From contig NZ_CP093528.1 in NCBI RefSeq assembly GCF_022682305.1, positions 1,439,501-1,503,500 on the forward strand: DNA of 64,000 bases. The letters are read 5' to 3'. Position 1 is the stretch's first letter. Every line of letters begins with the position of its first letter. This DNA is from Shinella zoogloeoides. Lineage in GTDB: Bacteria > Pseudomonadota > Alphaproteobacteria > Rhizobiales > Rhizobiaceae. Shown one piece after another: positions 1 through 64,000 of this stretch. Below the pieces are notes generated by a model that worked only from the letters and a program-made list of their open reading frames with translations, was not told where the DNA came from and did not search any database. The translations under genes were made by a program, and so were the position numbers.

Positions 1-548
1 ATGGCGACGGCGCCGCTCGCGCTGTCGCGGAAGCGGTAGCGCAGCACGTAGTCGCCCGCCGGCGGGCTGCTGAGATTGAGCGTCAGCTTGGCGAAGACTT
101 CCTGGTTGCGCACGCTTCCCTTGAAGTCGAAGGAGCCGAAGGCCTTCTGTTCGGCGAGTTTCGCGCCCTTCGGATCGAGCAGTTCCAGATCGACGGTGAA
201 ATGCGATTCCAGGAGGCCGCCATCGACGGGACGCCAGGTGAGGCCGACCGGCTCGACATAGGAGATCAGCGCTTCGCCCGCCTTGAAGCTGGTATCGGCG
301 CGGGTGGCGTACATGCCGTAGCCCTCCGGCGGCGCGGAAACGAAGATCGCCTTGCCGATGGAGAAGGGCAGGGTGGCGGCGAAGGCGCCGTAGGCGTCGC
401 GGATCGTGTTGTGCGCGCCGACCGTATCGCCGGCCGCCGCCTGCTCCTCCGCCTTCTTCGCCGCATCCGCGAGGGGGCCGGCCAGCGCGAACGTCGGCGC
501 AAGGGCGGCGACAAAGGTCAGACGCATCAGGGACTTCCACACGGACAT
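1..548 (-). CDS. Exported hypothetical protein (3' end outside window)
   Basis: About 182 codons are visible; the C-terminus runs off the left edge. The start ATG at 548 is followed by a typical Sec signal peptide (basic MSVWKSLMR, hydrophobic core, cut near ALAGPL), so the product is probably periplasmic. The mature part has an Ala/Lys/Glu-rich helix (residues ~24-45) and then a beta-rich segment with EPVGLTWRPVDGG and DFKGSVRNQEVF, which looks like an immunoglobulin-like or binding fold. I do not recognise the family. It is co-directional with trkH (75 nt downstream of the trkH stop) and may be co-transcribed with it. Confidence 0.7.
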   Translation of the reverse strand, partial: MSVWKSLMRLTFVAALAPTFALAGPLADAAKKAEEQAAAGDTVGAHNTIRDAYGAFAATLPFSIGKAIFVSAPPEGYGMYATRADTSFKAGEALISYVEPVGLTWRPVDGGLLESHFTVDLELLDPKGAKLAEQKAFGSFDFKGSVRNQEVFAKLTLNLSSPPAGDYVLRYRFRDSASGAVA

Positions 549-622
549 TCAGTCTTCCTCCAGCCGCATGCCGGCCAAGATGCGAAGAAGCGTGACAACA
601 GTCAAGGACGGGGCCGCTCTTG

Positions 623-2077
623 TCAGTGCTTCCAGAAGAGCGGCGTCAGGATCACGAGGACGGTGAGGATTTCCAGACGTCCGAGCAGCATCAGGAAGGA
701 CAGCAGATAGAGCGCCGCATCGTGGAAGCCGGCGAAGGTGCCGGCCGGCCCGATCGCCTGCGTGACGCCCGGGCCGACATTCGAAAGCGATGTGGCCGCG
801 GCCGAGATCGCCGTCAGCACGTCGTAGCCCATGAGGGCGAGCAGGATCGCGCCGATGGCGGAGATGGCCACGAAGGTGATGAAGAACAGAAAGACGTTGC
901 GCTGCAGGTCCGCGTCGACCGTCATCGGCCCGTAGCGCACGGCATGGATGCCGTCGGGATAGATGAGGCGGTAGAGGCCGGTACGGATGAAGTTGAAGAG
1001 GATGATCAGGCGATAGGCCTTGATGCCGCCCGCCGTCGAGCCGGAGCAGCCGCCCATGAAGGTGGCGACGAAGGCGAGCGCGACGATGAAATGGCCCCAT
1101 TGGGTGTAATCGTCGCTGGCAAAGCCGGTCGTCGATAGAATGGACGAGACGGTGAAGAAGGAATGGGCGAGGGCTTCGTGGAAATCGACGCCGTTCTGGA
1201 GGCGCTGGAAGACGCTTGCCGCGATCGAGAACAGCGCGAGGTAGCCGAGGAACACACGGATCTGCGGATCGCGCCACGCATCCACCCGCCCGCGCACCAC
1301 GATGAGGATCAGGACGGAGAAGGGCAGGCTGCTCAGCGTCATGAAGAAGGTGGCGGCCCATAGCAGCGGCAGGCTCTTGAAATAGCCGAAGGAAGCGTCG
1401 TGCGTCGAAAGCCCGCCGGTGGCGACGGTGGACATGGCGTTGTTCAGCGCGTCGAAGCGGTTCATGCCGAGCGCGGCATAGGTGATGGCGCAGATGAGGG
1501 TTATCGACACATAGATGGCGAGGAAGGCGCGGGTATAGCTGGCGATGCGGGCGAAGGGCTTGTCGGCCGTGTCGGACGATTCGAGCTTGAAGAAGGACAT
1601 GCCCCCGACGCGCAGATACGGCATGATGAAGAGGCCGAGCGCCAGGATCCCGATGCCGCCGAGCCAATGCAGCAGCGAGCGCCACATCAGGATGCCGGGC
1701 GGCGCATGGTCGAGGCCGACGATGACGGTGGAGCCTGTCGTGCTGATCGCGGATACCGATTCGAAGTAGGCCTGCGCGAAGGTGAGCTTCAGCGAGGAGA
1801 GCCAGAGCGGGATCGCGCCGATAAAGGTCGCGCTCAGCCAGAGCAGGTTCACCACCAAGAAGCCCATCCGCTTGTTGAAGGGCGGCGGGCCGGCGCGCGT
1901 CGCGACGGCTGTGGCAAGCGAGAGGCCGCCGGTGAAAAAGGCGGACAGTAGGAAAACCTCCCAGTCGGGATGCCCGTAATAAACGTCGATGAACGCCGGG
2001 ATGAGCATCGCCAATGAAAGATAGGCTCCGCTGATGGCGGCGATGTTGATGGCGGACCGGAAGATCGTGGCGTTCAA
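623..2077 (-). CDS. trkH: TrkH/KtrB-family potassium uptake protein
   Basis: This 484-residue inner-membrane protein is the K+-translocating subunit of a Trk-type system. Four pore-loop filter segments are visible in order: STTGST, ATGGLST, STTGFAS and SLSNVGPG, each between hydrophobic helix pairs, as expected for the four-fold M1-P-M2 repeats of the family. The conserved GGCSGSTAGGIK stretch, typical of TrkH, lies before the last repeat. Length matches the family. A TrkA-type regulatory subunit is not next to it. It is transcribed divergently from ilvA across a 180-nt gap. The family call is secure; K+ specificity is inferred from the filter glycines. Confidence 0.93.
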   Translation of the reverse strand: MNATIFRSAINIAAISGAYLSLAMLIPAFIDVYYGHPDWEVFLLSAFFTGGLSLATAVATRAGPPPFNKRMGFLVVNLLWLSATFIGAIPLWLSSLKLTFAQAYFESVSAISTTGSTVIVGLDHAPPGILMWRSLLHWLGGIGILALGLFIMPYLRVGGMSFFKLESSDTADKPFARIASYTRAFLAIYVSITLICAITYAALGMNRFDALNNAMSTVATGGLSTHDASFGYFKSLPLLWAATFFMTLSSLPFSVLILIVVRGRVDAWRDPQIRVFLGYLALFSIAASVFQRLQNGVDFHEALAHSFFTVSSILSTTGFASDDYTQWGHFIVALAFVATFMGGCSGSTAGGIKAYRLIILFNFIRTGLYRLIYPDGIHAVRYGPMTVDADLQRNVFLFFITFVAISAIGAILLALMGYDVLTAISAAATSLSNVGPGVTQAIGPAGTFAGFHDAALYLLSFLMLLGRLEILTVLVILTPLFWKH

Positions 2078-2257
2078 GGAAGATGGTCCTGCAAGCCGGC
2101 TGGGTTCAAGGTCTGGTCTCGAAGGGCCGCGCGGCCAGGAGGGGCGGTGTCCAGTGCTGCGATCGACAACTTTTTGTTTTTCGCATCGTTTTTTACCGAA
2201 AACCGCTGTCCACTGTTCGGCACGATGCTATAGCCTCTGCATTGTCCAAACTCAAGG

Positions 2258-3520
2258 ATGGCATCGAACGGCATGAAACCGGACGTCGACGCGGCCTGCG
2301 AAGCGTTGCGCGGGCTTTTCCCCGAAACACCGCTCCAGCTCAACGAACACCTTTCCGCCCGCTACGGCGCGGAGATCTACCTGAAGCGCGAGGACCTCTC
2401 GCCGGTGCGCTCCTACAAGATACGGGGCGCCTTCAACTTCTTCCGCAAGGTTCTGGCAGAGCCGGATGGCGCGCGCAGTTTCGTCTGCGCCTCGGCCGGC
2501 AACCACGCACAGGGCTTCGCCTTTGTCTGCCGGCATTTCGGCGTGCCGGGCGTGGTCTTCATGCCCGTGACGACGCCGCAGCAGAAAATCGACAAGACGC
2601 GCATGTTCGGCGGCGAGTTCGTGACGATCAGGCTCGTCGGCGACTTCTTCGACCAGTGCTACAAGGCTGCCCGCGACCATGCGGAGGCGACCGGCGCGCT
2701 GATGGTGCCGCCTTTCGACCATGCGGATATCATCGAGGGGCAGGCGACCGTGGCGGCGGAGATCGTCGCCCAGCTCGGTGAAGGCAAGCTGCCGGACCTC
2801 GTGGTCCTCCCTGTCGGCGGCGGCGGCCTTGCCTCCGGCGTCACCGGCTACCTCGACGGCATGATCGACCCATCGAGCTTCCTGTTCTGCGAGCCGGCCG
2901 GCGCGCCGAGCCTCAAGCGCAGCCTTGAAAACGGCGCGGTGGTGACGCTCGACCAGGTCGACAATTTCGTCGACGGCGCCGCGGTCGGTGAGATCGGCGC
3001 GCTGAATTTCGCGGCGCTCAACCGCTTCTCCGCCGATCAGGTCATGCTGCTTTCGGAAAACGCGATCTGCGTGACGATGATCGACATGCTGAACGTGGAG
3101 GGCGTGGTGCTGGAGCCCGCCGGCGCGCTGTCGCTGACGGCGCTGGATGCGCTCGGCCGTGAGGCGCTGGAGGGCAAGACGGTCGTCGCCGTCGTCTCCG
3201 GCGGCAATTTCGACTTCGAGCGCCTGCCGGACGTCAAGGAACGGGCGATGCGCCATGCGGGGCTGAAGAAATACTTCATCCTGCGCCTTGCCCAGCGCCC
3301 CGGCGCGCTGCGCGACTTCCTCAACATGCTCGGCCCGGACGACGATATCGCCCGCTTCGAGTACCTGAAGAAATCCGCCCGCAACTTCGGCTCGATCCTC
3401 ATCGGCATCGAAACGAAGGCGCCGGAGAATTTCACGGCGCTCACGAAGGCGTTCGACGCCGCCGGCATGCGCTACCAGGACATCACCGAGAACGAGATTC
3501 TCGCAAACCTCATCATCTAG
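2258..3520 (+). CDS. ilvA: Threonine dehydratase (threonine ammonia-lyase), short form
   Basis: PLP enzyme converting threonine to 2-oxobutanoate and ammonia, the first step to isoleucine. The PLP lysine is K54 in SYKIRGAFN, the substrate loop is ASAGNHAQG, and the glycine-rich phosphate loop is VGGGGLASG. A single C-terminal ACT-like regulatory domain spans ~residues 335-420 (KKYFILRLAQRPGALRDF). At 420 residues it matches the short, one-ACT-domain class (Bacillus-type), not the 514-residue E. coli enzyme. ATG 2258 has AAGG immediately before it, so ATG 2273 is an alternative start. A weak hairpin follows the stop. Confidence 0.93.
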   Translation: MASNGMKPDVDAACEALRGLFPETPLQLNEHLSARYGAEIYLKREDLSPVRSYKIRGAFNFFRKVLAEPDGARSFVCASAGNHAQGFAFVCRHFGVPGVVFMPVTTPQQKIDKTRMFGGEFVTIRLVGDFFDQCYKAARDHAEATGALMVPPFDHADIIEGQATVAAEIVAQLGEGKLPDLVVLPVGGGGLASGVTGYLDGMIDPSSFLFCEPAGAPSLKRSLENGAVVTLDQVDNFVDGAAVGEIGALNFAALNRFSADQVMLLSENAICVTMIDMLNVEGVVLEPAGALSLTALDALGREALEGKTVVAVVSGGNFDFERLPDVKERAMRHAGLKKYFILRLAQRPGALRDFLNMLGPDDDIARFEYLKKSARNFGSILIGIETKAPENFTALTKAFDAAGMRYQDITENEILANLII

Positions 3521-3523
3521 GGA

Positions 3524-3549
3524 CACGGCGCCGGCCGTGCGTTTCTCTT
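3524..3549 (+). terminator. Possible weak intrinsic terminator after ilvA
   Basis: CACGGC (3524-3529) and GCCGTG (3534-3539) form a 6-bp GC-rich stem with a 4-nt loop, followed by CGTTTCTCTT. The U tract is interrupted, so termination would be inefficient. It lies between ilvA and the HlyU-family gene. Confidence 0.4.
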
Positions 3550-3582
3550 GGAGCGCGCGGCCGCCTGTGCTAGCAATCGACC

Positions 3583-3897
3583 ATGGCATCGTTCTTTTCA
3601 AAACTCTTCGGTCGCGGCGGCGGCTCGGATGCTCCGGCAAAGGTTGCCGAGGAAACCGAGACCTATAACGACCTTCTCCTTGTCGCTGCCCCCATTGCTG
3701 AAGGCGGTCAGTATCGGCTCGCGGGCCGCATCGAAAAGCAGGATGGCGAGCGCGTGCTGATCCGCACGTTCATTCGTGCCGACCTCTTCTCCTCGCGGGA
3801 CGACACGGTGGCCTCGACCTTCCGCAAGGCCCGGCAGATCGCCGACCAGCACGGCGCGTCGCTGTTCGGCGACGGCGCGGAGAGCCGGCAGGTCTAA
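3583..3897 (+). CDS. HlyU-family protein
   Basis: Small protein of 104 residues. It matches the HlyU domain by eye: an N-terminal MASFFSKLFGRG-type start, then EGGQYRLAGRIEK, the FIRADLFSSRDDTV segment and a C-terminal FRKARQIADQHGASLF helix. The family is named after a Vibrio haemolysin activator, but in alphaproteobacteria it is a widespread short protein with no established target; regulation by it here is only inference from the name. It is co-directional with ilvA (62-nt gap) and sits 126 nt before the diguanylate cyclase gene. Confidence 0.8.
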   Translation: MASFFSKLFGRGGGSDAPAKVAEETETYNDLLLVAAPIAEGGQYRLAGRIEKQDGERVLIRTFIRADLFSSRDDTVASTFRKARQIADQHGASLFGDGAESRQV

Positions 3898-4023
3898 ATA
3901 ATCCGGATGCTTGGCAGGAAGACGCTGGAGAACCGGCGCGATTGCCTGTATCCGCAGAAGATGACTTTTGGCGATTCTCCCCGTGTCCCAAGGCGGGGAT
4001 AGTCGAAGATTCGCGGACCGATC

Positions 4024-5289
4024 ATGGGTACAGAAAACCTGATCCTGCTTCTCATCGAAGCCGGGTTCTATTTCGTCTTCATGGTGGGCATCCTGCATCT
4101 GCGCCATCAATTGGGCATCGGCGTGTTCATCGCCGCGCTTGGCGTGATGCATTTCCTCGAGACCTATCTCGCCGCCGTCTTCTACGTCGAATTGCCTTTC
4201 GGCGTGATCTCGCCCGGCTCCTCGGTGCTGTTCTCCGGCAAGCTGATGATGATTCTTCTTCTCTATGTGAAGGAGGACGCCGCCGTCGTGCGCGCGCCGA
4301 TCTACGGCTTGCTCGCCGGCAACTTCCTGACGGTGGGGCTGAGCTTCCTCCTGCGGCATCACCAGACGGTGGGCGCGGTGCCGGGCCGCATCGCCGACCT
4401 CGCCTTCATCGACGAGATGGGCTGGCTGATGCTGTGGGGCACGACGTTGCTCTATCTCGATGCTCTCGGCATCATCCTGCTCTACGAGCGGCTCGGCCGG
4501 GTCTTCAGGAAGAGCGTGGCCCTGCGCTTCTTCGTCTCCGGCGTCGTCGTGCTCACCTTCGACCAGATCGGCTTCTTCGCGGCGCTGCATTTCCTCAACG
4601 GTGCGCCGGTCGCGGTCTTCTGGGGTGGCTGGGTCGCCAAGATGATGGCGGCCTGCGTCTATGCGGTGCTGATCACGGTATACCTGCATTATTCGCGCCT
4701 GTCGGCCATTCCCGTCTCGCCGCGGCCGATCGCGGACATCTTCGCCGACCTCACTTTCCGCGAGCGTTACGAGGACCTGCTCGACCGTTCCGGCCGCGAC
4801 GCGCTGACGGGCATCTACGATCGAAGCCGGCTGGAATTCGAGGCCCCGCGCGTGCTTTCGGCCATGCTGGCGGCGGGTAAGCCGCTGGCGCTGATGATCA
4901 TCGACGCCGACCATTTCAAGGACGTCAACGACCGCTTCGGCCACCTTGCCGGCGACGGGGTGCTCAAGGACATCGCCGCCTGCCTGCAGCGCACGCTACG
5001 CGGCGGCGACCGGATTTTCCGCTTCGGCGGTGAGGAGTTCGTCGTGCTCTGCGAGGATATCGTACCGGAGGCCGGGACAGGGCGAGCCGAGGCGTTGCGC
5101 CGCGCCGTGGAGACGGAAATCCGCCGGCCCGACGGCCTGCCGGTCACGGTCAGCATCGGTGTCGCCAACAGCTATGGCGACGGCACCACGCTCAATGCCC
5201 TCCTGTCGGCCGCCGACGCGCGGCTCTATGCGGCCAAGGACGCCGGCCGCAACCGGGTTATGGCCGGCGAAAACGCCCGGCTGCCCTAG
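4024..5289 (+). CDS. Membrane-anchored diguanylate cyclase (GGDEF)
   Basis: The 421-residue protein has about seven N-terminal hydrophobic segments (residues ~5-225) followed by a cytoplasmic GGDEF domain (~255-415). The active-site signature is GGEEF at 335-339; D295 in IIDADHFKDVND is a metal ligand. An RGGD inhibitory I-site lies at 326-329, the expected five residues upstream, so product inhibition by c-di-GMP is likely. No EAL domain is present, so it should synthesise c-di-GMP. The signal sensed by the membrane part is unknown. The gene ends in a 4-nt convergent overlap with the Lrp-family gene. Confidence 0.9.
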   Translation: MGTENLILLLIEAGFYFVFMVGILHLRHQLGIGVFIAALGVMHFLETYLAAVFYVELPFGVISPGSSVLFSGKLMMILLLYVKEDAAVVRAPIYGLLAGNFLTVGLSFLLRHHQTVGAVPGRIADLAFIDEMGWLMLWGTTLLYLDALGIILLYERLGRVFRKSVALRFFVSGVVVLTFDQIGFFAALHFLNGAPVAVFWGGWVAKMMAACVYAVLITVYLHYSRLSAIPVSPRPIADIFADLTFRERYEDLLDRSGRDALTGIYDRSRLEFEAPRVLSAMLAAGKPLALMIIDADHFKDVNDRFGHLAGDGVLKDIAACLQRTLRGGDRIFRFGGEEFVVLCEDIVPEAGTGRAEALRRAVETEIRRPDGLPVTVSIGVANSYGDGTTLNALLSAADARLYAAKDAGRNRVMAGENARLP

Positions 5290-5747
5290 ACCCCGACATT
5301 CGGCCGGTCGATGATCTCGCGCAGCGCGAAGCTCGAATTGATCTTCACCACATGGGGCAGCGCCGAGAGCCAGTCGCGGTGGATGCGCTCGTAATCCTCG
5401 AGGTCCTTGGCCGCGACACGCAGGATATAGTCGTATTCGCCGGACATCAGGTAGCAGACAAGGACATTGGGACAGAGCTTCACCGCCGCCTCGAACTCCG
5501 CCAGCGTCTTGGCGAACTGGCCGGAGAGCGAGATGTGCACGATGGCGATCATTTTGTAGTCGAGCGCCTTGGGCGAGACGCGGGCGTGATAGCCGTTGAT
5601 GACACCGGACTTTTCGAGAATGTCGAGGCGGCGCGAACAGGCCGATGGCGACAGGCCGACGCGCTCGGCAAGCTCGGCATTGGAGATTCGCCCGTTCTGC
5701 TGAACCGCCTTCAGGATCGCAGCATCGATAGCATCCAGTTGCGCCAT
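5286..5747 (-). CDS. Lrp/AsnC-family regulator (likely regulator of ald)
   Basis: A 153-residue regulator with an N-terminal winged HTH (MAQLDAIDAAILKAVQQ, then NAELAERVGLSPSACSRRL) and a C-terminal ligand-binding RAM domain (VRVAAKDLEDYERIHRDWL region). The start at 5747 fits the family length; an upstream in-frame extension would add 43 residues that do not resemble the family. It is transcribed divergently from alanine dehydrogenase, the standard layout for AldR-type regulators that activate ald in response to alanine or other amino acids. Control of ald is inferred from position. Confidence 0.9.
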   Translation of the reverse strand: MAQLDAIDAAILKAVQQNGRISNAELAERVGLSPSACSRRLDILEKSGVINGYHARVSPKALDYKMIAIVHISLSGQFAKTLAEFEAAVKLCPNVLVCYLMSGEYDYILRVAAKDLEDYERIHRDWLSALPHVVKINSSFALREIIDRPNVGV

Positions 5748-5776
5748 TCGAATTTTCTCCGAAAACTCCGCTGATA

Positions 5777-5793
5777 ATCGAAGAATATTCGAT
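5777..5793. promoter_or_regulatory. Candidate Lrp-type operator in the ald/regulator gap
   Basis: A perfect inverted repeat ATCGAA-GAATA-TTCGAT lies in the divergent gap, 30 nt upstream of the regulator's start codon and about 120 nt upstream of ald. Its AT-rich centre and position fit an Lrp/AsnC binding site that controls both genes. Binding is inferred. Confidence 0.5.
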
Positions 5794-5914
5794 AGGCGCC
5801 CCTTTCGCCAAGGGGCTTTGCAAGGACATTGCGCGCATCCTCTGCTTCCATGATGTCTCCGCCGAACCGGCGGCAAGAACGGGAACGCACCACATCACTG
5901 GGAAAGGAACGCGC

Positions 5915-7033
5915 ATGCGTGTCGGTTGTCCGAAGGAAATCAAGAATCATGAATATCGGGTGGGTCTCACGCCCGGAGCCGTGCGCGAATATGTGGCCCA
6001 CGGCCATGAGGTGATCGTCGAGACCAAGGCCGGCGCCGGCATCGGCGCGGACGATGACGCCTATCGCGCCGCCGGCGCGAGGATCGTGCCCACCGCCGCG
6101 GACATTTTCCAGAAGTCCGACATGGTGGTGAAGGTCAAGGAACCGCAGCCCGCCGAATGGGCGCAGCTCCGCGACGGACAGATTCTCTATACCTATCTCC
6201 ATCTGGCCCCCGACCCGGAACAGACGAAGGGGCTTCTCGCCTCCGGCGTCACGGCCATCGCCTATGAGACGGTGACGGACGACCGCGGTGGCCTGCCGCT
6301 GCTCGCGCCCATGTCCGAGGTCGCCGGCCGTCTCTCCATCCAGGCCGGCGCGACGGCGCTGCAGAAGGCCAATGGCGGCCGCGGCATCCTGCTCGGCGGC
6401 GTGCCGGGCGTACTGCCGGCCAAGGTCGCGATCATTGGCGGCGGCGTGGTCGGCCTCCATGCGGCGAAGATGGCTGCCGGCCTCGGTGCGGATGTCTCCA
6501 TCCTCGACCGTTCGATCCCCCGCCTGCGCCAGCTCGACGACCTCTTCGGCGGCCGCGTTCACACGCGCTACTCCACCATCGACGCGCTGGAGGATGAAGT
6601 CTTCTCCGCCGATCTCGTCATCGGCGCCGTGCTCATCCCCGGTGCCGCCGCGCCGAAGCTGGTCACCCGCGAAATGCTGTCGGGCATGAAGAAAGGCGCG
6701 GTCATCGTCGACGTCGCCATCGACCAGGGCGGTTGCTTCGAGACCTCGCACGCGACGACCCATTCCGACCCGACCTACGAGGTCGATGGCGTGGTGCACT
6801 ATTGCGTCGCCAACATGCCGGGCGCGGTGCCGGTCACCTCGGCCCATGCGCTCAACAACGCGACCCTGCACTATGGTCTCCAACTCGCCGACAAGGGCCT
6901 GAAGGCCATTGCCGAGGACCGGCACCTGCGCGCGGGCCTCAACGTGCACAAGGGCCGCGTGACGAACCGGCCGGTCGCCGAAGCGCTCGGCTACGAGTCC
7001 GTCGCGCCCGAGGCAGTGCTGAACGTCGCTTGA
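5915..7033 (+). CDS. ald: Alanine dehydrogenase
   Basis: NAD-dependent oxidative deamination of L-alanine to pyruvate. At 372 residues it is full length. Catalytic residues are in the canonical places: R15 in [10 protein letters not shown]75 in VVKVKEPQ and H96 in YTYLHLAP. The Rossmann motif [21 protein letters not shown] sits at about residues 168-188, and [19 protein letters not shown] follows the nucleotide fold. It is monocistronic, divergent from the Lrp-family regulator and closed by a strong terminator at 7043-7069. It allows alanine to serve as a carbon and nitrogen source. Confidence 0.96.
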
Positions 7034-7042
7034 GACGATAGA

Positions 7043-7069
7043 GGCCCGGAGTGATCCGGGCCTTTTCTT
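7043..7069 (+). terminator. Intrinsic terminator of ald
   Basis: GGCCCGGA (7043-7050) pairs perfectly with TCCGGGCC (7055-7062) around a GTGA loop and is followed by TTTTCTT. It begins 9 nt after the ald stop codon. Confidence 0.88.
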
Positions 7070-7081
7070 GCCGCGAATCGA

Positions 7082-7106
7082 AACCGCCGGCACAGGGCCG
7101 GCGGTT
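7082..7106 (-). terminator. GC-rich hairpin downstream of the OmpA-like gene
   Basis: AACCGCCGGC (7082-7091) and GCCGGCGGTT (7097-7106) form a 10-bp perfect stem with loop ACAGG, 18 nt beyond the stop of the minus-strand OmpA-like gene. No long T run follows on the minus strand (TCGATTCG), so it is a probable but imperfect terminator. Confidence 0.5.
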
Positions 7107-7124
7107 CGAAGCGAAGCGGAAGGT

Positions 7125-7685
7125 TCAGCGCACGAACTCGTCGATGCGGCGAAGCGTGACGCGGCGGTTGCGCCACTCCTCGTTCTGCGTCGGCACCAGC
7201 AGGTATTCCTCGCCGTAGCCGACGGTCTCCAACGCACGGTAGGGAAGGCCGAATTCCTCGACGAGGACCCGTTTCAGTGATTCGGCGCGGCGTTCCGAGA
7301 GGATCTGGTTCGATGCGGCCGAGCCGACGGCGTCCGTATGGCCCTCGATCAGGAAAACGGCGCGGCGGCGGCGATTGAGGAGCCTTTCCATCGCGCGTGC
7401 GATCTGGCGCACCTTGCGGTATTCCGACCGCGGAATTTCGGCCGAGGCGAAGGCGAAGTTGATCGACTGGATGTTGATCGACGGCGCCGCGCCGCGCAGG
7501 TCCGGACGACGCTTGAATTCGCGCACCGTCACCCGTTCCTCCTCGCGCATGCGGCGGGCGGGGGCGGCGTCGAGACGGCGCAGGATCATGTCTTCCGAAG
7601 GGGTTTCCTGTGCAAGCGTCGCACGCGAAAAGGCCGGAACGGCGAGGGCGGTGGCGAACGCGGTCAGGAAGGTACGGCGTTGCAT
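7125..7685 (-). CDS. OmpA-family peptidoglycan-binding protein
   Basis: A 186-residue protein with an N-terminal signal bearing an RR pair (MQRRTFLTAFATALAVPAF, cut near TLAQ), possibly Tat-type. A C-terminal OmpA-like domain spans ~residues 70-183: the strand INFAFASAEIP, then the signature IEGHTDAVGSAASNQILSERRAESLKRVL with the diaminopimelate-binding D and R, and a final GYGEEYLLVPTQNEEWRNRRVTL. It should sit in the periplasm and tether to peptidoglycan. There is no beta-barrel domain and no lipobox, so membrane attachment is unclear. It is monocistronic by spacing. Confidence 0.88.
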   Translation of the reverse strand: MQRRTFLTAFATALAVPAFSRATLAQETPSEDMILRRLDAAPARRMREEERVTVREFKRRPDLRGAAPSINIQSINFAFASAEIPRSEYRKVRQIARAMERLLNRRRRAVFLIEGHTDAVGSAASNQILSERRAESLKRVLVEEFGLPYRALETVGYGEEYLLVPTQNEEWRNRRVTLRRIDEFVR

Positions 7686-7781
7686 GGAGGTCTCCTTCGG
7701 TCTGGATCGTCTGTTGGCTGGAAATTGCCATGGGCGACCTGAAGGGAGGCTGAACCGCCTGTTAGGCTTCGTTCATAATGC

Positions 7782-8372
7782 TTAACGCCGCTCGGCCGGG
7801 GGCAGGCAGTCGCGCTTGGCGAACGCCAGCAGTTCCGCGTCCGAAAGCGGCATAACCTCGGCCTCCAGCATGCCGACCGGTGAAAAGCCGAACATCTGGT
7901 AGAGCTGCAGCGCGCGCGGATGATCGAGGCTGTTGGTGGTGACGGTCACGCGTTTCGGCCCGCTCGCCCAGGCGGCGTAAAGCGCCTGGAGCAGGAACCA
8001 TTTGCCGATGCCAAGCCCGAGCGCTCGCTCGAAGAGGCCGAAATGCGAAAGCTCGATCGTGTCGTCGTCGACTTGCAGCAGTTCGAAGAAGCCGGCTGGC
8101 GCGCCGTCGACATAGAGCACGGTGACGCTATTGCGCTTGTCATGGAGCGTCGCGGCCAACGCCTCGTCGTCCATGCGCAGCCGGTCGACCCAATGCCAGC
8201 GGCTGCCGACCTGCCGGTAGAGGAAGCGATAGAAGGCCAGCGGGATTTCCGGCGCGCCGAGGATCGCGGTCTGCACATTGACCGGCACCGGCAGGCTCTG
8301 CTTCGGCGGCGCGGTCATCTCCAGCGACGTGATGGTGACGGCTATCGGCGCGGACTGGACCTTCTTCGCCAT
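7782..8372 (-). CDS. GNAT-family N-acetyltransferase
   Basis: A 196-residue protein with the GNAT fold. Motif A is recognisable as FGLFERALGLGIGKWFLLQALYAAW (acetyl-CoA loop GLGIGK), preceded by GAPAGFFELLQVDD and followed by TNSLDHPRALQLYQMFGFSPVG, the typical tail. The substrate is unknown. It is the last gene of the cysK-alaX-sseA operon, starting 3 nt after the sseA stop, so it probably shares regulation with sulfur/cysteine metabolism genes, but nothing in the sequence shows it acts on a sulfur compound. Confidence 0.88.
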   Translation of the reverse strand: MAKKVQSAPIAVTITSLEMTAPPKQSLPVPVNVQTAILGAPEIPLAFYRFLYRQVGSRWHWVDRLRMDDEALAATLHDKRNSVTVLYVDGAPAGFFELLQVDDDTIELSHFGLFERALGLGIGKWFLLQALYAAWASGPKRVTVTTNSLDHPRALQLYQMFGFSPVGMLEAEVMPLSDAELLAFAKRDCLPPAERR

Positions 8373-8375
8373 GGA

Positions 8376-9242
8376 TCAGTCCTTGCCCGCCGCGGGACCT
8401 GTCACGACGGGCGTATCCTCGCGTCCGCCCCATTCCGTCCAGGAGCCGTCGTAAAGCGTGTTGTTCTCGTGGCCGAGCGAGTGCAGGGCCAGCGTGATGA
8501 TCGCCGCCGTGATGCCGGAGCCGCAGCTCGTGACGACCGGCCTGGAAAGGTCGATGCCCGATGCCTCGAAATGCCGGCGCAGGCTTTCGAGGTCCTTGAA
8601 CCTGCCGCCTTCGGAGAAGGTGCCGGAGGGCATGCTTTTCGCGCCCGGCATATGGCCGGAACGCATGCCGGCGCGCGGCTCCGCCTCCTCGCCGGTGAAG
8701 CGGCCGGCGCCGCGCGCGTCGGCGATCTGCCTGGATCCTGTCGTCACGATGCCGCGCATCTCCTCGAAGGAGGTCACGGCATAGGGGTTAAAGCTGGTTT
8801 GGAAGGTGGCGGGGGCCGGCTCCGGCAGGTCGGTTTCCAGCGGCCGTCCTTCCTTCTTCCAGCCGTCGATGCCGCCATCCATGACGAAGACGTTCTTCGC
8901 GCCCATGGTGCGGAACAGCCACCAGACGCGCGGCGCGGTGAAGATGCCGGGGCCGTCATAGACGACGATGGTGTCCGTATCCGAAATACCGAGCTTCCCG
9001 ACCTCGACGGCGAAGACGTCCGGCGAGGGGATGGTGTGCGGCAGCGTGCTGGAATGGTCGTGGATCGCATCCTGGTCGAAGAAGACCGCGCCGGGAATGT
9101 GGCCTTCGGCATATTCGACCGCGCCGTTTCTGTTCTGCGCAGGAAGATACCACGACGCGTCGACGATGCGGAATTCCGGCGCGCCGAGCTGCTTCTCCAC
9201 CCAATCCGCCGAAACGACGAACCTGCTCTTTTCGTTGGACAT
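8376..9242 (-). CDS. sseA: 3-mercaptopyruvate sulfurtransferase (tandem rhodanese)
   Basis: A 288-residue two-domain rhodanese. The inactive N-domain (~7-140) carries the CH2-type motif EGHIPGAVFFDQDAI; the C-domain (~155-280) carries the catalytic loop CGSGITA with C240. A CGSG-type loop, as opposed to CRKGVT, marks mercaptopyruvate over thiosulfate as substrate. It transfers sulfane sulfur from 3-mercaptopyruvate, a cysteine catabolite, fitting its place in an operon with cysteine synthase. It starts 12 nt after the alaX stop. Confidence 0.93.
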   Translation of the reverse strand: MSNEKSRFVVSADWVEKQLGAPEFRIVDASWYLPAQNRNGAVEYAEGHIPGAVFFDQDAIHDHSSTLPHTIPSPDVFAVEVGKLGISDTDTIVVYDGPGIFTAPRVWWLFRTMGAKNVFVMDGGIDGWKKEGRPLETDLPEPAPATFQTSFNPYAVTSFEEMRGIVTTGSRQIADARGAGRFTGEEAEPRAGMRSGHMPGAKSMPSGTFSEGGRFKDLESLRRHFEASGIDLSRPVVTSCGSGITAAIITLALHSLGHENNTLYDGSWTEWGGREDTPVVTGPAAGKD

Positions 9243-9254
9243 GTCTTGCTCCCT

Positions 9255-9998
9255 TCAAGCCTCGGAACCCGGCGCACCGAAGCGGATGCGGAACCGGCGG
9301 TTCTCCTTGCCCTTCTTTTCGATCTTGGCGATGTGGATCGCGCCGACTTCCTGCGTTTCGGAAACATGGGTGCCGCCGCAGGGCTGGCTGTCGACGGAGG
9401 AGTTCTCGCCGATGCACACGAGGCTGACGCGGCCGAGGCCCATCGGCGGGCGCACGTTCTTGGATTTCACGATGCCTGGATTGGCCGCCAGTTCCTCGTC
9501 GGTGATCCACTGAACGAAAATCGGGTGATTCTCCTCCACGAGCTTCATCAGCTTCGCCGTCACCTCGTCCCTGTCGATGGTTTCCGTCATGTCGAAATCG
9601 ACGCGGCTGTCCTCCTCGCCGACCGCCGCGCCGGTGATCGGGAAGGGGCAGACGACGGAAAGGAGATGGCAGGCCGTGTGCATGCGCATCAGCCGGTAGC
9701 GGCGCGCCCAGTCTATATGGGCGACGACCGTCTCGCCGACGATGGGAAAGGTCTCGCCCTCAAGGGGCCGGTGAATGATGATTTCCTTGGTCGCGCCCGT
9801 CACGGCCGGTCCGAGCGCGATGCGGCTGCCGTCGGCGCGCTCCAGAAAGCCCGTATCGCCCGGCTGGCCGCCGGAGGTCGCATAGAAGCAGGTCTGGTCC
9901 AGCTCGATGCCGCCGTCCTCGTGCACCGCCGTCACCACCGCCTCGTTTGTCGAAAGATAGAAATCGTCGCGAAAGAGAGCGGTGGTGGGAAGGGACAT
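9255..9998 (-). CDS. AlaX-type alanyl-tRNA editing protein
   Basis: A 247-residue stand-alone editing protein that hydrolyses Ser-tRNA(Ala) or Gly-tRNA(Ala). The zinc site is intact: HTACH (H107, H111) and CGGTH (C207, H211). The N-terminal FYATSGGQPGDTGFL is the standard extended-AlaX (AlaX-M) element. The DFDMTET and GAIHIAKIEKKGKENRR segments are also typical. It lies between cysK (5-nt gap) and sseA (12-nt gap). Why an editing factor sits in a cysteine operon is not evident; it may limit mistranslation when serine and cysteine pools shift (inference). Confidence 0.9.
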   Translation of the reverse strand: MSLPTTALFRDDFYLSTNEAVVTAVHEDGGIELDQTCFYATSGGQPGDTGFLERADGSRIALGPAVTGATKEIIIHRPLEGETFPIVGETVVAHIDWARRYRLMRMHTACHLLSVVCPFPITGAAVGEEDSRVDFDMTETIDRDEVTAKLMKLVEENHPIFVQWITDEELAANPGIVKSKNVRPPMGLGRVSLVCIGENSSVDSQPCGGTHVSETQEVGAIHIAKIEKKGKENRRFRIRFGAPGSEA

Positions 9999-10003
9999 GA
10001 GAC

Positions 10004-11044
10004 CTATTCGACCGGCTGATAAGGGACCTTGATCCCCGATTTCGCCTTCAGCCAGCCTGGAACCGGCAGGCCCTTCGAATCGAGGAAGTCCGGGTTGAAG
10101 AGTTTGGACTGATAGCGGTTAGCATAGTCGCAGAGGATCGTCACGATCGTGTGGCCGGGACCGAGGTCCTTCGCGAGGCGGATTGCGCCCGCGATATTGA
10201 TGCCTGAGGAGCCGCCGACGGCGATGCCTTCATTCTCGATGAGGTCGAAGACCAGCGGAACGGCCTCGGAATCCGGGATGTTGTAGGAGTAATCCGGCGT
10301 GAAGCCTTCGAGATTGGCCGTGATGCGGCCCTGGCCGATGCCCTCGGTGATCGAGCTGCCGGAGGATTTCAGTTCGCCGCTCTCATAATAGCTGTAGAGC
10401 GCCGCACCATCCGGATCGGCAAGCGCGATCTTGATGTTCGGGTTCTTCGCGCGAAGGCCGGCGGCGACGCCGGCAAGCGTACCGCCCGAGCCGACGGCCG
10501 AGACGAAGCCGTCGACCTTGCCGTTCGTGTCGCGCCAGATTTCCGGCGCGGTCGTCTCGATATGGGCGTTGCGGTTGGCGACGTTGTCGAACTGGTTGGC
10601 CCAGATCGCGCCGTTCGGCTCGGTCTTCGCAAGCTGTTCGGCGAGGCGGCCGGAAAGCTTCACATAGTTGTTCGGGTTCTTGTAGGGGACGGCCGGCACC
10701 TCGACGAGTTCCGCACCGAGCAGGCGCAGGGCGTCCTTCTTTTCCTGGCTCTGCGTCTCGGGAATGACGATGACGGTGCGATAGCCGAGCGCCTGCGCCA
10801 CCAGCGCAAGGCCGATGCCCGTATTACCAGCCGTGCCCTCGACGATGACGCCGCCGGAGCGCAGTGCGCCGGAGCGTTCCGCCGCGCGGATGATGGAGAG
10901 CGCCGCACGGTCCTTCACCGACTGGCCGGGATTGAGAAACTCCGCCTTGCCGAGGATTTCGCAGCCCGTCGCCTCCGATGCGCCCTTGAGGCGGATCAGC
11001 GGCGTGTTGCCAATTGCATCGAGGACGGATGGAAGAATGGACAT
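10004..11044 (-). CDS. cysK: Cysteine synthase A (O-acetylserine sulfhydrylase)
   Basis: PLP enzyme making cysteine from O-acetylserine and sulfide; 346 residues. The PLP lysine is K44 in NPGQSVKDRAA, the substrate loop is EGTAGNTGIGLA and the phosphate-binding loop is GSGGTLAGVA. The GQG...AVGGSSG region closes the fold. The start MSILPSVLDAIGNTPLIRL at 11044 matches the family; a longer in-frame extension of 23 residues does not. The TAGNTG (not TSGNTG) form and the long C-terminus are seen in many alphaproteobacterial paralogues. First gene of the four-gene sulfur operon. Confidence 0.92.
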   Translation of the reverse strand: MSILPSVLDAIGNTPLIRLKGASEATGCEILGKAEFLNPGQSVKDRAALSIIRAAERSGALRSGGVIVEGTAGNTGIGLALVAQALGYRTVIVIPETQSQEKKDALRLLGAELVEVPAVPYKNPNNYVKLSGRLAEQLAKTEPNGAIWANQFDNVANRNAHIETTAPEIWRDTNGKVDGFVSAVGSGGTLAGVAAGLRAKNPNIKIALADPDGAALYSYYESGELKSSGSSITEGIGQGRITANLEGFTPDYSYNIPDSEAVPLVFDLIENEGIAVGGSSGINIAGAIRLAKDLGPGHTIVTILCDYANRYQSKLFNPDFLDSKGLPVPGWLKAKSGIKVPYQPVE

Positions 11045-11167
11045 GGCAGACGGGCCTCGCATTATGTATCTGGACTGAAAACGTCTTTTCCGCCCGCAAG
11101 CGCCGCTTTGCAAGAAATCCTGTTTCTTGTGAAAGGGCTTCCAGAGCCATTTTTTCCACCCGACGCC

Positions 11168-12433
11168 TCAGGCGAGGGGTCGCGTATAGACCACCTGCCG
11201 CACATCGATGTTTTGCGCCCGAAACCCGGCCTCGCAATAATAGAAATAGAATTCCCAGAGCTTGCGGAAGCGCTCGTCGAAGCCGAGCGGCACGATGCGC
11301 TCCCAAGCGGCGCGGAAGCGGTCCCGCCATTCGGCGAGCGTGCGGGCATAGTCGTGACCGAAGCCGATATCGGAGGCCGTCGACAGACCGAACTGCCGCC
11401 CCAGCGAGGAGAGGTGCTCGCGGGTCGGCAGCATGCCGCCGGGAAAGACGTATTTCTGGATGAAGTCCGGATTGGCCCGGTATTCCGCATAGGCCTCCTG
11501 CAGGATGGTGATGATCTGCAGGCCCGCCCGTCCGCCCGGCTTCAGGCATTCGTGCAGCTTGGAGAAATAGGCCGGCCAGTATTTTTCGCCCACCGCCTCG
11601 AACATTTCGATGGAAACGATGCGGTCGTAGGTGCCGGTCTCGTCGCGGTAATCCTGGAATTTCAGTTCGACGCGGTCGGCAAGGCCGGCCTTCGCCATGC
11701 GCTCGCGGGCAAAGGCGAGCTGTTCCCGGCTGATCGTCAGGCCCGTGACCTTGCAACCGATCTCGCCGGCCGCAAATTCCGCAAAGCCGCCCCAGCCGCA
11801 GCCGATTTCCAGAACGTGGTCACCCGGTCCGATTCCGGTCGCCTCCGCCAGCGCGCGATATTTTGCGAGCTGCGCGGAGGTGAGGTCGTTCGCGCCGCGC
11901 GAATAGAGCGCGGAGGAATAGGTCATCGTCGGGTCGAGCCATTGGGAATAGAAGGCGTTGCCAAGGTCGTAGTGTGCGGCGATGTTGCGCTGCGAGCCGC
12001 GGCGGGTGTTGGCGTTCAGCCAGTGGCGGAATTTCTCGAGCAACAGGAAAAGGCCGCGCGGGCCGTTCGTATAGTCGCGCACGACCTTCGTGTTGATGAG
12101 GACCAGTTCGAGGAAGGCGCCGGCATCCGGGCTTTCCCAGTCGCCGTCCATATAGGTTTCCGCGACGCCGATTGTGCCGCCGCTGACGGCGCGGTGCATG
12201 AGGTTCCAGTTATGGAGCGTTACCGCGGCATGCGGGCCGGGAGCGCTCCCGGCGATCACGAAGGTCTGTCCGCCCGGTATCGTCATTGCCAGCGTGCCGG
12301 CTTCGAGGCCGAGCAACCCGCGAAGAACCATCTGGGCGCGAAAGGGCAATCCCTTCGTGCGCGCCGAGAAATTATCGGCCGTCAGCGGCTCATGGCCCGA
12401 AAATACCGTTCCTGAAATCATTTCAGTCGTCAT
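11168..12433 (-). CDS. Cyclopropane-fatty-acyl-phospholipid synthase family methyltransferase
   Basis: A 421-residue SAM-dependent methyltransferase that should add a methylene bridge to unsaturated phospholipid acyl chains at the inner membrane. SAM motif I is VLEIGCGWGGFAEFAA; the CFA signature includes HYDLGNAFYSQWLDPTMTYSSALY, GLTISREQLAFA and IVSIEMFEAVGEKYWPAYF, and the conserved QEAYAEYRANPDFIQKYVFPGGMLPT. The N-terminal lipid-binding part is present (~1-130). ATG 12433 fits the family; 15 upstream codons are open but not conserved. Separated from cysK by a 123-nt gap. Confidence 0.92.
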   Translation of the reverse strand: MTTEMISGTVFSGHEPLTADNFSARTKGLPFRAQMVLRGLLGLEAGTLAMTIPGGQTFVIAGSAPGPHAAVTLHNWNLMHRAVSGGTIGVAETYMDGDWESPDAGAFLELVLINTKVVRDYTNGPRGLFLLLEKFRHWLNANTRRGSQRNIAAHYDLGNAFYSQWLDPTMTYSSALYSRGANDLTSAQLAKYRALAEATGIGPGDHVLEIGCGWGGFAEFAAGEIGCKVTGLTISREQLAFARERMAKAGLADRVELKFQDYRDETGTYDRIVSIEMFEAVGEKYWPAYFSKLHECLKPGGRAGLQIITILQEAYAEYRANPDFIQKYVFPGGMLPTREHLSSLGRQFGLSTASDIGFGHDYARTLAEWRDRFRAAWERIVPLGFDERFRKLWEFYFYYCEAGFRAQNIDVRQVVYTRPLA

Positions 12434-12658
12434 CGATTGCCCCTCTGTCAACCCGACGCAAGGGAAGGCTAGCCGCAATAGATCGGAACGCCAAGTCGTG
12501 AATCGTGACAGGCCGGATCAAAAAAACGGCCGGATCGGTCGACAAAGGGGCGGGCCTTTAACGAACTGTTAGCAAGCATGGTTAATTTTGCGTCTATCCG
12601 GTGCGTTGCGGAACGGAATGCCTGCGCGCCCGTTTGGACGGAAACTGGAGACGCCACG

Positions 12659-12865
12659 ATGCTTTTCGGACTTTTTCACGCCACCCCTACCGACGACGAT
12701 GACATTGCCACTGGCACCTATGCGGACGGGGTTGTCGGAACGCCGCTGAGCGATGCCTCCGGCCGCCTGCGCGATCGCAGCCAGGCCTTTCGCCGCACCG
12801 CCCATGAGCGGGACTACGGCACGAGGCGCGCCGCCGCCCAGACCGGCGCGGGCATGATTCCCTGA
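12659..12865 (+). CDS. Small hypothetical protein
   Basis: A 68-residue acidic-then-basic protein beginning MLFGLFHATPTDDDD and ending TGAGMIP. The start is supported by GGAG 8 nt upstream of ATG 12659. The sequence is rich in charged residues with no signal peptide or membrane segment. I recognise no domain. It is transcribed away from the CFA synthase-like gene across a 225-nt gap. The clear ribosome-binding site makes it a likely real gene. Confidence 0.5.
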   Translation: MLFGLFHATPTDDDDIATGTYADGVVGTPLSDASGRLRDRSQAFRRTAHERDYGTRRAAAQTGAGMIP

Positions 12866-12946
12866 AGTCGGCGCGCGCCGGGACCGAAACGTCTCGGCGT
12901 GCTTGTCCGACTGAAGCGCGCTTACCGTCAATGAATGATCGGGAGA

Positions 12947-13006
12947 TCTGCTTTTCGCGCCTCCGGCCGAAAAGCAGAAGGGCCGCGCTAGTCAGCGCAG
13001 CCCTTC
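12947..13006. repeat. Two abutting hairpins in an intergenic gap
   Basis: The first inverted repeat is TCTGCTTTTCG (12947-12957) / CGAAAAGCAGA (12968-12978). The second is GAAGGGCCGCGCT (12977-12989) / AGCGCAGCCCTTC (12994-13006), with one mismatch and a 4-nt loop. They overlap by two bases. Read on the minus strand, the second stem is followed by TGCTTTTCGG, so it can act as a terminator; the pair may instead be a REP-like element. Confidence 0.55.
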
Positions 13007-13141
13007 AAAATCTGGCTCGCCGGGGTCGACGAAGATGCGAACTATCTCTTTCAGATTCCCGCCGCGACCCCGAAAAACCCGCCCCAGCAGAGGAAGCGCG
13101 ATCGTGACCGTGCTGAGCGCATGCGTCTGGCGGGCGGTCCG

Positions 13142-13318
13142 ATGCCGTCGCTGCGGGAGAAAGCCTACGCATTCGCCCGCCAGCGTACGATCGTGAGGAC
13201 AAGCGATTTTACCGCCATCGGTATCCCGCGGCACTATCTCGCCTGGATGTGCGAGGAGGGCTGGCTGGTGAGGGAAGGCTACGGCCTCTATCGCGCAGCC
13301 GAGCGAGAAGCTGCCTGA
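13142..13318 (+). pseudogene. Truncated AbiEi-type antitoxin N-terminal domain
   Basis: Only 58 codons remain. They form a winged-helix segment of the type IV toxin-antitoxin AbiEi/AbiEii antitoxin class: LREKAYAFARQRTIVRTSDFTAIGIPRHYLAWMCEEGW followed by the wing LVREGYGLYRAAE. Full-length homologues carry a further ~130-150 residues after this domain; here a stop follows at once and no nucleotidyltransferase toxin (AbiEii) is nearby. It is most simply a relic, although it could still bind DNA. The start could also be GTG/ATG slightly upstream (13121). Confidence 0.55.
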
Positions 13319-13341
13319 TGGAAGCTTCGTCCGCGGAAATG

Positions 13342-13752
13342 TCAGGCCGCGCCGTGTTCGCCGTGGGCCCGAGCGGCTTTGACGACATCGACAATCCGGC
13401 CTTCGCGCAACGCATCGATCGGGCGCTGGCCGCCGAGGCGAGCGTCGTCGGTCAGCATGAAGTTGACCCGCATCCAGGGCTCCTCGATCGTGAACGCCTC
13501 GACCACGGCGCTCATACCGGGAAGCAGTCCGGTGCCGGTGATCTGGAAGGCGGGATAGGCGCGCTCGCCATCGACATCGAGCCAAAGGAGGGGCTGGGCC
13601 TCAAGTTCCTCGGGCGTCAGGCCGATCCGACCTGCGAACTCATCGCGGGACAGAACCCCGCCTTCCATGACGAGCATGCCGCGCTTCATAGCCGAACCGC
13701 GGGTGAAGGCCTCAGCCAAGACGGCGGTGTCAGCTATGGTTCCTGCTTGCAT
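13342..13752 (-). CDS. Orphan MbcA/ParS/Xre-type antitoxin-like protein
   Basis: A 136-residue protein whose C-terminal half resembles the toxin-binding domain of MbcA/ParS/Xre antitoxins: LLWLDVDGERAYPAFQI, then the LGGQRPIDALREGRIVDVVKAA signature. The start at 13752 is set by AGGAGG seven nt upstream. In the usual layout a RES-domain NAD-degrading toxin follows or precedes the antitoxin; none is found in the flanking 1 kb on either strand. It may be a stranded antitoxin or a stand-alone regulator. Family assignment is by motif only. Confidence 0.6.
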   Translation of the reverse strand: MQAGTIADTAVLAEAFTRGSAMKRGMLVMEGGVLSRDEFAGRIGLTPEELEAQPLLWLDVDGERAYPAFQITGTGLLPGMSAVVEAFTIEEPWMRVNFMLTDDARLGGQRPIDALREGRIVDVVKAARAHGEHGAA

Positions 13753-14335
13753 GGATGATCCTCCTGACCTCATCGGCCTTTGATCCCGACGAAGCCTACG
13801 AAAGAAACGGAGCCAGAGCCAGGATCGTTCATGGGCACGCCGTTTCTGGCGACGCGCCCACGAACTTCTCAGCCTATGTCGTTAGCGCCTATCCCGGTTC
13901 GCCGCATTCGGCACACGGATCGCTTCGTTGTTCGGATCGAAGGTTGGCCTGCCCCTATTGAGTGGTCCGGGTTCAGTCTAATGCATTGTCGGCCTTTGGG
14001 CCTGGTCTGATAAGGCCGGAAGCAGAGGCACGATAGCCTCTGGAGCCGGCGGCTTGTACTTGTGACCGACTCGCGTGGAGTGTCCGCTTCCGGCACTGAA
14101 CCCAAGTTCCGCTAGTGACTCGTTTCGGACCTTCAGCATGTCAGCTTCGCGTCCGCACGATAAGCTGACATGCCCGGGAGCTTCAGTCTTTTCTGGCGGA
14201 GTGCGCATTGCCCATCGGCCATATCCAGGTGTCCAACTCCGATGGCACGCAAACGCTGAAGCGGCAGCGCGACGCGGTGTTCGCGACCAACCTTTCCGGT
14301 CGATAACGTCCTGGTCATTTTGCCGAGCTTGCGGA
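13753..14335. other. Gene-free boundary region
   Basis: About 580 nt between the antitoxin-like gene and bdcR with no convincing gene on either strand; short open frames there have no ribosome-binding site or recognisable protein features. It contains one strong inverted repeat (14136-14173). It marks the change from housekeeping genes to accessory cargo, so an element end or attachment site could lie here, but no tRNA or flanking direct repeat was recognised. Confidence 0.5.
14136..14173. repeat. 12-bp perfect inverted repeat
   Basis: GCATGTCAGCTT (14136-14147) and AAGCTGACATGC (14162-14173) are exact reverse complements around a 14-nt spacer. No gene overlaps it. It could be a recombinase or regulator site, or the remains of a small mobile element. 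Confidence 0.65.
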
Positions 14336-14929
14336 TTAGCCGCGAACCACCTGCTCAAGACCAGCCCCGGCGAGCCGGGCGGCGGCGAGCAGGCGATCGA
14401 GATCGTGCCCGTTGCGAGCGCTGGCGGACAGGCCGGCCATGACGGTGCTCATATAGTCGGTCACGCGCTCGGCCTGTTCGGGATGGCGCGCGGCGACGAA
14501 GCGATGGATCGCCTCCTCCGCCGCCGCAAGGAACGTTCCGGCCGCCTCGCGTGCCTCGCGGTCGGTGCAGCGCACACCCTCGATAACGAGGCACCCCGCC
14601 GCGTCCGGATCGGCGGCATAGCGCCGCGCCGCCGCTTCCAGCACCGCGACGAGGCATTCCGCGACCGGGCGATCGGCGTTCAGCAGATCGAACAGCGGGA
14701 TCGCGCCGGTACCGGCATAGCGATCGAGAATGCGGCTGTAGAGCTCGGCCTTGCTGCCGAAGGCGGCATAGAAGCTGGGCGGGTTTATCCCGATCGCCTG
14801 AGTCAGGTGCGCGATGCTGACGGCATCATAGCCACGCGAATGGAACAGCCGCTGGGCGGTCGCGACCGCTTCGTCCGGGTCGAACAGGCGCGGTCTGCCG
14901 CGTGCGCGGGATAATTTTGTATGAACCAC
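14336..14929 (-). CDS. bdcR: TetR-family regulator BdcR (YjgJ)
   Basis: A 197-residue TetR repressor. The N-terminal HTH is GRPRLFDPDEAVATAQRLF, then AIGINPPSFYAAFGSKAELYSRIL (~10-60). The rest matches E. coli BdcR closely in my recollection, including IPLFDLL, DRPVAECLVAVLEAAARRY, AAGCLVIEGVRC and DYMSTVMAGLSASARNGH. BdcR represses the divergent bdcA. The start is GTG at 14929 with AAGG eight nt upstream; the candidate operator overlaps it, so autoregulation is likely. It lacks any sign of decay. Confidence 0.9.
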   Translation of the reverse strand: MVHTKLSRARGRPRLFDPDEAVATAQRLFHSRGYDAVSIAHLTQAIGINPPSFYAAFGSKAELYSRILDRYAGTGAIPLFDLLNADRPVAECLVAVLEAAARRYAADPDAAGCLVIEGVRCTDREAREAAGTFLAAAEEAIHRFVAARHPEQAERVTDYMSTVMAGLSASARNGHDLDRLLAAARLAGAGLEQVVRG

Positions 14930-14935
14930 TACAAA
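14916..14935. promoter_or_regulatory. Candidate BdcR operator
   Basis: TTTGTA (14916-14921) and TACAAA (14930-14935) form an inverted repeat with an 8-nt spacer, covering the bdcR start codon and abutting the bdcA promoter. Size and placement suit a TetR dimer; binding is inferred. Confidence 0.5.
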
Positions 14936-14939
14936 TACC

Positions 14940-14967
14940 TTGACGGGTCTTTCAAGTCGTTTATGTA
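14940..14967 (+). promoter_or_regulatory. Candidate sigma-70-type promoter of bdcA
   Basis: TTGACG (14940-14945) and TATGTA (14962-14967) are separated by 16 nt, about 33 nt before the bdcA ATG, next to the putative BdcR operator. Confidence 0.5.
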
Positions 14968-15000
14968 GCGAGTCGTAAGTTATTGATCAAGGAAAGTCCG

Positions 15001-15714
15001 ATGGGTGTGTTTGAGGCGAAATCCGTTCTCGTGCTGGGTGGCAGTCGGGGGATCGGCGCGGCGATCGTTCGGCGTTTTGTGGCAGATGGCGCGAAGGTGA
15101 CCTTTACCTATTCCGGTTCGCCTGACGCGGCCCACGCGCTGGCGGCCGAAACGGGCAGCACCGCTGTCGAGACGGACAGCGCGGATCGCGACGCGGTGAT
15201 CGCGCGCGTGAAGGACAGTGGCGCGCTCGACGTGCTGGTCGTCAATGCCGGAATCGGTGTTTTCGGCGATTCTCTGGAGCAGGATCCGGACGCAATCGAC
15301 CGGCTGTTCCGGATCAATATCCACGCGCCCTATCATGCCTCGGTCGAGGCCGCGCGCCAGATGCCCCAGGGTGGCCGGATCATCGTCATCGGATCGGTGA
15401 ACGGCGACCGGATGCCCGTTCCAGGCATGTCCTCCTACGCGCTCAGCAAGTCTGCGCTGCAAGGGATGGCGCGCGGGCTGGCACGCGACTTCGGGTCCCG
15501 CGGGATCACGATTAATGTGGTGCAGCCCGGCCCGATCGACACCGACGCCAATCCGGCGGACGGACCGATGAAGGAGCTGCTGCACAGCTTCATGGCGATC
15601 AAGCGCCACGGGCGGCCAGAGGAAGTCGCGGGCATGGTGGCGTACCTCGCCGGCCCGGAGGCGGGGTTCGTTACGGGCGCCATGCACACCATCGACGGCG
15701 CGTTCGGTGCCTGA
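15001..15714 (+). CDS. bdcA: SDR-family oxidoreductase BdcA (c-di-GMP-binding dispersal protein)
   Basis: A 237-residue short-chain dehydrogenase/reductase. The NADP loop is GGSRGIGAAIVRRF, the NAG motif is VVNAGIGVFG, and the catalytic set is S (IGSVNGDRMP), Y and K in SSYALSKSALQGMARGLARDFG. It closely matches E. coli BdcA as remembered (VQPGPIDTDANPADGPM, KRHGRPEEVAGM, FVTGAMHTIDGAFGA). BdcA binds c-di-GMP and promotes biofilm dispersal in E. coli. AAGGAA six nt before ATG 15001 sets the start, over an upstream TTG. The downstream reductase gene follows at once. Confidence 0.92.
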   Translation: MGVFEAKSVLVLGGSRGIGAAIVRRFVADGAKVTFTYSGSPDAAHALAAETGSTAVETDSADRDAVIARVKDSGALDVLVVNAGIGVFGDSLEQDPDAIDRLFRINIHAPYHASVEAARQMPQGGRIIVIGSVNGDRMPVPGMSSYALSKSALQGMARGLARDFGSRGITINVVQPGPIDTDANPADGPMKELLHSFMAIKRHGRPEEVAGMVAYLAGPEAGFVTGAMHTIDGAFGA

Positions 15715-15733
15715 TCCGACCTCGCCCGCGCCG

Positions 15734-16387
15734 ATGACCACCATCGGCATCATCGGCGCGGGCGAGGTCGGCAGCCAGATTGCCCGCGCCGCCATCGCCA
15801 ACGGCTATCGGGTTGTCATCGCCAACTCGCGGGGGCCCGAAACCCTGGCCGGGCTGGTCGCGGAGCTCGGGCCGCCTGCCCGCGCCGCGACCGCTGCCGG
15901 TGCGGCGGAGGCGGGAGAATTCGTCGTGATCGCGGTCCCGCTCAAGCTGGTCAACGACATGCCCGTGGCGCAACTGGCGAACAAGATCGTGCTCGACACC
16001 AACAACTATATGCCGTGGCGCGACGGGCGCTATGCCCTCGTCGATACCGGCGCGAAGACCGAGCACGAACTGCGGCAGGATCAGCTGCCAACGTCCAAGG
16101 TCGCGAAGGCGTTCACGCATATCCAGGCACCGCGCCTGTTGCTGTCGGCGCGGCCCGCTGGCACGCCGGGGCGGCACGCGCTGTCGGTGTCGAGCGACTA
16201 TCCCGAAGCGGTGGCGCTGGTCACGCGACTGTACGACCAGTTCGGCTTCGACACGGCGGACAACAGCCCGCTTAGCGAGTCCTGGCGGAGCGCTCCGGGT
16301 CAGCCCGCATGGCACGCGCACGACCATCAAACGCGTCCCGCGCTGATTGCGAACCTTGCCAAGGCGACACCGCTCCCACCGAGATAG
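15734..16387 (+). CDS. NADP-binding oxidoreductase (F420-dependent reductase-like fold)
   Basis: A 217-residue protein with an N-terminal Rossmann motif IGIIGAGEVGSQIARAAIANGY, then VIANSRGPETLAGLVAELG, which suggests NADP over NAD (S-R after beta-2). The VVIAVPLKLVNDMP and VLDTNNYMPWRDG segments are typical of the NADP oxidoreductase, coenzyme-F420-dependent family; actual F420 use is uncertain in this lineage. It is transcribed with bdcA (19 nt from the bdcA stop; an alternative GTG at 15707 would overlap the bdcA end). Substrate unknown. Confidence 0.82.
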   Translation: MTTIGIIGAGEVGSQIARAAIANGYRVVIANSRGPETLAGLVAELGPPARAATAAGAAEAGEFVVIAVPLKLVNDMPVAQLANKIVLDTNNYMPWRDGRYALVDTGAKTEHELRQDQLPTSKVAKAFTHIQAPRLLLSARPAGTPGRHALSVSSDYPEAVALVTRLYDQFGFDTADNSPLSESWRSAPGQPAWHAHDHQTRPALIANLAKATPLPPR

Positions 16388-16422
16388 GGCAGACTGCCTC
16401 TGCCCGACCACACCGCCCATGC

Positions 16423-16662
16423 CTACGAGGTCTTCGCCGTTCTCGCCCGCGCCGGCATCACGTTCATGTCGGCCTGCGCCTGCCGCGGTCGGTATCGCTG
16501 AGAGGGCAGCAGCGATCCGCGATCCCGCCGACAAGGCCTATCTGCCGGCGCGTCCGACCGGACAAAGCCCTGGTCGACCTGGTCGACGCCGCGCAACGCC
16601 TGGAACACTCCCTCTGTGCACCAATGGCATCCCCCTCCAAAGCCGGCCTTCGCCATCATCAC
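16423..16662 (-). pseudogene. msrA fragment (5' end only)
   Basis: The first ~40 codons read AGFGGGCHWCTEGVFQALRG, then VDQVDQGFVRSDAPAD, which is the N-terminal catalytic segment of a peptide methionine sulfoxide reductase A of the GGGCHWC subtype. After that the frame becomes arginine/proline-rich and unlike MsrA, and it ends after 79 codons, whereas the family is 150-200 residues. It is therefore a remnant. Between 16388 and 16710 I see no other gene. Confidence 0.7.
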
Positions 16663-16710
16663 CTCGCACGCCCAGGCGTCATTCCTGACGTAGGTTTGCC
16701 CGGTAAAGCG

Positions 16711-17205
16711 CTAGCGGCTGATTTCGAAGAGGAACCAGGCACGGCGCTCAGCCTCGTCCGTCCAAGCATCGATCAGGCCGGACGTCGCATTATCCTTCGC
16801 CTTGTCCGCGACGTCCTTTGCGCGGCGAAACGACTCGACCATGTGGAGATTGTCGGCGCGGAGCTCACCCAGCATGTCCTGCGGCGTCACGAACTCAGCA
16901 TCATTGTCCTTGATGGTCTGGTGGCGCGCGATATCGCCGATCGATCGTATGGTGGTGTTGCCCGTTTTTCGGGCGCGCTCGGCGATCGCATCGGTGGCGG
17001 CGAGGATCTCTGCGGCCTGCTCATCAAGAAGCAGGTGATAGTCCCTGAAGTAGGGTCCGGAGACGTGCCAGTGGAAATTTTTTGTCTTCAGGTAGATCGC
17101 GTAGCTGTTCGCCAAAATAATCTTCAGAGCGTCGGCGACAGTCATCGCCGCGCATCCGTCAAGATCAGAAGGTGTTGGAAGGGTGGCGTCATTATTGTTC
17201 GTCAT
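16711..17205 (-). CDS. dps: Dps-family DNA-binding ferritin-like protein
   Basis: A 164-residue Dps. The ferroxidase signature is KTKNFHWHVSGPYFRDYHLLLDEQ (H and D/E ligands), followed by AAEILAATDAIAERARK. The dodecamer oxidises Fe(II) with peroxide and stores it, protecting DNA. The C-terminal helix ends TDEAERRAWFLFEISR. The N-terminus is short and only weakly basic, so DNA binding is less certain. A 30-bp motif at 17301-17330, shared with two other promoters of this island, lies 95 nt upstream, pointing to LysR control. Confidence 0.93.
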   Translation of the reverse strand: MTNNNDATLPTPSDLDGCAAMTVADALKIILANSYAIYLKTKNFHWHVSGPYFRDYHLLLDEQAAEILAATDAIAERARKTGNTTIRSIGDIARHQTIKDNDAEFVTPQDMLGELRADNLHMVESFRRAKDVADKAKDNATSGLIDAWTDEAERRAWFLFEISR

Positions 17206-17300
17206 CGATTAGACTTTCTCAATCTGGCTTACACGGGATCCAGCGCCGATTCCCCCACGGATGGCGATGTATAGAAGATGAATTCATCGCCAGACGAAGT

Positions 17301-17330
17301 CCAATGATCAGCGGCTATAGTTTCGATGCC
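17301..17330 (-). promoter_or_regulatory. LysR-like operator motif, copy B (upstream of dps)
   Basis: On the plus strand: CCAAT, 9 nt, then CTATAGTTTCGATGCC. The same layout recurs at 21388-21417 and 30680-30709. The core contains a T-N11-A pattern typical of LysR-type sites. It is 95 nt from the dps start codon, almost the same distance as copy C from msrB. Confidence 0.65.
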
Positions 17331-17404
17331 TTTGAGCGACATGCGCAATCGTTGGGGGGCGGGTGTCGCAGGCGGACCGGTCGGCCTGGACCTCCACCTG
17401 CCCG

Positions 17405-17671
17405 TCAGGGGTCCGGTCGGAAATCCAGCACGAACGCCACGACCTTTTCGGCGGACATCTCGCACGGCTTCAGCAAGGTTTTGTCTGACGTAACGCGGTA
17501 GAGGTTGAAGCTGACAATGTCGGTCCCGGCCAACTCCCTGGCGAACAGGCTGTTGCGGCGCCCATCCCCGGATCGCCGGACAGTCAGGCCGAAACGCCGG
17601 CCTTCGTAGGCGCCTTCGCTGTATCCCTCCGCAAGCTTGGCGAAAGCGGCATCGAACCCGGCATGCTCCAT
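17405..17671 (-). CDS. Conserved-looking hypothetical protein
   Basis: An 88-residue protein beginning MEHAGFDAAFAKLAEGYSEG and ending KVVAFVLDFRPDP. It has a compact mixed alpha/beta pattern (EGRRFGLTVRRSGDGRRNSLFARELAG, then IVSFNLYRVTSDKTLLKPCEM) with no signal peptide or membrane helix, and codon usage like its neighbours. I cannot name a family. It lies between dps and the DUF427 gene on the same strand and may belong to the same stress cluster. Confidence 0.6.
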   Translation of the reverse strand: MEHAGFDAAFAKLAEGYSEGAYEGRRFGLTVRRSGDGRRNSLFARELAGTDIVSFNLYRVTSDKTLLKPCEMSAEKVVAFVLDFRPDP

Positions 17672-17837
17672 CTCAATCCACCCGTCTTGATCCGGCAGAG
17701 ACGCAAGGATTCGACGCTGTTGGCGCCGAACGGCCCGGGGCAGTGTCCTTCAGCCGAGCCGCTTCGGGATGGGCGGAAGATCTGAGATGCCGGCGCTTGC
17801 ACAGGGCCATCAGCGAAGCCGCCGCCTGACCAGTCTG

Positions 17838-18137
17838 CTATGCAACGTCCACGCCCTTCCAGAAAGCGACGTGATCCCGAATGCCCTCGGCTTCCGGCGT
17901 CGGATCGGGATAGGTCCAGGCCGCGTTCGCGTTGAGCGCATCGCCCACACGAACATGGAAGTAGCGCGCGGTGCCCTTGATCGGACAGACGGACGTGTGC
18001 GGGCTCATCTCAAGCAGGCTAAAATCGACCGCCGACGGTGGGAAGTAGTGGTTTCCCTCGACGACGACCGTCTCGTTGCTTGTGGCGATGGTGGCGTCAT
18101 TCCAGATAGCTGAGACCAACGGACTCTCCTTTCCCAT
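17838..18137 (-). CDS. DUF427 domain protein
   Basis: A 99-residue protein covering the DUF427 domain: SAIWNDATIATSNETVVVEGNHYFP, then SPHTSVCPIKGTARYFHVRVG, and AAWTYPDPTPEAEGIRDHVAFW. The CPIKG(T/E)A segment is diagnostic. The family's biochemical role is not established. The gene lies between the small hypothetical gene and glutaredoxin on the same strand. The conserved cysteine within VCPIKG could be redox-relevant given the neighbourhood, but that is speculation. Confidence 0.87.
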   Translation of the reverse strand: MGKESPLVSAIWNDATIATSNETVVVEGNHYFPPSAVDFSLLEMSPHTSVCPIKGTARYFHVRVGDALNANAAWTYPDPTPEAEGIRDHVAFWKGVDVA

Positions 18138-18185
18138 TCAAAAACCGGCACGAGGTCATGGGGTGTCTGCCCGGGCCGCGCCCCC

Positions 18186-18458
18186 TCAGTTGGCGCGCGG
18201 CGTGCGCCCGAGGAGTTTGTCGAGTTCGCCTCTGACATCGAGCTCGAAAAGCTCGTCGGAGCCACCGACATGCGTGCCGTTGATGAAGATCTGCGGCACG
18301 GTGTTTCGACCCGACGCTTCCGTCATGGCCTGCCGGTGAACCGGATCCGCCTCGATATCGAGTTCCTTCCATTGCACGCCCTTCTCCTTGAGGAGCGTCT
18401 TCGCCCGGCGGCAGAACGGGCACCAGTTCGTGATGTACAGCAGCACATCAGTTGTCAT
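18186..18458 (-). CDS. grxC: Glutaredoxin (GrxC-like, dithiol)
   Basis: A 90-residue class I glutaredoxin with the dithiol active site NWCPFCRRAK (C13, C16), the cis-proline motif TVPQIFING and the GSH-binding HVGGSDELFELD. It reduces disulfides and glutathionylated proteins in the cytoplasm using glutathione. Length and motifs match E. coli Grx3. It sits 52 nt beyond the thiolase stop on the same strand, in a cluster of redox-stress genes. Confidence 0.92.
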   Translation of the reverse strand: MTTDVLLYITNWCPFCRRAKTLLKEKGVQWKELDIEADPVHRQAMTEASGRNTVPQIFINGTHVGGSDELFELDVRGELDKLLGRTPRAN

Positions 18459-18510
18459 ATCGCGTCTCCGACAGTTGGAAGCGGATCGCTGTCATGGCGT
18501 TGATCTACCG

Positions 18511-19776
18511 TCAGCCGCGTTCGAGGAGGGCGACTGTGCCTTGACCGCCGTCGGCGCAGATGCTGACGATTGCGCGCGATCCGGGCGGCATGGCCCAAAG
18601 TTCCTTCACCGCTTGGCTGAGGTCGCGCGCGCCTGTAGCGCCGAACGGATGACCCAGGGCGACCGAGCCTCCATTGGGATTGACGCGGTCCCAGTCGAAA
18701 TCGCCCATAGCCGCCTGGACACCGGCTGTCGCGCGCACCCACTCCCGATCGGTGATGGCCGCGACGTTCGCCAGGACCTGGGCTGCGAAGGCTTCGTGGA
18801 TTTCCCAGAGTGCGATGTCGGAGAAGCTGAGTTGATGCCGCGCGAGCAGGCGCGGAATGCCATAGGAGGGCGCCATCAGCAGGCCCTCAGTGTGGAGATC
18901 GACGGCAGAGATCTCGTAGTCGACGAGCCGCGCGTAGGGGGTGCCCGCCGGGAGTCTCGCCACACCGGCTTCGGTAGCGACCCAACACCCGGCGGCTCCA
19001 TCCGTAATCGGTGAGCTGTTGCCGGCGGTCAGGGTTCCCCTCCCGCTGTCGCGATCGAAGGCGGGCTTGAGTGCGGCCAGCCGTTCGGGCGACGTATCGG
19101 CGCGCGGGTTCGCATCGCGCGCCAGCTCAGGCAGCGAAATCACGAGATCGTCGAAGAAGCCACGTTCCCAACCAGCGACTGCCCGCTGGTGGCTCTTGAG
19201 CGCCCAATCATCCTGCGCGACGCGCGAGACCCGCCAAGCCTTGGCGGTCTCCTCCATATGATCACCCATCGTCCTTCCGGTGATCCGGTTGGCCCAGCCC
19301 TTTGTGGGGAGCACGTAGTCTCGTGGCGTCAGAGACTGGAGGGCGGCAAGCGCGGCGGTCGCATCCTGCGCAAAGAGGTCGGTGAGCCGCTTCGATGCAT
19401 CGGCCGTCAGGGCGATTGACGGCCGGCTCATGACTTCGGATCCGCCGACCATGGTGAGGTGGGTTCCTCCGCCCAGCATCCCTGCCGCAGCGAAGGTCGC
19501 CGTCATGCTGGTCGAGCATGCCAGGACGACGGAGAACGCCGGAACAGTCGGATTGAGCTTGGCATCAAGCCAGGTTTCGCGAGCAATATTGCTCCAGCCC
19601 AAATTCGGAATCACGGTTCCCCAGACGAGGAGATCGGGCTCCGCCTGCGCCGCCATCGCCTGTACGACAGGCACGGACAGAGAGATGGCGTCGTAAGCCG
19701 CCAACGCGCCTCCACCGCGGCCGAAAGGGGTCCGAAGGCCGGCTGCAACGAAGACGGGTTTGGCAAAGCGGCTCAT
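18511..19776 (-). CDS. Thiolase-family acetyl-CoA acyltransferase
   Basis: A 421-residue thiolase. The nucleophile is C87 in SVVLACSTSMTA; the second half carries IHEAFAAQVLANVA (catalytic His), NPNGGSVALGHPFGATGAR and the final cysteine in SICADGGQGTVALLE. These are the three thiolase signatures, so the enzyme should be active in beta-oxidation or acetoacetyl-CoA chemistry. ATG 19776 fits the family start; upstream in-frame codons are not thiolase-like. Why a thiolase lies amid redox-stress genes is unclear; related (acetyl-CoA C-acyltransferase, FadI-like) proteins are ~430 residues. Confidence 0.9.
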   Translation of the reverse strand: MSRFAKPVFVAAGLRTPFGRGGGALAAYDAISLSVPVVQAMAAQAEPDLLVWGTVIPNLGWSNIARETWLDAKLNPTVPAFSVVLACSTSMTATFAAAGMLGGGTHLTMVGGSEVMSRPSIALTADASKRLTDLFAQDATAALAALQSLTPRDYVLPTKGWANRITGRTMGDHMEETAKAWRVSRVAQDDWALKSHQRAVAGWERGFFDDLVISLPELARDANPRADTSPERLAALKPAFDRDSGRGTLTAGNSSPITDGAAGCWVATEAGVARLPAGTPYARLVDYEISAVDLHTEGLLMAPSYGIPRLLARHQLSFSDIALWEIHEAFAAQVLANVAAITDREWVRATAGVQAAMGDFDWDRVNPNGGSVALGHPFGATGARDLSQAVKELWAMPPGSRAIVSICADGGQGTVALLERG

Positions 19777-19841
19777 TATGATCTCCAAACTATTTCTGGG
19801 CTGCACTTCCGCGACGGCGGAACGCGCAGTCGCTTGGGCCG

Positions 19842-20585
19842 CTAACCACCGTAGCGCTCGGTTTTGATAATGGTGGGGTCCAGGCCGGCCAGCAGCGCGC
19901 CCTCGGTCGCGATGTTGACGAAACCGTTGGACCCGCAAACGAATACTTGTGTGGGCTTTCGGTGAAGCCGGGCCAGAATTTCTTGGACCATCACGCCGTC
20001 GATCCGTCGCGCAAAGTCCGATGCGCGGACCGGGTTCTCGCGCGTAATTGCCAGCGCCAAGACGAATGCCGGATCGCTGACTTCGATGGAATGAAGCTCT
20101 TTTGAGAAGAGAACGTCTTCAGCGGTTCGTGCGGACAGGAGCAGCGCTGTCGGCACGACCTGGGCTAGTGCGCGGCGCTGCCGGATCATTGCCATCAACG
20201 GCACGAGGCCCGAGCCTGCCCCGATCAACAGCACTGGGTCTATGGCAGGTTCAGGCCATAGAAAATGGCCGCCGAGCGGACCACGAAGCTCGATTTCGTC
20301 GCCGATCGCTGCGACATCGTGAAAGAACGGCGAAACTTCGCCATCCGGTAGGCGCTCGATAGCGAGCTCGACGATCGGAGACGAGATTGCCGAAGACGCG
20401 ATCGAGTAACTCCGCATCGCACTGTAGCCACCGGGCGCGGTCAGCCGGACATCGACATGCTGCCCTGCGATGTGCGCGAACGGTTTGCTCAACCGAAGGA
20501 AGAAGCTCTTGATACTCGGGGTCTGTTGGACGATTTCGTCGATTACGCATGGCTGCCACGCGATTTGCGCGCCGTTTTCAGTCAT
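19842..20585 (-). CDS. Ferredoxin-NADP reductase-type flavoprotein
   Basis: A 247-residue FAD/NAD-binding oxidoreductase without its own iron-sulfur domain. The FAD motif is MRSYSIASSA; the NAD-binding lobe begins PVLLIGAGSGLVPLMAMIRQR and ends with QVFVCGSNGFVNIATEGALLAGL, and it ends ERYGG. It overlaps the molybdoenzyme gene by 8 nt, so the two are translationally coupled. It probably supplies electrons from NAD(P)H to the molybdoenzyme or a partner heme protein; this pairing is seen in many proteobacteria. Start at ATG 20585; upstream codons are open but unrelated. Confidence 0.88.
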   Translation of the reverse strand: MTENGAQIAWQPCVIDEIVQQTPSIKSFFLRLSKPFAHIAGQHVDVRLTAPGGYSAMRSYSIASSAISSPIVELAIERLPDGEVSPFFHDVAAIGDEIELRGPLGGHFLWPEPAIDPVLLIGAGSGLVPLMAMIRQRRALAQVVPTALLLSARTAEDVLFSKELHSIEVSDPAFVLALAITRENPVRASDFARRIDGVMVQEILARLHRKPTQVFVCGSNGFVNIATEGALLAGLDPTIIKTERYGG

Positions 20586-21183
20586 TGGTGTATCGTTGCT
20601 CGCGCCACGGATCGCCGTAGATGTGATAGCCGCGCAGCTCCCAAAATCCGGCCTCGTCACGCGTTGTGAATTGCAGCGCGTTCACCCATTTGGCGGACTT
20701 CCAGAAGTAAAGGTGCGGAACCAGAAGACGCGCCGGCCCTCCATGATCGCGGGGAAGCGGCTTGCCCGCATAGTTGAGGGCGACCATCGCTTTCCCGGAG
20801 AGAAGATCCGCCAGCGGGATGTTTGTCGAGTAGTTATCGTAGCAGTGCGCCAAGACGAAATCGGTGGGCCGATCGAGCCCTGCATCTGCAAGGATGTCTT
20901 CTACGAGTACGCCCTCCCACGCGGTATCCAGCTTGGACCAGGACGTGACGCAGTGAATGTCTCGGGTCACCTTGGTCTTCGGTAGAGCGTTGAACTCGCT
21001 CCAATTCCACACTTTGACCGGCTTCGGACCGATCTTGACGGTGAATTTCCAATCGGAGGGCTCCACGTTCGGCGTTGGCCCGGCCGTCAGAACAGGGAAA
21101 TTCTCCACGAGATGCTGACCCGGCGGAATCCGATCGGACCGGTCGCCGCCTGGACCGCGGCCTGTGAAACCTCTGGTGACCAT
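20578..21183 (-). CDS. Sulfite-oxidase-like (MsrP/YedY-type) molybdopterin oxidoreductase
   Basis: A 201-residue protein with the sulfite oxidase molybdopterin fold. The Mo-ligating cysteine is C78 in DIHCVTSWSKLD; typical partners are FTVKIGPKPVKVWNW, YSTNIPLADLL, KPLPRDHGGPARLLVPHLYFWKSAKW and GFWELRGYHIYGDPW. It lacks a Tat signal and a heme domain, so unlike E. coli MsrP it appears cytoplasmic. Reductase activity on methionine sulfoxide or similar S/N-oxides is plausible but not shown. First gene of a two-gene unit with the flavoprotein; a LysR-like motif lies 204 nt upstream. Confidence 0.88.
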   Translation of the reverse strand: MVTRGFTGRGPGGDRSDRIPPGQHLVENFPVLTAGPTPNVEPSDWKFTVKIGPKPVKVWNWSEFNALPKTKVTRDIHCVTSWSKLDTAWEGVLVEDILADAGLDRPTDFVLAHCYDNYSTNIPLADLLSGKAMVALNYAGKPLPRDHGGPARLLVPHLYFWKSAKWVNALQFTTRDEAGFWELRGYHIYGDPWREQRYTND

Positions 21184-21387
21184 AGCGAAACCCCCTTGCT
21201 TGTCACGACAGACCAGAACCGGATTCAGTTCAGAATTCTGTAAAAGATCTTTGCGCGCACAACCGCCGAACGAGCCAATTCACTGAAAATCAGAATACCG
21301 GATTCTCTATTAGCGTAGAGAAAAGTGTTGGACCATTTTGAGTCGTGGTTATGCGTGAAGACTATAGCGTCAGTCCAGTATGATTTC

Positions 21388-21417
21388 CCAATACCCTGTC
21401 GCTATAGTTTCGATAGC
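21388..21417 (-). promoter_or_regulatory. LysR-like operator motif, copy A
   Basis: CCAAT, 9 nt, then CTATAGTTTCGATAGC. Here the core is a complete inverted repeat CTAT-N7-ATAG. It could serve the molybdoenzyme unit, the dehydrogenase unit or both. Confidence 0.65.
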
Positions 21418-21668
21418 TTCGAACCGGCATTGCAGGCGTATCCCCGTCAGCGGATTTCGAGCGGACGCCGTCGCTTGCCAACGTTGGTGTGAGACCGGCG
21501 GGCGAGATCGCCCCTGCCAACGCGACCGCTGAGAGGTCGACTCCTCAACCGCTTGGGCGCTTATCGCCTCCATCCGGATGCTCACCCGCCGAACAGCAAT
21601 AAACCGCTATTTTCGATAAAGTTCTGAATCCGGCTCCGAGGTATGGAAACTATGTCGTACCGCTATTG

Positions 21669-21687
21669 GATATGTTGCGCGCATACC
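21669..21687. promoter_or_regulatory. MarR-like operator upstream of the dehydrogenase unit
   Basis: GATATGTTGCGCGCATACC has the half-sites ATATG and CATAc spaced as in the other MarR-like sites (TATATG-N7-CATATA) at 31717, 36231 and 38835. It lies 101 nt before the dehydrogenase ATG, the same distance as the 31717 site from its gene. Confidence 0.55.
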
Positions 21688-21788
21688 TTCATAGTCTGAC
21701 ACGCGAAATCTTTGCATCCTGAGTATATTTCGGAGGAAATTTCGATCTGATCGATAAGACTTCAGGATACAGCAAGCTGGAGACACCG

Positions 21789-22802
21789 ATGAAAGCCGTT
21801 GGTTACAAGGTTCCGGGACCCATCGCCGAGGACGCCTCTCTGGTCGACATTGATCTGCCTCGGCCTGTCGCTGAAGGAGGCGATATCCTGGTTGAGGTGA
21901 AGGCTGTCTCGGTCAACCCGGTCGACTACAAAATCCGCAGCAGCACGCCGCCCGCTGATGGCGATTGGAAAGTGCTGGGATGGGATGCGGCCGGGATCGT
22001 GCAAGAGGTCGGCCCCGAAGTGACGCAGTTCGCGGTAGGCGACGAGGTCTATTATGCCGGATCGCTCATAAGGCCGGGCACCAATGCGGAGTTCCATCTC
22101 GTCGACGCCCGGATCGTCGGTCGTAAACCCGCGTCGCTCGACTGGGCGGAAGCGGCGGCGCTGCCACTCACGACGTTGACGGCCTGGGAAGCCATGTTCG
22201 ATCGCCTGGACGTGACGAAGCCCGTTCCCGGGGCGGCGCCGGCGATCCTCATCATCGGTGGTGCGGGTGGGGTCGGGTCGATCGCCATCCAGATCGCTCG
22301 ACAGCGCACGGATCTCATCGTCATCTCCACCGCCTCTCGGCCGGAAACCCAGGAGTGGGTTAAAGGGCTTGGGGCTCATCATGTCATCGACCACTCTCGG
22401 CCGCTCGCGCCACAGATTGCCGAGCTCAACATCGGCGCTCCCGCTTTCGTGTTCTCGACCACGCATACCGAGCAGCATGCATCCGACATCGCCGAACTGA
22501 TCGCCCCGCAAGGACGGTTCGGATTCATCGACGATCCCAAGGCGCTCGCCGTCATGCTGTTCAAGCGCAAGGCAGTGTCGATCCACCACGAGCTGATGTT
22601 CACACGGTCGCTCTACGGCACGCCCGACATGGATGAGCAGGGCAAGATCCTCAATTCGCTGGCGGTGCTGGTGGACGACGGCAAAATTCGCACGACGCTA
22701 ACCGAAAAATTGTCGCCAATTAATGCCGCCAATCTGAAGACGGTGCACGCACTGATCGAAAGTGGCGCAGCAAGAGGCAAGATTGTCCTCGAAGGCTTCT
22801 GA
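21789..22802 (+). CDS. Zinc-type alcohol dehydrogenase/quinone oxidoreductase family protein
   Basis: A 337-residue MDR-superfamily protein. The N-terminal GroES-like domain has VSVNPVDYKIR, LGWDAAGIVQEVG and FAVGDEVYYAG; the Rossmann loop is IIGGAGGVGSIAIQIARQ; the C-terminus is SGAARGKIVLEGF. Catalytic-zinc cysteines are absent, as in the ZDR/QOR branch that reduces quinones and reactive carbonyls with NADPH. First gene of a plus-strand run of six stress genes; a MarR-like site is 101 nt upstream, suggesting induction by electrophiles. Confidence 0.9.
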   Translation: MKAVGYKVPGPIAEDASLVDIDLPRPVAEGGDILVEVKAVSVNPVDYKIRSSTPPADGDWKVLGWDAAGIVQEVGPEVTQFAVGDEVYYAGSLIRPGTNAEFHLVDARIVGRKPASLDWAEAAALPLTTLTAWEAMFDRLDVTKPVPGAAPAILIIGGAGGVGSIAIQIARQRTDLIVISTASRPETQEWVKGLGAHHVIDHSRPLAPQIAELNIGAPAFVFSTTHTEQHASDIAELIAPQGRFGFIDDPKALAVMLFKRKAVSIHHELMFTRSLYGTPDMDEQGKILNSLAVLVDDGKIRTTLTEKLSPINAANLKTVHALIESGAARGKIVLEGF

Positions 22803-22875
22803 TGACTGCCACCGCCGAACGTCTTTTCTAACCTCAAGAACGCCGGACGGATTACGCCACGGCGAAGGAAATTCC

Positions 22876-23307
22876 ATGACGAAATCCATTGCCACCGCCT
22901 CGATCAACCGCGAAACCGCCGTCGCCCTCATCGACGCGGCGATCGCCGCGGCACGTACAATCGGCATCCCGGCTGCGGTCGCCGTCGTCGACGCCACCGG
23001 TAACCTGCGCGCGTTCGAGCGCACTGATGACGCGCCGTTTCTCACCGTCGATGTTGCCATCGACAAGGCTTGGAGTTCCGCCTCGTTTGGGTATCCGACC
23101 CATGTCTGGAACGACTATGTTTCGAACGATCCGAAAGTGGCGCCGCTAGCCTATCGCCCCCGGATGGTCGCTGTCGGCGGAGGCTATCCGATCCTGGATG
23201 ACGGGAAGTTGATCGGCGGGATCGGCATCTCCGGAGGCAACTATCAGCAGGATCAGGATGCGTGCGTCGAGGCACTCACGAAAATCGGGTTCGAGCTGCC
23301 AGCCTGA
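22876..23307 (+). CDS. GlcG/HbpS-family heme-binding-like protein
   Basis: A 143-residue protein of the GlcG/HbpS (DUF336) family: ETAVALIDAAIAAARTIGIPAAVAVVDATGNLRAFERTDDAPFLTVDVAIDKAWSS in the first half, and GGGYPILDDGKLIGGIGISGGNYQQDQDACVEAL in the second, with the conserved Gly-rich GGIGISGG turn. In Streptomyces HbpS binds heme and senses redox stress; no function is proven for most members. No signal peptide, so cytoplasmic. GAAGGAA upstream supports ATG 22876. 73 nt after the dehydrogenase stop. Confidence 0.87.
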   Translation: MTKSIATASINRETAVALIDAAIAAARTIGIPAAVAVVDATGNLRAFERTDDAPFLTVDVAIDKAWSSASFGYPTHVWNDYVSNDPKVAPLAYRPRMVAVGGGYPILDDGKLIGGIGISGGNYQQDQDACVEALTKIGFELPA

Positions 23308-23354
23308 CGACTTTAAGGCCATCGCCAGCGGCGGTGGCCTGCAGATCCGACCTT

Positions 23355-23660
23355 ATGAAAGACTTTAAGATGGAAGCGTTCGTCGTCTTCACCCGCGAAG
23401 AAACCACCGATCCGGAAGAACTCGCAACCTATTCTTCAGGCGTCGGCCCATCGTTCGATGGCCACGACGTAACCTTTCTCGCCGCTTATGGCGCGATGGA
23501 GCATTTGGAGGGGCCGCCCGTCGAAGGGGCCGTAATTTTGCGGTTCCCGACGATGCAGGCCGCCCGTGATTGGTATCATAGCCCCGCCTACCAAACCATC
23601 GCTGCGCACCGTTTCGCCGGTTCCCGCTATCGCGCCTTTGTCATTGAGGGGCGGCGGTGA
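23355..23660 (+). CDS. DUF1330-like small protein
   Basis: A 101-residue ferredoxin-like-fold protein: MEAFVVFTREETTDPEELATYSSGVGPSF, a central FLAAYGAMEHLEGPPVEGAVILRFPTMQAARDWYHSPAYQTIAAHR and a short end. The A-x-D-W-Y-x-S-P-x-Y-Q motif is the hallmark of DUF1330, whose members are dimeric alpha/beta-barrel proteins of unknown or monooxygenase-like function. The start could be ATG 23355 or the internal ATG 23370. Forty-seven nt after the heme-binding-like gene, in the same unit. Confidence 0.85.
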   Translation: MKDFKMEAFVVFTREETTDPEELATYSSGVGPSFDGHDVTFLAAYGAMEHLEGPPVEGAVILRFPTMQAARDWYHSPAYQTIAAHRFAGSRYRAFVIEGRR

Positions 23661-23717
23661 CACGCCGACGGAAGAACGGTGGCGCTGGCCACGAGGTATC
23701 TGTCGGCGAACTCGCAT

Positions 23718-23732
23718 CCTACAACCTGTAGG
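23718..23732. repeat. Short perfect inverted repeat in the unit
   Basis: CCTACA-ACC-TGTAGG lies in the 151-nt gap before the redoxin gene, 80 nt upstream of its start. It may be part of an internal promoter or operator. Confidence 0.4.
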
Positions 23733-23811
23733 GGATCAAGGCGGTGAGGTTCGTGTGCCATCGCCACACGCGACCACTCATCGGACTTCTGCATCGGAAT
23801 TGGAGGATCAG

Positions 23812-24282
23812 ATGAGCGTCGACGAACGACAAGCCCCCGAGCTGCGGGTGCAGAGATGGATTGGCGTGGGTGGAGAAAGCATCGCGCCGCTCAAGCTATC
23901 GGATCTCGGCACCGGCCCGAAAGTCCTCTTCGCCTTCCAGCACTGGTGCCGTGGCTGCCATTTGCATGGATTTCCGACGCTACAAAGGTTGCATGGTGCA
24001 TTGAGCGCCAAGGGCGTGGGCTTCGCGGTGGTCCAGACCGTCTTCGAAGGAGCGGATGAGAACACCTTCGAGAAGCTGCGCGTGAACCAGCTCAAGTATG
24101 CGCTTCCTGTCGCGTTCGGTCACGACGAGCCACCTGCCGGCGCGACGCTTCCCACCTTCATGGAGGACTACCGCACGCGGGGAACGCCCTGGTTCTCCGT
24201 GATGGACGCTGGCGGCCGCATCGTATTCTCGGACTTCCATCTCGACGCCGATCAGCTCGTGAAGGGACTGGATCTGGTGTAA
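23812..24282 (+). CDS. Redoxin/thioredoxin-like protein with CxxC
   Basis: A 156-residue thioredoxin-fold protein. The active site is FAFQHWCRGCHLHGFPTLQRL (CRGC), the cis-Pro region is GATLPTFMEDYRTRGTPWFSVMDAGGRIVFSDFHLD. It lacks a signal peptide, so it is probably cytoplasmic, unlike TlpA. GGAGG at 23802-23806 supports ATG 23812. It is followed 3 nt later by the DM13 gene. A role in thiol or peroxide detoxification is likely from the fold; the exact partner is unknown. Confidence 0.83.
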   Translation: MSVDERQAPELRVQRWIGVGGESIAPLKLSDLGTGPKVLFAFQHWCRGCHLHGFPTLQRLHGALSAKGVGFAVVQTVFEGADENTFEKLRVNQLKYALPVAFGHDEPPAGATLPTFMEDYRTRGTPWFSVMDAGGRIVFSDFHLDADQLVKGLDLV

Positions 24283-24285
24283 CCG

Positions 24286-24777
24286 ATGCGGCGCTGGGTC
24301 ATCCTGATTGCCACCCATCTTGCGATGCTCGCCATGGGCTTCGCGGGCGGTGTCTACACGCTGCCGATCCTGACCGCCCCCCAGGCCCCGGACGCGGCGG
24401 ACTTGCGGACCATCTCAGCCGAGACGCTCTACGCAGGGCGTCTGGCCCGCGATCTCAAAGGCAGCGACCTGCTTCACTGGGGGGAAGGCGAGATCCGGGT
24501 CTCGCGCGACCGTATCGCCCATATCGGGCGCCTCGCCCCTGGTCCTGACTACAAGCTCTACCTCGCACCACGTTTCGTCGACACGAAGGAGGCCTTTCTC
24601 CTGATCAAGGACAGATCAGTCCGCGTGGGCGACGTGAAGACGTTCAACGGCTTCATCGTCGAGGTGCCTGCCGGCATCGATGTCCGTGCCTACAACACGG
24701 TCGTCATCTGGTGTGAAGCATTCGACCAGTTCATCAGTGCGGCAGAGTATCAACCCTCAAGTCAGGCCCGAGAATGA
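24286..24777 (+). CDS. DM13-domain membrane-anchored protein
   Basis: A 163-residue protein with one N-terminal membrane anchor or uncleaved signal (VILIATHLAMLAMGFAGGVYTLPIL) and a DM13 domain (~45-155): LHWGEGEIRVSRDRIAHIGRLAPGPDYKLYLAP, then VGDVKTFNGFIVEVPAGIDVRAYNTVVIWCEAFDQFISAAEYQ. The conserved cysteine in VIWCEAF has been proposed to be redox active in DM13 proteins. It would face the periplasm. Overlaps the MFS gene by ATGA, so the two are coupled. Confidence 0.88.
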   Translation: MRRWVILIATHLAMLAMGFAGGVYTLPILTAPQAPDAADLRTISAETLYAGRLARDLKGSDLLHWGEGEIRVSRDRIAHIGRLAPGPDYKLYLAPRFVDTKEAFLLIKDRSVRVGDVKTFNGFIVEVPAGIDVRAYNTVVIWCEAFDQFISAAEYQPSSQARE

Positions 24778-26057
24778 GCCCGGCGATGGATACCATGAGG
24801 TCGGCGGGCAAGCGCGGCCTCGTTCTCGCGCCGGTGGCGGCGCTGCTGCTGAGCGTCGCCGCTCTGCTGCTGGGCAATGGCCTGCTGAGCACGCTCCTGA
24901 TCGTGAGAGCCGGCCATGAGGGGTTCTCGACCGGCGCGATCAGCGCGATGATGTCCTTCTACTTCGCGGGTTTCACGATCGGCGCGCTCGTGTTGCCACC
25001 GATCATCGTCTCCGTGGGACATGTCAGAACCTTCGCCGGCTTCGCGGCCATTGCCTCGATGACCGCCCTTCTCCATGTGGCGTTCGTGGAGCCGGTCGCC
25101 TGGATGCCGCTTCGCCTGACTACCGGCTTCGCCTACGCGGGCATGATCCTCGCAACGGAGAGTTGGCTCAACGCCCACGCATTGCCATCCACGCGCGGGC
25201 AGCTCCTGTCGATATTCGGAGTTGTCTCTATGGGCTCATGGGCAATCGGGCAGGCGTTACTCAACATCGCACCGCCCGCCGACGTGACATTGTTCCTCAT
25301 CGTGTCGCTGCTGATATCAGCGGCGGTGGTTCCGATCACCTTGCTGCCCAGTCATCCGCCGGCCCAGGTGGAACAGGAATGGGTCGCGTTCAGGGACCTC
25401 GTCCTCGTATCACCTCTCGCTGCGGCTGGCGCTTTCCTGGCCGGCCTGGCTATCGGTGGTTTCTGGGGCATGGGCGCGAACTTCGCCCAGAGCATCGGCC
25501 TCGATGTGGGCGGTATCTCCGCCTTCATGGCTGCGGTTCTTGGTGGAACGCTTGCCTTCCATTGGCCACTCGGTTGGCTTTCGGATCGAGTGCCCCGGAA
25601 TCTTGTCATCGCCGGTGCGGCGCTGGCGTCCGCAGCGTCTGCCATCGGCGTAGCGTTGGCGGTGGAAGCGCCTCTGCCGCTGCTCCTTGCGGCGGGTGCG
25701 CTGTTCGGCGGCTTTGGCATCCCGATTTATTCGTTGTGTCTCGCCGTCGCAAACGACGATCTTCCGGCCGGTCGGCTACTCGGCACCGCGCGCGGGCTTC
25801 TGTTGCTCAACGGGATCGGGACAGCCGCTGGCCCCCTAATAGGAGCAGCTGCAATGAATATCGTCGGCCCTGGCGGCCTGTTCCTTTATGCGGCGGCGTT
25901 GCTCACGCTCCTGGCAGTGCTGGCCATCGCCCGCAGGCAGCCGAGGCGCGCCAACCAGGCCAAGGCGGCCCCCCGTTCTCCGAGCACGCCGATGATAACC
26001 GGATCTCTCGATACGATGATATGCATGGAGAAGCGGGCGCAGGGCGTGCGGGATTAG
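24774..26057 (+). CDS. MFS transporter (YcaD-like)
   Basis: A 427-residue protein with about 12 hydrophobic helices and a hydrophilic C-terminal tail rich in basic residues. It resembles the YcaD/Bmr-type drug/metabolite MFS branch: GNGLLSTLLIVRAGHEGFSTGAISAMMSFYFAGFTIG, and after the central loop GFWGMGANFAQSIGLDVGGISAFMAAVLGGTLAFHWPLGWLSDRVPR, containing the conserved G-x-L-S-D-R motif between TM8 and TM9. Substrate unknown. Translationally coupled to the DM13 gene (4-nt overlap) and last of the plus-strand unit. Confidence 0.88.
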   Translation: MSPAMDTMRSAGKRGLVLAPVAALLLSVAALLLGNGLLSTLLIVRAGHEGFSTGAISAMMSFYFAGFTIGALVLPPIIVSVGHVRTFAGFAAIASMTALLHVAFVEPVAWMPLRLTTGFAYAGMILATESWLNAHALPSTRGQLLSIFGVVSMGSWAIGQALLNIAPPADVTLFLIVSLLISAAVVPITLLPSHPPAQVEQEWVAFRDLVLVSPLAAAGAFLAGLAIGGFWGMGANFAQSIGLDVGGISAFMAAVLGGTLAFHWPLGWLSDRVPRNLVIAGAALASAASAIGVALAVEAPLPLLLAAGALFGGFGIPIYSLCLAVANDDLPAGRLLGTARGLLLLNGIGTAAGPLIGAAAMNIVGPGGLFLYAAALLTLLAVLAIARRQPRRANQAKAAPRSPSTPMITGSLDTMICMEKRAQGVRD

Positions 26058-26087
26058 CGCGGCACGGCGCCTGCACGAACCGCGGGG

Positions 26088-26489
26088 TCAGGCGATGATA
26101 GCTGTTACGCGAATTTCGATACGCATGGTTGGAAGCCCCAGCGCTTCGATTCCCAACTGCGTCCAGATTGGAGCGCGGTCGGGCATGTAGTGGCGATACA
26201 GCTTGGCCATTGTTTCGTTGATCACGGGAGGGAATCCACCGACGTGATAGGAATTGACGTGGACCACATGCGGCCAGCGTGCTCCGGCGGTCGCGAGCGT
26301 CCGTTCCACGTTCTTGAACGCCTGCTCGATCTCTTCCTCAATCGACTCCGGAATGACGAGATCGTCGTTCCATCCGCCCTGTCCGGAGATCTCCACGCGG
26401 TCACCAATGCGCATTGCCTGAGAATAATGAAGCGCGTCATGCAGGCGCGTCCCGTATCCGGGGGTGATGAAGAATGAAGGTGTTGTCAT
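26088..26489 (-). CDS. RidA-family protein
   Basis: A 133-residue RidA/YjgF-type protein. Family elements are HYSQAMRIGDRVEISGQGGW, EEEIEQAFKNVERTLATAGARWPHVVHVNSYHVG, and the C-terminal APIWTQLGIEALGLPTMRIEIRVTAI, with the conserved Arg (MRIEIRV) and Glu positions. RidA deaminates reactive enamine/imine intermediates; in E. coli it also becomes a chaperone after N-chlorination, which fits the oxidant-stress theme here. ATG 26489 fits the family; a longer in-frame start is not conserved. Convergent with the MFS gene (30 nt). Confidence 0.88.
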   Translation of the reverse strand: MTTPSFFITPGYGTRLHDALHYSQAMRIGDRVEISGQGGWNDDLVIPESIEEEIEQAFKNVERTLATAGARWPHVVHVNSYHVGGFPPVINETMAKLYRHYMPDRAPIWTQLGIEALGLPTMRIEIRVTAIIA

Positions 26490-26595
26490 GAGTTTGCCTT
26501 TGATGAGCCAGGTCAATGCGGCTGCAAGTGACCGTATGCATGCAGAAAGAGATGCAGGGCGTTCGGCACTAGCGCGCCGGCTGCGGTGGAGGGCT

Positions 26596-27045
26596 TTATT
26601 CCACGTCTTCTACGGTGAGGTCCCGGCCGTTGAACTGCACGGTCTCCCCGGCTCGGGCACCCTCGATCGCTTCGAAGATCGGCGCCATCGTGGAAATGCC
26701 CATGAGCTCACGCCCCTGACAGGTAAACTTGCTCGTTGACACCGCGATCACAAAGTGGCGGCCGGACAGCTTGACGACAGCGCCTTCGTTGACGGCCAAC
26801 TTGGGGCCGAAATCGATTGTCCTGAGCTTTTCGAGTTTATCCGCGTAGTCATGGAGCGTGTCATCGAGCGCTTCAGCGAAGTCGCTCGCGACCTCGGCCT
26901 GAGCTAGTTCGTCGTTTTCGATCGGTTCGCTCCGATCGAGCCGAGCGGTAGAGACATAGTCCAGGTAGTTTTCGCGAGCGCTGTGCAACGCTGCTGTCTC
27001 CAGCAAGAGCATAGTTTCTCGTATGTGGTCCTTGTTCCAGTCCAT
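26596..27045 (-). CDS. GreA/GreB C-terminal-domain-like protein
   Basis: A 149-residue protein. The N-terminal half is an acidic helical region; the C-terminal half (~80-149) reads RTIDFGPKLAVNEGAVVKLSGRHFVIAVSTSKFTCQGRELMGISTMAPIFEAIEGARAGETVQFNGRDLTVEDV, which resembles the FKBP-like C-terminal domain of GreA/GreB/Rnk without the coiled-coil cleavage finger. It might touch RNA polymerase, but no function is known. AGGAGG five nt before ATG 27045 sets the start; a GTG two codons upstream is less likely. Confidence 0.72.
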   Translation of the reverse strand: MDWNKDHIRETMLLLETAALHSARENYLDYVSTARLDRSEPIENDELAQAEVASDFAEALDDTLHDYADKLEKLRTIDFGPKLAVNEGAVVKLSGRHFVIAVSTSKFTCQGRELMGISTMAPIFEAIEGARAGETVQFNGRDLTVEDVE

Positions 27046-27132
27046 AATCACCTCCTAATTTTCGATGTTCTTAAAGTTCAGCCTGCAGATGTGTGGGCCA
27101 GGAAGGTCAGCCTTTCCGGCTAAGCGACACCG

Positions 27133-27705
27133 CTATTCGTCGCTGATGACGTCTTCGCCCTGGTATGGAACCCTGATCAGCCGAGCATCTCGAATGATGC
27201 TCGTGACGAGCCAGACATATTCCTGCTCGGCGGTATCGAAGCCGAGGATGCTGAAGGATTGGCCGAAAGGGCATGGCGGGAAGTCTGGAAAGCCTTCGCG
27301 CAGAACGTAACGCTCGGGATCGCTGTGAAACTCGCTCTTGTAGACTTTCCGTAGTCCGTGCTTGCTCGGCGCGTCCTGGTCACCTGCCGGTGCTGTTTCC
27401 CGATGCGCCACAAGGCGCTCGGACAAGTCGCGGGGGCAGATTTCGTGGAACACGTCGAAGGCGTCGATCAACAGGCCTTTATGCTCTGTCGCCGGATCGG
27501 TGATCGCGTAGATGTTGGAGGCATCTTCGCCGTCGTCCCCGCTCTCGAGGCGCAACGCCGCATCGACGCGAATGCTGCATGCATCGAGGGTTGACCCTAG
27601 TTCGAGATCGACGAGATTGCCGTCCTTGACGCGGTATTCGCGGTCATAGCCTTTGGCGATGAATGACTGGACTGCTTCTAGAACATCGGTCACCTGGGAG
27701 GTCAT
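27133..27705 (-). CDS. Hypothetical protein, possible two-part stress protein
   Basis: A 190-residue soluble acidic protein. The N-terminal ~90 residues (VLEAVQSFIAKGYDREYRVKDGNLVDLELGS, then ASNIYAITDPATEHKGLLIDAFDVFHEI) resemble a small family often mislabelled phosphoribosylpyrophosphate synthetase. The C-terminal part (HGLRKVYKSEFHSDPERYVLREGFPDFPPCPFGQSFSILGFDTAEQEYVWLVTSIIRDARLIR) is unfamiliar. No signal peptide or catalytic motif was seen. ATG 27705 is preferred over 27750 because the extra 15 residues look like leader. It lies between the Gre-like gene and corA on the same strand. Confidence 0.6.
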   Translation of the reverse strand: MTSQVTDVLEAVQSFIAKGYDREYRVKDGNLVDLELGSTLDACSIRVDAALRLESGDDGEDASNIYAITDPATEHKGLLIDAFDVFHEICPRDLSERLVAHRETAPAGDQDAPSKHGLRKVYKSEFHSDPERYVLREGFPDFPPCPFGQSFSILGFDTAEQEYVWLVTSIIRDARLIRVPYQGEDVISDE

Positions 27706-27799
27706 GGAAGCACCTTCATCTTGAACTGGATTGGACACGCTCGCGCACAAAGCGCGCTGTGACTCGGCGGCGGACGGAGAAGCTCGCGAAGTGCGTTAC

Positions 27800-28768
27800 T
27801 CATAGCCACTTGGCCTTCTTGAAGCGCATGAACAGGAGAAGGCAGAACACCGCTATCACTCCGAGCACGACGAAGTAGCCATATGGCGTGTCCAGTTCCG
27901 GCATGTGCTTGAAGTTCATGCCATATATTCCGGCGATCGCCGTCGGGACCGTCAAGATCGCCGCCCAGGCCGCGAGCTGGCGAGTGACCACACCGATCCT
28001 TTGCGCTTCCAGAAGGCTGCTGGCCTCGAAGACCGTGGACAGGACATGCAGGAGGCCGTCGACCATGGACTGCACTCGGTGGACATGGTCCGCGACGTCG
28101 TGGAAATATGGTGTCATTTCGGAGCTGATGCAGGGAAAGTGGCCGCGAACGAGCTTTCGCACCAGCTCGGCCATAGCCCCGAGCGTGCGCTGGAACCGCG
28201 TGAGTTCGGACCTTAGTTCGAAGATTCGCGCCACCTCTTCTGGCCCGAGGAAATCGTGCAGCGACCGTCGCTCCATCGCCAGGACGTCGTCCTCGATCAT
28301 TTCGAAGATGGGCAGATACTGGTCGACCACTCGGTGCAAGATCGCGTGCAGCACATAGTCGACACCCTTGCCGAACTGCGTCGGCGATGCCTCGAGTTGC
28401 TCCCGAAGTTTGCCCAGCGCTCCGGCATTGCCGTGCCGCACGGTGATAAGGTGATTGTGACCGGTGAAGATCGCCATCTTGCCGTAGCTGATCCGGTCGC
28501 CGACCAGCTCGGCGGTCTGGGCGACGACGTACAACTCATCGTTGTAGACCTCGAGCTTGGGCGGGCACAGCGGGTGCATGGCGTTGTCGATCGCCAAAGG
28601 ATGGAGGTTATACGTCGTCTGGATCGCGCTGAGTTCGTCTGCGGTGGGCTCGCTAAGCGCGATCCAGCAGAAGCCCGAGCGATTCTCGTTTAGTTCGACG
28701 TGCTCATCGAGCCTGATTTCACGGACTCGCTTACCTTCGTTGTAATAATATGCGGCGATAATGGTCAT
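27800..28768 (-). CDS. corA: CorA-family magnesium/divalent-cation channel
   Basis: A 322-residue CorA. Two C-terminal membrane helices carry the signature YGMNFKHMPELD between them (GMN motif), preceded by the long helical cytoplasmic funnel (SMVDGLLHVLSTVFEASSLLEAQRIGVVTRQLAAWAAILTVPTAIAGIYGMN) and followed by a basic tail (RFKKAKWL). The soluble N-domain spans ~1-240. It forms a pentameric Mg2+ channel. Start ATG 28768 overlaps the stop of the GST gene by ATGA, so it is coupled to it. Why a cation channel joins the Msr/GST unit is unclear. Confidence 0.92.
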   Translation of the reverse strand: MTIIAAYYYNEGKRVREIRLDEHVELNENRSGFCWIALSEPTADELSAIQTTYNLHPLAIDNAMHPLCPPKLEVYNDELYVVAQTAELVGDRISYGKMAIFTGHNHLITVRHGNAGALGKLREQLEASPTQFGKGVDYVLHAILHRVVDQYLPIFEMIEDDVLAMERRSLHDFLGPEEVARIFELRSELTRFQRTLGAMAELVRKLVRGHFPCISSEMTPYFHDVADHVHRVQSMVDGLLHVLSTVFEASSLLEAQRIGVVTRQLAAWAAILTVPTAIAGIYGMNFKHMPELDTPYGYFVVLGVIAVFCLLLFMRFKKAKWL

Positions 28769-29469
28769 GCAGGCCTCGCAGGAATTCGCAGGCCACGCTG
28801 TACAGCCGGTCGCGCCAGCCCGCGTTCGAGCCATGCCTGCACGTTCGAATAGCTGCTTAGGCCGAGGATGTCGCCCGCTGCGTAGAATTCGACCAGCGCA
28901 TTCACCCAGCCAAACGTCGCAATGTCCGCGATCGAGTAATCATCGACAATCCATTCGCGGCCCTCCAGCCGGTGATCCAGGACCCCGAGAAGACGCCTGG
29001 ATTCATCAACAAAGCGCTGCCGAGGTCGCTTGTCCTCATAGTCCTTGCCGGCAAATCGCAGGAAAAAGCCTAGCTGTCCGAAGGTCGGCCCAACGCCCGA
29101 CACCTGAAAGAACACCCAGGCCAGAGTCTCGTACCGCTGGGCGGGTGTTGTTGAGATGAGCTGCCCCGTCTTGTCGGCCAGATAGATGAGGATCGCACCG
29201 GTTTCCCATATGCCAATGGGCTGGCCGTCAGGGCCAGCCGGATCGATGATCGCGGGTATGCGGCCGTTGGGATTCAACGACACGAACGCTGGATCCTTCG
29301 ACTCGTTGTTCGAGATGTCGACGAAGTGGGGCTCATACGGCAGGCCAGTCTCCTCCAGCATCATCGAGACCTTGACGCCGTTGGGCGTGGGGGCCGCGTA
29401 TAGTTGCAAGCGATCCGGATAAGATGCTGGCCAGCGCTGCGTGATGGGAAAGGAGGAGAGGTCTGTCAT
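28765..29469 (-). CDS. Glutathione S-transferase (YghU/nu-class-like)
   Basis: A 234-residue GST. The N-terminal thioredoxin-like domain has LQLYAAPTPNGVKVSMMLEETGLPYEPHFVDI, NPNGRIPAIIDP and GIWETGAILIYLADK (cis-Pro and Glu-Ser/Thr pair binding glutathione); the helical domain starts near ETLAWVFFQVSGVGPTFGQLGFFLRFAGKDYEDKRPRQRFVDE and ends WVNALVEFYA. The APTPNG start matches the nu-class YfcG/YghU group, which uses disulfide-bond reductase chemistry and lacks the usual Tyr/Ser/Cys nucleophile. Coupled to corA. Confidence 0.9.
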   Translation of the reverse strand: MTDLSSFPITQRWPASYPDRLQLYAAPTPNGVKVSMMLEETGLPYEPHFVDISNNESKDPAFVSLNPNGRIPAIIDPAGPDGQPIGIWETGAILIYLADKTGQLISTTPAQRYETLAWVFFQVSGVGPTFGQLGFFLRFAGKDYEDKRPRQRFVDESRRLLGVLDHRLEGREWIVDDYSIADIATFGWVNALVEFYAAGDILGLSSYSNVQAWLERGLARPAVQRGLRIPARPA

Positions 29470-29601
29470 ATCTGGATCCTGGCACTGCGACGGCGGCTGA
29501 ATGGAATGATCTGCTTCAAGGCCGGGTCCGACGACCGCGTCGATTGACGCGGTCGTCGGAGGTTGCGAACCGGATCGGCGCGGCACTGACGGCAGCGAAG
29601 C

Positions 29602-30141
29602 CTATTCCGCTGCAGCCCCGGCCGCAGGGCTCACATCGCCGGCCTCATGCCGCTTTGGAAGAACCCAGTCGGGACGGACGAAGTGGCAGGTGTAGCCGCC
29701 CGGCCGCTTCTCCAGATAATCCTGGTGATCGGGCTCGGCCTCCCAGAACTCGCCGACCGGCTGGACCTCGGTCACCACTTTGCCATCCCACAGCCCCGAG
29801 GCATCCACATCGGCAATCGTATCCTCGGCGACGCGCTTCTGCTCCTCGTCGACATAATAGATGCCCGACCGATAGGAGAGCCCACGATCATTGCCCTGGC
29901 GGTTCAGCGTCGTCGGATCGTGGATCTGGAAGAAGAATTCCAGGATGTGCCGGTAGCTCGTCACTGTCGGGTCGAAGACAATCTCGATCCCCTCGGCATG
30001 CGTGCCGTGATTACGATACGTGGCGTTCGGAATATCGCCGCCCGTGTAACCCACACGGGTCGAGATGATGCCGGGCCGCTTGCGGATCAGATCCTGCATG
30101 CCCCAGAAACATCCTCCTGCGAGAACAGCGCGCTGATGCAT
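29602..30141 (-). CDS. msrA: Peptide methionine sulfoxide reductase MsrA
   Basis: A 179-residue MsrA reducing methionine-S-sulfoxide. The catalytic motif is [11 protein letters not shown] with C11; [38 protein letters not shown] and [26 protein letters not shown] are typical, the last with a resolving-type cysteine (YTCHF). It starts 1 nt after the msrB stop, so msrB-msrA are co-transcribed, and GST-corA follow after 132 nt. A second, similar msrA occurs at 33102-33686 in this same island. Confidence 0.95.
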
Positions 30142-30142
30142 G

Positions 30143-30586
30143 TTAAGCCTCCTCTACTTGATCGAGATATTCACCATATCCCTCGGACTCCATCTCGTCG
30201 CGCGGGATGAAGCGAAGGGACGCAGAGTTGATGCAGTAGCGCAGACCGCCGCGGTCGGAAGGACCGTCCGGGAACACGTGGCCCAGATGGCTGTCGGCGT
30301 GTACCGACCTGACCTCCGTCCGGACCATGCCGTGTGCACTGTCCCGCACCTCGTTCACGTTTGCCGGAACGATCGGCTTGGTGAAGCTGGGCCAGCCAGT
30401 ACCCGAATCGAACTTGTCCGTTGAAGCGAACAGCGGCTCTCCCGACACTATGTCGACGTAGATGCCAGGCTCCTTGTTGTCGTTGTGCTCACCCGTGAAG
30501 GGCCTTTCGGTCCCCGAATCCTGGGTAATCCGGCGTTGCTCGGGGGTCAGGCGGTCAACTGCTGCCTGTGACTTCTCAAACTTCAT
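30143..30586 (-). CDS. msrB: Peptide methionine sulfoxide reductase MsrB
   Basis: A 147-residue MsrB reducing methionine-R-sulfoxide. The catalytic cysteine is C118 in [28 protein letters not shown] is the substrate-pocket signature. The two CxxC zinc sites of zinc-type MsrB are absent ([21 protein letters not shown] has no Cys), so it is the zinc-free form. GGAG six nt before ATG 30586 sets the start; a TTG four codons upstream is not needed. First gene of the msrB-msrA unit; LysR-like motif copy C lies 93 nt upstream. Confidence 0.95.
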
Positions 30587-30679
30587 GATAGTCTCCAATA
30601 TTTAATCTAGAGAGCTCGACACACTGTCATTTATCTTTGCAGTCATTGCACCGACTATCGCAGTGCGCCCCAGATTTAT

Positions 30680-30709
30680 CCAATACGCTGCGCGTATAGT
30701 TTCCATAGC
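30680..30709 (-). promoter_or_regulatory. LysR-like operator motif, copy C (upstream of msrB)
   Basis: CCAAT, 9 nt, then GTATAGTTTCCATAGC, in the 146-nt gap between the LysR gene and msrB. The adjacent LysR-type regulator is the natural candidate to bind it and copies A and B. Confidence 0.65.
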
Positions 30710-30732
30710 GCCGAAGCTCTTCACGTCGTGAT

Positions 30733-31608
30733 TCAGTTCCACTCATACCGGGCTGCCAGCTGCGCGATGTTCCGTATCTCGACCGTTGCCGTGGAGCCGG
30801 ATACGGTCGCGATCACGACTTCGCGCTCCAAGACAAATCCGTCGATCGGCCGAGTGACGAGGCCTTGCACGGTCGGCGATCGTTCCGGAAGAATGCATAT
30901 GGCGTGGCCGTCAGCGACGACCCGTTGCACCCAGTCCTCGCGATCTGATCGAAAGCGAGGTCGCATGAGCAAGTCCCGTCGCGCGAAGTGATCGAGGATC
31001 CGATCGCGAAACTCGCATTTCAGGCGATCGACGAAAGGAAACTCGAGCAGGTCTTCGCCGCGCACGATCTCGTTGGCAGCCAAGGGATGGTTTGCAGAAC
31101 AGCCGAGCACGAAGCGCTCCCGAAATAGAGGATGCACATCCAGCTTGCGTTCCGGTCTTGTTTCACGCGGCATGATGCACGCGTGGTATTTTCCTGAAAG
31201 CACCTCCGATGTGTCCTCGTTCGACTGGAGCGAGTGCAGCTTGATTTCGATGGATGGCATCTCCGCCAATGCGCTCTCGAAGAATGCCGTAAATTCCTTT
31301 GGTCCGACGGTGGGCGCGACGGCGACATCCAGCACGCGGTGCCCCCCCATCGCCCAGTGCTCCGAGTGATTGCGAACGCTCTTCATCGCGACCACCATAC
31401 GCCGGAATTCTGCCTCGACGTCATGGCCAAGGCCAGTCAGGCGGCTGTTCTTCCCGTCGCGATAGATCAGCGGCCCGCCAAGCTCATCTTCCAAGCGGCG
31501 GATCGCGCGGGTCAGACTTGGCTGTGACACACCGCTCAAGCGAGCGGCCGCTGTGAAATTCAGCGTCTCGGCCAAGTTGATGAAATAGCTGACTTGATTG
31601 AGTTCCAT
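30733..31608 (-). CDS. LysR-family regulator, candidate activator of the msr/dps/molybdoenzyme genes
   Basis: A 291-residue LysR regulator. The N-terminal wHTH is MELNQVSYFINLAETLNFTAAARLSGVSQPSLTRAIRRLEDELGG; the effector domain (~90-285) ends with the usual DGHAICILPE region. ATG 31608 fits the family start. It lies directly upstream of msrB on the same strand. C-terminal effector-domain cysteines are present (residues in HACIMPR and VLGCSANHP and DRLKCEFRD), as in redox-sensing OxyR-like proteins, but the OxyR disulfide pair is not clearly recognisable. Regulatory targets are inferred from the shared motif. Confidence 0.88.
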   Translation of the reverse strand: MELNQVSYFINLAETLNFTAAARLSGVSQPSLTRAIRRLEDELGGPLIYRDGKNSRLTGLGHDVEAEFRRMVVAMKSVRNHSEHWAMGGHRVLDVAVAPTVGPKEFTAFFESALAEMPSIEIKLHSLQSNEDTSEVLSGKYHACIMPRETRPERKLDVHPLFRERFVLGCSANHPLAANEIVRGEDLLEFPFVDRLKCEFRDRILDHFARRDLLMRPRFRSDREDWVQRVVADGHAICILPERSPTVQGLVTRPIDGFVLEREVVIATVSGSTATVEIRNIAQLAARYEWN

Positions 31609-31716
31609 AGTCCTTTGGCCCACGCGCCTGACTGATACCTCTTCCGTGAGACCGCCTTTGGAAAGCAGGTCGCAGAAGTATGCTTGGCGCATATAATCAT
31701 GGTATAGGGGCTTGTC

Positions 31717-31735
31717 TATATGCGCCAGACATATA
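31717..31735. promoter_or_regulatory. MarR-like operator upstream of the hydrolase-OsmC gene
   Basis: TATATGCGCCAGACATATA: half-sites TATATG and CATATA with a 7-nt spacer. It lies in the lysR/hydrolase divergent gap, 101 nt before the hydrolase ATG. Confidence 0.65.
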
Positions 31736-31836
31736 AATGATAGCCTGAGATGACGATTAGCGGTTGGCGGTGCGCTCCGCTCAGCTCCGTCGAAGGTTCT
31801 GAGAGCGCAACCGCCGAGCCGCGTGCTGGAGGTTTG

Positions 31837-33069
31837 ATGGACATGGCAGGAAGATCATTTACGTTTGTCAGTGGGGCTGGCTCTCCGCTTTCCGGGCACC
31901 TCGAACCGCCGGAAGGGACGCCGCGGGGCTGGGCGATCTTCGCCCACTGCTTCACGTGCGGGAAAGACAGTCGCGCCGCTGTTCACATCTCGCGCGCGCT
32001 GTCGCGTGCGGGCATCGGGGTCTTGAGGTTCGATTTCGCCGGGACCGGGATCGGCGGTGGGACGGGAGAACCTGTGAACTTCGCGTCGGACGTCGAGGAC
32101 CTTCGGGCCGCCGCAAAGGCGATGGCGGCGGCGGGCATGTCACCGTCCCTCCTCGTCGGGCACAGCCTGGGTGGCACCGCTGCGATCGTAGCCGCCGCCG
32201 ACATGCCTGATGTTGCGGCGGTCGCGACGATTGGTGCGCCGGCCGACCTTCAGCATATCTTGCGCCTCTTCGGACCGAATGATCTGAACACCATCGCGAG
32301 CGAGGGCGAGGCCTCGGTGGAGATTGCCGGTAGGCCGTTCCTCATTCGCCGAGGGTTCCTTGAGGCGGTTGAGGGGATCGACGTCGAGAAGGCCATTGCC
32401 TCCCTGCGACGGCCGGTGCTGGTCATGCACTCTCCGCTGGATCAGGTGGTCGGCATCGACCACGCGTCGCGCATCTTCGTCGCGTCCAGGCACCCTAAAA
32501 GCTTCATCTCGCTCGACAACGCGGATCACCTTCTCACCGACGTCGCGGACGCGAACTACGCCGCGGCCATGGTGGCGGTTTGGGCGAGCCGCTTTCTCCC
32601 ACCACTCAGCGCGGATCTTCCGCAGGTCGAGGTTGCGGAGGGCGTCGTCGCCACCGAAACTCTTGCAGGGACGTTCCAGCTCAAGGTCCGCAGCGGCGAG
32701 CACACTCTGTTCGCCGACGAGCCAGCATCGGTCGGTGGCCTCGGGACCGGACTATCTCCCTATGAACTCGTATCTGCCGGCCTCGCAGCCTGCACGGTGA
32801 TGACGATGCGTCTCTATGCGAACCGCAAGGGCTTTCCGCTCGAACGGGCGAGCACGACCGTGCAGCACGAGAAGGTGCCGGACATGATGCCACCCGACCG
32901 GTTCACCCGCACCATTGTCCTCGATGGGCCGCTGAGTGATGATCAGCGCGCTCGGATCCTCGCGATCGCTGATCGGTGTCCCGTCGATCTGAGTCTCATC
33001 CGGGGTTCGGACGTGCAGACCGAACTCTTGAGCGCCAGTCAGGCTGCGGATCCCGCGAGGCTGGCTTGA
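31837..33069 (+). CDS. Alpha/beta hydrolase fused to an OsmC domain
   Basis: A 410-residue fusion. Residues ~1-260 are an alpha/beta hydrolase with the nucleophile elbow VGHSLGG (S110), an acid region near [13 protein letters not shown] and a histidine in NADHLLTDV. Residues ~265-400 form an OsmC/OhrB-like domain with cysteines in [18 protein letters not shown] and DRCPVDLSL, the peroxidatic pair pattern of OsmC. OsmC proteins reduce organic hydroperoxides with dihydrolipoyl donors; the hydrolase may release an acid first (inference). GGAGG four nt before ATG 31837 sets the start. This two-domain architecture is widespread but its substrate is unknown. Confidence 0.9.
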
Positions 33070-33101
33070 CCGTGGCGCACACGGAGGAGGGCGAACGGAC
33101 T

Positions 33102-33686
33102 GTGAGCCAATCGCCTACCGGCAATAGGGCGGCCGCGACAGAGCGAGCAATTCTCGCAGGCGGCTGCTTCTGGGGCATGGAGGATTTGCTGCGCCGAGCC
33201 AGGGGAGTCATTTCGACGCGTGTCGGTTACACGGGTGGAGAAATGCCTGATCCGACCTACGCGAGACATTACGGCCATGCGGAAGCAGTGGAAGTGACCT
33301 TCGACCCTTCCGTTCTCGCCTATCGCTCGCTCTTGGAACTCTTCTTCCAGATCCATGACCCCACGACCTACGAGCAACAAGGCAGCGATGTCGGTCCGAG
33401 CTATCGATCGGCGATTTTCTACACCACCGAAGTGCAGAAGGAAGTCGCCCTCACAACTATCGCGGAAATCGAGGCATCAGGAAGCTGGCCTGGCCCGGTC
33501 GTGTCGGAGATCAACCCAGAAGAACCCTTTTGGGAGGCGGAGCCAGAGCACCAAGAATACCTGGTGCGCTATCCTGGGGGCTATAGCTGCCACTTCGTGC
33601 GCCCGACCTGGCGGTTGGACCGCTCAGACGAACGCCCAGCTGTATACTTGACAGAAAGAGTTGATGATGACCGAAACCGTGACTAA
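33102..33686 (+). CDS. Second peptide methionine sulfoxide reductase MsrA
   Basis: A 194-residue MsrA paralogue: [28 protein letters not shown], then [52 protein letters not shown] and [28 protein letters not shown]. It is close to the 29602-30141 copy over its whole length. Start chosen at GTG 33102, preceded by GGAGGAGGG; a GTG at 33072 has no ribosome-binding site. It follows the hydrolase-OsmC gene by 32 nt and overlaps the start of the frameshifted dehydrogenase gene by 23 nt. Two active MsrA copies plus MsrB point to heavy methionine-oxidation load. Confidence 0.9.
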
Positions 33687-34682
33687 TCAGGCCGCCTGGC
33701 AGAAAGCGCCGGGGCAGCCACTGAGGATCGGTGTCACCGCTCTGCCGCATCTGGCGGCGAACGAGATATTGATCCGCAACGCGGCCATCGCGATCAACCC
33801 ACTCGACTGGATTCTGCAGGACGTCGCGCTTTTGCCATGGCTCGACTATCCCGCGATTCTCGGCAGCGACGTCTCCGGTGAGGTCGCGGCGGTCGGTGGC
33901 GCGGTTCAAGGTCGGCGATCGAGTCATCGGACAGGCGGTCGGGACAACCGTAAATCAACCTGCGCAGGGTGCGTTCCAGCACCACACGATCGTGCTGGAC
34001 CACATGGCGGCGCCGATCCCCAACAACATGGCCTTCGCTGATGCGGCAGTCCTCCCGCTTGGCCTTGGCACCGCCGCAAGCGGGCTCTACGGAACGGACA
34101 CAGTTGGCTCTCGCGCCACCGTTACACTCGCCGACCGCGCGTCCAGAGGTCGTTCTGGTCTGGGGTGGATCGTCGAGCGTTGGCTGCAACGCCATCCAGC
34201 TCGCGGTGGCGTCGGGCTACAGGTGCGTCGCCACCGCTTCGGCGCGCAACGCCGGCCTGTTGAAGGAGCTGGGTGCAAGCGAGGTTCTTGACCACTCGAG
34301 TCCAGCCATCGTGGAAGACGTGATTGAGGCAATGCGCGGGCGCAGTCTCGCTGGAACGCTTCACGCGACCGGTCACATGAAAGACTGTTTTGCCGCAATT
34401 GCGAGATGCGAGGGCTCGCGCCGGGTGGCAGCGACGCTGGCCCCGCCCGACGAGCGTCCATTTGGAGTCGAGGCGACGCACATCTCCGGGACGAGCCTCA
34501 AGGATGACGAGGTTGGTCCAATGATCTACCGCGAATTCCTGCCGCAGGCTCTCGCGGCGCGCACGTTCGTCCCCGCCCCTCCGGCGAAGGTCGTGGGCCA
34601 GGGCCTTGAAATGCTCCAGGCTGCCTTGGAAGCCCTGAAGGCGGGTGTATCCGCAACGAAAATCGTCGTTACCCTGCCTTGA
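33664..34682 (+). pseudogene. Zinc-type alcohol dehydrogenase/enoyl-reductase gene with two frameshifts
   Basis: The coding sequence can be assembled only by changing frame twice. First part (33664 to ~33900) reads QPLRIGVTALPHLAANEILIRNAAIAINPLDW, LDYPAILGSDVSGEVAAVGGAV; the second (~33902 to ~34096) reads RFKVGDRVIGQAVGTTVNQPAQ and LGTAASGLYGTD; the third (~34100 to 34682) reads ARPEVVLVWGGSSSVGCNAIQLAVASGY to TKIVVTLP. Both shifts are net +1. The ancestral product was an MDR dehydrogenase of ~345 residues. It is last in the hydrolase-OsmC/msrA unit. A double sequencing error is less likely than decay, but cannot be excluded. Confidence 0.75.
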
Positions 34683-35077
34683 GTGACCAGCCAGGCGGTT
34701 TTTCGCGTTCGCAGTCTGAGGTGGCCCGCACTTTGCCGATTGGGAAGCTCTACCGGGAAAACGCGCTTGGGACGCGCGCTGCGCTCCTGCCGGAGCATGC
34801 GTTCCCGAAACCTGTTCCCGACTGCTTTTCCCCGAAACTACCTATCGGACATAGAGAAATGGGAATGCAGCGAGTGGTTTGAACGGCCGCTTCCGAAACC
34901 GCGTTCCGATCAATTGAGCGGCTAAAAGTGGGGCGATCACCGACATATTAGAATGAGACCGCCATGCCCGATCGGCCGGCTTGACGCGTAGCCAAAAGAA
35001 TGCGGCTGATGGTAGGCTCGCTGACATTATGAAGCCCGCTATCTGAGCAGCGTTGAGCTGCCGCAATTGCGAGTCTC
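34683..35077. other. Gap with no gene seen
   Basis: About 395 nt between two convergent ends (frameshifted dehydrogenase and MarR1). Short open frames there lack ribosome-binding sites and protein-like composition. No clear terminator or repeat was recognised. Confidence 0.5.
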
Positions 35078-35617
35078 CTACGCGTCGTCGTTCTTCTCGC
35101 GGTCCACACCTCGCTCATGCAATTCGGCATCGACGGGGCAGTTCGTGCAGCCCTCGTAGCAGCACAAGCGGCAGATGCGGTATGACTGCTCGAGGTTTTC
35201 CAAGCGATTTCGGAGAACGCGTTCAGCGATGTCCGATAAGGTTTTCAGTTCGTCTGGATTAAGGATCGATAGCCCTTCGGCAATCACTTGATCGCGCGAG
35301 GCCAGGACCTCGTCGCTCGCGACCTTGCCAGTTGGAGTAAGATAGAGGGATCGCGCGCGCCCGTCTGTCGAATGCTCCCTGCGCTCGATCAATCCCTCGC
35401 TTACCAATCTATCCACCAGGCGAACAGTTCCAGCATGTGAAAGGCCCACCCCGATCGCAAGCATACGGATCGAGAGCCCGGGCTTGTGCGCGAGCAACGC
35501 CAGCGCTGAGGCGGCGGGTCCAGCTTCCGGCGCCCGCGATGAACTAGCGCGAACGATGTCGTCGCTGATCATGAGTGCGAACGCCCCGAAAATGTTTCGA
35601 TCTCGAGGTCCATCCAT
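35078..35617 (-). CDS. MarR-family regulator with C-terminal cysteine cluster (MarR1)
   Basis: A 179-residue winged-helix regulator. The wHTH lies at ~45-100: PGLSIRMLAIGVGLSHAGTVRLVDRLVSEGLIERREHSTDGRARSLYLTPTGK. After the dimer helix is a cluster ICRLCCYEGCTNCPVD with cysteines 149, 152, 153, 157 and 160, which could bind metal or act as a thiol switch. It resembles the second MarR in this island (38270-38824). ATG 35617 sits 9 nt from the candidate operator 35627-35647, so autorepression is likely. It would sense an oxidant or electrophile (inference). Confidence 0.88.
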   Translation of the reverse strand: MDGPRDRNIFGAFALMISDDIVRASSSRAPEAGPAASALALLAHKPGLSIRMLAIGVGLSHAGTVRLVDRLVSEGLIERREHSTDGRARSLYLTPTGKVASDEVLASRDQVIAEGLSILNPDELKTLSDIAERVLRNRLENLEQSYRICRLCCYEGCTNCPVDAELHERGVDREKNDDA

Positions 35618-35626
35618 TGCCACATC

Positions 35627-35647
35627 TATATGTGCGCGGAGCATAGA
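35627..35647. promoter_or_regulatory. MarR-like operator at the MarR1 promoter
   Basis: TATATG (35627-35632) and CATAGA (35642-35647) with a 9-nt spacer, immediately upstream of the MarR1 start codon. The spacer is 2 nt longer than in the other four sites. Confidence 0.55.
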
Positions 35648-35888
35648 CAGCAAGCCATACCGTGGTCCTCTTCCTCCGCGCGGCTTGTGGAAAATGTCCT
35701 GTTTTAAAAGGGTTTCGGAGGATTTCGACTGATCGAGCGCGCCGAAAAAAACGGGTCCGGCTCATTAAGGCCGCGGAACCTTTGATACCTGGCGGCTATA
35801 GGGCAAGCCTTTTCGCTCGGAATCGCCGTAGGTCGCGCCCGAGAATCACTCCGCGTCAGCGCTGTCATCCAGGCCGCGCAGGTGCAGA

Positions 35889-36083
35889 TCAGCGAGACCT
35901 GGCTTGTCCCCGGCGTCGCACTTCCATCGTGTCACCGCGCGCGATCACGATTGTATCGATCCCATTGAGGAACAGTCCGTGCTCCACGACGTCGGGGATT
36001 GCGGCGATCGCTGCTACGATTTCGGTCGGCACGGTTATCTCGTCCAGGGCCGCGTCCATCCGTACAGGCTGGACGTTTGCCAA
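35889..36083 (-). pseudogene. C-terminal relic of ribose-5-phosphate isomerase A
   Basis: Sixty-four codons read ALDEITVPTEIVAAIAAIPDVVEHGLFLNGIDTIVIARGDTMEVR, which corresponds to the end of RpiA (family pattern: AIPGVVEHGLF followed by a short beta strand and V/R end). The preceding codons do not encode the catalytic DGADE-type region and a stop interrupts the frame, so the rest of the gene is lost. The gaps on both sides (35648-35888 and 36084-36230) show no other gene. Confidence 0.6.
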
Positions 36084-36230
36084 CGGGCTATAGGCCCACC
36101 CGGAGCGCCAGCCCTATCAAGTCAAAATCCCGCAAGGTCGCGCGTTTGCTGGGTAAAGGCATCGCCGATGAGGATGGCTTCGTGAGGCAGCGAAGCGCGA
36201 GCCAGCCGCTCGACATATCTCGCTTATTAG

Positions 36231-36249
36231 TATATGCGTCGCGCATATA
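36231..36249. promoter_or_regulatory. MarR-like operator upstream of the YkgB/RclC-like gene
   Basis: TATATGCGTCGCGCATATA is a perfect palindrome (8-bp arms, 3-nt centre), the cleanest copy of the MarR-like motif. It lies 72 nt before the gene's ATG. Confidence 0.7.
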
Positions 36250-36321
36250 CTGCAACGCCTGCCCGAAGCACGTAGACGACGTTCGTGACGTTCCCACGGG
36301 ACCACTGTTGAGGAATTTTAG

Positions 36322-36810
36322 ATGAGCATTTTCGACCGTTATGAATTTCTTGTCCCCGAGCACGGTCGGAGGGATCTTGGCCTGCTTAGATGGTCTCTCG
36401 TGATCGTATTTCTGTGGTTCGGCGCGATGAAGTTCACAGCGTACGAGGCCTATGGTATCGCCCCGTTTATCGAACACAGCCCGATCATGAATTGGCTGGG
36501 CATGTTCGGGATGCAGGGGCAAAGCTATTTCATCGGCGTTATCGAGTTATCGACCGGTCTCGTTCTGATCCTTGGTGCATTTCGTCCACTCTTCTCTGCG
36601 CTCGGCGCACTGATGTCAGCGGCGACATATCTGATCACGCTGACCTTTTTCATCACCACCCCCGGTGTAGCGGAGCCGACCGCCGGCGGCTTTCCTGCGA
36701 TTTCGGCTGCACCAGGGCAGTTTCTACTGAAGGACGCAGTTCTGCTGGCGGCGTCCCTCGTGCTGCTGCTTGCTTCGGTCCGCCACAGAGGCGCGCTTGT
36801 GCCCTCGTGA
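36322..36810 (+). CDS. DUF417/YkgB (RclC-like) inner-membrane protein
   Basis: A 162-residue protein with four hydrophobic helices. It matches the DUF417 family: RDLGLLRWSLVIVFLWFGAMKFTAYEAYGIAPFIEHSPIMNWLGMFGMQG and SAATYLITLTFFITTPGVAEPTAGGFPAISAAPGQFLLKDAVLL. E. coli YkgB is RclC, part of the reactive-chlorine resistance operon controlled by RclR; the biochemical function is unknown. A perfect MarR-like palindrome is 72 nt upstream. It is followed by the DUF6314 gene. No RclA flavoprotein is present in the window. Confidence 0.88.
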   Translation: MSIFDRYEFLVPEHGRRDLGLLRWSLVIVFLWFGAMKFTAYEAYGIAPFIEHSPIMNWLGMFGMQGQSYFIGVIELSTGLVLILGAFRPLFSALGALMSAATYLITLTFFITTPGVAEPTAGGFPAISAAPGQFLLKDAVLLAASLVLLLASVRHRGALVPS

Positions 36811-36823
36811 CCGGGGTCATTTC

Positions 36824-37267
36824 GTGAAGGCGGGCGCGCAAATCCTGCAGAACTTCCGTGGGGCATGGATGCTCCGTCGTGATATCCAGCCCGGAGGCGC
36901 TCAGCTGCATGGCGACGCGGTCTTCGCTCCCGTCGGCGAAGGCGCGCTCGCTTGTCGAGAGAGCGGCATTCTCACGCTGGCAGATGGCAGTGAATTCTCC
37001 GCATACCGGCAGTATTGCTATCGCTTGAGCGAAGACATTGTTGTCGTCGAGTTCGCAGACGGACCTCATATCGGGACGCAGTTCCTCAGCTTGAGTTTCG
37101 CACGGACGGAAAGCGGGTTGAAAGCGAGTGACGTCCATGCCTGCGGAGATGACACCGACCATGCAACCTGCAGGATGCTGGGGCCGGCGGCCTTTGAAGT
37201 GGTCATCATGGTCCAAGGGCCTGCAAAGGCATACGAGCTAGTCAGCCGATACTCCCGGTCGGGATAA
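36824..37267 (+). CDS. DUF6314-like protein
   Basis: About 147 residues, probably starting at GTG 36824 (VKAGAQILQNFRGAWMLRRDI). It looks like a beta-barrel lipocalin-type fold of the DUF6314 family: FAPVGEGALACRESGILTLADGSEFSAYRQYCYRLSEDIVVVEFADG and ASDVHACGDDTDHATCRMLGPAAFEVVIMVQGPAKAYELVSRYSR. Histidines, Asp and Cys in HACGDDTDHATC may line a binding pocket. It is 13 nt after the YkgB-like stop, so co-transcribed. The start is uncertain because no strong ribosome-binding site is visible. Confidence 0.68.
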   Translation: MKAGAQILQNFRGAWMLRRDIQPGGAQLHGDAVFAPVGEGALACRESGILTLADGSEFSAYRQYCYRLSEDIVVVEFADGPHIGTQFLSLSFARTESGLKASDVHACGDDTDHATCRMLGPAAFEVVIMVQGPAKAYELVSRYSRSG

Positions 37268-37314
37268 ATGCTCATGTCAGGTGGGAGAATCCTCTGTTGC
37301 CCTTATCATGGTCT

Positions 37315-38265
37315 TCAAAGGCGGCGCTGGAATAACTTACCACGCGCTGCAAATCCGAAGACGATTGTCATCGTCATCAGAACGTAGGCGACTATCCCAC
37401 CAGGTGAAAGAGTCGGAACCGCTGCGAGGATCAATCCATCATTCCCGCCGGGTATGAGCGCAATGCCGATACCCATCAATGTGCCGCCGACGACAGATCG
37501 CAGAATGCCATTGGCTGTCGGCAGTTGGAGACGCAGATTCCCTTGGCGAAAGGAGGCGGTGAGGGCGCCTGCGATCGAAGAGATCACCGCAGTGAGCGCG
37601 ACCTCGCCGGCCGGCGACATTCTGAGAGGAAGGCCACGTTGAATCAGGTCTGCGAAGGTCCAGGCCGGCGAGAGTGCATATAGAAGTCCACCAGTGATAC
37701 CGAGTCCAATCATCGAAGCGCCGAACGACCAACCCGGCTTTGTTCGCAGAACGCTCTTCATGGAAACGAAAACGAGTGCCAGCACGAGCACAGCAAGGAA
37801 GGCTAGGAGAGTAACGAGGCCTGTTACGCTTGGTCTGGAGATCAAGCTTGGCCATGTTGCGTCGTAGTCGAACCTGCCATGGTCGGCAGCCAAGATACCA
37901 ATCGCCAATCCCAAGGGTAGAGCTAGAAGTCGCATCTCCCCATCCCCAAGCCGCGCCAGCGATCCGAGCAGGCATGTGTCATTAATGAGTGCGCCGAGGC
38001 CGAAGGCTATAGCGCCGATGAGCAGGAAGAAATTGATGCTGGTCGAGGGTGCGAGTGTTGCGCCCAGTGTTCCCGTCCAGACTATCGGGACCGCAACCAG
38101 GCCTGCCGCTGCCGACGCTGCGAGAAATCCGACGAACATTCTCGGCGGCTGTCGTCTGTGTAACTCATGAGCGGCCACCACTAAACAGGTTCCGCCTTGG
38201 TTCGCGGCATATCCGAACCCGAAGGCAAGTACGCATAGAAGAAGTTCGAGCGCAAACGATCCCAC
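37315..38265 (-). CDS. YeeE/YedE-family sulfur transporter-like membrane protein
   Basis: A 316-residue protein with about nine hydrophobic helices. The YeeE/YedE pattern is seen: FGFGYAANQGGTCLVVAAHEL (conserved Cys in the first repeat), FGLGALINDTCLLGSLARLGDGE (second Cys), and LMGIGIALIPGGNDGLILAAVPTLSPGGIVAYVLM. YeeE takes up thiosulfate through such cysteine-lined pores. Here it may import a sulfane sulfur source; the second half departs from E. coli YeeE. It is followed 4 nt upstream by MarR2 on the same strand (stop of MarR2 at 38270), so MarR2 and it are co-transcribed. Confidence 0.85.
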   Translation of the reverse strand: MGSFALELLLCVLAFGFGYAANQGGTCLVVAAHELHRRQPPRMFVGFLAASAAAGLVAVPIVWTGTLGATLAPSTSINFFLLIGAIAFGLGALINDTCLLGSLARLGDGEMRLLALPLGLAIGILAADHGRFDYDATWPSLISRPSVTGLVTLLAFLAVLVLALVFVSMKSVLRTKPGWSFGASMIGLGITGGLLYALSPAWTFADLIQRGLPLRMSPAGEVALTAVISSIAGALTASFRQGNLRLQLPTANGILRSVVGGTLMGIGIALIPGGNDGLILAAVPTLSPGGIVAYVLMTMTIVFGFAARGKLFQRRL

Positions 38266-38269
38266 TATA

Positions 38270-38824
38270 TCAAGCCTGCCTGATCATATCGTCAGCCGTT
38301 TGGTGCGACGTTCCGGCGTCGTGAGCGCCCGGCTTTGCTTTACTACGGGAAGGCGCGATCCTGCTGTAGCCGCACAGATGGCAAAGGCTGATCGAACCAT
38401 CCTTGTCGAAGCCGTTTGCCACAAAGAGCCGCTCCGACAGCACGCCTAGAATGTCGAGGTCATTGGGCGAAAGGGGCGAAACACATTCGGAGATCACCTG
38501 CTCCCGTGCCTTGAGCAAGGCTTCCGTTATCTTCTTCCCTGAATTGGTGAGGTGAATGAAGCGCGCGCGCCTGTCGGCGATATGTCTTCGTCGTTCCACC
38601 AACTGTTCGTGCTCGAGCCTATCGATCAATCGCACCGTTCCGGCATGAGAAAGCCTGATCCGGCTTGCCAATACGCTGATCGGCAGGCCGGGCTCCATGC
38701 TGAGAAACACCATCACCGCGGTCGCCGGGCCGCTTGGTGAAAAGGAGGCCGAGACACTGGCGATGCTGTCAGCAACCGCCAGCGCCAGTGCACCAAAATG
38801 GTATTTGGCGACCTCAGGCTCCAT
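38270..38824 (-). CDS. MarR-family regulator (MarR2), paralogue of MarR1
   Basis: A 184-residue regulator. The wHTH reads PGLPISVLASRIRLSHAGTVRLIDRLEHEQLVERRRHIADRRARFIHLTNSGKK and is clearly similar to MarR1 (SHAGTVRL identical). The C-terminal cysteine motif is shortened to CHLCGYSRI (C148, C151). Start ATG 38824 lies 10 nt from the candidate operator 38835-38853. It precedes the YeeE/YedE gene by 4 nt on the same strand. Together with MarR1 it probably controls the MarR-like sites in this island; which regulator uses which site cannot be told. Confidence 0.87.
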   Translation of the reverse strand: MEPEVAKYHFGALALAVADSIASVSASFSPSGPATAVMVFLSMEPGLPISVLASRIRLSHAGTVRLIDRLEHEQLVERRRHIADRRARFIHLTNSGKKITEALLKAREQVISECVSPLSPNDLDILGVLSERLFVANGFDKDGSISLCHLCGYSRIAPSRSKAKPGAHDAGTSHQTADDMIRQA

Positions 38825-38834
38825 GCCGCAATAA

Positions 38835-38853
38835 TATATGCATCGCGCATAGA
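38835..38853. promoter_or_regulatory. MarR-like operator at the MarR2 promoter
   Basis: TATATGCATCGCGCATAGA: TATATG and CATAGA with a 7-nt spacer, 10 nt upstream of the MarR2 start codon. Confidence 0.65.
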
Positions 38854-39080
38854 CATCAAGTGTGCGAAAATGTATGACCGCCGCATGCATCTATGGCAGA
38901 TTCGGACATGGTCATGCTCATTGAGGGGCTCAGCTCGGATTCCACATCTGAGATCAACGGACGTGCTTGTACCCCAGGCGCTAGCGGGGGTGGGCTCGAT
39001 GAAAGTGGACGCGCATGGATGCCTCTCACCGGGCGCAGGCGGTTCGCCAATGAGATCGCCGGTATGATCGGACGGGTCTC

Positions 39081-39983
39081 ATGCCCGATCTGACTCTTGA
39101 TCTCCGATACCTGAAATACGCCGTTCAGGTCGCCGAGGCCGGCAGCTTCCGCCGAGCGGCGGAACGCCTATCGGTATCGCAATCCACCGTCAGCCGACGT
39201 GTGCAGCTGTTTGAGCGCCAGCTTGGCTTTTCTCTCTTCAAGCGTACGCGAGCGGGGGCAGGGCTGACTCCAGAAGGTGAACGCTTCCTTCAACAAGCGG
39301 TGGTGGGAGCGCGCTACCTTCGTAACGCCGCAACGGAGATCCGTTCCGCGCGAAAACTCATAACCGGGCTAGTGAGGTTTGGAATGCTTGAAGCGTTTCC
39401 GGCGTGCCCGATCATCGACATTCTCGCGGCATTCAGAAATCGACATCCGACGATCGAGGTAAAGCTTGAGGAAGGCACTTCAGAAGAAAACTCTTTGGGG
39501 GTGAACCGCGGGTTACTGGACGCAGCAATCAGCCTGAGTGCGAGCAAAAGCCCTCAGTTCCAAGTTCGACGTCTCTGCGAACCAGATCTGTTCGTGGCAT
39601 TGTCCCCGCTTCACGAGTTGGCAGCACGGCCACAGCTGTCGTGGGAGGACATTTGTGACGAAGTCTTCCTCGTTCGCTCGGATGGTGCTGGGCGTGAGCT
39701 TGCTGGCATACTCCGGCGCATGGTGGGCGCCGGAGACGGAGCGGTTCAACTCTCGATCCAACAAGTCAGCCGAGAAACCCTGCTGACGATGGTCGAACAG
39801 GGCTTCGGCTTGACCATCACCAGCGTGATATACCGGCCGGATATCGCGTTGATCCCGCTCCCATCGGCTCGGGCGCCGACGGCCGCTATAATTTCGTCCA
39901 GAGACAACGACAACCCGACTCTGCCGCTGCTGCTGAAGTGTTTCGACACCCCCTCTAGCATTAGAGCGGGGACCACGGACTAA
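39081..39983 (+). CDS. LysR-family regulator at the border of the transfer module
   Basis: A 300-residue LysR regulator: LDLRYLKYAVQVAEAGSFRRAAERLSVSQSTVSRRVQLFERQLGFSLFKRTRAG (wHTH, ~7-65) and an effector domain (~95-295). It has no cysteine pair of the OxyR type. It is convergent with the DUF2274 gene, overlapping its end by 4 nt. LysR genes are common at this position next to DUF2274-trbI in alphaproteobacterial transfer modules, so it may be part of the conjugative element; its target is unknown. No strong ribosome-binding site was seen upstream of ATG 39081. Confidence 0.88.
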   Translation: MPDLTLDLRYLKYAVQVAEAGSFRRAAERLSVSQSTVSRRVQLFERQLGFSLFKRTRAGAGLTPEGERFLQQAVVGARYLRNAATEIRSARKLITGLVRFGMLEAFPACPIIDILAAFRNRHPTIEVKLEEGTSEENSLGVNRGLLDAAISLSASKSPQFQVRRLCEPDLFVALSPLHELAARPQLSWEDICDEVFLVRSDGAGRELAGILRRMVGAGDGAVQLSIQQVSRETLLTMVEQGFGLTITSVIYRPDIALIPLPSARAPTAAIISSRDNDNPTLPLLLKCFDTPSSIRAGTTD

Positions 39984-40219
39984 TCGACGCTCCCCGGCGT
40001 CAACGTTCGCCTGGCTTTGGCGAAGCCACGGTCTGTCGCGATGAACCGTTGTAACATCGGGACGATTAACCGAGCTGGGTCAACAGCGGACTGACCTTGC
40101 TCTCGGCCCAATAGGTGGGCGTAGTCAATAAGGTCCTGGTGGAGAGCTGCGGGTAGCTCGACCTGTACCTTAAGTGGCTTTTCGTCCGCGATGGGGCCTA
40201 GCTTAAGCTTCGACATCAT
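39980..40219 (-). CDS. DUF2274 domain protein
   Basis: A 79-residue protein: MSKLKLGPIADEKPLKVQVELPAALHQDLIDYAHLLGREQGQ, then DPARLIVPMLQRFIATDRGFAKARR. This is the DUF2274 family that follows trbI in alphaproteobacterial conjugation operons; a ribbon-helix-helix-like DNA-binding fold is suggested by the KVQVELPAALHQDLIDYA pattern. The start overlaps the trbI stop (TGATGATG), so it is translationally coupled; either of two adjacent ATGs can be used. Last gene of the transfer operon. Confidence 0.85.
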   Translation of the reverse strand: MMSKLKLGPIADEKPLKVQVELPAALHQDLIDYAHLLGREQGQSAVDPARLIVPMLQRFIATDRGFAKARRTLTPGSVD

Positions 40220-41439
40220 CACCCTCCATATGGCTCCAGCACCAAGTCTCGCGTCACGATAACGCGCACGGGAAATCCGGGCCGAATAGTGATTGTGGGC
40301 GCGACGTTGAGCTGACGCCTTACAATCTGCTGCCCTGCGTCGTTGATGGTGTCCTGCCCACCGTTCCGGATCGCCTGAGCGAGCCGATCGTCGTTGTCGA
40401 CCGCGAGTTCGGCGCCGACGCTCAGCAGTGTCGACAATCCCGCAGCCTTGGCCAGATCCCACCAATGGTAATCGACGCCATCCTGAAGCCCTGCGAACCC
40501 TTCAGCGTCAGCGCCAGGCTGGCGCTCGAGAACGATCGAGCGCCCGTTCGGGAAGACGAGCCGAGTCCAGACGAGCAGGACGCGGCTCTGGCCGAACTGC
40601 ACGTTGTTGTCGTACTGCCCGACCACACGAGTGCCTTGCGGCACAAGCAAGATACGGCCGGTCGGGCTGTCGTAGATGTTCTCGGTGACCTGCGCGGTGA
40701 TCTGGCCGGGTAGATCGGATCGGATGCCGGTGATCAGCGCCGCGGATATCACTGCTCCCGCCTGAAGGACGTTCGGCGATACTGGCGCAGCGACGCGATC
40801 GGGCGCAACCGTCCTGCGATCGGCCGCCACGTTCAGAAACGCGTTCTGCCGGTCCTGCGCCGAGGGCGTGGCGGGCGGCGGAGCGAGGCCAATGCTCGCC
40901 AAATCCGGCCCCGGCGCGAGCGCTGGGGCAACTCCCGCAGCAGCGGGGGCGCCCCGGCTTTCCGATCCGGAGAAGAGACGGCTGGTGCGCGCGGTCTCGA
41001 TTTCCTGAAGGCGGCGCTGCTCTTCCGGGCTGATGCCGGGATTGGGCGCGGCCGTCCCGGGTGTTGGCACCGGCTGTCCGCGATCCTGGGTACTGAGGAT
41101 CGGCCGGCCGAGGTCACCGGGAAGAGGGGGACCGAGCTGCGGCACGCCACTGTAATCTCGCGGCAGGCCGGCCAGTCCGTCAGCGGTCGAGCGGTTCTCG
41201 GTCGAATAGAGTTCGTCGTTCGGCCGACCGGCGTCACGGGTCTGAAGCGCGTAGATCAGCGCACCTCCGAGCCCGACGCTGGCGACAAGACCGAGGCCGG
41301 CGAGAACCTTCCGCGATAACCGGGTGACGCGGGGCGGTTCGGCCCGCAGCCGCATCGGCGCAGGCCCGACCGGCTCGCCGGTCAGGGGCTGCGCATCGTC
41401 GTCCGGCACTTCCTCATTCCGGGGCGGGTTCTCGCTCAC
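40219..41439 (-). CDS. trbI: Conjugal transfer protein TrbI (VirB10-like)
   Basis: A 406-residue VirB10 homologue. A short cytoplasmic N-part (1-50) is followed by one membrane helix (VLAGLGLVASVGLGGALIYAL), a proline-rich periplasmic linker (~70-200) and the C-terminal TrbI domain with GAVISAALITGIRSDLPGQITAQVTENIYDSPTGRILLVPQGTRVVGQYDN, which contains the outer-membrane-core strands. It links inner and outer membrane parts of the type IV secretion channel. Overlaps trbG by ATGA. Confidence 0.95.
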   Translation of the reverse strand: MSENPPRNEEVPDDDAQPLTGEPVGPAPMRLRAEPPRVTRLSRKVLAGLGLVASVGLGGALIYALQTRDAGRPNDELYSTENRSTADGLAGLPRDYSGVPQLGPPLPGDLGRPILSTQDRGQPVPTPGTAAPNPGISPEEQRRLQEIETARTSRLFSGSESRGAPAAAGVAPALAPGPDLASIGLAPPPATPSAQDRQNAFLNVAADRRTVAPDRVAAPVSPNVLQAGAVISAALITGIRSDLPGQITAQVTENIYDSPTGRILLVPQGTRVVGQYDNNVQFGQSRVLLVWTRLVFPNGRSIVLERQPGADAEGFAGLQDGVDYHWWDLAKAAGLSTLLSVGAELAVDNDDRLAQAIRNGGQDTINDAGQQIVRRQLNVAPTITIRPGFPVRVIVTRDLVLEPYGG

Positions 41440-42485
41440 GAGGTCGGCCTCCCGTCTGTGCGGACGATCCTGACGCGCTTCTGCTCGCGGCCGGAGCCGA
41501 AGCGAAGTTCGGCAGCCGCGAACAGACGATCAACGATCATGTGGTGGCCGCGAACGCGATAGTTCACCAGCTCGGAGGTGTTGCCCTCGGGGCCGACGAC
41601 GAAGAGTGGCGGCATCTCGCCCTGACCGATGCCGCGCGGAAACTCGATAAAGACCTGGCGTCCGTCGTCGAAGGCGCGCAGCGGCCGCCACGGCGCACGG
41701 TCGCCCTCGATCGCATAGCGGAAGTTGACGTTCGCGAGATCGACGCCGCTCGCCACCGGCTGGGCCGCCTGCGCCTCGGCGTTCTGGCGGCGCAGCGCAA
41801 TGAGCTGGTCTTGCGGATACTGCCATGAGACCGACGCCATATAGGTGCGCTCTGTCGAGCGCAGTTCCATGTGATAGGTGCGCATGTTGGTGTTGATGAC
41901 GAGGTTGGTCATCAGGTCGGCGCGGGTGGGCTTTACCAGGATGTGGATCTGGCGCGTTGCCCCCGATCCGCTCTCGGTGTCGCCGATGATCCAGCGCACT
42001 GTGTCGCCGGCGGCCACCGGGCCTGCGCCGACAAGCTGCTCCCCGGGTTGGAGCGCGATGTCGGTGATCTGCCCGACGGCGGTATAGACTTGATAAAGCG
42101 CCCCTTGGGTCCACGGGTAGACCTGCATCGAGTTAATGAAGCCGTCGCGCACCGGCTGGACTCGTGCCGCCTCGTTTGCTTGGTTGACGCGAGCGGTCGG
42201 ATTAGAAGGCTCCGGGGCACGCCGCGTCTCCTCCACACGCTGCAATTGGCCAGGCAGCGGCAGCGGCCGGGGCAGCTCGACCACGGTGACCGGCGCGGGT
42301 GGATCGACGGTCTGCACCGCCGGAGCCGCATTGTCGTAGGAAATCTCCGGCGGCGGATTGGTGGTCGCGCAGCCCGCGAGCGCGGTCGCCGCTAGCAGAA
42401 CGACCGGGAATGCGGCTCTACGGAGAGCCGGGAGTACGAGTGTGTGTGAAGCCGGGTTTCCGGCTTTACGGAAATACGGCTTCAT
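41436..42485 (-). CDS. trbG: Conjugal transfer protein TrbG (VirB9-like)
   Basis: A 349-residue VirB9 homologue with a lipoprotein-type signal (LAATALAGCATTN; Cys at the lipobox), proline-rich linker and two beta domains, including VGQITDIALQPGEQLVGAGPVAAGDTVRWIIGD, IHILVKPTRADLMTNLVINTNMRTYHMELRS and LFVVGPEGNTSELVNYRVRGHHMIVDRLFAAAELRFG. It builds the outer-membrane pore complex with TrbI. Start ATG 42485 overlaps the trbF stop by ATGA. A longer upstream frame is open but not family-like. Confidence 0.95.
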   Translation of the reverse strand: MKPYFRKAGNPASHTLVLPALRRAAFPVVLLAATALAGCATTNPPPEISYDNAAPAVQTVDPPAPVTVVELPRPLPLPGQLQRVEETRRAPEPSNPTARVNQANEAARVQPVRDGFINSMQVYPWTQGALYQVYTAVGQITDIALQPGEQLVGAGPVAAGDTVRWIIGDTESGSGATRQIHILVKPTRADLMTNLVINTNMRTYHMELRSTERTYMASVSWQYPQDQLIALRRQNAEAQAAQPVASGVDLANVNFRYAIEGDRAPWRPLRAFDDGRQVFIEFPRGIGQGEMPPLFVVGPEGNTSELVNYRVRGHHMIVDRLFAAAELRFGSGREQKRVRIVRTDGRPTS

Positions 42486-43165
42486 TGCCCAAGCTCCCGT
42501 GACCAGTTGATGGCGTTGACGTAGATGCCGAGCGGGTTCGCTCTGAGCCGGTCGGCGTTTCGGGGGATCTGCACGACGATCGTCAGGATCGCGGTCCAGC
42601 GCGTGGTCTCGGCGAGCTGGCCATTTTCGTATCGGCGCTCGACCCACGCGACGCGGAAGCTGTCCGGGGACGCGCGGATGACGCTGGAGACGTCGACAGC
42701 GACCTGCTGCCGGCCGACCCGTGTAAAGGGGTCGTTGGAGCGGGCGTAGTCATTGAGCGCCATGGCGCCGCGGTCAGTCGTGAAGTCGTAGGCGCGCAGC
42801 CAGTTCTGCCGGACGATGATCGCATCGGCCGGAATGCTCCGGACCTGCTCGATGAAGCGCGCCAGGTGGAAGGCAATCTGCGGATCGGTCGGACGATAGT
42901 CGGCCTCGGCGGGCGCGACGGCCTGCGCCTGACCGATGCGATCGACCTGCACCACCCAGGGTACGATCGTCCCGCGTGCTGACTGCACGACGAGCGCGGT
43001 GGCGAACCCGGCCGACAGGATCAGCGAGCCGAATGCCATGAGCCGCCAGTTCTTGGCCTGCACGCGCGAGGCGCCGATGCGCTCATCCCAGACCTGGGTG
43101 GCGCGTTGATAGGGCGTCTCCGGCTCGGGGGCCTTGCCATAATGGGTAGAGGGTCGTTTGAACAT
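42482..43165 (-). CDS. trbF: Conjugal transfer protein TrbF (VirB8-like)
   Basis: A 227-residue VirB8 homologue: cytoplasmic N-terminus with YQRATQVWDERIGASRVQAKNWRLMAF, one membrane helix (SLILSAGFATALVV) and a periplasmic NTF2-like domain with VPWVVQVDRIGQAQAV, FHLARFIEQVRSIPADAIIVRQNWLRAYDFTT and WTAILTIVVQIPRNADRLRANPLGIYVNAINWSRELGQ at the C-terminus. It is an assembly factor. Abuts trbL (shared base 43165). Confidence 0.95.
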   Translation of the reverse strand: MFKRPSTHYGKAPEPETPYQRATQVWDERIGASRVQAKNWRLMAFGSLILSAGFATALVVQSARGTIVPWVVQVDRIGQAQAVAPAEADYRPTDPQIAFHLARFIEQVRSIPADAIIVRQNWLRAYDFTTDRGAMALNDYARSNDPFTRVGRQQVAVDVSSVIRASPDSFRVAWVERRYENGQLAETTRWTAILTIVVQIPRNADRLRANPLGIYVNAINWSRELGQ

Positions 43166-44529
43166 CAGCGATCGCCTTCGGAAAGATTGATGGAAGAGCC
43201 GCCGCCGTGGGCATCACCTGAGCGGACGGCATGGGCCGTGGCCTGGACGGCATGGGTCATGTGCTGGGATCGGCGCATCCGCTGCGCCCAGGCCGGCGGA
43301 CCGCCTGCGTTTGTGGAACCCGCGGCAGCGGCGCCATCACCGGCCGCGTCACCGCCGATCGAGCCCATGGTGGAAGTGCCGCCTGTCGCCTCGAAGGCGG
43401 CCTTGCCGCCAGTGTTGAAGCTTGAGCGCATGCTTTCGGCGGCACGCGATGCGGCGCGGCGCAGGGGCGAGACGGCGGCGCTGCCGCCGGCACGGGCGAC
43501 CCCGCCGAGACCGGAAGCGACGCCGGCCGCGCCGGACTGCCCGGCTGCGCCAAGGCTGTAAGCGGTGGACGCGCCGCCAGCGATCGCAGCACCGCCACGA
43601 GCGGCGGCGGCCGCACCACCGGCCAGCGCAGCGCCACCCGACGCGGCGGCGCCGACGGCGCCAGCGCCGAGCGCGACCATGCCGCCCGCGGCGATGCCCG
43701 TGCCGACCGCTGCGCCGGCGCTGAGCTGGGGACCACCGGAGACGATGCCGCTTGCAATACCGGGACCGAAGATGCCGAGGCCGAGCAGCGACAGCGCGGC
43801 GAGCACGATCGCCATCGCTTCGTCGATTGTCGGATTCTGGCCGCCGAAACCGGATGTGAATTCTGAGAAGAGCGTCGAGCCGATGCCGATGATGACGGCC
43901 AGCACCAGCACCTTGATGCCGGAGGAGATGACGTTGCCGAGCACGCGTTCGGCCATGAAGGCCGACTTGCCGAACAGGCCGAACGGGATCAGCACGAAGC
44001 CGGCGAGCGTCGTCAGCTTGAACTCGATGAGCGTGACGAAGAGCTGAATGGCGAGGATGAAAAAAGCGAGCAGCACCAGCGCCCAGGCCAGGAACATGCA
44101 GGCGATCTGGATGAAGTTCTCGAAGAACGACCAGTAGCCCATGAGGCTGGAGATGGAATCGAGCAGCGGCCGTCCGGCGTCGAGCCCGGTCTGAGCGACC
44201 TTGCCAGGGCGCAAGAGGTCGGCCGTGGTGAACCCGGTGCCGCTAGCCTTCAGGCCGAGGCCGGCGAAGCTCTCGAAAATGATACGGGCGAGGTTGTTCC
44301 AATTGCCGATGATGTAGGCGAACACTCCGACGAACAGCGTCTTCTTCACCAGGCGGGCCATGATGTCGTCGTCGGCGCCCCAGCTCCAGAACAGCGCCGC
44401 CAGCGTCACGTCGATGACGATCAGGGTGGTGGCGATGAAGGCGACTTCGCCGCTGAGTAGCCCGAATCCGCTGTCGATGTAGCGGGTGAAGACCTCAAGA
44501 AAATGGTCAATGACGCCGGTGCCGCCCAT
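43165..44529 (-). CDS. trbL: Conjugal transfer protein TrbL (VirB6-like)
   Basis: A 454-residue polytopic membrane protein. N-terminal helices precede the long membrane region (~20-260), including FVGVFAYIIGNWNNLARIIFESFAGLGLKASG. After residue ~260 comes an Ala/Gly-rich low-complexity stretch (GMVALGAGAVGAAASGGAALAGGAAAAARGGAAIAGGAS), typical of TrbL, then a hydrophilic tail. It forms part of the inner-membrane channel. Four nt downstream of trbK's stop. Confidence 0.93.
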   Translation of the reverse strand: MGGTGVIDHFLEVFTRYIDSGFGLLSGEVAFIATTLIVIDVTLAALFWSWGADDDIMARLVKKTLFVGVFAYIIGNWNNLARIIFESFAGLGLKASGTGFTTADLLRPGKVAQTGLDAGRPLLDSISSLMGYWSFFENFIQIACMFLAWALVLLAFFILAIQLFVTLIEFKLTTLAGFVLIPFGLFGKSAFMAERVLGNVISSGIKVLVLAVIIGIGSTLFSEFTSGFGGQNPTIDEAMAIVLAALSLLGLGIFGPGIASGIVSGGPQLSAGAAVGTGIAAGGMVALGAGAVGAAASGGAALAGGAAAAARGGAAIAGGASTAYSLGAAGQSGAAGVASGLGGVARAGGSAAVSPLRRAASRAAESMRSSFNTGGKAAFEATGGTSTMGSIGGDAAGDGAAAAGSTNAGGPPAWAQRMRRSQHMTHAVQATAHAVRSGDAHGGGSSINLSEGDR

Positions 44530-44533
44530 GATC

Positions 44534-44923
44534 TTATCTCGCCTCGTCGAGCTGCGGCGGCGCGATCGGTGCGGCGGGCTCGATGGCCGGCTGATCGGTG
44601 CGGTCCGATTGGGGTGTGAGAGTGTCTCGCGGCGCTGGCGGGATGTCCGGCAAGCGCTCGGCAGGTCGCGCGCCGGGCGCGAGGAAGCGGTTGCGGTTTT
44701 CGGCCCAGGCCCGCAGGCACGCCGGATCGCGCGGCCCCGCTTCGCCGAGCACCTGGCAGCGGATCAGTTCGTCGCGCAACGGATCGCCCTGCGCTTGGGT
44801 GGTCCGGCCGGACGGCCACGCCTCCCGCACTTCCTCTGTCCGGTTCATCTCGATCGCGGTCGCGGTGATCGCGACGGCCACAAACACGACAGCGCCAAGC
44901 CGGGCGAGCATCTTGCCGTCCAT
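44534..44923 (-). CDS. TrbK-alt-like entry-exclusion/accessory protein
   Basis: A 129-residue protein with an N-terminal membrane anchor (LARLGAVVFVAVAITATAIEM) and a short periplasmic part containing two conserved cysteines (RCQVLGEAGPRDPACLRAWAENRNRF). This matches the putative entry-exclusion protein TrbK-alt of alphaproteobacterial trb operons, not classic TrbK. The C-terminal part is proline-rich. Exclusion of related donor elements is the proposed role; not shown here. Ten nt downstream of trbJ stop. Confidence 0.8.
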   Translation of the reverse strand: MDGKMLARLGAVVFVAVAITATAIEMNRTEEVREAWPSGRTTQAQGDPLRDELIRCQVLGEAGPRDPACLRAWAENRNRFLAPGARPAERLPDIPPAPRDTLTPQSDRTDQPAIEPAAPIAPPQLDEAR

Positions 44924-44933
44924 GGCTGCGCCC

Positions 44934-45704
44934 TCAGTTGCCGTTCGGGAACATGCGGGCGTTGCCGGGCTGATAGCCGGTGCCCGGCGTCAGGAAGCGC
45001 CGGCGCTGTTCGCGGCCCTGTTCGGCCGCTGCCGCCCGTTCGGCCTCGGAGAGGCTCTGTGCGCGGCCATTGGCGGCGACGACGGCGGTGAGATCAGCGA
45101 GCTGCTGTGCTTGCAGGGCGAGAAGCTGATTGCCGGCTTGGGTCGCCTGCAACGCGCCGGTCGCGCCCTGGCTCTGGCCGACCAGCGCCGACATCTCGCT
45201 GCGATTGGTGTCGATGTTGCCGACGACGCCGGCCTGGACACGCATCGCGTCCTGCAAGCCGCCAACCGTGTTCTGCCAGCGCTCGCGCGCTCCCGCGACG
45301 AGCGCCTGATCGGAGGCCGACATCGACGCGTTGCCGTAGGTGGTCTGGAACGCGCGGTCGATCTGCTGGACGTTGAGGGCGATGCCCTGCGCCTCTTGCA
45401 GGAGCTGCTGCGTGCGCTGCACCGACTGCTGAAGCTGTTGGAGCGAGGAATATGGCAGGCTGGCGAGGTTGCGGGCCTGGTTGATCAGCATCGTCGCTTC
45501 GTTCTGAAGCTGGGTGATCTGCTGATTGACCTGCTGGAGGGTGCGCGCCGCCGTCAGGACGTTCTGCGCATAGTTGGTCGGATCGTAGACGATCCATTGC
45601 GCAGCGGCGGGAGTGCTGAGGATCGGCGAAAGCGCGATCGGCGCGGCAAGGAGCGCTGCGGTGATACGCAGTGCAAGCGAGCGGGATTGAGTAGAACGGG
45701 TCAT
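44934..45704 (-). CDS. trbJ: Conjugal transfer protein TrbJ (VirB5-like)
   Basis: A 256-residue exported protein. Signal peptide ends near TPAAAQW; then a coiled-coil-rich, Gln-rich region (AARTLQQVNQQITQLQNEATMLINQARNLASLPYSSLQQLQQSVQRTQQLLQEAQGIALN). It is the minor pilus/tip component. Start ATG 45704 overlaps the trbE stop by ATGA, so it is coupled to trbE; an upstream frame extension is not TrbJ-like. Confidence 0.94.
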   Translation of the reverse strand: MTRSTQSRSLALRITAALLAAPIALSPILSTPAAAQWIVYDPTNYAQNVLTAARTLQQVNQQITQLQNEATMLINQARNLASLPYSSLQQLQQSVQRTQQLLQEAQGIALNVQQIDRAFQTTYGNASMSASDQALVAGARERWQNTVGGLQDAMRVQAGVVGNIDTNRSEMSALVGQSQGATGALQATQAGNQLLALQAQQLADLTAVVAANGRAQSLSEAERAAAAEQGREQRRRFLTPGTGYQPGNARMFPNGN

Positions 45705-48157
45705 GGGCGTGTCTCCGGATCGGTTTGGGGGATGACGTTGGGAAGGTCGGCGACGAGGTCTGCGGCCCAGGCGAGCCGGTTCTCGGCAAGCCATTCGGCA
45801 AGGAAACCATCCGTGCCGCTGCGGGCGTGGATCGCGGCGATCAGCGCCTGGTGCTGCTTCGACGAGGCGGCGCAGAGCGCCAGCGCCACGTCCGACAGGC
45901 CCAGCTCGAAGAGCCGGTTGCCGCGGCGGGACTGGCAGTAGTAATCGCGTTTGGGCATCGCCCGGGCGAGGATCTCGATCTGACGATCGTTCAGCCCGAA
46001 GCGGCGATAGATCGCTGTAATCTGCGGCTCGATCGCGCGTTCGTTGGGGAGCAGGATGCGGGTCTGGCAGCTCTCGATGATAGCCGGCGCGATCGCTGAG
46101 CCGTCGATATCCGAGAGCGACTGCGTAGCGAAGATGACGCTGGCGTTCTTCTTGCGCAGCGTCTTGAGCCACTCACGGAGCTGGCCGGCGAAGCCCTCGT
46201 CGTCGAGCGCGAGCCAGCCTTCATCGACGATCAGCAGCGTCGGCCGACCGTCGAGGCGGTCCTCGATGCGATGGAAGAGATAGGCAAGCACGGCGGCAGC
46301 GGCGCCAGTGCCGATCAGCCCTTCGGTCTCGAAGACCTGAACATTGGCTTCGCCCAGATGCTCGGCCTCGGCGTCGAGCAGCCGACCATAAGGACCGCCG
46401 ACGCAATAGGGCCGCAGCGCCTGTTTCAGGTCGTTGGACTGAAGGAGAACCGACAGGCCTGTCAGCGTTCGCTCGGTGACCGGCGCGGACGCTAGCGAGG
46501 AGAGTGCTGACCAGAGATGCTCCTTCACCTCGGGCGTGACCGGCACGCTCTCGCGCATCAGGATCGCGACCAGCCAATCGGAGGCCCAGGCGCGCTCGGC
46601 GACATCGTCGATGCACGCGAGCGGTTGAAGCGAAACGCTGTCGTCTGAGCCTTCGGTGAGGCCACCGCCAAGATCGTGCCAGTCTCCGCGCATGGCGAGC
46701 GCGGCAGCGCGGATCGATCCGCCAAAGTCAAAGGCGAAAACCTGCGACTGCGGATAGCGCCGGAACTGCAGCGCCATCAGCGCCAGCAGCACCGACTTGC
46801 CGGCGCCCGTTGGCCCGACGATCAGCGTGTGGCCGACATCGCCGACATGGATGGAAAGCCGGAACGGGGTCGAGCCTTCGGTTCTGCCGTAAAGCAGTGG
46901 GGGTGCATCGAAGTGCTCGTCCCGTTCCGGTCCCGCCCACACCGCCGACAGCGGGATCATGTGGGCGAGATTCAAGGTGTTGATCGGCGGCTGCCGGACA
47001 TTGGCGTAGACATGGCCGGGCAGCGAGCCGAGCCAGGCGTCGACCGCGTTGATCGTCTCGGGCATGGCGGTGAAGTCGCGGCCCTGGATGACCTTCTCGA
47101 CCATCCGCAGCTTTTCAGCTGCGATGCGCGGGTCCTCGTCCCAGACGGTGATAGTCGCCGTCACATAGGCCTGGCCCGCATAGTCGGCACCCAGCTCCTG
47201 CAATGCCATGTCGGCGTCGGCGGCCTTGTTGGCCGCATCGGTATCGACCAGCGCAGAGGCCTCGTTGGTCATCACCTCCTTGAGGATGGCGGCGATCGAC
47301 TTGCGCTTGGCGAACCACTGACGCCTGATCTTCGTCAGCAGCTTGGTGGCGTCGGTCTTGTCGAGCAGGACGGCGCGTGTTGACCAGCGATAGGGAAAGG
47401 CCAGCCGGTTCAGCTCGTCGAGGATGCCGGGCGTGGTCGCGGTCGGGAAGCCGACAATGGTGAGGATGCGGACATGTGCGTCGCCGAGCCGGGGTTCGAG
47501 CCCGCCGGTCAGGGGCTGATCGGCCAGCAGCGCATCGAGATACATCGGCGTCTCGGGCACGCGGACGCGGTGCCGCTTCGTCGAGACGGTCGAATGCAGA
47601 TAGGTCAGCGTCTCGCCGTCATCGAGCCAGGCGCATTCCGGCATGAAGGCGTCGATGAGCTGAAGGATGCGATCGGTGCGGTCTGCGAAGCCGCGCAGGA
47701 TCTCGTGCGCATCGACGCCGGCGTGATCGCGACCCTCATAGAGCCAGGTCTCGGCCCGCGCCGCGTCTTCGGCCGGCGGCAGATAGAGGAAGGTGAGGAA
47801 ATAGCTGGACTCGAAATGCGCGCCGGCTTCCTCGAAGTCGGCCTTGCGTTCGGCGTCGACGAGGGCGGATGCGCTGTCGGCGAACATGCTTGCCGGATAG
47901 GTGGCGGCGCCATGGCGCTGCGCCTCGACGAAGATCGCCCAGCCGGAGCCGAGGCGACGAAAGGCGTTGTTGAGCCGGGCGGCGACGGCGACCAGCTCGG
48001 CCGGCACGGCGCTGTCGAGGTCCGGGCCGCGGAAGCGCGCGGTGCGCTGCAGGCTGCCGTCCTTGTTCAGCACGATCCCTTCGCCAACCAGTGCGACCCA
48101 GGGAAGGAAGTCGGCGAGCCGGGTGTTGCGGTTGCGATATTCGGCGAGGTTCATCAT
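45701..48157 (-). CDS. trbE: Conjugal transfer ATPase TrbE (VirB4-like)
   Basis: An 818-residue VirB4 ATPase. The N-terminal TrbE domain (~1-400) is followed by the P-loop GPTGAGKS at 448-455 and a Walker B-like strand LLIVDEGWLALDD near residue 640-660, with the following conserved segment TQSLSDIDGSAIAPAIIESCQTRILLPN. It powers pilus assembly and substrate transfer. Full length for the family (~815). Gap of 12 nt from trbD. Confidence 0.96.
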   Translation of the reverse strand: MMNLAEYRNRNTRLADFLPWVALVGEGIVLNKDGSLQRTARFRGPDLDSAVPAELVAVAARLNNAFRRLGSGWAIFVEAQRHGAATYPASMFADSASALVDAERKADFEEAGAHFESSYFLTFLYLPPAEDAARAETWLYEGRDHAGVDAHEILRGFADRTDRILQLIDAFMPECAWLDDGETLTYLHSTVSTKRHRVRVPETPMYLDALLADQPLTGGLEPRLGDAHVRILTIVGFPTATTPGILDELNRLAFPYRWSTRAVLLDKTDATKLLTKIRRQWFAKRKSIAAILKEVMTNEASALVDTDAANKAADADMALQELGADYAGQAYVTATITVWDEDPRIAAEKLRMVEKVIQGRDFTAMPETINAVDAWLGSLPGHVYANVRQPPINTLNLAHMIPLSAVWAGPERDEHFDAPPLLYGRTEGSTPFRLSIHVGDVGHTLIVGPTGAGKSVLLALMALQFRRYPQSQVFAFDFGGSIRAAALAMRGDWHDLGGGLTEGSDDSVSLQPLACIDDVAERAWASDWLVAILMRESVPVTPEVKEHLWSALSSLASAPVTERTLTGLSVLLQSNDLKQALRPYCVGGPYGRLLDAEAEHLGEANVQVFETEGLIGTGAAAAVLAYLFHRIEDRLDGRPTLLIVDEGWLALDDEGFAGQLREWLKTLRKKNASVIFATQSLSDIDGSAIAPAIIESCQTRILLPNERAIEPQITAIYRRFGLNDRQIEILARAMPKRDYYCQSRRGNRLFELGLSDVALALCAASSKQHQALIAAIHARSGTDGFLAEWLAENRLAWAADLVADLPNVIPQTDPETRP

Positions 48158-48169
48158 CGTCGTTCCTCC

Positions 48170-48451
48170 TCAGACCGACAGGTGGCCGGGGATGCGCAGA
48201 TGCTTGCGCACGACGTCGACGAACTGCGGATCGCGCTTGGCGGCCCAGACGGCCGCGAAGTGGCCAAGAGCCCAGAGGCCCAGGCCGACCAGCCAGAGGC
48301 GAAGACCAAGGCCGAGGGCTGCCGCAAGCGTGCCGTTGAGAATGGCGAGCGAGCGCGGCGCGCCGCCGAGCAGGATGTGCTCGGTCAGCGCCCGGTGAAC
48401 TGGAACCGAGAAACCCGGCAGTTCGCCGCCATGGTCAGCGCCGTTGGCCAT
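48170..48451 (-). CDS. trbD: Conjugal transfer protein TrbD (VirB3-like)
   Basis: A 93-residue protein: GFSVPVHRALTEHILLGGAPRSLAILNGTLAAALGLGLRLWLVGLGLWALGHFAAVWAAKRDPQFVDVVRKHLRIPGHLSV. It is the VirB3 fold with the PVHRALTEHILLGG entry and two membrane helices. The ATG 48451 start shares its base with the trbC stop, indicating coupling. Upstream codons in this frame are open but unrelated. Confidence 0.94.
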   Translation of the reverse strand: MANGADHGGELPGFSVPVHRALTEHILLGGAPRSLAILNGTLAAALGLGLRLWLVGLGLWALGHFAAVWAAKRDPQFVDVVRKHLRIPGHLSV

Positions 48452-48783
48452 CAGACGAGCGCCCCGCCGCCGAACGAGAAGAACGACAGGAAGAAGCTGG
48501 ACGCGGCGAAGGCGATCGACAGGCCGAAGACGATCTGGATCAGCTTGCGGGCACCGCCGGACGTGTCGCCGAAGGCGAGCGTCAGGCCGGTGATGATGAT
48601 GATCATCACGGCGATGATCTTGGCGACGGGCCCCTCGATCGATTCGAGGATGGACTGCAGCGGCGCTTCCCACGGCATGGAGGAACCGGACGCGTGCGCG
48701 GCGGGCGCCATCGCCAATGAGACGAATGTGACGGATACCGCTGTCGCGATATGGCGGCGGATGCGCAGGGCGTGCTTGATCAT
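48451..48783 (-). CDS. trbC: Conjugal transfer pilin TrbC (VirB2-like)
   Basis: A 110-residue pre-pilin with a signal peptide (SVTFVSLAMAPAAHASG) and two membrane helices (AKIIAVMIIIITGLTLAFGDTSGGARKLIQIVFGLSIAFAASSFFLSFF). This is VirB2/TrbC topology; TraF (55529-56074) is the likely maturation peptidase that would cyclise it, as in RP4. Start ATG 48783 overlaps the trbB stop by ATGA. Confidence 0.94.
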   Translation of the reverse strand: MIKHALRIRRHIATAVSVTFVSLAMAPAAHASGSSMPWEAPLQSILESIEGPVAKIIAVMIIIITGLTLAFGDTSGGARKLIQIVFGLSIAFAASSFFLSFFSFGGGALV

Positions 48784-49763
48784 GACGGGTCTCCTGTGAG
48801 GGGCTGGGTTGCGGGGGTGACGCGGTAGTCGCCGTCGGAGCCGAGGCCCTCAATGCGGGCGAGTTCGGCGAGGCGGCGCGATGCGCCGCGGCCGGAGAGC
48901 ACGGCGATGAGATCAATCGTCTCCGCGATCAGGGCGCGCGGGACGGTGACGACGGCTTCCTGAATGAGCTGCTCCATGCGGCGGAGCGCGCCGATGGCGG
49001 TGCCGGCGTGGATGGTGCCGACGCCGCCGGGATGGCCGGTGCCCCAGGCCTTCAGCAGATCGAGCGCCTCGGCACCTCGGACCTCGCCGATCGGAATGCG
49101 GTCGGGGCGCAGGCGGAGCGAGGAGCGGACGAGATCGGAGAGCGAAGCGACGCCGTCCTTTGTCCGCATGGCGACGAGGTTCGGCGCGGCGCATTGCAGT
49201 TCGCGCGTATCCTCGATCAGGACGACGCGATCCGAGGTCTTGGCGACCTCGGCGAGCAGCGCGTTGGTAAGGGTCGTCTTACCGGTGGATGTGCCGCCGG
49301 CGACGAGGATGTTGCGGCGGTCTGCGACAGCCTGGCGTAGCGTCTCAGCCTGACCTGCGGCCATGATGCCGGCGGCAACATAGTCGTCGAGCGTGAACAC
49401 GGCGACGGCGGGTTTGCGGATCGCGAAGGCGGGCGCGGACACAACGGGCGGCAGCAGCCCCTCGAACCGCTCTCCCGTTTCGGGCAGCTCGGCCGAGACG
49501 CGCGGGGCGCCGGGATGAACCTCGGCGCCGACATGGTGCGCGACGAGACGGATGATCCGCTCGCCGTCCGAAGGCGACAGCAGCTCACCCGTATCGGAAA
49601 GCCCTTCGGAAAGCCGGTCGACCCAGAGCCGCCCATCGGGATTGAGCATCACCTCGACGATCGCAGGATCTTCCAGAAAGCGGGCGATCGCCGGCCCGAG
49701 GGCCGTGCGCAGCATGCGGGCACCGCGAAGGAGCGCTTCCGATTTCTGGTGAGTTGCCGCCAC
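48780..49763 (-). CDS. trbB: Conjugal transfer ATPase TrbB (VirB11-like)
   Basis: A 327-residue hexameric traffic ATPase. The P-loop is GGTSTGKT (156-163); the Asp box is [12 protein letters not shown], the Walker B-region is [45 protein letters not shown], and the C-terminus is [16 protein letters not shown]. It starts with GTG at 49763 and has no strong upstream alternative. First gene of the trb operon: a gap of 169 nt separates it from the CopG-like gene. Confidence 0.95.
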
Positions 49764-49932
49764 GTCGTCCCCGTTCTCTTGCGGGACCGCGACACGCGGC
49801 CCTGGATCGGGGATGAGTAGAAGAGGCAGAAATTAGGGCCTGACAACAACCGTGCTGTGGTCGTCGTACTGTGGCGTACAAATACAGGGAAACGGCGGAA
49901 CGCAGGAATACTTGTGGTAGGCGCGGTCGTAA
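49764..49932 (-). promoter_or_regulatory. Intergenic region before trbB, likely trb promoter
   Basis: A 169-nt gap within the otherwise tightly packed cluster. On the minus strand TTGTCA (49835-49830) is followed after 17 nt by CTTCTA, a possible sigma-70 promoter; a GTAC-N6-GTAC repeat (49868-49881) could be a regulator site. These are pattern-based and weak. Confidence 0.4.
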
Positions 49933-50367
49933 TTAATCCGCGTCGCGCGCGGGCGCGATGTCTTCCGAAATCTCCTGGCGAAGCTTCGGCCCGTGAGCGA
50001 GTCGCCGGCCGAGAGCGGTGACGAACGCCTCGTAGCGCTCGCCTGCTTTCGAGCGCGCCGCAGCCTGTGCGGGCTCCGGCAGCGGCGGGTTTGTCGTCAG
50101 CCAGAAGCGGATGAACACGGCCAGCGTTTCGACGCTGATTCCGAGATCGCGCTCCATCCGCGCCATTCGCCGGTCGATCTGGTCGAGCCGCTTCGTCGTC
50201 GCAGCCTCCTGCCGTTCGGCAGCATCAGGCGACAGAAAGGAGGCGATGCCGGCTTCCGCGATCAGCGAGAGGGATTGATCACGACGGCCCGCGTGCGCGG
50301 CGAGCGCCTTCATGACCTCCGGTTCGAGATATACAGACAGGCGCTGCTTTTTGGGGGGCTTCGCCAT
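49933..50367 (-). CDS. CopG-like ribbon-helix-helix regulator
   Basis: A 144-residue protein. N-terminal RHH: RLSVYLEPEVMKALAAHAGRRDQSLSLIAEAGIASFLSP. A helical region follows (RRMARMERDLGISVETLAVFIRFWLTTNPPLPEP). These CopG-like proteins precede trbB in this class of transfer operon and may control the tra/trb genes by analogy with TraD/MobC-like RHH factors. AGGAGG five nt from ATG 50367 sets the start. Eight nt downstream of the traG stop. Confidence 0.85.
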   Translation of the reverse strand: MAKPPKKQRLSVYLEPEVMKALAAHAGRRDQSLSLIAEAGIASFLSPDAAERQEAATTKRLDQIDRRMARMERDLGISVETLAVFIRFWLTTNPPLPEPAQAAARSKAGERYEAFVTALGRRLAHGPKLRQEISEDIAPARDAD

Positions 50368-50375
50368 TGTGCCTC

Positions 50376-52361
50376 CTAAAGATCGATGCCGTCGCCGGGA
50401 TCAAGCGACGCCTGCCGCGCCACCTGGCGCATCGTCTGGTTCATGCGCGAGAGGCGCGCGGCGTCCTCGTCGGCGTCGTCGCGGGGATCGATCTCAAACT
50501 CGTTTTCGATGGGTTGCTTTGGCTCGACGGGTTTTGAGCGACTCAACTCCGGCTGGTGCCGGCGCTCGGAGTCGGTCGTATCCTCGTCCTCCGATCCGTC
50601 GCCGCTAGCGGCCGCTGCCATCACCGGTGTCGCCGGAAGAGGCAGCGTGCTCCAGTCGTCCGGTCGTGCAGTGGTCGGCTTGACGAGATTCGGCGGCGGC
50701 AGGATGCGCTCCTGAAACCGGCGATCCTCATAATATCGCGCCTTCTTCGCGCGGATCGGCGGGGTGCCCGCCACCATGACGATTTCGTCGGATGGCGGAA
50801 GCTGCATGATCTCGCCGGGCGTCATCAGTTGCCGGGCTGTCTCCGAGCGCGAGACCATCATGTGACCGAGCCAGGGCGACAGGCGATGACCGGCATAGTT
50901 CTTCATCGCGCGCATCTCGGTCGCGGTGCCGAGCGCGTCGGAGACACGCTTGGCGGTCCGCTCGTCATTGGTCGCGAAGCTGACGCGGACATGGCAGTTG
51001 TCGAGGATCGAGTTGTTCGGTCCGTAGGCCTTCTCGATCTGGTTCAGCGACTGGGCGATGAGGAAGGCTTTGAGACCGTAGCCGGCCATGAAGGCAAGCG
51101 CGCTCTCAAAGAAGTCGAGGCGGCCGAGGGCCGGGAATTCGTCGAGCATCAGGAGAAGCCGGTGGCGGTTGCCCTTCGCGTTCAGATCCTCCGTGAGCCG
51201 CCGGCCGATCTGATTGAGGATCAGACGGATCAGCGGCTTGGTCCGGTTGATGTCGGATGGCGGCACAACGAGGTAGAGGGTGGTCGGATGCTTGCCGCCG
51301 ACGATATCGACGATGCGCCAGTCACAGCGGCGTGTGACCTCGGCGACGACAGGATCGCGATAGAGGCCGAGGAACGACATCGCGGTGGACAGCACGCCGG
51401 ACCGCTCGTTGTCGGATTTGTTCAGCAGCTCGCGAGCGGCGCTAGCGATCACCGGATGCGGGCCAGCCTCGCCGAGATGGGCGGTCCTCATCATGGCGGC
51501 GAGCGTCGAGTCGATCGGCCGCTTCGGGTCGGAGAGGAAGGCGGCGACGCCAGCCAGGGTCTTGTCGGCCTCGGCGTAGAGGACGTGCAGGATGGCGCCG
51601 ACCAGCAGCGCGTGGCTGGTTTTTTCCCAGTGGTTCCGCTTCTCCAGCGAGCCTTCTGGGTCGACCAGGATATCGGCGATGTTCTGGACGTCGCGGACCT
51701 CCCACTCGCCGCGGCGGACCTCGAGCAGAGGATTGTAGGCGGCCGACTTCGTGTTCGTCGGATCGAACAGCAGCACGCGGCCGTGCCGGGATCGAAAGCC
51801 CGCCGTCAGCGTCCAGTTCTCCCCCTTGATGTCGTGGACGATGGCCGAGCCCGGCCAGGTCAGCAGTGACGGCACGACCAGGCCGACGCCCTTGCCGGAT
51901 CGCGTGGGAGCGAAGCACAGCACATGCTCGGGACCATCGTGACGGAGGTAGTCGCGCTCGAACTTGCCCAGGATCACGCCATCCGCGCCCAGGAGGCCCG
52001 CGGCACTCACTTCGCGAGCATCGGCCCATCGGGCGGAGCCGAAGGTCTCGGCGTTCTTGGCTTCGCGCGCCCGCCACACGGACATGCCGATCGCGACGGC
52101 GATGGAAATGAAACCGCCCGACGCGGCGATATAGGCGCCTTCGATGAAGATCGGCGGAGCATAGGCATCGTAGAAATACCACCACCAGAAAAAGGCTGGC
52201 GGATAGTAGATCGGCCAACCGGCCAGTTCGAACCACGGAAGTCCAAGCTGTGGCTGGAAGCCGAGCCGATAGGCCGTCCATTGCGTCGCCGCCCAGGTTG
52301 TCATCAGCACGATCAGGACGACGGTGAGGATCTGGCCCCAGAGGATTTTGGTCGCCGACAT
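50376..52361 (-). CDS. traG: Type IV coupling protein TraG (VirD4-like)
   Basis: A 661-residue coupling ATPase that hands relaxosome DNA to the channel. Two or three N-terminal membrane helices (LWGQILTVVLIVLMTTWAA, YYPPAFFWWWYFY, IAASGGFISIAVAIGM) precede the P-loop APTRSGKG (151-158), LLLMLDEFPALGRLDFFESALAFMAGYGLKAFLIAQSLNQIEKAYGPNNS with the Walker B Asp-Glu, and an acidic tail. Start ATG 52361 is 26 nt after the relaxase stop; an upstream extension in frame is not conserved. Confidence 0.96.
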   Translation of the reverse strand: MSATKILWGQILTVVLIVLMTTWAATQWTAYRLGFQPQLGLPWFELAGWPIYYPPAFFWWWYFYDAYAPPIFIEGAYIAASGGFISIAVAIGMSVWRAREAKNAETFGSARWADAREVSAAGLLGADGVILGKFERDYLRHDGPEHVLCFAPTRSGKGVGLVVPSLLTWPGSAIVHDIKGENWTLTAGFRSRHGRVLLFDPTNTKSAAYNPLLEVRRGEWEVRDVQNIADILVDPEGSLEKRNHWEKTSHALLVGAILHVLYAEADKTLAGVAAFLSDPKRPIDSTLAAMMRTAHLGEAGPHPVIASAARELLNKSDNERSGVLSTAMSFLGLYRDPVVAEVTRRCDWRIVDIVGGKHPTTLYLVVPPSDINRTKPLIRLILNQIGRRLTEDLNAKGNRHRLLLMLDEFPALGRLDFFESALAFMAGYGLKAFLIAQSLNQIEKAYGPNNSILDNCHVRVSFATNDERTAKRVSDALGTATEMRAMKNYAGHRLSPWLGHMMVSRSETARQLMTPGEIMQLPPSDEIVMVAGTPPIRAKKARYYEDRRFQERILPPPNLVKPTTARPDDWSTLPLPATPVMAAAASGDGSEDEDTTDSERRHQPELSRSKPVEPKQPIENEFEIDPRDDADEDAARLSRMNQTMRQVARQASLDPGDGIDL

Positions 52362-52386
52362 GGCGGGCACTCCTTTCTTGATTGGG

Positions 52387-54126
52387 CTACATGCCGAGGC
52401 CGCGGTTGCGGCCGAAGCTCCAGTCGACGCCACCGGCGCCGTGCGACACGCCGGAGACGTGCTGACCGACCTGGCGTTCGAGGGACGGCGACCAGGGCAC
52501 GAGCTGGAATCCGAGGCCGTCATCGATCATGGCGAAGCGGCCAGACGCGAGCGCGAAGCGCTGCCGGTAGGTGCCCGCCACATACTCGCCCGTTGCGGCC
52601 TTCGAGAATTGTCGGCCGGTCTCGGCCGCGAGCTTCTCGCCAAGGGCGTCGACCTCGCGCTGCCGCAGCATGTCGATCAGCCCGGGTGAGAAGCTGACGC
52701 CCCGTGTTTGTCGCTCGGCGAGACCTTGACCAACGAGATGGTCGGCACGGCGGTCCATAGCCTGGCGCACCTCGGCGCCGAAGCCGCCGCCGCCGAGCGG
52801 AACGGGCTCACGGGCGATCGCCTGCCGGTCGAGCCAGGTCGCGCCGGTTGCATGGACTTGCCTCTCGATGTCGAGATCGGAGCGGATGGCGAGCGCGACC
52901 CGTCTGCGTCCCTGCGCGTCGTCGAATTTGCGCAGCTCGACGATCGAGCCCGGCGCGCTATCGCCGGCCGCGTCGAGGTCGGGCAGCTTGATATGATGGG
53001 TCCGTCCGTCCGTGCCATCGACCACGGCGTAGGCGGTGCCCTTCAGCTCATCGTCGAGACCACGATCGACCAGCCGGCCAACGACAGGATCGTTGAGGCT
53101 CTCGCCGGCGAGCACATAGCTGGCGGCGCCGCGCTCGATACCGCGTTCCGTCAGGCCGCGGTGAATGCGTTTGATGATGTCGCCGCGCTCGCCCAGTTCG
53201 CGCAGCGTCGCCTCGGCATTCTCCGATACGACCCATTGGCCGGGGCCGACCTGATCCGCAAGGCCGAGCGTCTCCAGCTTCCGCAGCCGGCCGACCTTCA
53301 TCGCGTGGAACTCGTCGGGCTGGCGATCGGGATGCGGGGCGAGATCGACGACGCCGGTGCGATAGGCGTCGCGCGAAAGCTGGCGGTCGAGATTGGTCCA
53401 GCGTTCCGACTCGATCTGGCGTTCGAGATTGCGGCGTATCTCGTGATCGGTGCGCGGCCCCAACTCTTGGGTGGCGAGATCCTGCGCGCGGGCGCGCATG
53501 CCTTCCTTGATGTAGTCGCGCGAGATGACGAGGTCCTGGCCGTCATCGGTGCGCCCGCGCAGGATGATGTGGACGTGCGGATTATCCGTGTTCCAGTGAT
53601 CGACACCGACCCAGTCGAGCTTGGTGCCGAGATCCTTTTCCATCTGCCCCATCAGGTCGCGGGCATAGGTCTTGAGGTCGGACATCTCCGTCGCGTCCTC
53701 GGGCGAGACGATGAACCGGAAATGATGCCGATCATCCTGGGTCCGCTCGGCGAAGGCCTTGGGATCGGCGTCCTCGGTCTCGGGACCGAACAGCCGCGCC
53801 TTCTCCCCATCCCGGGTGACACCCTCGCGCCGCAGGTAGCTAAGGTGGGCGGAAAGCGGCGTGGCCCGCGCGCTATGACGGACGACGCGCGTCTTGATTA
53901 CGGTGTTGCGCGATCGGCTGGTGAGCAGCCGGTTGGCCTGCACCGTCGCGCGCTGGCCGCGCCCGAAACGCGAGCGGTTGCCCGAACTGATCGTGCCGGA
54001 CCGCGAGACGCTGCCGCCGGCGCGCTGCGCAGCCGCCAGCGCTTGGGCGATGAAGGGTCGCGCCTGCTGCGCGCGGGTCGAGCGGATGCGGCCTGGCCGG
54101 ATGCGGAAATCGTCCTCGCTGCTCAT
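52387..54126 (-). CDS. DUF3363-family relaxase (mobilisation nuclease)
   Basis: A 579-residue relaxase. The three-histidine metal site is in DHWNTDNPHVHIILRG (H177, H184, H186). N-terminal VKTRVVRHSARATPLSAHLSYLRREGVTRDGEKARLFG is the DUF3363 signature; the remainder (~280-579) is the DUF3363 C-part. Catalytic tyrosine candidates lie in the N-terminal region (Y97, Y154). It nicks oriT and pilots DNA through TraG. The start overlaps the small upstream gene's stop by ATGA. No oriT was recognised in the window. Confidence 0.92.
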   Translation of the reverse strand: MSSEDDFRIRPGRIRSTRAQQARPFIAQALAAAQRAGGSVSRSGTISSGNRSRFGRGQRATVQANRLLTSRSRNTVIKTRVVRHSARATPLSAHLSYLRREGVTRDGEKARLFGPETEDADPKAFAERTQDDRHHFRFIVSPEDATEMSDLKTYARDLMGQMEKDLGTKLDWVGVDHWNTDNPHVHIILRGRTDDGQDLVISRDYIKEGMRARAQDLATQELGPRTDHEIRRNLERQIESERWTNLDRQLSRDAYRTGVVDLAPHPDRQPDEFHAMKVGRLRKLETLGLADQVGPGQWVVSENAEATLRELGERGDIIKRIHRGLTERGIERGAASYVLAGESLNDPVVGRLVDRGLDDELKGTAYAVVDGTDGRTHHIKLPDLDAAGDSAPGSIVELRKFDDAQGRRRVALAIRSDLDIERQVHATGATWLDRQAIAREPVPLGGGGFGAEVRQAMDRRADHLVGQGLAERQTRGVSFSPGLIDMLRQREVDALGEKLAAETGRQFSKAATGEYVAGTYRQRFALASGRFAMIDDGLGFQLVPWSPSLERQVGQHVSGVSHGAGGVDWSFGRNRGLGM

Positions 54127-54374
54127 GGCCGAGGCCCCGCACATCGCGCAATCGCGCGGTAATCCTTGGCGAAATGGCGGATGCGCAGGCTGCGCCGATC
54201 AGGCGCACCTCGCGCCAATGCGCCATAAGTCCCTGAAAACACACGACCGCACCAAGCCGCACCTCGCGCGCTTTTATCTCGCCATCGTGCGGTTGTGTTG
54301 CCTGCTCTCCCTCCTCGGACCGCCATCCTTCCGCCAGAGCACGCTATTCCACGAAATACTGCGAGCACCGTCAT
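54123..54374 (-). CDS. Small Arg-rich protein coupled between transglycosylase and relaxase genes
   Basis: Eighty-three codons (MTVLAVFRGIACSGGRMAVRGGRAGN... CAGPRP). Its ATG overlaps the stop of the transglycosylase gene as ATGA (54371-54374), and its TGA overlaps the relaxase ATG as ATGA (54123-54126). Two such overlaps mean that it is unlikely to be a chance reading frame. The product is basic, rich in Arg, Gly and Ala, without a membrane helix. I recognise no family. Its codon use is plausible, but an Arg-rich frame can also be an artefact of GC-rich DNA, so confidence is moderate. Confidence 0.5.
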   Translation of the reverse strand: MTVLAVFRGIACSGGRMAVRGGRAGNTTARWRDKSARGAAWCGRVFSGTYGALARGAPDRRSLRIRHFAKDYRAIARCAGPRP

Positions 54375-55132
54375 CGCGGCCCCCCATCGCCGTTTCGGGC
54401 GACAAACAGGCCTGCGGATTGCGGAGCGATGGCTGTGACATCGCGCACCGGAGTTGCAGCCGGGGTCTCATTCGACGCGCTATCGCCGGTCGTCGAAACA
54501 GCGGTGGCGGCGCGCTCGGATTGCACGATGAACAGCGGCGAGCGCGTCCAGGCGTTGGGATCGGCGGTCGCGACCGTGACGGGAGCAAGCGCGTCTGCGC
54601 CGCCGATAATGGGCGCGAGCGCGGCGACATAGGCGCGGGTTTCAGCGGGCAACGGACGGCCAGCAAGATACTCTTCATAGCGGCCGGGACCAGCATTATA
54701 GGCCGCGAGAAAGCCCGGCGAACCGTAGCGGTCGTGCATCTCGCGCAGGTAGGCGGCGCCTGCCAGAATGTTGTCGCGTGGATCGTAAGGATTCGCGCCG
54801 AGCCGGTGACGGGCGCGCAGATCAGCCCATGTGGCGGGCATGACTTGCATCAGGCCCATCGCGCCGGCCGACGAGATCGCCCGCACGTCCCCAGCGCTTT
54901 CGACGCGCATGACGGCGCGTATCCAGTGCTCGGGAATGCCGAAGCGTTGCGCGGCCTCGGTGATGAATGTGGCGTAGGGAGCGACGCGAGAGGGGCGCTC
55001 GGCGGACACCGTCTGCGCATTCGCATTGGCGCAAAGCGGTGCGGAAAGCAGAAGGCCGGAAAGGAGAAGGAGGACTGTGCGCCGGGCGGTGTTTGACCGC
55101 CCGGCGACAGCTTTGGGGAGCGGGACCGACAT
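54371..55132 (-). CDS. Lytic transglycosylase (VirB1-like)
   Basis: A 253-residue exported transglycosylase SLT domain protein. Signal peptide (ARRTVLLLLSGLLLSAPLCANANAQ), then SRVAPYATFITEAAQRFGIPEHWIRAVMRVESAGDVRAISSAGAMGLMQVMPATW with catalytic E78, and GSPGFLAAYNAGPGRYEEYLAG. It opens peptidoglycan for the T4SS channel. The C-terminal ~90 residues are a low-complexity tail. Three nt downstream of the DUF736 stop. Confidence 0.93.
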   Translation of the reverse strand: MSVPLPKAVAGRSNTARRTVLLLLSGLLLSAPLCANANAQTVSAERPSRVAPYATFITEAAQRFGIPEHWIRAVMRVESAGDVRAISSAGAMGLMQVMPATWADLRARHRLGANPYDPRDNILAGAAYLREMHDRYGSPGFLAAYNAGPGRYEEYLAGRPLPAETRAYVAALAPIIGGADALAPVTVATADPNAWTRSPLFIVQSERAATAVSTTGDSASNETPAATPVRDVTAIAPQSAGLFVARNGDGGPR

Positions 55133-55135
55133 CGT

Positions 55136-55483
55136 TCAGTCCCGCTCTGCGCGCTTGGGCGGACGATTCCAGTGCAAGCCCCAGGCGGACTTGTCGTCGG
55201 CGGACTGGAAGAGGTTAGCGCGGATCGGATGACCGAAGGTCGGATCGTCGATCTGCAGCGAGACGTAGTCGCCGGCCTTCTCGCCAGTGCGCTTCCAGCC
55301 CGCACCGATCTCCGCGCCGGTTTCGTTGTTCATGCTGTCGAGAACATGGACGCGGAAGTCTGGCGCGTTCTCGGCATCGGACGGTTCGGCCGGAACGATG
55401 ATGATGTCCTGGTGCAATGTCAGCGTCATTAGGTGGCCGATGAAGCCGTCATTTTCGCTCGTGAATTGACCGATGAGGGACAT
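55136..55483 (-). CDS. DUF736 domain protein
   Basis: A 115-residue protein: MSLIGQFTSENDGFIGHLMTLTLHQDIIIVPAEPSDAENAPDFRVHV, then GAEIGAGWKRTGEKAGDYVSLQIDDPTFGHPIRANLFQS, which is the DUF736 signature. The family is almost restricted to alphaproteobacterial mobile elements with trb/tra modules and has no known biochemical role. It lies between the TraF-like peptidase (45-nt gap) and the transglycosylase gene (3-nt gap). Confidence 0.92.
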   Translation of the reverse strand: MSLIGQFTSENDGFIGHLMTLTLHQDIIIVPAEPSDAENAPDFRVHVLDSMNNETGAEIGAGWKRTGEKAGDYVSLQIDDPTFGHPIRANLFQSADDKSAWGLHWNRPPKRAERD

Positions 55484-55528
55484 GGGTTTCTCCTTGGCTG
55501 TGCGGTGGACGGGGTCATGGGCGTGCCG

Positions 55529-56074
55529 TCACCGCGTCGGCGCGCGCCAGACGAAGCGGTCATCGCCGTCCTCGTCGGTGTAGAGGGGGGTGGCCCGGCC
55601 GATGACCGAGCTGGTGGGGAGCGGGCCGAAGTAGCGGCCGTCGAGGCTGTCGCGGACCTGCCAGTTCATCAGGAACAGCTCGTCGTCGGCGATGACGCGA
55701 CACCCCTGCCAGATCGGCAGTTCGCGGCCCCGACGATCACGGTCGAGCGCGTCGCCGATGGCGTGGCCGTCGACGGTGATCGTGTGGCCCGATCGGCACA
55801 CACGTTGACCGGGCAGACCCGCGACCCGCTTCAGCAGCGGCACGCCGCGTGGCAAATATCCGCCATCGGCAAGGAACGTGGCGATCGGCTCCGGTGCCGC
55901 TACGGCGACGAGGTCGGTCGCTTCCAATACGTCGCTGGCGCTGATCGCATAGAGGCCGATCGGCGTGCTCGCGGAGGCATTCCAGATCAGCTTTGGCGCG
56001 AAGGAGATGATCGACAGGACGCCAATCAGCATCACCGCGAAGTACGTCGTCATGACGTATCCAATGCGGCTCAT
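55529..56074 (-). CDS. traF: TraF-like S26 signal peptidase/pilin maturation peptidase
   Basis: A 181-residue S26-family peptidase with one N-terminal membrane helix (YFAVMLIGVLSIISFAP). Nucleophile S36 in NASASTPIGLY and general base K82 in LLKRVAGLPGQ form the Ser-Lys dyad. In RP4, TraF removes and cyclises the TrbC pilin; the same role is likely here. Start ATG 56074 overlaps the DUF2840 stop by ATGA. Confidence 0.92.
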   Translation of the reverse strand: MSRIGYVMTTYFAVMLIGVLSIISFAPKLIWNASASTPIGLYAISASDVLEATDLVAVAAPEPIATFLADGGYLPRGVPLLKRVAGLPGQRVCRSGHTITVDGHAIGDALDRDRRGRELPIWQGCRVIADDELFLMNWQVRDSLDGRYFGPLPTSSVIGRATPLYTDEDGDDRFVWRAPTR

Positions 56075-56589
56075 GGCATGATCCTCCGGCGCAAGAGGAA
56101 GGCGCGATGCTGCTGCGCGTCGTAGGCGCGCGGTGCTTCACCGGCCGTCAGACGGTTGTGAACGTGTCGCCAGTGATCGGGCGAAACGTCGATCGCTTCG
56201 ATGCCCCGCGCCTCGATCGCATCGATGAGCTGGAGCACGCGCTCGACCTTCGGCCAGCCATCGGCGCGCAACAGGATGTCGCCGCCGGGGCGCACGAATG
56301 GCAGGGTCTGGCAGCGCTCGCCCGCAGCGACGGCGCGCACGATGTCGAGCCGAGAAAGTGCGGTGCCGTAGTCGTTGGAGGTCCAGCGAACGAAGGCGAA
56401 AACACTGTCCGGTGCGAACGACACGACGCGTCGGCGGCGGTCGAGGATCTGTTCGGCGATCTCGCGGCCGAACCTGATCCAGAATTCGATCTTCTTCTCG
56501 ACCCACGTCAACTCGACATGGGTCAGTGCATCGGCCGCTGGCGCTGGCGGCAAGCCGGTGCGCAGCGACGGGTCGGCGACACCGATCAT
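56071..56589 (-). CDS. DUF2840 domain protein
   Basis: A 172-residue protein with the DUF2840 core: LTHVELTWVEKKIEFWIRFGREIAEQILDRRRRVVSFAPDSVFAFVRWTSNDYGTALSRLDIVRAVAAGERCQTLPFVRPGGDILLRADGWPKVERVLQLIDAIEARGIEAIDVSPDHWRHVHNRL. Function unknown; found next to traF in the same element class. Start ATG 56589 overlaps the RHH gene stop by ATGA; the upstream frame is open but belongs to other genes. Confidence 0.9.
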   Translation of the reverse strand: MIGVADPSLRTGLPPAPAADALTHVELTWVEKKIEFWIRFGREIAEQILDRRRRVVSFAPDSVFAFVRWTSNDYGTALSRLDIVRAVAAGERCQTLPFVRPGGDILLRADGWPKVERVLQLIDAIEARGIEAIDVSPDHWRHVHNRLTAGEAPRAYDAQQHRAFLLRRRIMP

Positions 56590-56840
56590 CGCGGCTCTCC
56601 TTCGCTGGTGGGGAACTCGCGCTCGAACAGCGCGCGCAGCATGTCGGCGACCGTCTGTCCGCGCTGGAAGGCGGCAATCTTGATCCGGCCGCGCATGTCG
56701 GCGGTGACGTCGATCGTCAGCCTGGCGGTAAATTCGGCGGCGGGGTCCGCGCGCGGCGATGGACGGTCTGGCGCCTTGATCCAGCTTTCCGGATCGGCAG
56801 GCCGGGTCGCAAAACTGCGTTTCGAGGACCGCTCGCTCAT
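56586..56840 (-). CDS. Small RHH-like partner of ParA
   Basis: An 84-residue protein with a C-terminal RHH-like segment (AAEFTARLTIDVTADMRGRIKIAAFQRGQTVADMLRALFEREF) and a disordered N-terminus with SKRSFATRPADPESWIKAPDRP. Position directly after parA (4-nt overlap) and the ParG-like fold suggest the centromere-binding partner of ParA in partition; this is inferred. No ParB of the usual type is present. Confidence 0.8.
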   Translation of the reverse strand: MSERSSKRSFATRPADPESWIKAPDRPSPRADPAAEFTARLTIDVTADMRGRIKIAAFQRGQTVADMLRALFEREFPTSEGEPR

Positions 56841-57475
56841 GTCGCGATCCTCGTGACTTCGGCGGCGAGCGCGGCAATCTCCCGCGCGGCGGGCGATGTA
56901 TCGTCCTGCTCGGCCGCGAGCCGTCCGGTCTGCACGACATCGGCGAAGGCGATGCGCTGACCGATGGTGGTGAGGAGCGGCGGGGGATCGTGTTCAGCGA
57001 GCGTCTCAGCGGTTTCGCGGGCGAGGATCGTGCGGGCGGCACAGCGGTTCAGTACGAACCGCGCCTTGAGGTCCGGTCGATAGATCCGCGCTTCGCTGAG
57101 CAGCGTCAGCATCTCGGCAGACGCCCAGCCGTCGAGCGGTGACGGCTGCACCGGGATCAGTACAAGATCGGCAGCCAGCAGCGCCGAACGCATCAGACCG
57201 GCGACACGCGGCGGTCCGTCGATGACGACATGATCGACATCGCGCGCCAGTTCCGGCGCTTCGCGGTGGAGCGTGTCGCGGGCCAGGCCGACAACACCGA
57301 ACAGCCGCTCCAATCCCTCACGGCCGCGCTGCTGTGACCAGTCGAGCGCCGAGCCCTGTGGGTCGGCGTCGATCAGCGTGACGCGCTGCCCATGCCGAGC
57401 CCATTCACCGGCGAGATGGAGGGCGAGCGTCGTCTTTCCGACGCCGCCCTTCTGGTTGAGGAACGCGACGATCAT
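56837..57475 (-). CDS. parA: ParA-family ATPase (partition)
   Basis: A 212-residue short ParA/Soj-like ATPase: LNQKGGVGKTTLALHLAGEWA (deviant Walker A K9-T16), IDADPQGSALDWSQQ, VVIDGPPRVAGLMRSALLAADLVLIPVQPSPLDGWASAEML. Without an N-terminal HTH it is a type Ib ParA, as in ParF/ParG systems, fitting the small RHH gene behind it. It probably segregates or stabilises the element. Palindromes and iteron-like repeats lie in the 208-nt gap upstream. Confidence 0.94.
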   Translation of the reverse strand: MIVAFLNQKGGVGKTTLALHLAGEWARHGQRVTLIDADPQGSALDWSQQRGREGLERLFGVVGLARDTLHREAPELARDVDHVVIDGPPRVAGLMRSALLAADLVLIPVQPSPLDGWASAEMLTLLSEARIYRPDLKARFVLNRCAARTILARETAETLAEHDPPPLLTTIGQRIAFADVVQTGRLAAEQDDTSPAAREIAALAAEVTRIAT

Positions 57476-57518
57476 GACGGTCTCCCGGCGATCGGGGACT
57501 CGTCCACAGCGGTCGAAA

Positions 57519-57555
57519 AACGCATTTGCGTTAGAAAGATTCCGTAGGAATCTAG
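57519..57555. promoter_or_regulatory. Palindromes upstream of parA
   Basis: AACGCA-TT-TGCGTT (57519-57532), GATTCC-GTA-GGAATC (57538-57552) and TAGGAATCTAG (57545-57555). The last element recurs exactly at 58961-58971 upstream of the AlpA-like gene. They suit an operator or the parS-like site of the ParA/RHH pair, and could also cover the parA promoter. Confidence 0.5.
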
Positions 57556-57611
57556 GTTAGATAAGTTACGGGGCTCGCAAGCGGCTGATTCAGCGCGATG
57601 AATCGACGATT

Positions 57612-57678
57612 CCGGTCCCCGATAGCACGAGAGTCCGGTCCCCGATGGCACGATAGCGCCGGTCCCTGATAGCACGAG
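57612..57678. repeat. Three iteron-like direct repeats between repA and parA
   Basis: Three copies of CCGGTCCCCGATAGCACGAG at 57612-57631, 57635-57654 (CCGGTCCCCGATGGCACGAT) and 57659-57678 (CCGGTCCCTGATAGCACGAG), spaced 23 and 24 nt start to start, i.e. about two helical turns. They lie just beyond the 3' end of repA, next to a DnaA-box-like TTATCCCCA at 57691-57699 (inside the end of repA) and AT-richer DNA at 57510-57580. This looks like a replication origin bound by RepA. Confidence 0.65.
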
Positions 57679-57683
57679 ATGAT

Positions 57684-58571
57684 TCACAGCTTATCCCCAG
57701 GTCGAGTTGTCGAGCGGCGACGGCGGCGCGGGATGCCGAGCGCGTCGGGATCGGTGGGTACGAAGAACAGGATTTCGGGGCCGCCGAGGCACTGCTCGAT
57801 GGTCAGGCGATAGCCCGGCAGCGGCTGGCGGCGCACGATGTCGCGCAGGTCGTAGGCGAAATGCTTGAGCGGCGAGAGACTGCCGGACTTGGCGTGGAGA
57901 TGCGGGAAGTCGAAGCTCCAGCCGTGTTCCTGCTTGCCGCCGTGCTTGCGCACGAGGCGGTAGAGCCAGCGCTCCAGACCGCCGGTCAGCCTGAAATAGT
58001 TGCGGTCGATCGTCAGGACGAGCGCGTCGTCAAGGACCGCGCCGTAGAACCAGTCCGGCACGATCAGTTCGAGCCCGAGCGGGCGGCCGCGGTGATCGGC
58101 TCGCTCCTTCCATTCATTGATCCAGGAGAAGCGGTGCATCCGCCGCTCGGTCGGCTGGCGGATTGAGGTCGCTATGGTGGTGGACTGGAGGCGGTCGAGC
58201 GCGGCCTTCAGCCGGTCGTAATCGCGCAGCGAGACACCGCGTCCAATGAAGTTCAGAATCTCGTAAGGCGTGGTCGCCATCAGGCGTGACGGGCGCAGGC
58301 CGACGTCACGGGCCTCGACGATTTGTGAGGCCGCCCAGATCAGAACATCAGCGTCCCAGATCGTCGCCATGCCGTGCTCGGGCACGGCTTCGACACGGAT
58401 TTTCACCGAACCCGCCTTGAAGTCGATCGGCGTCAGGCGCTTCGACTTGGCAAGCGAGAAGAACGGATAGGCCATGAGGTCCTGCGCGTCGCGCGGCGCG
58501 AGATCGCCGGACAGCGCCCGGAACAGATCGAGCTGCGCACGCTCGTCGTGCTGTGTGTGACGGGACGACAT
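57684..58571 (-). CDS. repA: Replication initiator protein RepA
   Basis: A 295-residue RepA_C-type initiator: RDAQDLMAYPFFSLAKSKRLTPIDFKAGSVKIRVEAVPEHGMATIWDADVLIWAASQIVEARDVGL, then RPSRLMATTPYEILNFIGRGVSLRDYDRLKAALDRLQSTTIATSIRQPTERRMHRFSWINEWKE and GLELIVPDWFYGAVLDDALVLTIDRNYFRLTGGLERWLYRLVRKHGGKQEHGWSFDFPHLHAKSGSLSPLKHFAYDLRDIV. It would start plasmid-like replication at the iterons; in ICEs such RepA gives transient replication after excision. Twelve nt downstream of the AlpA-like stop. Confidence 0.94.
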   Translation of the reverse strand: MSSRHTQHDERAQLDLFRALSGDLAPRDAQDLMAYPFFSLAKSKRLTPIDFKAGSVKIRVEAVPEHGMATIWDADVLIWAASQIVEARDVGLRPSRLMATTPYEILNFIGRGVSLRDYDRLKAALDRLQSTTIATSIRQPTERRMHRFSWINEWKERADHRGRPLGLELIVPDWFYGAVLDDALVLTIDRNYFRLTGGLERWLYRLVRKHGGKQEHGWSFDFPHLHAKSGSLSPLKHFAYDLRDIVRRQPLPGYRLTIEQCLGGPEILFFVPTDPDALGIPRRRRRSTTRPGDKL

Positions 58572-58582
58572 GGCGTGTCGTC

Positions 58583-58864
58583 TCAGCGCGGCTGGCGGCC
58601 GGCGAAGCGGCGATCCGACGGCTCCTGCCGCTTGGCGGGGAGCACCGTGCCGCGCGGATCAGAGGTCGAACTGACGAGGCCGCGATCGGCCCACGTCTGG
58701 AGATCCTCTATGGCGTAGACGACTCGGCCGCCGAGCTTCCTGTAAGCCGGGCCGGTGCCGTAGGTGCGGTGCTTCTCCAGTGTGCGCTCGGACAGTCCGA
58801 GGAAGCGAGCGGCCTCCTGCGTGCGCAGGTAGCGTGGCGGGATGCCGGCGGTCGTATCGGCCAT
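58583..58864 (-). CDS. AlpA/excisionase-type HTH protein (RdfS-like candidate)
   Basis: A 93-residue protein with a MerR-type excisionase HTH: PPRYLRTQEAARFLGLSERTLEKHRTYGTGPAYRKLGGRVVYAIEDLQTWADRGLVSSTSD, and a basic tail (KRQEPSDRRFAGRQPR). GGAGG seven nt before ATG 58864 supports the start. In ICEMlSymR7A the recombination directionality factor RdfS has this fold, is activated by FseA and drives excision; here the FseA-like gene is immediately upstream (139-nt gap). RdfS identity is inferred from context, and no integrase is in the window. Confidence 0.82.
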   Translation of the reverse strand: MADTTAGIPPRYLRTQEAARFLGLSERTLEKHRTYGTGPAYRKLGGRVVYAIEDLQTWADRGLVSSTSDPRGTVLPAKRQEPSDRRFAGRQPR

Positions 58865-58960
58865 TGTCGAGCCTCCGTGGTCTCATCGGGGGCCGCTGCC
58901 GTCAGGCGGCGGTTCGAGAGCACGGTGGCGTGAAGACGGTGGGTCGGACGATGTCGGAGA

Positions 58961-58971
58961 TAGGAATCTAG
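58961..58971. promoter_or_regulatory. Repeated element upstream of the AlpA-like gene
   Basis: TAGGAATCTAG here matches 57545-57555 exactly. It lies 97 nt upstream of the AlpA-like start, within the 139-nt gap that an FseA-like activator would be expected to control. Confidence 0.45.
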
Positions 58972-59002
58972 TTTCGACACGCCGCAGGCGGTCGATGGCG
59001 GG

Positions 59003-59762
59003 CTATGATCGGCGGGGTCGGCGCAGGAGGGAGCGGTAGCCGCCTTCAACGAGTTTCACGCCGTCGCGCGCCAGCCGGATCGTGACTTCGCGCAGCGCGT
59101 CCCCGGCCCAGGAGGCGGCGTCGATTTTATGACCAGGGAACAGAACCTCCCCGATCGATCGATATGTCGCGCCGGCACGACGTCCATCGACCGCACGCAG
59201 CATTTGGCGCGCGCGCTCGCGGCGCTGAGGCGTCATTCGAGGGTCGTTCGGGACGCGCTTGCCTTTGATCGCGCTCCAGAACCGGGTCAGCGCGGTCTGT
59301 CGATCCGGTGTGAGGTCATCGAACATGACCATCGCCGCGAGCGGGTTCTCGTCCTGCGGGTCCGCGAGCGTGACGTCATACTGCTCGCCGCAGATATCGA
59401 GCCTGAGATGAGCAGGGTCGTGCTGGAATATGGTACGGAGGCGTAACTCGTCGGCAGTGATGGAAAACCCTTCAGGGCGCGGACCTGCGGCGAACATTAT
59501 TGCCGACGGATCGACTTGAGGGGTCCAAAAAATCTGCTGGGCATGAGCCGCGATGAGAGGGTCGGCGCCGAAATCGCAACCCCCATAGGTTCGCAAATTC
59601 TTCGGCCGTTTCGAGTGAGAGTCGGCCGCTGGACACAAGCTCCTGATAGGCTTTCCGGTAGTCGGGGTTTCGGCGCAGAAATTCCCAGGCAAGGTTACCC
59701 GGAGTTAGATTGTCGATATAGTTGTAGGCGGTCTCAGACCGCCAACTTTCATCTTCGGACAT
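59003..59762 (-). CDS. fseA: FseA-like activator made by +1 ribosomal frameshifting (DUF6499-like N-part + DUF2285 C-part)
   Basis: Two overlapping frames encode one protein of 252 residues. Frame 1 (from ATG 59762) reads WRSETAYNYIDNLTPGNLAWEFLRRNPDYRKAYQELV and EEFANLWGLRF; frame 2 continues GADPLIAAHAQQIFWTP and ends with a DUF2285 domain (MTPQRRERARQMLRAVDGRRAGATYRSIGEVLFPG, YRSLLRR). The junction is CGA TTT CGG on the mRNA sense strand (59576-59568): slipping from UUU to UUC puts GGC next. In ICEMlSymR7A msi172-msi171 fuse this way at a conserved UUU-C motif to give FseA, which activates the excisionase gene rdfS. Without slippage frame 1 gives 96 residues. A plain frameshift mutation would look identical from sequence alone. 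Confidence 0.8.
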
Positions 59763-59881
59763 CCTCCACCGCCTCCGCGAAATTATGACGCAACGCGAGT
59801 CAAGCAGCGATCACGATCCCAAGTTGAGCGTGGCGTGTGAAGAACGAAGTCGGATCAACGTGATGCAGGTTCTGCATCACC

Positions 59882-60157
59882 TCAATGGAGGCGGGGGCCG
59901 AGAAGCTCGCAAAAGCCGTTCTCGGTCATCCATTTCGCGCGAGCGAGGTGTGCGGCATGAATTTTCGCTGCACGGTCGGGGTCCGCTGCGGGATCGAGGC
60001 CGAAGAGAAGCTCGACGACTTCCTCCCAGGTCGCGCCGTCCGCCTCGGCGTCGAGCAGCCTCAGGTACAACTTCAGATGCGCCTGGTCATAGGCGGTGAG
60101 CGCCGCGCCGAGCGGCGGTTCGTCCAGATATTCTGCGTTGGTCACGATGAGCCCCAC
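59882..60157 (-). CDS. Short DUF2285-family protein (QseM-like candidate antiactivator)
   Basis: A 91-residue acidic protein: LTAYDQAHLKLYLRLLDAEADGATWEEVVELLFGLDPAADPDRAAKIHAAHLARAKWMTENGFCELL. It resembles the DUF2285 domain in the FseA-like protein (LRAVDGRRAGATYRSIGEVLFPG pattern). In ICEMlSymR7A the small DUF2285 protein QseM binds and blocks TraR and FseA. Start uncertain (GTG 60157 or GTG 60145); no clear ribosome-binding site, and R7A qseM is reported to be leaderless. No TraR/TraI is present in this window. Confidence 0.7.
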   Translation of the reverse strand: MGLIVTNAEYLDEPPLGAALTAYDQAHLKLYLRLLDAEADGATWEEVVELLFGLDPAADPDRAAKIHAAHLARAKWMTENGFCELLGPRLH

Positions 60158-60271
60158 GAGTCATTCGTATCCAATTTGGAGCGGTTTGTTAACTGTAATG
60201 ATATCCCGCGCCATACCGCCGCGGTTTGACGCAAAATCAGGATGGTCGGGCGAGTTCGCCCGAAAAAGTCG

Positions 60272-60514
60272 TCAAGGGTTGTCCTTGTCACCAACCAGCA
60301 TCACTCCCACGCTTTGGCCGGAGTTGAGCAGGACGATGCCACCGCCTTCAAAGGCTCGACGGACCTGATCGCGTGTTGATTCGTACACCTCGAGCCCGCT
60401 GTCGGATTCAAGGCGCTTCAACGCGGTCAGTGATACCCGGGCCTTGTCAGCGAGCGTCTCCTGTGTCCAGCCGAGCAACGCGCGTGCGGCCCGTGATTGT
60501 CGGGCGGTGATCAT
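60272..60514 (-). CDS. XRE-family regulator (QseC-like candidate)
   Basis: An 80-residue Cro/CI-type protein: TARQSRAARALLGWTQETLADKARVSLTALKRLESDSGLEVYESTRDQVRRAFEGGGIVLLNSGQSVGVML. The wHTH is in residues ~3-60. The ATG 60514 lies inside a perfect 20-bp palindrome (60506-60525), which can serve as its own operator. In ICEMlSymR7A QseC, a small DNA-binding protein, controls qseM; this gene is a candidate equivalent from size and position, not by proof. GGGAGG is about 10 nt before the start. Confidence 0.75.
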   Translation of the reverse strand: MITARQSRAARALLGWTQETLADKARVSLTALKRLESDSGLEVYESTRDQVRRAFEGGGIVLLNSGQSVGVMLVGDKDNP

Positions 60515-60525
60515 GCATGATCACC
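60506..60525. promoter_or_regulatory. Perfect 20-bp palindrome over the XRE start codon
   Basis: GGTGATCATGCATGATCACC is its own reverse complement. It covers the start codon and part of the ribosome-binding region of the XRE gene at 60272-60514. Likely operator for autorepression; it would also form an mRNA hairpin occluding the start. Confidence 0.7.
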
Positions 60526-60614
60526 TCCCACTCGGACCTACGCGTACGCCAGAACTACGGCTTCTCTATTCGGGCCAATCGGATAGCGAGGCTTCCCGCG
60601 CGCTCCGCTGGCTC

Positions 60615-60653
60615 ATTTACATACTATAGTTGATAAACTCAAAGTATGTAAAT
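60615..60653. promoter_or_regulatory. Inverted repeat at the duplicated XRE promoter, copy 1
   Basis: ATTTACATACT (60615-60625) and AGTATGTAAAT (60643-60653) flank a 17-nt AT-rich centre containing AGTT-GATA-AACT. Likely operator/promoter of the XRE gene; an identical site exists at 60874-60912. Confidence 0.6.
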
Positions 60654-60669
60654 CACGATCCTCCTGCGC

Positions 60670-60888
60670 ATGGATATGCGCAAATTGGTCGGCCGGAACT
60701 TCGCCCGCCTGCGTCGGGAGAAAGGCCTGACCCAGGAAGAGGTCGAAGCGCGCTCCGGTTTCAGTCAACAGTATCTCAGCAGCCTTGAACGCGGCCGGAG
60801 GAACCCGACCGTGATCACGCTTCTCTATTCGGGCCAATCGGATAGCGAGGCTTCCCGCGCGCTCCGCTGGCTCATTTACATACTATAG
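60670..60888 (+). pseudogene. Chimeric XRE gene created by the duplication
   Basis: The first 50 codons equal those of the intact gene (MDMRKLVGRNFARLRREKGLTQEEVEARSGFSQQYLSS, to VITL), then the frame runs into the second repeat copy and adds LYSGQSDSEASRALRWLIYIL before a stop. The HTH helices 1-3 remain but the rest of the fold is replaced, so dimerisation is probably lost. It may still be transcribed from promoter copy 1 and act as a decoy, or simply be non-functional. Confidence 0.75.
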
Positions 60889-60912
60889 TTGATAAACTCA
60901 AAGTATGTAAAT
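60874..60912. promoter_or_regulatory. Inverted repeat at the duplicated XRE promoter, copy 2
   Basis: Same 11-bp arms and 17-nt spacer as at 60615-60653. It overlaps the stop codon of the chimeric gene and lies 16 nt upstream of the intact gene's ATG. Confidence 0.6.
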
Positions 60913-60928
60913 CACGATCCTCCTGCGC

Positions 60929-61147
60929 ATGGATATGCGCAAATTGGTCGGCCGGAACTTCGCCCGCCTGCGTCGGGAGAAAGGCCTGACCCAGGAAGAG
61001 GTCGAAGCGCGCTCCGGTTTCAGTCAACAGTATCTCAGCAGCCTTGAACGCGGCCGGAGGAACCCGACCGTGATCACGCTTTATGAATTGGCTCAGGCCC
61101 TCGGCGTCAGCCACATGGAATTGGTCCGGCCCGACGATCAGCTTTGA
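60929..61147 (+). CDS. XRE-family regulator, intact copy
   Basis: A 72-residue SinR/Cro-like HTH protein: RNFARLRREKGLTQEEVEARSGFSQQYLSSLERGRRNPTVITLYELAQALGVSHMELVRPD. This is a complete HTH_3 domain with no effector domain, typical of element-borne repressors. The start ATG 60929 (or the second ATG, 60935) has no clear ribosome-binding site (CCTCCTGCGC upstream), so translation may be weak or leaderless from the adjacent promoter. Transcribed away from the other XRE gene. Confidence 0.85.
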   Translation: MDMRKLVGRNFARLRREKGLTQEEVEARSGFSQQYLSSLERGRRNPTVITLYELAQALGVSHMELVRPDDQL

Positions 61148-61346
61148 GCCGTATTCCCGCGAGGATCATGCTTCTCTTCGTGGTCGGCACGAGGCCGCCA
61201 CAGGATGGGATCAGAAGAGCCGGCGGAGCAATCTATAATGCGGCTTCGCGTTGGACATGCCGACGCTGCCAAGTCGTATTTGCGAACTCACCGTCCCTCG
61301 TCCCCTCGCAGGGAGACGCCTCAGTCAGACTTGCGCCTGACCGAAC

Positions 61347-62393
61347 CTATGTCAGAGGAGCGGCGGCCTCTGGCCGCTTACCCCAGTCGAACTCAGTTCC
61401 ATCCACCCACATGCGATGCAGTATGACACCGATGCGGCGAGCGAGGGCGACGATCGCCTTCTTGTGGCCTCGACGTCGCGAGACCTGAGCAGCCCAAGCC
61501 TTTAGGGTGGACCAGCGTTTTACGCGAGTCAGTAGCACCTGTGCTGCCTCGTAGAGCGCGCTGCGCGTCATGGCGTCACCCCATCTCGAAATGCGGCCGG
61601 TGCGATCCACTTCGCCGGATTGGTGCTTGCGCGGCGTCAGACCAAAATGGGCACCAACGGTTCGCGACCGAGTGAAGCGAGATGGGACATCGACCGTTGC
61701 CCGGAAGATGAGCGCTACGAGCGGGCCGACCCCCGGCACCGTCATAAACCGGCGCGAAACAGTGTCGTCCCGCGCGAGACGGACAAGCAAATCGTCCAAC
61801 CGACCGAACTGCTCCCGCAGCGATCGCCGCGCCAACAGGAGCGTATCAGCGACTATGTGTAGGTCGCTTCCTGCGATCAGTTCCCGTACTCGCGGCTCGA
61901 AATCGCGCGCCGTGACTTTGCCGAGGTGATATCCGAAGTTTCGGATGAGACCACGGATTTCATTTTCAACATCCTGGAGCTTGTTTCGCAGGAGTTGGCG
62001 GGCCGTCAGGACGGTCCGAAGGCGCTGGCTTGTCGGCGTCTTGACGTGGACGGGTTTGAAGAGGCCGACGCGCATCATCTGCGCGATTCCGCGCGCATCA
62101 TGCCGGTCGGTCTTGTTGAGTTGCGCGGAGAGAGCCGCCTTCATGTGCCGGGTCTCTACACACACGATGGGAATGCCGGCTTCGGCTAAATGCCCATAAA
62201 TGTGCTGAGACAGCATCCCTGCTTCGAGACCGACGCGGACGACTGGAAGCGGGAGCGACAGGATATGCTGCGCAATCTCTTCCGGATTGGATGAAAGCTT
62301 TCGTTCATGCGCTACCTGCCCATCGGCGTTGACAACGCAGAGATTGATTGTTCGGGCGGAAACATCCAGCCCAATATAATAGCTTTGAGACAT
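61347..62393 (-). CDS. IS110-family transposase
   Basis: A 348-residue DEDD-type transposase. The N-terminal RuvC-like domain shows GLDVSARTINLCVVNADG (D), VGLEAGMLSQHIYGHLAEAG (E) and NKTDRHDARGIAQMMRVG (D/D); the C-terminal transposase_20 domain shows TVPGVGPLVALIFRATVDVPSRFTRSRTVGAHFGLTPRKHQSGEVDRTGRISRWGD, with the catalytic serine region. IS110 elements lack terminal inverted repeats and now are known to use bridge RNAs encoded in their flanks. The gene is intact; element ends were not identified, so only the transposase is annotated. Confidence 0.93.
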   Translation of the reverse strand: MSQSYYIGLDVSARTINLCVVNADGQVAHERKLSSNPEEIAQHILSLPLPVVRVGLEAGMLSQHIYGHLAEAGIPIVCVETRHMKAALSAQLNKTDRHDARGIAQMMRVGLFKPVHVKTPTSQRLRTVLTARQLLRNKLQDVENEIRGLIRNFGYHLGKVTARDFEPRVRELIAGSDLHIVADTLLLARRSLREQFGRLDDLLVRLARDDTVSRRFMTVPGVGPLVALIFRATVDVPSRFTRSRTVGAHFGLTPRKHQSGEVDRTGRISRWGDAMTRSALYEAAQVLLTRVKRWSTLKAWAAQVSRRRGHKKAIVALARRIGVILHRMWVDGTEFDWGKRPEAAAPLT

Positions 62394-62467
62394 GCCGAAC
62401 TCCTCCGAATCAAGAGTCGACACGTCTCATAACCAATCTACAGACCATTTTGTAAACTACGACTATT

Positions 62468-63124
62468 TCAGTCGTTCTCGGGACTAGACTGGCCCTTGGG
62501 CCGCGACGAGCCATCACCTATTGCATCGTGCGCCTCCTTCAGGATATTCCAGCCACCCTTGAGCACGATGCCGCCAACCAGCAACCCGATGATTAGGTCA
62601 GGCAGCGGGGACGCGAAGAACATGACCGCGGCACCCGACGCGACAATGCCGGCGTTCGCCAGCATATCGTTCGTCGTAAAGATCCAGGACGCTTTGAGAT
62701 GCACACCTCGATCCCGATGCGACCGCAGCAGTTTTAAGCAAACTACATTAAGCGCGGCATTGGCGAGAGCCGTGACGATCATGGCGAGGCCGATTGGCTC
62801 GGCACCCACGAAGAAACGGCGAAGCACCTCCACGAACAATGCAAGTCCAAAGGCGATCAGAAGCAAACCCGAAAGACGCGCCACTCGCACCTTTGCCACG
62901 ATCGTCCGGCCGACGGCATAAAGGCTGACGGCATAAACGCCGGCATCTCCCAAATTATCCAGGGCGGCACCCAAGAGACCTGTCGAGTCTGCGATAACGC
63001 CGACGACACCGGCCACGATCACCTGCAAGAAGTTTATGGCAAGAACCCAGATAAGAGTCCTGCGTTCGGCGGCATTGCTCGCGTCAAGCTCGATTTCACC
63101 TTCTTCTTGTTGTTTTTCACTCAT
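62468..63124 (-). CDS. Cation diffusion facilitator family protein
   Basis: A 218-residue CDF-like transporter with six hydrophobic segments. Metal-site helices are ADSTGLLGAALDNLGDAGVYAVSL (A-site with D and N) and KASWIFTTNDMLANAGIVASGAAV (helix 5 with N-D). There is no cytoplasmic C-terminal domain and the N-terminus is hydrophilic and acidic. It would export a divalent metal such as Zn2+, Co2+ or Fe2+, which cannot be told from sequence. ATG 63124 is chosen; an upstream extension in frame is not CDF-like. It lies 24 nt downstream of the uppP stop, probably co-transcribed with it. Confidence 0.85.
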   Translation of the reverse strand: MSEKQQEEGEIELDASNAAERRTLIWVLAINFLQVIVAGVVGVIADSTGLLGAALDNLGDAGVYAVSLYAVGRTIVAKVRVARLSGLLLIAFGLALFVEVLRRFFVGAEPIGLAMIVTALANAALNVVCLKLLRSHRDRGVHLKASWIFTTNDMLANAGIVASGAAVMFFASPLPDLIIGLLVGGIVLKGGWNILKEAHDAIGDGSSRPKGQSSPEND

Positions 63125-63147
63125 ACACGTTTCCGATATTTTGCATC

Positions 63148-63981
63148 TCAAGTGAAATAGCCCAAAGCAACCGCCCAGATGAGTACGATACCGAGAACAC
63201 CTCGGTAAATAACAAACGGCCAGGCGGAAAAACGCTCGAGAACGCGCATCAGCCCCCAAATCGCACAGAACGCGGAAATAGAAGCCACGACGAGCCCGAC
63301 AAGAAGTAGTGACCAGCCGTCGGCGGAAAGCTGCACTTTGTGGAGTTCCCAGAGCTCCTTGAAGCCAGCCAGGGCGATTGCCGGCAGGCCAAGAAGGAAT
63401 GAGAACCGCGCCGCCTCATCTCGCTTCAGGCCGAGGGCGAGCGCCGCAGTCAAAGTCGAGCCTGAACGCGAAACGCCAGGAATCAGCGCTCCGATTTGAG
63501 CAATTCCCACGATCATTGCATCGATGGCCGATGTGTTCTCAAGCGTTCGTCGGTGCCGGGCAAAAATCTCCGCGAGCGCCAGGAGGACAGCCATGACGAT
63601 GCACGCCCAGCCGATGACTTCGAGAGTACGAAGCGGCGAGCCGCACGCGTTCAACGCTCCAGACAAGGAAAGGCCGGCAATACCGATCGGGATCGTGGCA
63701 AGGAGAATTCCGACCGAGAAGCGGAAGTGTCGATCTCGGAAATCCCGATTTGCGACGGCACGCAGCGAATTGGTGGCTAGTTGGCTCACGTCGCTCCAGA
63801 AATAACTGACGACTGCAGTAAGCGCTGCAAGCTGCATGGCGGCTGAAAAGGCTGAGCCAGGATCCTGCCAACCGAGCAGCGCAGGCACGATCCGCATATG
63901 GGCGGTCGAAGAGATCGGTAGCAACTCGGTGATGCCTTGGACAAGTCCGAGCAGGGCGACCTTGCCATAGCCTAGCGCCAC
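63148..63981 (-). CDS. uppP: Undecaprenyl-diphosphatase (UppP/BacA)
   Basis: At least 277 residues with eight or so hydrophobic helices. UppP signatures: GLVQGITELLPISSTAHMRIVP (catalytic E/S) and IPGVSRSGSTLTAALALGLKRDEAARFSFLLGLPAI (R/S). It dephosphorylates undecaprenyl diphosphate in the inner membrane, recycling the lipid carrier; extra copies confer bacitracin tolerance. The apparent start at 63981 is GTG, and the frame stays open to the window edge, so the true start may lie beyond it. The upstream end is therefore uncertain. Confidence 0.9.
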   Translation of the reverse strand: MALGYGKVALLGLVQGITELLPISSTAHMRIVPALLGWQDPGSAFSAAMQLAALTAVVSYFWSDVSQLATNSLRAVANRDFRDRHFRFSVGILLATIPIGIAGLSLSGALNACGSPLRTLEVIGWACIVMAVLLALAEIFARHRRTLENTSAIDAMIVGIAQIGALIPGVSRSGSTLTAALALGLKRDEAARFSFLLGLPAIALAGFKELWELHKVQLSADGWSLLLVGLVVASISAFCAIWGLMRVLERFSAWPFVIYRGVLGIVLIWAVALGYFT

Positions 63982-64000
63982 GAATCCGGTGTCGACGCCT

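Follow-up and report, generated by a model that had tools for sequence, protein, structure and literature searches.

A conserved fseA-like gene in two frames, with a predicted +1 slip site, on an ICEMlSymR7A-like conjugative element of Shinella zoogloeoides

The closest described counterpart of the gene analyzed here is FseA of ICEMlSymR7A from Mesorhizobium japonicum, in which the same DUF6499 and DUF2285 parts are encoded in two frames (msi172-msi171) and joined by +1 programmed frameshifting; our account of it draws on the main text of Jowsey 2023 (PMC10359603) and on parts of PMC11963761. As described there, +1 slippage at a low rate limits FseA, QseM restrains it further, and FseA activates rdfS together with the genes that follow. 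The main text of Jowsey 2023 (PMC10359603) terms the R7A event '+1 PRF', reports 4709 FseA homologues across the proteobacteria, about 61% of which need +1 frameshifting, remarks on the UGGGGG at WGL, and suggests that a pause would offer QseM the moment to catch the nascent DUF6499 domain; 'CGA' and 'UUU' are absent from this main text as whole words. The +1 shift in msi172-msi171 is also covered in the text of a 2016 review (PMC5009743). RovC of Yersinia (PDB 6XZ5), after which Pfam names PF10074, is a structural relative of FseA according to the main text of PMC10359603; a single-sequence search of the C part of our gene against the PDB chains gave no match at E 1.

We analyzed a stretch of 64,000 nucleotides from S. 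zoogloeoides (contig NZ_CP093528.1, positions 1,439,501 to 1,503,500; hereafter the window). On its minus strand, an ORF of 96 aa, reaching from an ATG at 59762 to 59472, can be read directly from the letters. The decisive segment, GAA TTT GCG AAC CTA TGG GGG TTG CGA TTT CGG CGC CGA CCC, contains the slip codon TTT (59573-59571, minus strand), after which C at 59570 comes next; the +1 frame starts at 59569 with GGC GCC GAC CCC (G-A-D-P) and ends with a stop codon at 59005-59003. A one-base +1 slip at TTT yields W-G-L-R-F-G-A-D-P and a protein of 64 + 188 = 252 aa, and the base sum over the gene is 192 + 1 + 564 + 3 = 760. Pfam assigns the N part, whose zero-frame ORF carries the motif NLAWEFLRRN, to PF20109 (DUF6499, 1e-21) and the C part in the +1 frame to PF10074 (DUF2285, 1.1e-31). 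An earlier reading of the sequence only had placed a DUF6499-like N part and a DUF2285 C part in different frames, and both its coordinates and its domains agree with ours. The UUU-C slip site and the continuity of WGLRF with GADP that it proposed are likewise borne out by the letters, and the single-frame homologue L148 uses TTC to spell W-G-L-R-F-G-A-D-P over the same join within a single frame. Ahead of the slip, the C frame is open as well (first start TTG 59692), and since the two frames overlap by about 220 bases, we placed the slip at UUU on the basis of the conserved pattern and not of the ORF limits. The zero-frame tail after the slip, 32 aa here, has no fixed length among 152 loci (2 to 236 aa, median 31).

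In our judgment, this is very probably a working fseA gene of an ICEMlSymR7A-like element, read by +1 frameshifting, which activates an rdfS-like gene and transfer genes and is restrained by QseM. The locus shares with R7A the UGGGGG-coded WGL beside the slip, a candidate FseA box before the rdfS-like gene and a QseM-like gene next to fseA (main text of PMC10359603; parts of PMC11963761). The features of the region are compiled in Table 1.

Table 1. Location of the fseA gene, its slip site and the accompanying genes of the element (window coordinates).
Feature	Coordinates	Strand	Basis
fseA part 1 up to the slip codon, DUF6499/PF20109, AWEFLRRN motif, 64 codons	59571..59762	-	Pfam 1e-21
Zero-frame ORF, 96 aa, product without slip	59472..59762	-	ORF reading
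Predicted recoding site TGG GGG TTG CGA (SD-like UGGGGGU, then CGA), slip codon UUU, C	59570..59585	-	Letters, conservation, codon use
fseA part 2, +1 frame: middle region and DUF2285/PF10074, 188 aa and stop	59003..59569	-	Pfam 1.1e-31
qseM-like gene, lone DUF2285, pI 4.7, net charge about -8	59882..60157	-	Pfam; 7UQT match
XRE-type regulator, possible QseC counterpart (role suggested by position)	60272..60514	-	HTH_3
rdfS-like excisionase gene, HTH_17, PF12728 (named from domain and position)	58583..58864	-	Pfam
Candidate FseA box TGTCGA-N16-CCGACA, 28 bp, between fseA and rdfS-like gene	58952..58979	-	Motif comparison
Replication initiator protein A (RPA, PF10134)	57684..58571	-	Pfam
ParA-type partition ATPase	56837..57475	-	Pfam
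TraF-like S26 peptidase	55529..56074	-	Pfam
Relaxase candidate, DUF3363, RlxS-like by position	52387..54144	-	Pfam; 'VirD2 family relaxase' at same place in pCHQ1
Mating-pair and coupling genes: TraG, TrbB-type ATPase, VirB3, TrbE-type ATPase, TrbL, VirB8, CagX/TrbG, TrbI	40219..52523	-	Pfam
ORF without family inside the mating-pair block	49933-50367	-	Pfam

The qseM-like protein matches the sequence of QseM (PDB 7UQT) with an E value of 1.3e-18 and has no DUF6499, while its PF10074 match is borderline (6e-6; 27.2 bits against a cut-off of 26.4, and 25.6 in a second search). Like QseM (7UQT), it is a lone acidic DUF2285 protein whose gene adjoins a helix-turn-helix gene, and by homology it would bind FseA. 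FseA is basic over its last 105 residues (pI 11.5), and the opposite charges of the two proteins are in line with the description of R7A in the main text of PMC10359603. Upstream sequence of 900 bases or more is available for 111 of the +1 loci; within these 900 bases, 64 loci have a lone DUF2285 gene on the same strand and 13 more have one on the opposite strand. Over the start of the XRE gene lies a near-perfect 28-base palindrome (60501-60528), a candidate operator.

The candidate FseA box consists of two inverted hexamers at a spacing of 16 bp and in this respect fits the published FseA box (spacing 15-16 bp), but it is separated from the ATG of the rdfS-like gene by 88-93 bases, compared with 62-67 in the published FseA logo (main text of PMC10359603). 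Several relatives possess TGTCGA-N15/16-TCGACA at the same place, and the box of the window matches 11 of the 12 positions of the consensus taken from relatives. When 145 of the 147 unique loci were scanned, 32 of the 65 with an rdfS-like gene behind fseA scored 11-12 of 12, and the other 33 scored 7-9. None of the 80 loci without a recognised rdfS-like gene reached 11 or 12 and one scored 10; the rdfS-like test is a short motif, and these 80 negatives may include diverged rdfS genes. In block-shuffled sequence, a score of 11 was reached in 0.08%. The scan found no box of this type at the other five fseA copies of this genome.

Judged by gene content, the DNA that hosts fseA is an ICEMlSymR7A-like conjugative element, with a predicted transfer region that lies entirely on the minus strand. 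It follows the R7A-like order of trb genes, traG, relaxase, msi107-like transglycosylase, traF and rdfS, the transglycosylase being located together with DUF736 between the relaxase candidate and the TraF-like peptidase. As far as the records show, the same gene order is present on pCHQ1 of Sphingobium indicum and on two Rhodopseudomonas replicons. The arrangement departs from that of R7A, which we know by description only, in that fseA is positioned directly between the qseM-like and rdfS-like genes, with repA and parA next. Window positions 12972-60562 (47.6 kb) are 99.97% identical in the genome G903, which counts as another species of the genus by the rule of the collection (one genome per species); an identity of this degree over 47.6 kb points to a recent transfer, so that the element has likely moved between species not long ago. 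Past an insert in this genome, homology to G903 sets in again and persists throughout the remainder of the 40 kb adjoining the window on its right.

This insert, about 11.5 kb long (60562 to 72086, the numbering of the window being continued to its right), sets in 48 bases 5' of the XRE start and cuts the XRE-qseM-fseA genes off from the sequence that normally precedes them. An IS110 transposase is encoded within it (61347-62423), and two promoter-like sites in it, recognised as consensus matches only, face the XRE-qseM-fseA genes (60652-60623 and 60911-60882). The edge of the insert (60560-61081) has a perfect direct repeat of 263 bases (60560-60822 and 60819-61081), which holds two XRE-like ORFs with differing ends, as judged by eye.

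The genome as a whole contains seven PF03472 genes and one PF00765 gene for LuxR-type receptors and AHL synthases, but none of them lies in the stretch shared with G903 (C1:1452472-1541892), which in this respect differs from R7A. The suggestion of the sequence-only reading that this element is regulated in the same way as R7A is thus upheld for the frameshift layout, the QseM-like gene and the rdfS box, as far as sequence can tell, but not for the LuxR/LuxI part of the circuit.

What FseA controls deserves separate consideration, since, even with a real frameshift, the activator might serve a purpose different from excision, such as driving plasmid-like replication and transfer genes, while rdfS would have been retained for a different function. 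Similar modules occur on conjugative plasmids on which rdfS has been kept, as reported in parts of PMC8627217; in the element studied here, repA and parA follow rdfS, the closest tyrosine integrase lies at a distance of about 200 kb, and no right end of the element could be located. However, a large serine recombinase (C1:1537342) is encoded about 38 kb to the right of fseA, in the part common to G903, and we regard a function other than excision as unlikely.

Considerably less probable still is the synthesis of two separate proteins, in which UGGGGG would be a ribosome-binding site and the DUF2285 half would be started independently. The UGGGGG does resemble a Shine-Dalgarno (SD) run, DUF2285-only proteins such as QseM exist, and starts further inside the second part are possible. 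Yet 139 of the 147 unique loci possess no ATG, GTG or TTG in the +1 frame from -8 to +18 bases of the first T of the slip, and the conserved protein sequence crosses the join that L148 maintains within one frame. We therefore consider this explanation very improbable and retain the reading of one protein made through a +1 shift.

A two-frame gene might also be a once single-frame gene that was split by a plain frameshift mutation or by a sequencing error. Two frames in one gene often reflect decay, and single-frame homologues do exist: from 163 fetched loci, the removal of 2 that lacked the N part, 10 that lacked the C part and 7 duplicates left 144 distinct loci with both domains, of which 112 have the +1 layout, 30 are single-frame and 2 are arranged otherwise (L085, L122). 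Furthermore, the copy on pBAL398.2 of Rhodopseudomonas sp. BAL398 (L233, 89% identical) keeps the slip site but is broken further downstream in its second part. Against a mutation stands the recurrence of the same shift at the same codon in all six fseA copies of this genome, in 15 of 15 further copies of the genus and in 25 of 26 named relatives, and since relatives have the same shift, this explanation is refuted for the family; for the gene itself, we give it next to no credence.

The agreeing named relatives include a Hyphomicrobium MAG (98%), Bosea sp. CRIB-10 (97%) and Sphingomonas sp. QA11 (89%); the 26 overlap the other locus set in at least three cases (L213, L223 and L228, identical with L057, L051 and L038). 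The sole exception, L218, lacks this pattern at the join, and its match begins only at residue 7. The sequence-only reading had proposed an FseA-type +1 gene and had named single-frame copies in close relatives as the result that would speak for a mutation; all seven relatives at 89-98% keep two frames, and the proposal gains support from the domains, the conserved site, the codon bias described below and a selection pattern that switches frame at the slip. This pattern emerged from a comparison with the copy in G106, a member of another genus with 96% identity over 44 kb. The dN/dS values of 0.18 (N part) and 0.21 (C part) indicate purifying selection on both sides of the slip, and over the 32 codons that follow it, 9 changes affect third positions of the +1 frame, 6 affect first positions and none affects a second position.

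The S. zoogloeoides genome (5.14 Mb, 7 contigs) contains six PF20109 copies and has twelve matches to PF10074, of which six are long and six are short. Its six fseA-qseM modules are located on C1 near 461, 981, 1499, 3355, 3556 and 4261 kb and belong to no fewer than four distinct branches of the fseA tree; six PF20109 copies are also present in G887 of the same genus. With the own genome counted each time, PF20109 is carried by 8 of 21 genomes of the genus, 45 of 151 of the family, 25 of 385 in a class sample and 43 of 398 in a phylum sample. The same-family set, drawn from 78 rows, comprises 75 loci with both domains (72 with the +1 layout, 2 in frame, 1 otherwise), and 66 of these, 4 duplicates included, provide full junctions, i.e., matches to the N and C models that both extend to the model end at the join, with TTT not being a condition. 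Every one of the 66 (62 distinct) joins with exactly one extra base and TTT; the models were built from 17 of them, cut at the join, and 49 lie outside this training set. In the fseA tree (140 rows, quick method), about 10 changes between +1 and single-frame layouts are found, 4 of which are forced by well-supported branches, while several joins are long-branch pairs.

The pattern TGG-NNN-NNN-NNN-TTT is present in 109 of the 112 +1 loci, with C (97) or T (12) as the next base. L107, which has one codon extra, L119, which is disturbed downstream, and L096 depart from it; L096 has TGT for TTT as well as AGG for GGG and is perhaps a decayed copy. Two consecutive Phe codons (CAG TTT TTT CGT), and hence a longer T run at the slip position, were seen in L049 and L060.

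Codon choice at the +1 sites differs strongly from that elsewhere in the same genes: Gly is encoded by GGG in 73 of 108 sites (12% elsewhere), Leu by TTG in 62 of 94 (10%), Arg by CGA in 59 of 65 (10%) and Phe by TTT in 109 of 109 (30%), the last count being conditioned on TTT by the filter. While the Fisher values for this contrast treat related loci as independent, 64 cluster representatives (60% identity) give the same picture, with GGG in 42/63, TTG in 33/54, CGA in 30/33 and TTT in 64/64. This synonymous bias is a further argument against a chance mutation. The 25 single-frame homologues with a recognisable W-G have GGG in 4 cases and GGGGGT in none, and they use CGA for 0 of 13 Arg, TTG for 8 of 22 Leu and TTT in no case. 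Because of these 8 TTG codons and because Phe occurs there in only 3 of the 25, this group is a weak control for TTG and TTT; the contrast between +1 and single-frame sites is strong for CGA and GGG and weaker for TTG and TTT. Calculated pairing with the anti-SD sequence averages -8.2 kcal/mol at the site (147 loci) and -5.8 in the 25 single-frame homologues; over the surrounding 90 offsets it averages -1.25 kcal/mol, and the minimum coincides exactly with the GGGGG run. The SD-like run and CGA may have a role in slippage. That RNA polymerase slips on the five-G run present in most +1 sites, leaving part of the mRNA one base shorter, is extremely unlikely, as runs of five are short for polymerase slippage, loss of one G gives W-G-C-D-F-G-A-D-P and not the W-G-L-R-F of the homologues, and GGC, GGT or GGA interrupt the run in 35 of 108 sites at which the TTT pattern stays.

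The prfB gene is read through a +1 frameshift with an internal SD sequence 3 nt from the slip codon. The fseA site resembles it in having an SD-like run just before a +1 slip codon, but the distance from GGGGG to the slip codon is 6 nt, and there is neither a stop at the shift site nor an autoregulation logic. A search of 23 related sequences, picked from relatives of the copy in the window, revealed no conserved downstream stem-loop that might serve as a stimulator (z +0.5 downstream, +0.3 upstream). A stem spanning the slip site (z -2.8), in which the G run forms five pairs with the conserved codons for D-P, was set aside, since both partners are conserved for other reasons. As a tentative and rather doubtful extension, we propose a composite slip signal in which the SD-like GGGGGU 6 nt before UUU and CGA in the E site, both kept against the codon habits, would work together; given a spacing unlike that of prfB, the run would act as a pause more than through strain on the P-site tRNA. 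The abundant unslipped product of 96 aa might then mop up QseM, and the frameshift rate would set the levels of both the activator and the free antiactivator.

By analogy with R7A, the switch would work as follows. Ribosomes would start at 59762, read the DUF6499 part, and meet the SD-like GGGGGU, CGA and then UUU. Most would stay in the zero frame and stop 32 codons on; in a minority, tRNA-Phe would slip from UUU to the overlapping UUC, and continued +1 reading would give the 252-aa activator. Its dimer would bind the box at 58952-58979 and activate the rdfS-like gene along with the transfer genes that follow. The QseM-like protein, whose gene lies upstream of fseA, would restrain the activator by binding to the DUF6499 part. 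Slippage and its low rate, DNA binding, activation, antiactivation and excision are all attributed here on the model of R7A.

The gene is a well-conserved example of a published control device that is already known from Jowsey 2023, and the two-frame arrangement itself is not new. Relative to the main text of PMC10359603, supplements aside, two points appear to be additions: the codon contrast between +1 and single-frame sites (TTG, CGA) and the presence of six modules in a single genome. Genes of this kind are broken up in gene tables: in the plasmid table, which is incomplete by its own note, H3 has the DUF2285 half alone, and H2 has a separate gene for each half. Single-frame homologues, in which the GGGGGU and CGA seen at +1 sites are not maintained, provide a natural control, and the six modules of this genome make cross-talk of FseA and QseM between elements examinable in one strain. 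The two-frame gene of S. zoogloeoides is a point of control that is conserved and under selection, and the element to which it belongs has very likely passed from one species to another in recent times.
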